A stretch of 22,009 nt of DNA from IMG/VR virus record IMGVR_UViG_3300046450_001120, positions 1-22,009 of that record; one strand, written 5' to 3'. The translations under genes and the position numbers were made by a program. Within the stretch, counting starts at the first letter, position 1, and each line of letters begins with the position of its first letter. The notes under the pieces are model-generated. The model was not told the origin of the DNA, did not search any database, and was given only the letters and a program-made list of their open reading frames with translations. Of the stretch, positions 1 to 22,009 are shown piece by piece. The DNA comes from a virus.

Positions 1-914
1 AGTATCCTCCCATCACCACTGGACTCGTCAACGATGGGACGCGCTACCATGCGGATGGAATTGGCGGGTTGCTCCCGACGGACACTATTGATCTTTCAGA
101 ATTAATTCCACAAACGGAAGAACCCGGTACCACTGAAAAGTGTGCATACGATTTCAGAATTGGTTCTCCCGATGGCTCCAATGGTGACATCCTGAGTGAG
201 TACAACGGAAAGGTGACTCTCCTTTTCAATTGTGCAGCGGGCTGCGGAAACATTCCCCAACACACCGTCTTACAGGAACTGCATGAACGGTATGCGAATG
301 AGTCGGACTTCAACATTCAAGCAATCGTGGTTGACGATTTCACCTGCCACGGATATCCCGAATTCGCTGAGGGACTGGACACATATGCCAAAAATAAGGG
401 GTTGGATCTAACGCCGGGGCAGGTAGCAGAAAAGTATGCCCGTGACAATTTTGGTGTTGAGTATCAGTTTTCCGAGTTGACAAAAGGTCGATTCGATAAG
501 CACACCTATGATCCCGAATGGGTTCCCGGTGCTCAATACGAACAAGAGCCACATGACTTTTGGTTGTATATGACTGGAGCCGTCCATGTGGAACGCGACG
601 AAAACAATTTGCCGTACCATTACGAAACGAGTCCGTGGGCGACGGAGAAGCAAGAGATTGATTACAGTAAGCCGGGGTTTTCCCCTCTTCAGGGGAACTT
701 TGACAAGTTTTTAGTGGATCGTACTGGACATAGGGTGCGTCGGTACACCAGCAGTTTTTTGTTGGGGGAAAGGGACCAGTTGGGCAAACCTGCTCCGTGG
801 TGGTCGGACGGGGAGGAGAAACTTGGACGATGGCCGTCGGAATTGCAGCGGCGTGGGATCAGGGCTTCGCTGGACGCCATCTGCAAAGACATTGATGCCT
901 TCCTAGCAGAGTAG
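1..914 (+). CDS. Glutathione-peroxidase-like thioredoxin-fold protein, 5' partial
   Basis: The frame is open from base 3 to the TAG at 912-914 (303 residues), so the true start lies before the window. The core reads like a glutathione/thiol peroxidase. GKVTLLFNCAAGCGN matches the family's strand and NVAxxCG active-site loop, with the candidate peroxidatic Cys at 243-245 and a second Cys at 231-233. Further on, GNFDKFLVDRTGHRVRRY matches the family's WNFxKFLVDxxG block. The usual Gln-bearing motif (PxNQFGxQEP) is replaced by DDFTCHGYPEF, so a key residue of the catalytic tetrad appears to be missing. Family proteins are about 160 residues, and this one is longer at both ends. It could be a redox-active thiol protein rather than a true peroxidase. 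It shares this fold with the gene at 6236 and precedes a run of oxygenases, whose chemistry may generate oxidative stress (inference). Confidence 0.75.
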   Translation, partial: YPPITTGLVNDGTRYHADGIGGLLPTDTIDLSELIPQTEEPGTTEKCAYDFRIGSPDGSNGDILSEYNGKVTLLFNCAAGCGNIPQHTVLQELHERYANESDFNIQAIVVDDFTCHGYPEFAEGLDTYAKNKGLDLTPGQVAEKYARDNFGVEYQFSELTKGRFDKHTYDPEWVPGAQYEQEPHDFWLYMTGAVHVERDENNLPYHYETSPWATEKQEIDYSKPGFSPLQGNFDKFLVDRTGHRVRRYTSSFLLGERDQLGKPAPWWSDGEEKLGRWPSELQRRGIRASLDAICKDIDAFLAE

Positions 915-935
915 AATTCTGGTAATGTCTCTGAT

Positions 936-1574
936 GTGGAAGAGAAATCGCTTGTAGAGCCGGGTCATTTCGGTTCCTCCAAAGACAACATCTTGGTCAT
1001 TCGAGACTTTATTGATAAAATTGATCTTGAACACATGAACGCCTTCGCTCCGCACATTTCTGAATGGGAAAATCCCAGAGAAACTGAATACGACGAGAAC
1101 GGTGTTTGCATCTATGATGCGTCCTACTGGTGGGACCGCATGTGCAGTGGGGCGATTCTTAAACGGATCAACCCGTTCATGCATGAAATGGTCGATAAGT
1201 ACATCGACAAAATGCAACTTGCCATTGAGGAAAAATTTGCAGTTACCCTGCATAAGCGCCCACCCGTATTAGTGAGATGGCTTCCCGGCAACGAGCAGTC
1301 CCCGCATTCGGACAAACAGTTGAACGATGGATCACCTAACCCGTTTCCTACCTATGATATAAATTCTATTATCTATTGGAATAATGATTTTGAGGGCGGG
1401 CAGTTTTACTATCCCGAACATGAGATAGAACTAGAAATAGAACCGGGCATGGCTGTTGCACATCCCGGTGACATCCACTATCTCCACGGCGTCAAGCCGA
1501 TTGTGAGTGGGACTCGTTGGACAACACCATCTTTTTATACGATTACGGGATTACAGGAGCAGTTATGGACATAG
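936..1574 (+). CDS. 2OG-Fe(II) oxygenase, prolyl-4-hydroxylase-like
   Basis: This is a 212-residue protein with a double-stranded beta-helix (cupin-like) oxygenase core. The iron ligands can be read as H124 and D126 (PHSDK) and H184 (HYLHGV). R194 is the expected 2-oxoglutarate carboxylate ligand (SGTRW). EGGQFYYPEHE supplies the conserved GGE/Q-F strand, and PGMAVAHPGD the strand before the distal His. Such enzymes couple 2-oxoglutarate decarboxylation to hydroxylation of a protein or small molecule; the substrate is not evident. The start is set at GTG 936, because no ATG in this frame lies between the preceding stop (912-914) and the conserved region. No strong ribosome binding site is visible. 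The 3' end overlaps the next oxygenase by 10 bases, which implies translational coupling. Confidence 0.85.
   Translation: MEEKSLVEPGHFGSSKDNILVIRDFIDKIDLEHMNAFAPHISEWENPRETEYDENGVCIYDASYWWDRMCSGAILKRINPFMHEMVDKYIDKMQLAIEEKFAVTLHKRPPVLVRWLPGNEQSPHSDKQLNDGSPNPFPTYDINSIIYWNNDFEGGQFYYPEHEIELEIEPGMAVAHPGDIHYLHGVKPIVSGTRWTTPSFYTITGLQEQLWT
1555..1559 (+). promoter_or_regulatory. Ribosome binding site AGGAG
   Basis: AGGAG lies 5 bases upstream of ATG 1565, inside the end of the preceding gene. It is one of the clearest Shine-Dalgarno sites in the window and decides the start of the 1565-2272 oxygenase. Confidence 0.7.
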
Positions 1575-2272
1575 CAGGTTATTGCGGACATCCGGCCTCA
1601 GCAATCGTGTTGTATAAGAACGTATGGCGGAAGGACGCTAATTTTATCGAACGCTTGGAAGAGTGCATCGGTGCCAGTACTCATGAATATTTTTCGTGGA
1701 AGAAGGCATTAGTGGGGGATCTGGAAGAGATGCCGGACTACCGAGATTGTTCTGATTTCAAATTTCGTGAGAGCGACTTCCCGGTTTGCGATCCTGCCTT
1801 CAAGGAAGCGGGAGAGATTTACAGGGAAGTAATCACGGGAATACGGGAGTGCATGGTTCACTATCAGGGGTTGTACAACCTTAGTTTGGAATTTGAGGAA
1901 GCAACCAACTTTGTCAGGTACAACGAAGGTCAACACTTCGGGATTCATGCTGATCATGGATTTTCTTATAGTGCAACAGTTTCGGCAATTGGCTATTTGA
2001 ACGATGACTATGACGGCGGTGAGTATCTGTTGCCGTATCAGGACATCAAGTTCCTGCCGGAGAAGAACGATGTGATCGTGCATCCGTCCACATTCGTTTA
2101 CGCCCACGCCTCCTTACCGGTAACGAAGGGCACCAAGTATTCAGCGGTGACGATGTACGACTACAACGATCGCAATCATCAGGATCAACAAGGAACCACC
2201 TATGCGCCTTCCTCCGGACATGGCTTTCCGCCTACCGGGGACATGGGCGGTCAGATACTTCCAGCGTCATGA
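1565..2272 (+). CDS. 2OG-Fe(II) oxygenase, prolyl-4-hydroxylase-like
   Basis: This is a 235-residue protein. The oxygenase core carries H128 and D130 (FGIHADHG) and distal H181 (YAHASLP). The position that normally holds the 2-oxoglutarate-binding Arg is K191 (KGTKYSAV), a conservative change. YDGGEYLLPYQD is the conserved GGE strand. Start ATG 1565 is preferred over the in-frame upstream GTG-type start at 1517 because AGGAG at 1555-1559 sits 5 bases before it and it overlaps the previous gene by only 10 bases. A Pro/Gly-rich tail of about 30 residues follows the core. The gene ends in an ATGA overlap with the thioesterase gene, so the two are probably co-translated. The substrate is unknown. 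Confidence 0.87.
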   Translation: MDIAGYCGHPASAIVLYKNVWRKDANFIERLEECIGASTHEYFSWKKALVGDLEEMPDYRDCSDFKFRESDFPVCDPAFKEAGEIYREVITGIRECMVHYQGLYNLSLEFEEATNFVRYNEGQHFGIHADHGFSYSATVSAIGYLNDDYDGGEYLLPYQDIKFLPEKNDVIVHPSTFVYAHASLPVTKGTKYSAVTMYDYNDRNHQDQQGTTYAPSSGHGFPPTGDMGGQILPAS

Positions 2273-2748
2273 CGAACCAATCCAGTTCGCATCCGCGGTT
2301 TGAGGTCCAACATCCTGAATTTATTAAAAATATGGTTGGGACCAAGTTTGGAGAAAACGGGTTCCCCGCTGGGGTCGCTGCTTGGCTTGAGGTCGCGATT
2401 GTAGATATTGATGATGTGCATGGTGTGTGTCATTGCGCGTTCCTCGTCAAAGACGAGCACTTAATGTTTACCGGACAACTACACGGTGCTTGCTTGGCTT
2501 CCCTTGTGGACACGGCTATGCCATTAGTTGTTTACCCCTTTGTTCCTGCTGGCACTTGGGTAGCGACCTCTAATTTCAGTATCGACTATCTGAAGAGCGT
2601 GGAAGACGGCATTTGTGACGCTTATTCAACGATTGAATCCCTGAGTAAGAGTGCTGCTGTTGTTACAACCCGTATGGAAAACAAAGGTCGGCTGGTTGCT
2701 CTTGGTTCTGGAACTGTCAAGTTAAAGCGAATTGGTGATAAGACATGA
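2269..2748 (+). CDS. PaaI-like hotdog-fold thioesterase
   Basis: This 159-residue protein resembles the PaaI/4HBT hotdog family, which hydrolyses acyl- or aryl-CoA thioesters. The diagnostic block is GQLHGACLASLVDTAM, with H72-G73 and D81 on the long hotdog helix. It is followed by strands ATSNFSIDYLKS and a terminal VALGSGTVKL strand, where the family usually reads vA.gtgt. Length is slightly above the family's usual 140 residues because of an N-terminal extension. It overlaps its neighbours by ATGA on both sides, so it belongs to the same transcription unit as the oxygenases and a DUF6065-like gene. This suggests that part of the pathway handles a thioester-bound or CoA-bound intermediate. 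That is inference, and housekeeping-type acyl-CoA hydrolysis is the alternative. Confidence 0.8.
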   Translation: MTNQSSSHPRFEVQHPEFIKNMVGTKFGENGFPAGVAAWLEVAIVDIDDVHGVCHCAFLVKDEHLMFTGQLHGACLASLVDTAMPLVVYPFVPAGTWVATSNFSIDYLKSVEDGICDAYSTIESLSKSAAVVTTRMENKGRLVALGSGTVKLKRIGDKT

Positions 2749-3464
2749 AAGTAGTTCTTAGAAAGAATCATCAGAACCCACCTGAGATTCGTCAATCCCG
2801 TTTGAAGCGGGATTGGATGGATGACACTTACAACAAACATGCATATAAGTGTTTGCCGTTAGGCGCTGCGAATGTGCAGGGTTGGGAAATGGTTCTTCAG
2901 CAGGAAGTAGTGGTCCAATGGGACGGTGGCAACACGGTTCCACGGGTGTTGTCCGGAGAGACGATGACTCACACGGTCAATGGACAGGAGTACGAACGAG
3001 CGGTAGTGATTCCAAGCATCATAGGGATCTTGTCGTTTGCTACTGGATGGTCGATGGGTACCCCTCCGGGGTATAGCACTTGGATTTCGGGGTCGCCTAA
3101 TTACTTTGTGGATGGAGCGGTTCCTTTAACAGCCAGTATTCCTACTCATTGGTGGCCTGACGAGTGGAACATGAATTGGAAGATAACGGTAGAGAATACT
3201 CCGGTGACGTTTCCTAAGGGAATGCCGTTCATGTTCTTTCAAGTGTATGAAGAATCGCTGTTGTCAGAGGTGGAATTTGAAGTAGAACACTTGTGGGACA
3301 GGCCGGAATTGATGGAAGAGCGACAGGAATACGGAGAGGTCAAGTTCAAGAATAATCAGGAAAACCCGTGGACTTGGATGGGAAGTATCCGCACCGGTTT
3401 GAACGAAAAGGGAGAGCAGATCGGTCCCAAGCATGACGGTCATCCAAAATTGGATGTTCCATAA
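2745..3464 (+). CDS. DUF6065-like protein
   Basis: This 239-residue protein is recognised from memory as similar to the DUF6065 family, which occurs in phages (including cyanophages) and bacteria and has no known function. The matching features, in order, are RDWMD near residue 23, AYKCLPL and ANVQGWE in the N-terminal third, GILSFATGW then GTPPGY, the SGSPNYF loop, PLTASIPTHWW, and the MNWKIT strand followed by FPKGMPFMFF. The C-terminal third is charged, with many Glu residues. There are no signal peptide or membrane segments. It starts in an ATGA overlap with the thioesterase and ends in a TAATG overlap with the first TauD-like gene. The family assignment needs a profile search. Confidence 0.7.
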   Translation: MKVVLRKNHQNPPEIRQSRLKRDWMDDTYNKHAYKCLPLGAANVQGWEMVLQQEVVVQWDGGNTVPRVLSGETMTHTVNGQEYERAVVIPSIIGILSFATGWSMGTPPGYSTWISGSPNYFVDGAVPLTASIPTHWWPDEWNMNWKITVENTPVTFPKGMPFMFFQVYEESLLSEVEFEVEHLWDRPELMEERQEYGEVKFKNNQENPWTWMGSIRTGLNEKGEQIGPKHDGHPKLDVP

Positions 3465-4486
3465 TGGCTGGTAATCCGACCGCAGGTCATGTTTTAGAAG
3501 GATACACATACGAAGATATTATTGATGATCCTAAGTATTTTAAAGATCTGCTTCTCAAGCATAAATTACTTTGTTTCCGTGAGTTGAATCTGACCGAAGA
3601 TCAGAATCCTCAAGTTATCAACGCATTGGGATACCATGTGTTCGGTCATCATAAGGAAGATCATCGCAATACTATTGCCTTGGATTTTCGGGTAAACGAT
3701 CCTTCGGAGTTGCTGGTTCCGTGGCATGTGGAAAATCTGCATCAGCAATATCCTCCGGAAGTGGCCGGATGGAGCATGGAACTATTCACCTGCTCTAAAC
3801 ACCACGGTAGAACCGGGTTTGTTAACTTGGCAGAAGTGACAAGTCGTCTACCGATTGAAACTGTAGATCGTCTTAGAGATTTTGAGTTTACGGTTGTTCG
3901 TCAAGCCGAAGATGGAGATGAGGCGAAAAAGCAGGTTGAGTCCGGAAGTCGTGAAATATGTATCACAAACAAACGTGCAGTTGGCCCCGACGGGCAATTG
4001 ATGCATGGTGATAACGATGATTATTATTACGCCCATGTCCGTAAGGCAATTGAAACGCATCCTTTAACAAATGAACCGGTTTTCAGGTATGAGTTGGATT
4101 GGATGTATCTAGACAATTTCGTGATAGAACCAGAAACAACACTTGAGGGCATGAAGGGGCAAACCGTAACAGGCACTTGCTTCACCTACTCCTCTGGAAA
4201 AGATCGGTTAGAAGTAGACAGATTGCTTCAAGAAATATATTTGAATCCTGACAACCAGTTTTGGTGGGAATGGACGCAAGGAGACTTCTTGGTGGCAGAT
4301 CTATTTGTAATGGCCCACTCAGTGACAGGAGGGTTCCAGTCCGACGAGAGGCGGTTGGATGTCACGTTTAACACCATGAAATACCATGATCGACCTGTTG
4401 GTGGTGAGAAAGGCAATGGTGTTGCTGCTGGATTTGCCGACGAGGAGGAGCGCAAGCGAATTCTCAGAGGAATTCGGAGTTCCTAA
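3464..4486 (+). CDS. TauD/TfdA-like 2OG-Fe(II) oxygenase (HxE type)
   Basis: This 340-residue protein has a TauD-type layout. An N-terminal segment (DDPKYFKDLL...LLCFREL) corresponds to the TauD start, where the family reads l...G.v.fR. Then come PWHVEN with H88 and E90, GRTGFVNLAEVTSRLP (where TauD has GGdT.faNm..AYe.Lp), HPLTNEPVFRY (the HP.TG..LyvN block), and distal H285 with R296/R297 (MAHSVTGGFQSDERR). The second iron ligand is Glu rather than the usual Asp. An acidic/basic tail of about 35 residues follows. TauD-like enzymes hydroxylate small molecules such as taurine or herbicides; the substrate here is unknown. It is clearly paralogous to the next gene, including a stretch of identical DNA. 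Confidence 0.85.
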   Translation: MAGNPTAGHVLEGYTYEDIIDDPKYFKDLLLKHKLLCFRELNLTEDQNPQVINALGYHVFGHHKEDHRNTIALDFRVNDPSELLVPWHVENLHQQYPPEVAGWSMELFTCSKHHGRTGFVNLAEVTSRLPIETVDRLRDFEFTVVRQAEDGDEAKKQVESGSREICITNKRAVGPDGQLMHGDNDDYYYAHVRKAIETHPLTNEPVFRYELDWMYLDNFVIEPETTLEGMKGQTVTGTCFTYSSGKDRLEVDRLLQEIYLNPDNQFWWEWTQGDFLVADLFVMAHSVTGGFQSDERRLDVTFNTMKYHDRPVGGEKGNGVAAGFADEEERKRILRGIRSS

Positions 4487-5353
4487 ATGGGAGCCACTAC
4501 TCAGGGAACGGTGCTAACGGGTCACAGTTTTAGTGATTTCTTGGATGATCCTAAGTATTTTAAAGAACTATTAAATGAATCAAAGTTGTTGTGTTTTCCT
4601 GAATTGGGTTTGAGTCGGGAACAGAACAAGCAAGTATGTGCCGCTTTGGGGTATTGGTCTGATCGGCAAAACGATGAGACTCATGCGTTGACGATAAATC
4701 GAAAGGGTTGGCCCAACACCCCTGAAGAAATTTTAGTTCGATGGCATTTGGAGAATTTGGATCACGAGCGTCCTCCCATTTTGGCGGGCTGGAACATGAT
4801 AAAATTCTCCTGTCCTCAAGGCCATGGTCGTACTGGCTTTGTCAACATGGCTGAACTGCATAAGAAAGTTCAATGCGATACTCTTTTTGAGTATGTGTTT
4901 GTTCGTATGGAACAACAGTTGGAGCAAGTTAAAGAACAAATGGCGATGGGAAAACGAGAGTTCACTATTGCAAATGTGGAAAACATTGAAGAGAGAAATG
5001 CCTACAACCGTCCGGCATCCCGATGGCTTACTGATTTGGATTATCATCCGCCGATTATTGATTCGGTTTCGCCTCATCCGATTACGGGAGAACCCGTGCT
5101 GCGCTACATGATAGATACCCATACAGCATGGATTCCGATTCCGGGTGTAGGTGTGGAAAAGGAGAAAGAAGTTTTTGACAAAATTTTGATTGCGGAAATT
5201 GAAGATCCAGACAATCAGTTTTGGTGGGATTGGACTGAAGGGGATTTTTTGTTGAGTGATCTGTTCTGTATGAAGCATTGTGTTATGGGTGGGTTCACTC
5301 CAGAGCAGCGCGTGCTTGACGTAGTGTTCTCCACGGAGGCGGTGTCACTATGA
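4487..5353 (+). CDS. TauD/TfdA-like 2OG-Fe(II) oxygenase (HxE type), paralogue
   Basis: This 288-residue protein is a close paralogue of the preceding gene. It shares DDPKYFKELL, RWHLEN (H87, E89), GHGRTGFVNMAEL, HPITGEPVLRY, the DPDNQFWWDWTEGDFL block and the distal H264 with R275 (KHCVMGGFTPEQRVLD). It again has HxE rather than HxD. The start codon follows directly on the previous stop (TAAATG), with GGAG 7 bases upstream. The 3' end overlaps the third TauD-like gene by ATGA. It lacks the charged C-terminal extension of its neighbour. Having two paralogues side by side suggests two related substrates, or two successive steps on one substrate. Confidence 0.85.
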   Translation: MGATTQGTVLTGHSFSDFLDDPKYFKELLNESKLLCFPELGLSREQNKQVCAALGYWSDRQNDETHALTINRKGWPNTPEEILVRWHLENLDHERPPILAGWNMIKFSCPQGHGRTGFVNMAELHKKVQCDTLFEYVFVRMEQQLEQVKEQMAMGKREFTIANVENIEERNAYNRPASRWLTDLDYHPPIIDSVSPHPITGEPVLRYMIDTHTAWIPIPGVGVEKEKEVFDKILIAEIEDPDNQFWWDWTEGDFLLSDLFCMKHCVMGGFTPEQRVLDVVFSTEAVSL

Positions 5354-6246
5354 GCGGTCTCAAGTTGGAGGGCTTAACGGTCGATGATGTTTTAAATAAT
5401 ATGCAATATTATTACGATTTATATATTGAGCATAGAAAACTTGGTTTTGTTGAATTGCGTCCGACCCGAGAACAGCAAAGTGAACTTATTCAGAAATTTG
5501 GAAACGTGGATCGTAACGGGGTTGGTCCCCTTTGGGATGTTTCCCACCCGCACCTTGAGACAACATTAGCGGAAACCCCAGACGACTTTTTAATAGGCCA
5601 TTGGCATATGGACAATACCGTGTTTGAATGGTGTCCGGATATAACCAGTATGCATATGCATACTTGGAAAGGAAGAAAAGGAACAGGTAACACTGTTTTA
5701 GTTGATCTAGAAGATTTGTATGACAAATGTCCTAAGGAGTATATAAATTATTTACAGGATTTGATGGTTCATCACCGTTCAGGTGTGAACAACCCTGATG
5801 GAACAACGCATTCCGGTTCCCACCACCCCGGTCTGCGGACACATCCCATAACGGGGAATACCAGTTTGTTTTATACGGGACCGGAATGTGATCCCTCCGA
5901 TGGTCCGAGTGAACTATTTGATGAATACAAACAATGGATGAGAGGAGATGCCCCTCCCCCCGGAGAAGCGTCTGAGGGTGGTTGGCCGGGTTATCAAGGA
6001 CAGTTGTTCCAGTTGGAAAACCAATTCGTATGGGACTGGTCAGAGGGAGACTTTTTGATTTGGGATAATACTTGTATCATCCATGGTTTTTATGGAGGTT
6101 GGGTTTATGAAGAACGGGTGTTCGACAAAGTTGAGGGTCGATATTCAAAACCGTACTATTTGGGACCACGGGGCAAAATGTGGGGTGGTTCGTTAGACAG
6201 CCCAAGCCCCCACGTCCTAGCGAAAGATACGCACCATGATGGATGA
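5350..6246 (+). CDS. TauD/TfdA-like 2OG-Fe(II) oxygenase (HxD type)
   Basis: This is the third TauD-like protein in the run, with 298 residues. It carries the standard HxD motif: GHWHMDNT gives H86 and D88. THPITGNTSLFY marks the HP.TG block, and VWDWSEGDFLIWDN leads to distal H245 (IIHGFYGGW) with R256. An insertion of about 40 residues, rich in Gly and Pro (around residues 178-215), separates the HP.TG block from the distal His strand. It is more diverged from the two preceding paralogues, which pair with each other. GGAGG lies 10 bases before the ATG. The end overlaps the glutathione-peroxidase-like gene by 11 bases. The substrate is unknown. Confidence 0.83.
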   Translation: MSGLKLEGLTVDDVLNNMQYYYDLYIEHRKLGFVELRPTREQQSELIQKFGNVDRNGVGPLWDVSHPHLETTLAETPDDFLIGHWHMDNTVFEWCPDITSMHMHTWKGRKGTGNTVLVDLEDLYDKCPKEYINYLQDLMVHHRSGVNNPDGTTHSGSHHPGLRTHPITGNTSLFYTGPECDPSDGPSELFDEYKQWMRGDAPPPGEASEGGWPGYQGQLFQLENQFVWDWSEGDFLIWDNTCIIHGFYGGWVYEERVFDKVEGRYSKPYYLGPRGKMWGGSLDSPSPHVLAKDTHHDG

Positions 6247-7219
6247 ACATATTGGTTTTAAAGAAATCAACGGCGTGTATGACATTCCCGTGCGGTCCAT
6301 CCACGGCGAAGAAAACATGCTGGAACACTTCAGGGATAAGGTCACCTTGTTTTTGCCTGTGGCAACCAAGTGTGGGTATGAGGCAGCGACGGATCAACAG
6401 ATGTCTATGGAACGGACGCATAAGAAGTTTCAGGATCTTCAAGTTCTCCATGAAGAGTTTGAGGAGAAGGGCTTTTCTGTTGTAGCGATACCGACAAACC
6501 AGTTGGGAGAACAGGAGCCTTGCGAAGATGAGGAAATCGCAGCCTTTATAGAATCTGAATATCCTTATGTGACCTTTGCTTTTACACAAAAAATGAACAT
6601 TAATCCCACTGGGATGGGTGACTCTCTCGTAGCGGAACATCCGCTTTGTTTGTATATGAAGGGATATGAGATTAGGGCTTTCAACGATTACGGCCCATTG
6701 TCTCAAGATCCGGAAACAGGCGAATGGGTGGCGGGAAAGCCACATCACTTTGAAGGTGGTGCTGCTCAAGAAGTATCAGGATTATATGAGAAGTTTGTTT
6801 TTGATCGTGATGGATTAATTGAGACTCGTTTTAACTTTGCTCAAGAGCCGCTGATGGATAAGTCTATTCATCGGGGAGGTAGGTGGACTGTTCGTGAAGC
6901 AGTGGACTTTATCCTTGGCCAGCCGCGACGACCAAAGCATGTGGGCCATGAATGGCACTATTCCACTATCGGTCCTGTGCCTAATTCCATCATGCCGACT
7001 GAGAGGCCGTTTAGTTGGCAGGATTTATTCAAACAAGGTATGGATCGTTATTCGGATGAAAGCCCTCCGCCGTCCGATCTGTTAGCACAGCACGCTATTG
7101 ATGTTGTCTATGCTTGTATAAATCATTTGGGAAATAATGATGAACGTAAAGAATTAGTAGTAAACGTTATCCAACGTCTAGAAACATTAGTTGATGCAGG
7201 AAAGTGTGATATTGAATGA
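6236..7219 (+). CDS. Glutathione-peroxidase-like protein with C-terminal extension
   Basis: This 327-residue protein has a glutathione/thiol peroxidase core. VTLFLPVATKCGYEA gives the peroxidatic Cys C46, and AIPTNQLGEQEP is the canonical Gln-bearing motif (Q89). KFVFDRDGLIETRF matches the late KFLvdrdG strand, although the family Trp of WNF is not present. These enzymes reduce hydroperoxides using glutathione or thioredoxin. An insertion around residues 126-176 and an extension from about residue 232 to the end roughly double the usual length of about 160. The extension is partly helical in appearance and has no recognised domain. The start may be ATG 6236 or ATG 6239. Its position inside an oxygenase operon suggests a protective or redox-coupling role (inference). 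Confidence 0.82.
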   Translation: MMDEHIGFKEINGVYDIPVRSIHGEENMLEHFRDKVTLFLPVATKCGYEAATDQQMSMERTHKKFQDLQVLHEEFEEKGFSVVAIPTNQLGEQEPCEDEEIAAFIESEYPYVTFAFTQKMNINPTGMGDSLVAEHPLCLYMKGYEIRAFNDYGPLSQDPETGEWVAGKPHHFEGGAAQEVSGLYEKFVFDRDGLIETRFNFAQEPLMDKSIHRGGRWTVREAVDFILGQPRRPKHVGHEWHYSTIGPVPNSIMPTERPFSWQDLFKQGMDRYSDESPPPSDLLAQHAIDVVYACINHLGNNDERKELVVNVIQRLETLVDAGKCDIE

Positions 7220-8076
7220 TGGAACATTTTGCTAATGGGGTGTCGGTCTCCCGCAAAGCAATAGAGGTACCTGACTGGATTATTGAAGAACTGTTAGAGA
7301 TGCGTCAGGCATCGTGGGATCTGCATTGGAATATCGACGGAGACGTAGCAACTCATGTGGACAGTGGAGATGAGTACACGCTGGAGAATCAGAAGGAGAT
7401 GCCCACGATAGTTCATCCGCATTATCCCGACCCTCCCCGAAGTGTTGAATTCACAGAGTGGTGGATTGCTACTGAACACGCCATTTATGAAGTGGTACTC
7501 GAATATTTGGAAAGATATCCGCTATTGGTACATTCTTTATGGTGGCGAGATAAGGGGCACGCTCTGATCTACGAACCCGGTGGGCGTTTGACGCTGCATC
7601 AGGATAATAATGTTGGTTATAGTTGGGCCAACAGGGAGCAGATAGTTGGACGGTGCGAATTGTCCACACGAAATGTACTGACGACCACGATGCATGTCGA
7701 TGATTGCGAAGGAGGGGAGATGCATTTCCCTTATGCCGGTGTGACTATTCCAGCGGAAAGGGGTGATGTTCTTTGTTTTCCGGCCAATTATCTAGGGGCA
7801 CACGAGGTGACTCCGGTCAAAGAAGGTAGTCGCAGGATTTCTTACTTGGGTTGGTTCGGGCAAGGATCAATGGAGCCTATGAGAAGCCCCCTAGGGGAAT
7901 TTGATGCGGAGTTAGTGGAGATTTATGATCCTGTTGAACACCCGCAAGCCAATTTTCACTGGCAGACAACCGTTGAGGAAGATTTTGTAAGGTCTAGTGG
8001 GTGGACGGAGGAAGAGATGAGAAGAGAGTACCCATCCTTTTTTGATCAGCGACCCGCTTTGTATTGGCCAAAATGA
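7216..8076 (+). CDS. 2OG-Fe(II) oxygenase, prolyl-4-hydroxylase-like
   Basis: This 286-residue protein is one of six genes (7216 to 12861) that share a common layout: SLWWRDKGHALIYEPG, then LTLHQDNN, a GGEMHFPYAGV strand, a GDVLCFPANYLGAHEV strand and an SYLGWFGQG ending. The iron ligands are H128, D130 and H196, with R206 or R207 as the 2-oxoglutarate ligand. Sequence similarity to small phage and bacterial prolyl-4-hydroxylase-like enzymes indicates hydroxylation chemistry, with no substrate indicated. Two adjacent ATGs (7216 and 7219) are possible starts; the first overlaps the preceding stop. A C-terminal extension of about 65 residues after FGQG is acidic and ends in aromatic residues. 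Confidence 0.87.
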   Translation: MMEHFANGVSVSRKAIEVPDWIIEELLEMRQASWDLHWNIDGDVATHVDSGDEYTLENQKEMPTIVHPHYPDPPRSVEFTEWWIATEHAIYEVVLEYLERYPLLVHSLWWRDKGHALIYEPGGRLTLHQDNNVGYSWANREQIVGRCELSTRNVLTTTMHVDDCEGGEMHFPYAGVTIPAERGDVLCFPANYLGAHEVTPVKEGSRRISYLGWFGQGSMEPMRSPLGEFDAELVEIYDPVEHPQANFHWQTTVEEDFVRSSGWTEEEMRREYPSFFDQRPALYWPK

Positions 8077-8876
8077 CTCCTGAAATAACCAATTTGGGTG
8101 GTGGGGTGATTCTATATGAAAACGCTTTCGAATTAGATTGGGCGTGGATGCGGTCGTTCTGTCATGAGACAACTGCCGCTGAGCGTGCGACAATGTATGA
8201 ACCGGGCGTGGATTCGATCACCGGGGAAGAGGGCTACATCAACAAGAGTGGCTACTTTTTTGAGAAGGATTCAGTTGATGAGATGCCATGGAGGGGTTCG
8301 GCTACCCATCAAGATACACGATCTGAAGTAATTGAAGTTTTGGATAGTATCGAAAAGGCCAGAGACTTGTGTCTGTGGTATTACCTGCATCAGTTCCCAC
8401 TTGCTGGTAAATGTATTTGGTGGAAGATTAAGAGCCATCTTGTGGCATACCCTCCGGGGGTATATCTAGGGATGCATTCAGATATCAGCACAGATTACGA
8501 ATACGGTAGACCGGAACCGGTAGACCAGTTGGCAACGAGGAATGTTGTTTCGGTTGTTGCATATTTGAATGATTGCGTGGACACCGAAGAGGAACTGGAT
8601 GGCACAAACTTTACCGACGGTCACCATAACTTCGCCTATCTGGACATCTCCTACAAGCCCAAGAAGGGCGACATGCTGTTCTTCCCTTCTAACTATGTGG
8701 CGGCTCATGAGGTTCAGCCCGTTGGTAAGGGTATTCGCTATACTTATCTAGGTTGGTACTGTCAAGGCACTCCCAACCCGGCAGTGCGTGAATCAGTAAT
8801 AGATCCACAAAAAGACCCTGAGTTGGCTAAGACGGCCACAAACGTCTATATGGAAAATGGATACAGACTCCCTTAA
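8073..8876 (+). CDS. 2OG-Fe(II) oxygenase, prolyl-4-hydroxylase-like
   Basis: This 267-residue member of the local oxygenase family opens with NLGGGVILYENAF, an N-terminal signature repeated in several siblings. CIWWKIKSHLVAYPPG precedes the ligands H135 and D137 (GMHSDIS); H212 (AAHEVQP) and R222 (GIRYTYLGW) complete the site. The usual GGE strand is altered to DGHHNFAYLDI, and an acidic insertion (TEEELDGTNF) precedes it. The start is ATG 8073 in an ATGA overlap with the preceding gene. An upstream in-frame TTG at 8064 is less likely. The end overlaps the Rossmann-domain gene by 20 bases. Confidence 0.87.
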   Translation: MTPEITNLGGGVILYENAFELDWAWMRSFCHETTAAERATMYEPGVDSITGEEGYINKSGYFFEKDSVDEMPWRGSATHQDTRSEVIEVLDSIEKARDLCLWYYLHQFPLAGKCIWWKIKSHLVAYPPGVYLGMHSDISTDYEYGRPEPVDQLATRNVVSVVAYLNDCVDTEEELDGTNFTDGHHNFAYLDISYKPKKGDMLFFPSNYVAAHEVQPVGKGIRYTYLGWYCQGTPNPAVRESVIDPQKDPELAKTATNVYMENGYRLP

Positions 8877-9441
8877 AATAGGAATAACACATCCGGGCAA
8901 AATGGGTTCCAGTGTTGGTGCCGTCTTGGTTGGAGAAGGTCACGATGTCATCTGGGCGTCTGAGAACCGGTCGGAAGAAACAACTCAAAGGGCTTTGGAC
9001 GCCGGGTTGCGGGATGTCCAATCTTTTACTCAGATGGCCAAAGAAGCCGATGTGATCTTTTCGATTTGTATGCAGCCGGGGCCATTAAAGGTTTTTGAGA
9101 AAGCCGTTGAAGAAGGTTTTACTGGCATTTTTGTAGATGCCAACTTTATCGATGACAATTTTGTGCTTGAATTTAATCAGATGGGGGCCGATGCAGATTT
9201 CCCCTTCGTGGATGGCGCTATTTATGGTTATCCAATCCCCGGCCCGGATGGTTTTACGTCGGAGCGGTCGTTCTATCTTCACGGAGATGATGCACTGTTA
9301 ATAGCGAATCTGTTTGAGGGAACCCCATTTGACGGAATCGTTCTGGACGAATCGGCAAAAGTTTTCCGAGCGCGTCGAATGGCAGAAGAAACACCACCTC
9401 CGGATACTGATCGGGACACTGATGCAGCAGAATCTGACTAA
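8857..9441 (+). CDS. Rossmann-domain protein, 6PGDH/3-hydroxyisobutyrate dehydrogenase-like, N-terminal domain only
   Basis: This 194-residue protein resembles the NAD(P)-binding domain of beta-hydroxyacid dehydrogenases. KIGITHPGKMGSSVGAVLV is the dinucleotide-binding loop (G14, G17 and G21 in place of the usual GLGxMG). ADVIFSICMQPG and FVDANF follow, then FVDGAIYGYP, where the family reads vDapvsGg. The C-terminal helical domain that supplies the catalytic Lys and the dimer interface in full-length enzymes (about 290 residues) is missing. The protein ends instead in a short acidic tail (PPPDTDRDTDAAESD). There is no sign of a frameshift, since the next oxygenase starts within its 3' end. 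It may be a nucleotide-binding partner or a remnant. Start ATG 8857 overlaps the previous gene by 20 bases. Confidence 0.72.
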   Translation: MDTDSLKIGITHPGKMGSSVGAVLVGEGHDVIWASENRSEETTQRALDAGLRDVQSFTQMAKEADVIFSICMQPGPLKVFEKAVEEGFTGIFVDANFIDDNFVLEFNQMGADADFPFVDGAIYGYPIPGPDGFTSERSFYLHGDDALLIANLFEGTPFDGIVLDESAKVFRARRMAEETPPPDTDRDTDAAESD

Positions 9442-10147
9442 TGGAATCGTCGTATTTAGCGATGTCATAGAGATAGATCAACAGTTTTTATCTGAATGGC
9501 TAGAGCGTCGTCGGGAAAACGAGCCTGATGATTACACAGTAAATGAAGACGGCGATTATATCAATCGTGGTGGGTACAAGTTCACTCCTGATCAATACCG
9601 TTCCGCTCCCGGTAGGTTTTTGAATCTGGTTCCTGAAGGTGTGAGTAGCGAAGATGAGTCTTTTGTTGAATCATTGGACGCTGCCCTGCATGTGTGTTTA
9701 CTGGAGTATGTAAAATTATTCCCTGAAGTGGCGTCTTCCGTTTGGTGGAGGTCACCCGGCCATGTTGCTACCTACAGGGATGGACAGCACATGGGCAGTC
9801 ATCACGATAATGGTGTTCAATATACGCCGGGTTTAACCCCGGAGAACGAACACGCCATACACAACGTAGTAACTGCGTCAATAGCGTTGAATGATGGTTA
9901 CAGCGGGGGTGAGTTGAAGTTCGCCCATGGTGGTTCGTCTCTCATCCCACCCACTGGAACTGCGGTGTTTTATCCATCCAACTACATCGGTTCCCATGAA
10001 GTGACACCAGTAACCTCTGGGGAACGTTATTCGTATTTGCAATTCTTCGGTCAAGGAACTCCGCTTGGATCGAAAAGCGCCGCTGAATGGTTTCCTAATC
10101 TTCTCAACGTCCATGATCAGGCAAGCGAGACAGAACCGACGGAATAG
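9422..10147 (+). CDS. 2OG-Fe(II) oxygenase, prolyl-4-hydroxylase-like
   Basis: This 241-residue protein is the last gene of the plus-strand run. The ligands are H127 and D129 (GSHHDNG), H192 (GSHEVTPV) and R202 (SGERYSYL). SVWWRSPGHVATY, YSGGELKF and FFGQGTP place it in the same local family as its neighbours. The start is set at ATG 9422 because NLTNGIVVF directly after it aligns with the opening of its siblings. An upstream in-frame start at 9314 would add 36 unrelated residues. It overlaps the Rossmann gene by 20 bases. Its 3' end overlaps the oppositely oriented oxygenase at 10104 by 44 bases, with its stop codon inside a small hairpin. Confidence 0.86.
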   Translation: MQQNLTNGIVVFSDVIEIDQQFLSEWLERRRENEPDDYTVNEDGDYINRGGYKFTPDQYRSAPGRFLNLVPEGVSSEDESFVESLDAALHVCLLEYVKLFPEVASSVWWRSPGHVATYRDGQHMGSHHDNGVQYTPGLTPENEHAIHNVVTASIALNDGYSGGELKFAHGGSSLIPPTGTAVFYPSNYIGSHEVTPVTSGERYSYLQFFGQGTPLGSKSAAEWFPNLLNVHDQASETEPTE

Positions 10148-10898
10148 GCGTATCGCCTAATGCTTCTCTGAAATCTTTTGCTATATCAGGAAGCCAAGAT
10201 TTACCTTGTGTTCCGGGTTCACGAATGTCATGGACAACAACGTTGCGGTCTGGTGAAGAAGAACCTTGAGCAAAGTTTGCTAAATATGAATAACGACTTC
10301 CTGATGTAACTTCTTTAACTTCATGAGTAGCCATAAAATTGGAGGGAAACATGAGCAGATCTCCGGCTGCGAGTTCGACATCAAGGTCTAAATATTTGAA
10401 GCCCATTGTTCCGCCAGCAAAATCGTTATTCAAAACAAGACTGCATGAAACGACCTGATTGAGTGCTGATTGGTCCACGGGAAAGTCACCGTAGACATAG
10501 TTGACATCATTATCACAATGCGACCCGTATTTAGATCCAGTGGGGTAGTAGGCAACATGGCCTCCTATTTCCCACCAGACACATGGAAAAGCATCAGGAA
10601 AGAGAGAGAAGTAGTCAAGTAGTTTTTGATAGATGGCTTTATCGCAAGATCCAAAAAACTCTGGGTTGAGGATTACTCCCGGTCCCGTAATTCTGGTTGG
10701 ATCTTTGTACAGGTCTTCTTTGTAAATGGTGTGACCACTCAGATTGACACCATATTCGATTTTCCCATTATCGTCGTAGGAGAATTCGTACATGGTGTTG
10801 AACGCTGTTTCCACCATGCGGAAAAGTTCAGGAACTATGTGATCTGGTATGTCGATTATTTTTTCAAATAAAACGACTCCTCCACCTAAATGGTTCAT
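10104..10898 (-). CDS. 2OG-Fe(II) oxygenase, prolyl-4-hydroxylase-like
   Basis: This 264-residue protein opens with MNHLGGGVVLFE, the family's N-terminal signature. The ligands are H127 and D129 (GSHCDND), H192 (ATHEVKEV) and R202 (GSRYSYLA). These are the same residue numbers as in the convergent gene at 9422. CVWWEIGGHVAYYP, FAGGTMGFKYLD and NFAQGSS match the shared layout, with GGT replacing the usual GGE. It starts in an ATGA overlap with the upstream gene (AGAGGA just before the ATG) and is the last gene of the minus-strand run. Its 3' end runs 44 bases into the end of the plus-strand oxygenase. Confidence 0.86.
   Translation of the reverse strand: MNHLGGGVVLFEKIIDIPDHIVPELFRMVETAFNTMYEFSYDDNGKIEYGVNLSGHTIYKEDLYKDPTRITGPGVILNPEFFGSCDKAIYQKLLDYFSLFPDAFPCVWWEIGGHVAYYPTGSKYGSHCDNDVNYVYGDFPVDQSALNQVVSCSLVLNNDFAGGTMGFKYLDLDVELAAGDLLMFPSNFMATHEVKEVTSGSRYSYLANFAQGSSSPDRNVVVHDIREPGTQGKSWLPDIAKDFREALGDTPIPSVLSRLPDHGR
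10145..10159. terminator. Small hairpin at the convergent gene junction
   Basis: TAGGCG-TAT-CGCCTA is a perfect 6-bp stem with a 3-base loop. It lies where the two converging operons end and contains the TAG stop of the 9422 gene. No T-run follows on either strand, so a bidirectional intrinsic terminator is only a weak possibility. On the minus strand the same bases are coding. Confidence 0.3.
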
Positions 10899-11911
10899 GT
10901 TCCTCTTTGCAGATTAATGTCTACGACATCTCCGTGGTCGTAAGCCTGCGCTAATCCTTTTTCGCCTTCTAAAGTTCGGTTCTGGTAAACGGGATTCGTT
11001 CTGTCCGTCATGTCTCTGCCAGTACCCTTTTCCGTGTGTTCCACATACTTAGCGTAATCGTCGTAGATGTGGTTTAACCAGTGTGGAGGACACCACGAGT
11101 CGATGTCCTCCGGTTCTACGACATTGATCATTACTTCCGGTTGTGGGCTTCCCTGAGAAAAGAATTCCAGATAGGTGTAGCGTTCTCCTGCGGTGACAGT
11201 GTTGACCCCGTGGGTGGCCAAGAAGTTGCATGGAAAGATTATTACATCCCCGGTCTGTCCTTGATAGTTGATATCCAAATACGGGAAGTTCATTTCTCCA
11301 CCTGTGTAATTGGTTCCGTCTAGTTGATCTGCTGATTCAACACCATTGTTGAGATATAGCAGAACAGCCAAAGTTTGGCGTGAGGCTGCTTGTCCTTGTG
11401 GGATATATTTGTGTCCGTTGGTGGCCCGGAAGTTCGTATCGTTATCGTTGTGTGTGCCGAGAAAGGTGCCCTCGTTGTAGCGAAGAATGTGTCCCCTGTT
11501 GCGCCACCAGAGGGTGCCTAAAACCATTGGGAAAAAGTCCACATAACGGATGAGGCATTTGTAGATCATGTTTTCCCAGTATTTGAGAACTTCAACATTG
11601 GTTAACGGAGTAGAAGGTGTTACTGGGTCTAAAACTCTGGTGGGGACGAGTTTGACTTGTTCAAGATCGAACTTGTTTAAGTCTTCATTGAGGGCGTAGG
11701 TGACCCCGTTTTCGTCAGTTTCGTAGGTCCAACGTTGCTCGTGGGACAGTTTCGCTTCAGTGTCAATCCACGGGAACATGAATTTCGGTACGGTGACTGC
11801 TTTCCGGAATCGAACTACACCGCCGCCGATATGTTCAGCGTCGTAAGAACTAATTTCTTTTAAGGCGTCGTCCGTTATCTCAGGGGTAGTTGCATCGAAC
11901 AGAGCATTCAT
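10895..11911 (-). CDS. 2OG-Fe(II) oxygenase, prolyl-4-hydroxylase-like, long form
   Basis: This 338-residue protein carries the shared core: IGGGVVRFRK near residue 28, TLWWRNRGHILRYNEG, H154 and D156 (GTHNDND), YTGGEMNFPYLDINY, H234 (ATHGVNTV), R244 (GERYTYLEF) and FFSQGSP. It extends about 80 residues past the core. That tail contains NPVYQNRTLEGEKG, closely matched by NPVQQNRPIEGHPEG at the end of the 11908 protein, so these two are the nearest pair of the family. It overlaps both neighbours by ATGA. The N-terminal extension of about 25 residues, compared with its downstream sibling, is acidic. Confidence 0.87.
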   Translation of the reverse strand: MNALFDATTPEITDDALKEISSYDAEHIGGGVVRFRKAVTVPKFMFPWIDTEAKLSHEQRWTYETDENGVTYALNEDLNKFDLEQVKLVPTRVLDPVTPSTPLTNVEVLKYWENMIYKCLIRYVDFFPMVLGTLWWRNRGHILRYNEGTFLGTHNDNDTNFRATNGHKYIPQGQAASRQTLAVLLYLNNGVESADQLDGTNYTGGEMNFPYLDINYQGQTGDVIIFPCNFLATHGVNTVTAGERYTYLEFFSQGSPQPEVMINVVEPEDIDSWCPPHWLNHIYDDYAKYVEHTEKGTGRDMTDRTNPVYQNRTLEGEKGLAQAYDHGDVVDINLQRGT

Positions 11912-12861
11912 GCTGCTGGCCGTGGTAGCAGCGGACCCTCAGGGTGTCCTTCTATCGGTCTGTTTTGTTGGACGGGATTCAAGAGACCCTCTGTCTGGGC
12001 GGACACGGAATGCCCGGAGTTGTAATACATTTCGTAATCTTGGAAAATCCATGGCAGGTAGACGGGGGAAACCCAAGGGGCGACTTCATTTGCTTCGGTG
12101 ATCCCAACTACCTCATCTCCACCTTGTCCGAAATTGGACAGGTAGACGTATCTTTCTCCTGATGTAATACGGCGGACGCCGTGCGTTCCAACGTAATTTT
12201 GGGGGAAGAAAAGAAGGTCACCTGTAACCGGTTTATATTGGACATCGGTGTAGGGGAAATACATTTCTCCCCCTTCGTATTCATCGTTCAAATAGATAAT
12301 GCAGGCTAAAACTTGATAGATGGCCTGTGGCCGACTGGTCGGATGTCTCTGTCCGTCCACAACGCGGAAGTTTGTGTCGTTATCGTTGTGTTCTCCTAGA
12401 AGGCCGTTGGGTCCGTATTTGAGGATATGGCCACGATTCTTCCACCAAAGAGTATTTAGAATCATTGGGTGTATGTCGATGTATCTGATAAGAGATTTAT
12501 ATATAACTTCTTCACAGGACTGAAAGAAATTAGCAACCGGTTCGGGGGTGTCGTCCTGCACGGGCATATTGTTTGGATCGGACCCTAAACGGAGTGCCTG
12601 TTCGGACAGCATTTCTAAACCGTGTTCGACTTCGTTGCCCGAAAAGTCTTCGGCCCAACGCTTTCCGTTCTTTTCTACAACCTTGATACCGCAATCAGCG
12701 AAGGTAACCCGTTCGTCCAGATAAGGGAGAACAGATTTTTGATCAACGTCAATGGCATTTTTGAACAAGACAATGCCACTGCCATAGTTGTGCAGTTCCA
12801 ATTCAGAGATAGGTTGACAGTCGGAACTGCCAATCATCGGTATTGGAAATACAGATTTCAT
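11908..12861 (-). CDS. 2OG-Fe(II) oxygenase, prolyl-4-hydroxylase-like, long form
   Basis: This is a 317-residue protein. The ligands are H158 and D160 (GEHNDND), H227 (GTHGVRRI) and R237 (GERYVYLSN). TLWWKNRGHILKYGP, YEGGEMYFPYTDVQY, GDLLFFPQNYVG and NFGQGG complete the family layout. The C-terminal tail shares the NPVxQNRxxEG block with the 10895 gene. It is the first of three co-oriented oxygenases; the 27 bases upstream to the next gene show no terminator, so readthrough from the small-protein genes is likely. It ends in an ATGA overlap with the next oxygenase. Confidence 0.87.
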   Translation of the reverse strand: MKSVFPIPMIGSSDCQPISELELHNYGSGIVLFKNAIDVDQKSVLPYLDERVTFADCGIKVVEKNGKRWAEDFSGNEVEHGLEMLSEQALRLGSDPNNMPVQDDTPEPVANFFQSCEEVIYKSLIRYIDIHPMILNTLWWKNRGHILKYGPNGLLGEHNDNDTNFRVVDGQRHPTSRPQAIYQVLACIIYLNDEYEGGEMYFPYTDVQYKPVTGDLLFFPQNYVGTHGVRRITSGERYVYLSNFGQGGDEVVGITEANEVAPWVSPVYLPWIFQDYEMYYNSGHSVSAQTEGLLNPVQQNRPIEGHPEGPLLPRPAA

Positions 12862-12888
12862 TAACCTAGATTATCAGAGAAAAATTCA

Positions 12889-13134
12889 CTATGCGGGAAT
12901 GGCATCGCGTTCTGTTTTTAGACTGACATGACGAGCGACGGCGGCTTCCAAGGCTTGTTCCAACGCTCGTGGGTTGTTGACATCAGCAGCGGGGGCAGTG
13001 TAAGAAGTAGACAGGGTGTCGGGGGGATTACCGGTGGCCCAACCAAGCCTGTAGATGTCTAACTCGGTGCTGGTCATGCTGTTTAAAAGTAGTTCTCGCT
13101 TTGTTGCGTTTGGGATAGTCGATTCAAAATCCAT
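12889..13134 (-). CDS. Small unknown protein, paralogue of the 14685-14915 product
   Basis: This 81-residue protein has no recognised domain. It starts MDFESTIPNATKRELLLN and later has LGWATGNPPDTLSTSYTAP and a helical end rich in Ala and Glu. The same pattern occurs in the 76-residue product at 14685-14915: MDFLST, then NxL, then LSWGVGxxPxxLAADYTAP, then a Glu/Ala helix. The two are therefore ancient duplicates. AGAGG lies shortly before the ATG and supports the start. It appears soluble. In a phage context it could be a virion or assembly component, but nothing in the sequence shows this. Confidence 0.7.
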   Translation of the reverse strand: MDFESTIPNATKRELLLNSMTSTELDIYRLGWATGNPPDTLSTSYTAPAADVNNPRALEQALEAAVARHVSLKTERDAIPA

Positions 13135-13142
13135 AGCAGCCT

Positions 13143-13892
13143 CTACGCCGTCCTCTTACAGATGGTTACACCGTGTTCCATTGGTATATGATAGACCGTA
13201 AAGTTAGTTTTAGCGGCAAGGTGTTTAGCGAATCGTGCATAAAAACTAGTATGTGTTCTGGCTAGTCCACCAGCATACATGGATGTCCATTCGCTTGATT
13301 CAAACCAGATCATTACGCCGCCGACTTTTAATGTATCCAAGTAGGCATCTAGAAGTTTTGTGTTTGGGCCAAAGAAACCTATGGGGGTGCTTCGCACAGC
13401 GTCGTAAGTTCCGGACAAAGACCCGTCAAGAATGTCTTGCTCGTCTACTACCGAATATCGTGCATCGGGATACCGCGCTGCCACGCTTGGTTGCGTGAGA
13501 GCGAACTGTTCAAAGTGGTGAAGATTCCAATTGTTTACAAATGTGTATTCTCGTCCTGTATCTCCATCACCATTAAAGAAACAAGGATGAGTGATGCGAC
13601 TGGGAGAAAGTATTTTTAAAGTGTCCCCAGTGTCCGACATGTCTATGATCATGTTTTCTACGGTGTAGGCCATCCACATCACCGCAGCCCAATTCGGGTC
13701 TGGGTTCTGGTAAGTTTCGTATTGGATGAGCGCATAATCATCAGAGATAGCGATGCTTCTACGATCTAAATTGATTGAGTCGTAATAAGCAAGTATGGCA
13801 GTTGAGTAGTCGGCCACCACCTCTCCATCTATTTCAGCACTATTGGAGTATTTCTGAGCGATACGACTTGTTTCAAACCAGTGGCTGGACAT
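13143..13892 (-). CDS. Unknown protein, degenerate class I methyltransferase-like
   Basis: This 249-residue protein has a C-terminal half that resembles the later motifs of class I methyltransferases: YSVVDEQDILDGS, then YDAVRSTPIGFF, then LLDAYLDTLKVGGVMIWFE (similar to the motif where methyltransferases read LkpGG.li) and a final VYHIPMEHGVTICKR strand. The glycine-rich SAM-binding loop expected in the N-terminal half cannot be seen; that part reads LKILSPSRITHPCFFNGDG. It is therefore either a diverged methyltransferase, an inactive fold used structurally, or unrelated. It starts in a 1-base TAATG overlap with the upstream small gene and ends 8 bases before the 81-residue gene. Confidence 0.6.
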   Translation of the reverse strand: MSSHWFETSRIAQKYSNSAEIDGEVVADYSTAILAYYDSINLDRRSIAISDDYALIQYETYQNPDPNWAAVMWMAYTVENMIIDMSDTGDTLKILSPSRITHPCFFNGDGDTGREYTFVNNWNLHHFEQFALTQPSVAARYPDARYSVVDEQDILDGSLSGTYDAVRSTPIGFFGPNTKLLDAYLDTLKVGGVMIWFESSEWTSMYAGGLARTHTSFYARFAKHLAAKTNFTVYHIPMEHGVTICKRTA

Positions 13893-14209
13893 TATGCAGC
13901 CTCCGCTATCTGGCGTTGTCGGTATGCCCGTCGGGCGAGTTGAACCAAAAGTGATCGTTCGGTATCAAGATAGTTATTTGCTGCACTAACGGTTTCTTTG
14001 CCGCCCATCAATGATTTTTCTGCGTTTTCTGGTCCAGAGTAATTGTTGCGAATGGCGTTAATGACATCATCAATGGTCAGAGTGGCATCGTCTGCCCAAT
14101 CCAAACCGGCAATAAATGTAAGAACTGCCATGTTGGCTTCAGCGGCATTCAAATGTCGTGCGGCGTCGTAAAGAGATCCTGTCTCTTCCCAACTGTTTCG
14201 TATAGCCAT
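13892..14209 (-). CDS. Small unknown protein
   Basis: This 105-residue protein is mostly helical in appearance, with heptad-like Ala/Leu spacing. It includes SLYDAARHLNAAEANMAVL, LTIDDVINAIRNNY and a basic Arg-rich segment near the end (LARRAYRQRQIAEAA). There is no signal peptide or membrane segment, and no family is recognised. GAAGG lies 7 bases before the ATG and supports the start. The stop overlaps the start of the methyltransferase-like gene, so the two are probably translationally coupled. Confidence 0.65.
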   Translation of the reverse strand: MAIRNSWEETGSLYDAARHLNAAEANMAVLTFIAGLDWADDATLTIDDVINAIRNNYSGPENAEKSLMGGKETVSAANNYLDTERSLLVQLARRAYRQRQIAEAA

Positions 14210-14223
14210 AGTTAGTCCTTCGA

Positions 14224-14466
14224 CTAGATAATGCTGTCTTCCGTGTTCCGCTCACAAAACATGGTGTACAGGTCTGATGCGAATTCGGTGGCGTTTAGTT
14301 CCTTGTTCCAACGAGGGGTATCGTTGTCTCTCTCTTTTTCATGGGGTTCGGAATCATCGGCGTTGTCATAGGCAAAAGTTGTTTCGGATATTGCACGGCC
14401 TTTGTTTTTAGCGTTAGCAACTTGTGAAACGTCGGGAACGTACAAGCGTGGTTCCGGATAACTCAT
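14224..14466 (-). CDS. Small unknown acidic protein
   Basis: This is an 80-residue protein beginning MSYPEPRLYVPDV. The start at 14466 forms an ATGA overlap with the upstream gene and is preferred over an in-frame start at 14505, which would run 43 bases into that gene. The middle is highly charged and probably disordered (DDSEPHEKERDNDTPRWNKE), followed by a short helix ending in MFCERNTEDSII. No family is recognised. It belongs to the small-protein operon. Confidence 0.6.
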   Translation of the reverse strand: MSYPEPRLYVPDVSQVANAKNKGRAISETTFAYDNADDSEPHEKERDNDTPRWNKELNATEFASDLYTMFCERNTEDSII

Positions 14467-14672
14467 GCCAGTGCTTCTAAGGCCGCTGCCTGCCTTTTGA
14501 GACAATCGTAGGCTTTGTAATTGGTGTGATCGGCAGCAACCGGGATTACCAGAGAACTGCTTATCTCGTCAGAGGCGACACCCAATGTTAGGGCGAGAGA
14601 CAGAGTGGAGTATTCCAGATATTCTTTAGCGTCCGCTTTTGCGGCAGTAACTTCCGCTTCGGTTAAAGCCAT
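14463..14672 (-). CDS. Small unknown protein, possibly related to the paralogous pair
   Basis: This is a 69-residue, Ala-rich helical protein. AGGAG, overlapping the stop of the preceding gene, lies 9 bases before the ATG. The segment STLSLALTLGVASDEISSSLVIP followed by a Leu/Ala helix has the same order as the LSWGVGIDPNDLAADYTAP-plus-helix layout of the 14685-14915 product. It may be a third, more diverged member of that family (weak). It ends in an ATGA overlap with the 80-residue gene. Confidence 0.62.
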   Translation of the reverse strand: MALTEAEVTAAKADAKEYLEYSTLSLALTLGVASDEISSSLVIPVAADHTNYKAYDCLKRQAAALEALA

Positions 14673-14684
14673 TTTGCATCACTC

Positions 14685-14915
14685 CTATAGGCTCGCAAGT
14701 TCGGCTTTAATCGTAGCCAAGGCGGCGAGTTCGGCCTCTAATTGTGTTTCTGATGGGTTCGCTGTCCCAACAGGGGCGGTGTAGTCGGCAGCAAGATCAT
14801 TCGGATCAATGCCGACGCCCCAAGAGAGTGCGAAGATGCTTGTCTCCCTGTCGGAAATGAGGGTATTAAGCATTGCTGTTTTATCCGCTGTGGAGATAGT
14901 AGATAGAAAGTCCAT
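14685..14915 (-). CDS. Small unknown protein, paralogue of the 12889-13134 product
   Basis: This 76-residue protein opens MDFLSTISTADKTAML, then LSWGVGIDPNDLAADYTAPVG, then a Glu/Ala helix. It is the first gene of the small-protein array and matches the last one (12889-13134) in order and spacing of conserved residues. A candidate promoter lies about 60-90 bases upstream (14974-15002). It has no hydrophobic segments long enough for a membrane helix. Function is unknown. Confidence 0.7.
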   Translation of the reverse strand: MDFLSTISTADKTAMLNTLISDRETSIFALSWGVGIDPNDLAADYTAPVGTANPSETQLEAELAALATIKAELASL

Positions 14916-14973
14916 TAGTGGAGACCTCGTTCGTAGACATAGAACATCTTGACCACAGCATACCCTAAATTGT

Positions 14974-15002
14974 ATTCTACAGATGAAGATTCATTAGTTC
15001 AA
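14974..15002 (-). promoter_or_regulatory. Candidate sigma70-type promoter for the small-protein operon
   Basis: Read on the minus strand, TTGAAC (14997-15002) and TAGAAT (14974-14979) are separated by 17 bases. They match the -35 and -10 consensus at 4 of 6 and 5 of 6 positions. The -35 overlaps the last codons of the upstream oxygenase, and the start of transcription would fall about 50 bases before ATG 14915. The 78-base gap (14916-14993) is the largest within the minus-strand run, which is consistent with an internal promoter. Transcription from here has not been shown. Confidence 0.42.
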
Positions 15003-15578
15003 GTCATAAGCGGACCAATCTTGGTCCGTGCTGGCTTGCGGTTCGACTGGTTCTACGTTTGCGCTTAAAACTACTCTTGTGTTTGACATTTGTCGGGTCG
15101 TCCAATGTGTCAGATAGGACGGGAAAATTACTAGCATCCCGGCTGTCGGCTGAATGCGCGTAACAGTTTCTTGTGAATTGGCGTATGGAACACCGAACAC
15201 AAGTTGGGCATCGCTGAACGTAGCGGTTGGATAATATGCGATAGAGAAATATTCGTGCGGATTCAAATGACTGTTAGATTTGTGCGAATGGGGTTCCACT
15301 GATTCTCCCTTTTGAAGAACCAATCCCCACATCGCTGAAACTTTGTATTCTTGGGAAAGAATTTGAGAGGTTTTTTCTTCGATTGCCGCTCTGACTTCCT
15401 GCATTAACGGCGTATCTTTCAACACCAGATCCTCATAATAAGTGTGAGTCTTGTGTTCTTCTGAGTATTCTCCCGGCACTGGTCGTCCGTCAGCGAACAC
15501 TTCGTGGTGAACGTCCCCGCCTTTGAAATCCAAGGTTGTGGTGTAGACATCGACGCTAAGTAGATTAATTCTTTCCAC
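14994..15578 (-). CDS. 2OG-Fe(II) oxygenase-like protein, HxH type (2OG-FeII_Oxy_5/TIGR02466-like)
   Basis: This 194-residue protein has a different oxygenase layout from its neighbours. VSAMWGLVLQKGESVEPHSHKSN supplies H97 and H99 (HSH, where others have HxD), FSIAYYPTA is the strand after it, and AGMLVIFPSYLTHWT gives H158, with R168 in NTRVVLSANV. This resembles the small family known as 2OG-FeII_Oxy_5/TIGR02466. The start is GTG 15578: AGGAG at 15583-15587 lies 4 bases before it, and it overlaps the upstream gene by 14 bases. An upstream in-frame start at 15650 would overlap that gene by 86 bases. Whether it is active with HxH is uncertain. Confidence 0.78.
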   Translation of the reverse strand: MERINLLSVDVYTTTLDFKGGDVHHEVFADGRPVPGEYSEEHKTHTYYEDLVLKDTPLMQEVRAAIEEKTSQILSQEYKVSAMWGLVLQKGESVEPHSHKSNSHLNPHEYFSIAYYPTATFSDAQLVFGVPYANSQETVTRIQPTAGMLVIFPSYLTHWTTRQMSNTRVVLSANVEPVEPQASTDQDWSAYDLN

Positions 15579-16278
15579 GATTCTCCTGCCCTTCACGATA
15601 GAACTGTCCTGTTGCCAAGGCGCTCGGCGGTGAATCCTTGTGCCACACATTCACAACCATCACCTGACGGTCCCCCCAACCAGCAGGTTGAGTTTGATGC
15701 ACCCGACGACCCGCATCAAAAACTATCAAACGATTCGTCTTGTAAGCAATTCGTTCCAAGCGATCGGGGGGAGACAACAAAGTTTCCATGTGCTTTTCTT
15801 CTAACGCATTCGACGGATTTCCTTCGATGCTCCCTTCATGGAGTTCCAGAAATCCACCATCACCAGATTCAGAGAAGCCATACCAGATGCATCCGGTTAC
15901 GGGCGCGTTGAATTCGTGGCTCTTTTCGTAAAGGAAAGTGTCTTCATCCACATGAGGTTTCAAGAATTGACCTGCGTTGAATGTTCTACACCAGTATTCA
16001 AACCCTGCTATTTCGTCACGTTCGTATTCTAAGACTCCCGGTGCCGACCAGATTTCTTGAATAATCTTCTTTCGTAAGGTATCTGCCGGGGATTTCCACC
16101 AACCCTCCCAAAACATGTAGGGAGCAAAGCAATCACATTCTTGGTCGTGGAATCCATTCAGCGTGTACCCAACTTCTTCCGGGTTGTTCTCATCTACCGT
16201 AATGGGAAAGAAGTTTTTATCGCTCTTGACGGCACCCGTCAATACGGGGCTGCGAATGAAATCATCTATAACAAGCAT
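15565..16278 (-). CDS. 2OG-Fe(II) oxygenase
   Basis: This is a 237-residue protein and the first gene of the minus-strand run. CRTFNAGQFLKPHVDED gives H109 and D111. DGGFLELHEG corresponds to the GGE-type strand, NRLIVFDAGRRVHQTQPAG gives H194, and DRQVMVVNVW gives R204. The N-terminus MLVIDDFI is typical of this fold's opening. It is more distant from the six-gene local family and resembles general phage-type 2OG oxygenases. The divergent intergenic region upstream (16279-16440) probably holds its promoter. It overlaps the next gene by 14 bases. Confidence 0.82.
   Translation of the reverse strand: MLVIDDFIRSPVLTGAVKSDKNFFPITVDENNPEEVGYTLNGFHDQECDCFAPYMFWEGWWKSPADTLRKKIIQEIWSAPGVLEYERDEIAGFEYWCRTFNAGQFLKPHVDEDTFLYEKSHEFNAPVTGCIWYGFSESGDGGFLELHEGSIEGNPSNALEEKHMETLLSPPDRLERIAYKTNRLIVFDAGRRVHQTQPAGWGDRQVMVVNVWHKDSPPSALATGQFYREGQENRGKN
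15583..15587 (-). promoter_or_regulatory. Ribosome binding site AGGAG
   Basis: On the minus strand AGGAG lies 4 bases before GTG 15578. It is the main reason for choosing this non-ATG start for the HxH oxygenase-like gene. Confidence 0.6.
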
Positions 16279-16440
16279 TGGGTGGGGGAAAGTTCCGTAG
16301 TGTCTGGGTTCATGGAATTCACTTTATTTCATCCATACTAGTATACGTCTGCTCTCGTCTCCATTGGAGCGAGTATTATTGTTATTGGTCCTGATCTCCA
16401 TCAAGACCATTCTTAACAGGCGAGGATACGAGGTAAACGT
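16279..16440. promoter_or_regulatory. Divergent intergenic region with dyad symmetries
   Basis: These 162 non-coding bases separate the minus-strand run from the plus-strand holin gene, so they should contain promoters in both directions. ATACTAGTAT (16335-16344) is a perfect 10-bp palindrome. Overlapping it, TATACT read on the minus strand is a good -10 hexamer, but no convincing -35 is seen. CTCG-T-CTCC/ATT/GGAG-CGAG (16354-16373) is an 8-bp stem with a one-base bulge. A Shine-Dalgarno GAGG (16430-16433) lies 7 bases before ATG 16441. The palindrome next to a promoter-like box may be an operator. Confidence 0.4.
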
Positions 16441-16647
16441 ATGGCTGAGTACAAAGATCTAGCCGAACGAACAATTGCGACATTTATTCAGGCTGCTATC
16501 GGTGCCATGGGTACCAATAGTGTTATGGATTTAGGCGTTGATAATTGGAAAATGATCCTGATGGCCGGTGTGTCAGCAGGTGTTGCAGTTATCAAGGGCT
16601 GGGCCGCAAGTAAATTCGGTGATCGCTCACCGTCGATGATGGCGTAG
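16441..16647 (+). CDS. Putative r1t-type holin
   Basis: This 68-residue protein resembles holins of the phage r1t family found in actinobacterial phages. A short charged start (MAEYKDLAERTIATF, compared with DLAERxxKTF in known members) leads into a first hydrophobic segment at about residues 9-25. A second lies at about 36-56 (WKMILMAGVSAGVAVIKGW), followed by a short tail, ASKFGDRSPS, close to the family's S..GD..S ending. Holins form membrane lesions that trigger lysis. No endolysin lies next to it in this window. Start ATG 16441 has GAGG 7 bases upstream. It is the strongest single indication of a phage in this window. Confidence 0.75.
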   Translation: MAEYKDLAERTIATFIQAAIGAMGTNSVMDLGVDNWKMILMAGVSAGVAVIKGWAASKFGDRSPSMMA

Positions 16648-16668
16648 GACACAAAAAGAGATACAATT

Positions 16669-16686
16669 CTATACTTTGCTGTATAG
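16669..16686. repeat. Inverted repeat between the holin and membrane-protein genes
   Basis: CTATAC-TTTGCT-GTATAG is a perfect 6-bp inverted repeat with a 6-base loop in the 92-base gap 16648-16739. It contains TATACT, a possible -10 hexamer, without a clear -35. It may be an operator, a weak hairpin or chance. Confidence 0.3.
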
Positions 16687-16739
16687 GATAAGCAGGTATC
16701 ATTCATAGGAACTAGGACTTAGGTCTGTATGGGGTTGCT

Positions 16740-17192
16740 ATGGATGATGATCTGCGAAAACGCTTACAACAGGTAGCGGATCTACTTTCGCGACCCTTAG
16801 AAGAGACAAACGCTGGGGCAGACCCGGATGTTGGTAGTGCTGTTTTAGGTACGGCTAAACAGGCAACTGAAAAAGTTACAAGCCTGATTGACCGAATCAA
16901 AGACAACATTGCTTACGTTCTGGGTTTGCCCGCAGCAATTTCTGGAGCCTTTGGGTTCCTGTGGCAGTCCTCTGGAGAGGAGGCTGCGCTGGGTTATCAA
17001 GTCGCCCAGTTAGAAGAAGCCGTAGCAGAACTGAAATCAGAGAATGATCTTCTTGGCGGAGGAACGAAGAACTTTTCTTTAGACATGAGCGGAGCACCCG
17101 GTGGTTCGGTGACCGTGATTGTTATTGCCGCAAGTTTGATTCTTTTAATGGGACTTCTTTTCTGGTACCAAAGTAAACGCAAAAAGCGGTAG
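16740..17192 (+). CDS. Unknown membrane protein with coiled coil and basic tail
   Basis: This 150-residue protein has an amphipathic helical start and a hydrophobic segment at about residues 57-75 (AYVLGLPAAISGAFGFLW). A coiled-coil-like stretch follows at about 86-104 (QVAQLEEAVAELKSEND). A strong membrane helix spans about 123-142 (SVTVIVIAASLILLMGLLFW), followed by the basic tail YQSKRKKR. The positive tail suggests that the C-terminus is cytoplasmic and the bulk lies outside, or that it is tail-anchored. No family is recognised. Its place after the holin would suit an accessory lysis protein, and its place before a giant lipoprotein would suit a membrane partner of that protein. The next gene starts 4 bases after its stop. 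Confidence 0.68.
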   Translation: MDDDLRKRLQQVADLLSRPLEETNAGADPDVGSAVLGTAKQATEKVTSLIDRIKDNIAYVLGLPAAISGAFGFLWQSSGEEAALGYQVAQLEEAVAELKSENDLLGGGTKNFSLDMSGAPGGSVTVIVIAASLILLMGLLFWYQSKRKKR

Positions 17193-17196
17193 CGTC

Positions 17197-20100
17197 GTGA
17201 GACGGCTTGCCGCTGTTTTCTTTGCTGGAGCATTGTTCGCTTCGGCCTGTTCCTCAGGTACTTCCACGGAACCGGTTGATCTGTTCCCTGACGAGACAAC
17301 CACAACCGTTCTTGGGGAAACTGCTACTACGTCGATTACTCCGATCTTAATTAAAACAGCCCCATTGGCAGATCATGCCATTCCAAATTATATGGCATCA
17401 GAAGATTCGTTTTCTTTTGCAAACTTTGGTGGTGGTGAAGCCCCAGCCGACTTGACGGTGAACATGGCGCGTCGCCTATACGGCGATAGCCAAGTTTGTT
17501 TAGATGTCTCTAATGGGCAATGTACGCCTTATCCGGTAATTCTTCAGTTGATGTCACAGGCCAACAAGTCGATGCGTGGTGGGCTGTGTGAAGGTCTGGC
17601 AGTTTTGAGTTTGAGGCTTTCTGGTGATATCGAAACACTGTTGGCTTACCAGAATACTCACACCGTTTCACAACTTATTAAAGAAGATCCGGCGCTCCTT
17701 TCTGAAATTGCGTACTGGTATGTAACCCAGTTTGCGATGGAGGTTCAGGAAACGGCATCCGCTTTCTTGGAGAAGTCACCTGCCGAATTGGCACAAGTGT
17801 TGATGTATGACTTTGCTGAAGCAGAAAAAGGTAATGCACACACTGGCTTTACAATCGGTATTTACAGCGAGATGGGTGGACACGCTGTCACGCCTTACCG
17901 GGTGGAAGAGATGCCCAGTGGTTATCGCATCTATATCTACGATTCTAACTGGCCGGGTGAGGAACGCTGGATAGATGTTTCTAAAGAGGGTCAGTGGATT
18001 TATGCACTAGCGGCCACTAACCCAACAGAGCAGGCAGAGGCGTGGTCTGGTGGTACGGGAACAATGGAACTCACGCCGATGCGAGCGCGTTCTGGTCCTT
18101 TCACTTGCAGTTTCTGCCCCAAGGAAGAGGGAGAAGAATCGGGCACGATGCTTACCGTCGCTGCTTCTGGCGACAAGCAAATGTCTATCAAGATTGAAAC
18201 GTCATCAGGTGACAGGCTTGGCTATTACGACGGCGCATTTGTAAATGAGATCCCCGGAGCGACTTATCGTTATTTGATTTCAGGGCCGAGTACTGCTGAT
18301 CCTGTCTTGGTTTTTCTTCCACCCGGAATCGATGACTTCAATGCAGATGTTGTGCAAATCGAAGTTCCCACTCCAGCAGCAAAGGAAGCGACTTCTTCCA
18401 AGGATCGTATAGAAGCACTTTTGGAAGAAAAAGTAGAAGAAGAAACCCAACAGAAGTTTTCCTTACTTGTTTTGAATGAAGAAAAATCAGTCCAGATTGA
18501 AGCAATTATCGTTGAGGAAGAGGAACTTGAACGGTGGGAGCAGCCAGAGGAAGATGCAGAACCTGAAGAAATTCAATCACTTTTGGCTTTCTCTGATGAC
18601 GCCATTGAGATCGCAGATATTGAAGAAGCGACTGTCGCAATCGCCGTAGCCGCATTGGAAGTCGAAATCGAATTAGAGGCAGGACAGCAGATAGCGGTTA
18701 CCTTTGCACTGGAACCACCTGCGGTTGAACCAGAACCGACAGCACCGGGACAACCAGAAGCGCCAGCGGTCGAACCAGTTCAGGATTTCTTGAATATTGC
18801 CATTCAGGATGACACGGGTGAAATGTTGGCTGAGGTTGAAGTTGATCTTTCCGACTACAGAATCGAAGATGTTGAAGAGCGTGGCCCTCCACCGACTGTC
18901 GTTCCGGGTCAACCCTCCCAAGAAGAACCAGACATTGAGCCTGTCACTGTTGTTCCTCTGAGTATTGAAATCTCCTATGACGTAGAAGCCGGGGAGATTA
19001 TTCAAGAAGAAACAGAGATCGAAGCGTGGGTTGCTACGGACGCCGAATATTACCAAGCCGTTGCAGAGGATCGCATTGAGGAGGTGCTTGGCGAGTCTTA
19101 CGTTGAAGACATCTTGGAGATTGAAGAAGACTGGGAGATTCTGGAGGTACCAGAAGAAGAAGAAATCGACTTCGCTGCAATTCTTCTTGATGTCGATGAC
19201 GACTACTGGGAAGACGAGCAGTGGGACGAAGTCGAATACGACGACGAATGGTTTGAAGAAGAACAGGAGTTAATGGATGAACTGTTTGGCGAATCATTCA
19301 ATGTGGAAGAACTCTTTGAAGAAGTTGAAGAATTTGTAGAGGAAGTCGAAGAAGAGCGTGAACTGTTTTTCATTGAGTATGAGATGGAGGAAGAGGAGTT
19401 CTGGGATGCAGTAGAAGAAGAAAACTACGAAGACGATTTCGCATTCCATGAATACAATCCCGAACTTGAAGAGCAACGCATTCTGGAAGAGATGGGGCTG
19501 GAAGAATGGAACCAAACCCTCATGGGTCCGTCTCCCACCGAGACTGTCGATTGGGTAGAAGAAGATTGGATTGCCTACGACGAGGAAATGGAGTCCATCT
19601 GGGAAGAGGAGATGGAAGATCCCGCATTGTGGGAAGAAGAACTACTGGAGGAATTGGGCATAGAGGAGTGGCCCGAAGATTGGGGACCGTCGCCCACGGA
19701 ATCCGTTGAGTGGACCGAAGACGACTGGGACACCTACGACCAAGAACGATCAGCGACCGATGAAGCACGGATTCTTGAAGAGGAAGGCTTTGACGAATGG
19801 CCCGAAGATTGGGGTCCATCACCTACTGAAAGTGTGTTATGGGAAGAGAGCGATTGGATCGCCTACGACGAGGAAGAGCAAGCACGCTGGGAGGAAGAGG
19901 AAGAGTCGTGGGAACTAGACACCGAAGAGGAATGGGACGAATGGCAGGAAGAATTCTGGCCCGAGGATGCGGATTGGTGTGACGACTGTGAAGAGGGACC
20001 GTGGGATGACCCGGAATGGGACGAACCATGGGAACAAGAAGACTGGACTGGTGAAGACGAAGAAGCCCGGATTCTTGAAGAGATAGGACTTGAGGAATGG

Positions 20101-22009
20101 CCAGAAGATTGGGGTCCAAGCCCATCTGAATCATGGGACTGGGAAGAGGAAGATTGGATCGACTACGACGAGGAGCGTGAAGATCTTTGGGAGGAATTCC
20201 CTGAATCGGATTGGGTAGATGACGAGTGGTCTGGTGAAGATGAAGAAGCATGGATTCTTGAGGAAGAAGGTTTCGATGAATGGCCGGAAGATTGGGGTCC
20301 GTCACCTACTGAATCGTGGGATTGGACTGAGGATGACTGGCAGGAATATGATGAAGAGCAACAACAAAACTTCTTTGAAATGCTTGAAGGTCTTTCCGAT
20401 GAAGAGATGGAGGAATGGGAAGAAGAACTTTCTGAAGAAGACGAGTGGGAAGAGCCTTGGCTTGAAGAGGAGTGGGGGGATGAGGATTGGACGGGGGAGG
20501 ACGAAGAGCAATGGATCTTGGAGCAGGAGGGTTTCGATGAATGGCCTGAAGACTGGGGACCGCCTCCTTCAGAGACATGGGACTGGACTGAGGAACAGTG
20601 GCAGACTTTTGGCGAAGAGCAAGAAGCCCTATGGGAAGAAGAATGGGAGGACAACGATGACGACTGGGGCGAGGAAACTGAGGAGGCACCTAGCGAAGAC
20701 GCTCTCCTTCAAGACGGACTAGAGGTCTGGCCCGGATGGGACAACGAAGAGTGGTCTGGCGACGACGAAGAAGCATGGATACTTGAACAAGAAGGTTTCG
20801 ATGAGTGGCCTGAGGACTGGGGTCCATCCCCCAGTGAGTCATGGGATTGGACTGAGGACGAGTGGCAAGCATTTGACTTGGAGCAACAAGAGTTGTGGGA
20901 AGATGAGGTAGACCCGTTAAACGACCCGGAGGGCACAGACGACCTTGATCAAGACGCAGAACCCGGCACAGATATACCTTCAGAAACGGAAGTGGATGAA
21001 GAGCAAATGGGCGAAACGGAGATGCGTAATGAAGAAGGGATAGACCCTCATCACGACCTAGACTCGTGGTCTGGTGAAGATGAAGAAGGCTGGATTCTGG
21101 ACCAAGAGGGGCTAGATGAATGGCCGGAAGACTGGGGACCGTCGCCTAGTGAGTCGTGGGATTGGGAGCCAGAGGACTGGCAGGCTTACGACGAGGTACA
21201 TGGAGTACCTCCACCTCCGGAGCCAGAGCCACAGCCGGAAGAAGAGTTATGGGACGACCCTTACGAGAGTTGTAGGGGCACGTCAGCGTGCGACTCCGCT
21301 CCCGGTGGTTACGACGACTGGGAAGATTATGACGCAGCGAACGATCCTGCCTATTACGACGACTGGGGTACCCCGCCGGGCGGGTACACCACATGGGCTG
21401 GTTTCACTCTTGAAGTTGAAGCAGGAATAGTTCCCATGGACGTTGCTCTTGAATACATTCCTGATGAGGTGCAAGAGGTTTATATACCCCAACTCCAACC
21501 TCAGCCTGTGCCTGCGATTTATTATCCAACCATTACCTATTCTCACAGCAATACGGCAATATCTGAGACGATCTCTACATCCTCATCTACCGCCCAGACG
21601 GGGACAACAACAACGACGAATGTCACAACTGCCGAGTCAGGGATCTTGACCCACAACAGCAACGACGGGCATTGGCATTTAGATACAACAACGGAAACTT
21701 CGACGGCTACGACGGTCACCAATACTCTTGTAGACACAACGACCGTGGTGGCTCGCACCGGGTCCGATATGACGACCTGCGCGTATGTGGATGGTGCTGT
21801 TAGCGAATGTGGGACAGTGCGCGGGTGGAGTCCTGAAACTACAACGGTTACTGTCGGTGATTCTTATACGCAAGCCTCCACGACAACAGCGGTGGTGTCA
21901 GCGACTGTGGTTACCGAGGAAGGCTGTGCCGAGGGTGGCTGGAGAGGCATGGGGGACTGGTGCATCGTGCAATCCTCTAGCCGCCAAGACCGCGACCATA
22001 TCCAGTTTT
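17197..22009 (+). CDS. Giant lipoprotein: papain-like domain, acidic Trp-rich repeats, Thr-rich region (3' partial)
   Basis: The frame stays open from GTG 17197 to the window end (1,604 codons, no stop). Residues 2-18 (RRLAAVFFAGALFASAC) form a lipoprotein-type signal with candidate lipid-modified C18, followed by a Thr-rich linker. Residues of about 65-310 resemble a papain-like cysteine peptidase: GGLCEGLA (C131), GGHAVTPY (H229), YDSNWPG (D249/N251) and a CSFC pair (C304, C307). I recall similar domains from uncharacterised bacterial secreted proteins. From about residue 390 the chain becomes very acidic, and from about 760 to 1340 it holds eight Trp-rich units. The last part is Thr/Val-rich with Cys pairs, suggestive of beta structure. 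The GTG start is supported by the signal peptide and by the 4-base gap after the previous stop. The function is not known; a surface-exposed or secreted protein is likely. Confidence 0.85.
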   Translation, partial: MRRLAAVFFAGALFASACSSGTSTEPVDLFPDETTTTVLGETATTSITPILIKTAPLADHAIPNYMASEDSFSFANFGGGEAPADLTVNMARRLYGDSQVCLDVSNGQCTPYPVILQLMSQANKSMRGGLCEGLAVLSLRLSGDIETLLAYQNTHTVSQLIKEDPALLSEIAYWYVTQFAMEVQETASAFLEKSPAELAQVLMYDFAEAEKGNAHTGFTIGIYSEMGGHAVTPYRVEEMPSGYRIYIYDSNWPGEERWIDVSKEGQWIYALAATNPTEQAEAWSGGTGTMELTPMRARSGPFTCSFCPKEEGEESGTMLTVAASGDKQMSIKIETSSGDRLGYYDGAFVNEIPGATYRYLISGPSTADPVLVFLPPGIDDFNADVVQIEVPTPAAKEATSSKDRIEALLEEKVEEETQQKFSLLVLNEEKSVQIEAIIVEEEELERWEQPEEDAEPEEIQSLLAFSDDAIEIADIEEATVAIAVAALEVEIELEAGQQIAVTFALEPPAVEPEPTAPGQPEAPAVEPVQDFLNIAIQDDTGEMLAEVEVDLSDYRIEDVEERGPPPTVVPGQPSQEEPDIEPVTVVPLSIEISYDVEAGEIIQEETEIEAWVATDAEYYQAVAEDRIEEVLGESYVEDILEIEEDWEILEVPEEEEIDFAAILLDVDDDYWEDEQWDEVEYDDEWFEEEQELMDELFGESFNVEELFEEVEEFVEEVEEERELFFIEYEMEEEEFWDAVEEENYEDDFAFHEYNPELEEQRILEEMGLEEWNQTLMGPSPTETVDWVEEDWIAYDEEMESIWEEEMEDPALWEEELLEELGIEEWPEDWGPSPTESVEWTEDDWDTYDQERSATDEARILEEEGFDEWPEDWGPSPTESVLWEESDWIAYDEEEQARWEEEEESWELDTEEEWDEWQEEFWPEDADWCDDCEEGPWDDPEWDEPWEQEDWTGEDEEARILEEIGLEEWPEDWGPSPSESWDWEEEDWIDYDEEREDLWEEFPESDWVDDEWSGEDEEAWILEEEGFDEWPEDWGPSPTESWDWTEDDWQEYDEEQQQNFFEMLEGLSDEEMEEWEEELSEEDEWEEPWLEEEWGDEDWTGEDEEQWILEQEGFDEWPEDWGPPPSETWDWTEEQWQTFGEEQEALWEEEWEDNDDDWGEETEEAPSEDALLQDGLEVWPGWDNEEWSGDDEEAWILEQEGFDEWPEDWGPSPSESWDWTEDEWQAFDLEQQELWEDEVDPLNDPEGTDDLDQDAEPGTDIPSETEVDEEQMGETEMRNEEGIDPHHDLDSWSGEDEEGWILDQEGLDEWPEDWGPSPSESWDWEPEDWQAYDEVHGVPPPPEPEPQPEEELWDDPYESCRGTSACDSAPGGYDDWEDYDAANDPAYYDDWGTPPGGYTTWAGFTLEVEAGIVPMDVALEYIPDEVQEVYIPQLQPQPVPAIYYPTITYSHSNTAISETISTSSSTAQTGTTTTTNVTTAESGILTHNSNDGHWHLDTTTETSTATTVTNTLVDTTTVVARTGSDMTTCAYVDGAVSECGTVRGWSPETTTVTVGDSYTQASTTTAVVSATVVTEEGCAEGGWRGMGDWCIVQSSSRQDRDHIQF
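19477..21210 (+). repeat. Eight degenerate acidic Trp-rich repeats inside the giant lipoprotein
   Basis: The consensus core is (A/E)xILExEGxDEWPEDWGPSP, followed by (S/T)ESWDWTEDxWQxYDEE. From the fourth unit onward it is preceded by DW(S/T)GEDEE. The WPEDW block (diverged to WNQTL in the first unit) begins at 19507, 19669, 19798, 20098, 20281, 20542, 20806 and 21121. Spacing is therefore irregular, 43 to 105 residues, because the linkers are variable acidic sequence. The core differs by substitutions but hardly at all in length. This suggests an old set of duplications under protein-level constraint, not a young DNA satellite. Confidence 0.9.
21541..21900 (+). other. Thr-rich segment of the giant lipoprotein
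   Basis: This coding stretch is dominated by Thr, Ser and Val (for example TSSSTAQTGTTTTTNVTT and SPETTTVTVGDSYTQ) and contains the Cys-bearing segment TCAYVDGAVSECG. Alternating Thr/Val suggests beta strands or a stalk, and such regions are often glycosylated in actinobacterial surface proteins. The domain continues past the window end. Confidence 0.7.

Follow-up and report, generated by a model that had tools for sequence, protein, structure and literature searches.

A giant predicted lipoprotein with acidic, tryptophan-rich repeats and a small membrane-protein partner form a conserved module, often beside lysis genes, in putative phages of marine actinobacteria

An analysis of a 22,009-base IMG/VR virus contig (the window, meaning this whole stretch) reveals a giant predicted lipoprotein, F2, whose gene directly follows that of a small membrane protein, F1. 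Sequence comparisons establish the F2 family and its architecture, and show that F2 is conserved, is almost always paired with F1 and, in several clades, is located beside lysis genes. From these features, we infer that F2 is exported and lipidated, that it cleaves a target as a peptidase, and that it is expressed late and contributes to lysis. F2 would then be a late envelope lipoprotein/protease linked to the lysis cassette and a non-homologous counterpart of spanin or LysB, a reading to which we assign a probability of about 40%. An extracellular shield or decoy, as the original prediction proposed, is the other of two live explanations. The protein family, repeat fold and two-gene module defined here are missed by existing libraries, though they occur on about 100 viral contigs. 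In putative phages of marine actinobacteria, hosts with a poorly known envelope, the module adjoins a holin gene or an endolysin gene.

The F2 coding frame (17197..22008, plus strand) starts with GTG and comprises 1604 codons with no stop up to the window end, where the contig end truncates the C-terminus, in agreement with the single continuous frame of more than 1,600 codons originally described. The N-terminus reads VRRLAAVFFAGALFASAC-SSG, in which residues 1-18 (17197..17250) form a signal peptide with a lipobox-like FASAC sequence ending in Cys18. The lipobox of the window, ASAC, is relaxed with Ala at -3, and those of relatives are canonical (LSGC, LASC). The features of an SPII substrate (a basic n-region, a hydrophobic h-region and a lipobox Cys) are present in the window, and only a few relatives lack them; the predicted lipoprotein signal is thus found across the family. 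The signal is followed by a Ser/Thr-rich linker (residues 19-69; 17251..17403), a peptidase-like head, an acidic region predicted to be beta-rich from a low-confidence model (residues 401-660; 18397..19176), and a Glu/Asp/Trp region that carries the repeat units (residues 661-1340; 19177..21216), both delimited by composition, the latter also by unit alignment. Residues 401-1340 contain 377 D+E and 17 K+R; the very acidic part, put originally at roughly 900 residues, is thus about 940 residues long. Residues 660-1330 comprise 93 D, 201 E, 72 W, 0 K and 8 R, and the mature protein has a calculated pI of 4.05 and a charge of about -424 at pH 7.

Relatives of F2 are found in many metagenomes. A search of IMG/VR with the first 401 residues returns 33 relatives, and searches with wider alignments return at least 91 and at least 100 viral contigs, with head identities to the query of 58 to 100%. 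As judged from substitution patterns, all F2 regions are under strong purifying selection: dN/dS ranges overall from 0.06 to 0.16, and a comparison of the window with its relative L003 gives 0.08 for the head, 0.15 for the beta-rich acidic part, 0.16 for the unit region and 0.13 for the Thr-rich part. These results bear on whether the frame is an assembly chimera or a spurious low-complexity frame, a doubt that had been raised at the outset. The extreme composition and the truncation of the frame at the contig end would suit such an artefact, but the relatives on about 100 contigs come from separate metagenomes, dN/dS is low throughout, and the start, the partner and the C-terminal domain are conserved, which leaves it a negligible chance, and the artefact is ruled out. 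A cellular host gene was also considered and rejected; the sole match in a single genome scan (L037), a fragment of the F2-type gene on a contig of 3.3 kb assigned to a Phycisphaerae MAG, most likely comes from a misbinned virus.

Alignments place a putative papain-like peptidase domain and a following beta domain at residues 70-388 (17404..18360, plus strand). This head contains the motifs GGLCEG, GGHAVTPY and YDSNWPG, and its key residues are Cys131 (17587-17589), His229 (17881-17883), Asp249 (17941-17943) and Asn251 (17947-17949), together with a CxxC pair at 304/307. Cys131, His229, Asp249 and Asn251 (window numbering) are invariant throughout the family and are retained, as is the CxxC pair, in a head homologue with about 27% identity (E 3e-9), the 501-residue hypothetical protein WP_307846829.1 of a Rhodococcus plasmid; this conservation strengthens the earlier description of a peptidase-like domain. 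By sequence comparison, the head belongs to an unnamed family that is also encoded on actinobacterial plasmids. A secreted cysteine peptidase of the papain-like kind (clan CA type) would be consistent with the order Cys - His - Asp/Asn and with the CxxC pair. A search of Pfam, NCBIfam and PDB yields no family match for the head, and the AlphaFold model of the N-terminal 632 residues has a pLDDT of 42, at which its Foldseek matches are meaningless and its secondary structure is compatible with the papain-like arrangement, in which a catalytic Cys starts a helix and His and Asp/Asn follow in strands. Because of the lack of a family match and the poor model, "peptidase" is used here as a term drawn from the motifs. 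The Rhodococcus protein contains neither the acidic repeat region nor the Thr-rich stalk and has no family match in Pfam or PDB; its gene (L140:7854-9359) lies upstream of transposition genes (TniB/TniQ and a Mu-type transposase).

The Glu/Asp/Trp region contains seven exact WPEDWGP cores, where 6e-5 would be expected from composition, and one degenerate core, WNQTLMGPSP (19507..19536), which together account for the eight WPEDWGPSP-type units originally noticed. Two further WPEDWGPSP cores lie at 19669..19695 and 19798..19824. The remaining five are each contained in a 49-residue unit defined by alignment, all on the plus strand: 20041..20187 (core 20098-20124), 20224..20370 (core 20281-20307), 20485..20631 (core WPEDWGPPP, 20542-20568), 20749..20895 (core 20806-20832) and 21064..21210 (core 21121-21147). 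The nine-residue motif is therefore real, but the true unit is longer, about 45-49 residues, and the alignment gives W[ST]xEDEExxILEExG[LF]xEWPEDWGPSP[ST]ESWDWTEEDWQAYDEE. Across 16 unit copies from the window and relatives, 18 columns are invariant and consist largely of Trp, Pro and Gly plus acidic residues. Among the five C-terminal units, synonymous sites are near saturation (pS 0.63-1.0) at a protein identity of 63-82%, which indicates that the units are old and under selection and are not a recent DNA stutter.

A structure prediction for the relative L005 (AlphaFold, 11-row alignment) gives the unit blocks a pLDDT of 76-88 and most of the remaining sequence low confidence; each unit is predicted to fold as a helical hairpin, in which the WPEDWGPSP turn connects two helices. 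No relative of the repeat/C-terminal model is found by Foldseek in PDB or BFVD at E<=0.001. Likewise, the units match no described family in Pfam, where none of the 16 units tested reaches E<1, nor in PHROGs, PDB or INPHARED, and no literature on a WPEDWGPSP-type repeat was found. In a unit-profile search of IMG/VR confirmed by tblastn, the matches are only further copies of the F2-type protein. The repeat thus stands outside the characterized families covered, as had been suspected. A match of the unit profile to MvaT in PDB (E 0.038) was dismissed as chance, since it covers 20 residues and the matched MvaT stretch is not acidic. Copy number differs between F2 relatives, and the WPEDWGP units occur in the clade of the window and in some neighbors and are absent from the earliest-branching members, which indicates that they are an elaboration and cannot carry the original, core function.

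Beyond the units, a Thr-rich region and the start of a GGWRGMGDWCI segment (21454..22008, plus strand, by alignment with homologues) lead into a C-terminal domain that is cut off in the window. What had been taken for a Thr-rich end is therefore only the contig cut, since complete homologues continue for about 150-200 residues past the Thr-rich part into a PPC/DVUA0089-like domain, with C-termini of the form ...DDDGG...GDYVVRGSVYNNANSGWYRLTI or a diverged version of it. In L123, a deep member, the C-terminus reaches 51 bits against NCBIfam NF038127 (DVUA0089/FDP; cut-off 29) and also matches Pfam PPC (PF04151) weakly, with an E value of 0.0048. The C-termini of the window clade score below the NF038127 cut-off (13.8 bits for L005) and are tied to L123 by profile comparison only (hhalign 98.8%). 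On this sequence basis, the C-terminal domain of F2 is DVUA0089/PPC-like, which for the window clade means homology to L123. Complete relatives of F2 are 985-1733 residues long, except for one copy (L007:1064-3493) that stops after 809 residues within the acidic region, through either truncation or a sequencing error.

The partner gene F1 (16740..17192, plus strand) encodes a 150-residue membrane protein, as recognized by hydropathy and conservation, and is separated from F2 by a 4-base gap in the window. Its layout comprises a marginal TM segment (~56-75), a coiled coil (~80-105), a Gly-rich GGGTKNFSLDMSGAPGGS loop, a strong C-terminal TM segment (~122-143) and a basic tail, KRKKR. In nearly all relatives, F1 is located directly 5' of F2, and the two genes usually overlap by 4 bases. 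An independent scan for F1 finds F2 adjoining it in 61 of the 62 testable copies, and the last one (L101) has an F2 that the motif missed. F1 matches an Rz-like spanin in PHROG very weakly (E 0.024). It also scores 18 bits against TIGR01167 (LPXTG; cut-off 15.9), yet its sequence contains no LPXTG motif, and an LPXTG-anchored protein was rejected.

A holin-like gene of the Phage_r1t_holin type (16441..16647, plus strand; 68 residues, MAEYKDLAERTIATFIQAAIGAMG...) lies upstream of F1 and occupies the same place in many relatives. Its match to PF16945 (E 8.6e-7, 23.9 bits) falls under the gathering cut-off of 26.9, and the homologous gene on the contig of L116 exceeds it with 27.9 bits. A match to the r1t holin is present in 18 of 20 related records and above the cut-off in 12 of the 20; the holin and endolysin HMMs were partly seeded from these same neighborhoods, and Pfam's own models match too. 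With a separate holin match in these 18 records, F1 was rejected as the only holin. The r1t-type holin gene immediately precedes F1 in the window, L005, L010/L011, L017, L021, L027, L103, L107, L109, L111 and L116. In L008, L027, L114, L120 and L121, F2 is followed immediately (within 300 bp) by a gene for an M15-like protein with PG_binding_1, which is one gene away in L014, whereas L105/L107/L109/L111/L116 show the order M15-like endolysin - PG-binding protein - holin - F1 - F2. The deep clade L122/L125/L126 carries its endolysin and holin genes 1-3 kb upstream. The M15/VanY domain is weakly supported, with an E value of 0.0014 in one member and a motif seen by eye elsewhere. F2 was also rejected as a canonical endolysin, given that it lacks a peptidoglycan-hydrolase or PG-binding Pfam domain and that the PG_binding_1 protein is separate from it in 13 of 15 records. 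Neither endolysin nor holin is directly adjacent in the Borockvirus-like clade, L092, L097, L100 and L106. Because several arrangements, deep branches included, place lysis genes beside F1-F2, the association appears functional, although it is drawn from contigs related to each other and is not a formal test.

In L032, a terminase large subunit gene is located 1.6 kb downstream, and within INPHARED its product is closest to Streptomyces phages of the Borockvirus group (46-47%). Proteins similar to those of the same group are also encoded on the 100-kb contig of L080 (portal 52%, MCP 59%, scaffold 33%, sheath 30%). The closest long relative of the window, the 114-kb contig of L003, instead shows similarity to Gordonia phage GMA6 (TerL 40%, MCP 45%, sheath 38%). 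By these comparisons, the F1-F2 module is common to two unrelated lineages of actinobacterial myoviruses, one GMA6-like and one Borockvirus-like. In the midpoint-rooted head tree, the Borockvirus-like copies are nested within the GMA6-like ones, which suggests one transfer. The hosts would be mostly uncultured marine actinobacteria and probably have a monoderm envelope; Actinomarinales are considered unlikely to possess an outer membrane (PMC7771536). The L003 contig (L128-L133) additionally contains ORFs of 1743, 2243 and 1576 residues and a cluster of tRNA genes (Leu/Lys/Glu/Gln/Arg).

A comparison with known systems reveals partial likenesses. F1-F2 shares with the Rz/Rz1 spanins adjacent or overlapping genes, the combination of a coiled-coil membrane protein with a lipoprotein, and a site beside holin and endolysin. 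The two differ in that the clear TM segment of F1 is C-terminal, F2 has 985-1733 residues and an enzyme-like head compared with 40 mature residues in Rz1, and the hosts are probably monoderm. An i-spanin is defined by an N-terminal TM segment (N-in, C-out) and a periplasmic coiled coil (PMC6139136), a topology that F1, with its strong C-terminal TM segment, basic tail and only a marginal segment at ~56-75, does not have, and a two-component spanin of the Rz/Rz1 type was rejected. An o-spanin is an outer-membrane lipoprotein whose gene overlaps or adjoins that of the i-spanin; F2 has a predicted lipoprotein signal and the gene adjacency, and an outer-membrane location is unlikely in the probable hosts. 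LysB of mycobacteriophages and Gordonia phages is likewise encoded in the lysis cassette and proposed as a third lysis step in actinobacteria; however, it is an esterase of mycolyl-arabinogalactan, whereas F2, with its predicted lipid anchor, resembles a cysteine peptidase.

In light of these features, F1 and F2 may constitute a two-gene envelope module of large marine actinobacteriophages that is made late, with the holin and endolysin. F2 would be exported, receive its lipid at Cys18 and stay anchored on the outside of the cytoplasmic membrane, with F1, the small coiled-coil membrane protein, as its partner. Its PPC-type domain would be carried through the cell wall by the Thr linkers together with the long stretch of acidic repeats. 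The papain-like domain would cleave a wall- or surface-associated protein or a peptide bridge, such that, after the holin fires and the endolysin acts, the remaining outer layer opens. Its role for these hosts would resemble that of spanins in diderms or of LysB in mycolate-bearing hosts, and F2 is related to neither. This lysis role is suggested by the near-obligate pairing with F1, the holin and endolysin neighbors, the invariant Cys/His/Asp/Asn and the strong purifying selection, and it has a parallel in Gordonia phages, for which LysB is discussed as a third lysis component comparable with spanins (PMC9671378). It is weakened by the probably monoderm hosts, in which a spanin is not needed, by the lack of direct adjacency to lysis genes in the clade and contigs noted above and the C-terminal TM segment of F1, unlike Rz, and by the consideration that a protease exported by Sec would need regulation to avoid acting early. 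If the role is correct, F2 provides a third lysis step in hosts that are believed to have no outer membrane or mycolic acids. A more specific form, in which a lipid-anchored, wall-spanning cysteine protease together with F1 is the third lysis component of marine actinobacteriophages, the acidic Trp-rich hairpin arrays act as an extensible spacer or binder, and a proteinaceous outer layer of the little-known envelope is opened, is rather doubtful.

The neighborhood of holin, endolysin and membrane partner points to lysis or egress at least as strongly as to a shield or decoy. As a shield, F2 would mediate superinfection exclusion: its hairpin repeats would bind basic tail parts (tape measure, tail tip) of an incoming phage, the peptidase might clip these or the receptor, and a second injection would be blocked, in the manner of Ltp from Streptococcus phage TP-J34. 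Ltp combines a lipid anchor and a Ser-rich spacer with a repeat domain, and negatively charged residues of this domain contact the basic end of the tape measure protein (PMC3952083). F2 follows a similar plan: it is phage-encoded and has a predicted lipid anchor, a flexible Thr-rich spacer and acidic repeats that would lie outside the cell, with a helical hairpin as their predicted fold. Additionally, Aquarius gp41 of a C. acnes phage is described as an Ltp-like protein (PMC11480721), unit copy number varies among relatives, and the candidate tape-measure proteins of the two lineages are basic (pI 8.7 and 9.5), although these were named from size, place and charge only. Ltp, however, is a small protein without a peptidase domain, and its two conserved domains extend to residue 141, whereas F2 has a membrane partner gene and is often found by lysis genes; an enzyme-like head and a recurrent lysis-gene neighborhood are unnecessary for exclusion of the Ltp type. 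Membership of F2 in the Ltp family by sequence was rejected, as the 16 units give no Pfam match at E<1 and the whole protein nothing of note (CBM_21 at E 0.2 only). The earliest-branching members do without the units altogether. Exclusion is the chief alternative to the lysis role and somewhat less likely than it; if true, F2 is an unusually large surface shield.

The extreme charge of mature F2 and, in homologues, Asp-rich parts of the C-terminal domain that possibly bind calcium would also suit a binder of cations or cationic peptides, another idea of the original prediction, or of nutrients; the Glu/Asp/Trp region would buffer Ca2+/Mg2+/Fe or capture antimicrobial peptides outside the cell. 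We regard this as improbable, because the invariant Cys/His/Asp-Asn head, the membrane partner and the lysis neighborhood would be left unexplained, the makeup of the 18 invariant unit positions points to a folded unit and not just to a polyanion, and the deep members have a shorter acidic region and no units. Even less likely is that F2 resides in the particle or sticks daughter phages or cells together via its PPC-type domain. The PPC/DVUA0089-type C-terminus and a conserved neighboring gene product that looks jelly-roll-like are compatible with such a virion or adhesion component, but an N-terminal lipoprotein signal is unexpected for a virion protein, and in both of the long contigs inspected the F2 gene is located outside the tail operon. 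The neighbor in question, a gene for about 290 residues (L014:14759-15631 and homologues), is often found beside F2, is jelly-roll-like by eye and has no Pfam family; ferredoxin and nuclease genes lie near it.

Upstream of the holin, the window (3-16278) contains about 13 genes for Fe(II)/2-oxoglutarate oxygenases (2OG-FeII_Oxy_3, TauD and 2OG-FeII_Oxy_5; some under the Pfam cut-off), together with two GSHPx-like genes, one DUF6065 gene and one 4HBT gene, arranged almost head to tail. A similar oxygenase block recurs upstream of F1-F2 in several relatives, including Borockvirus-like ones, which suggests that it moves as a block. Modification of F2 by these oxygenases, as an obligate link, was considered and dropped, since the block is absent near many relatives. 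Within the block, three consecutive TauD-like genes (3464-6246) form one cluster and are apparently tandem duplicates.
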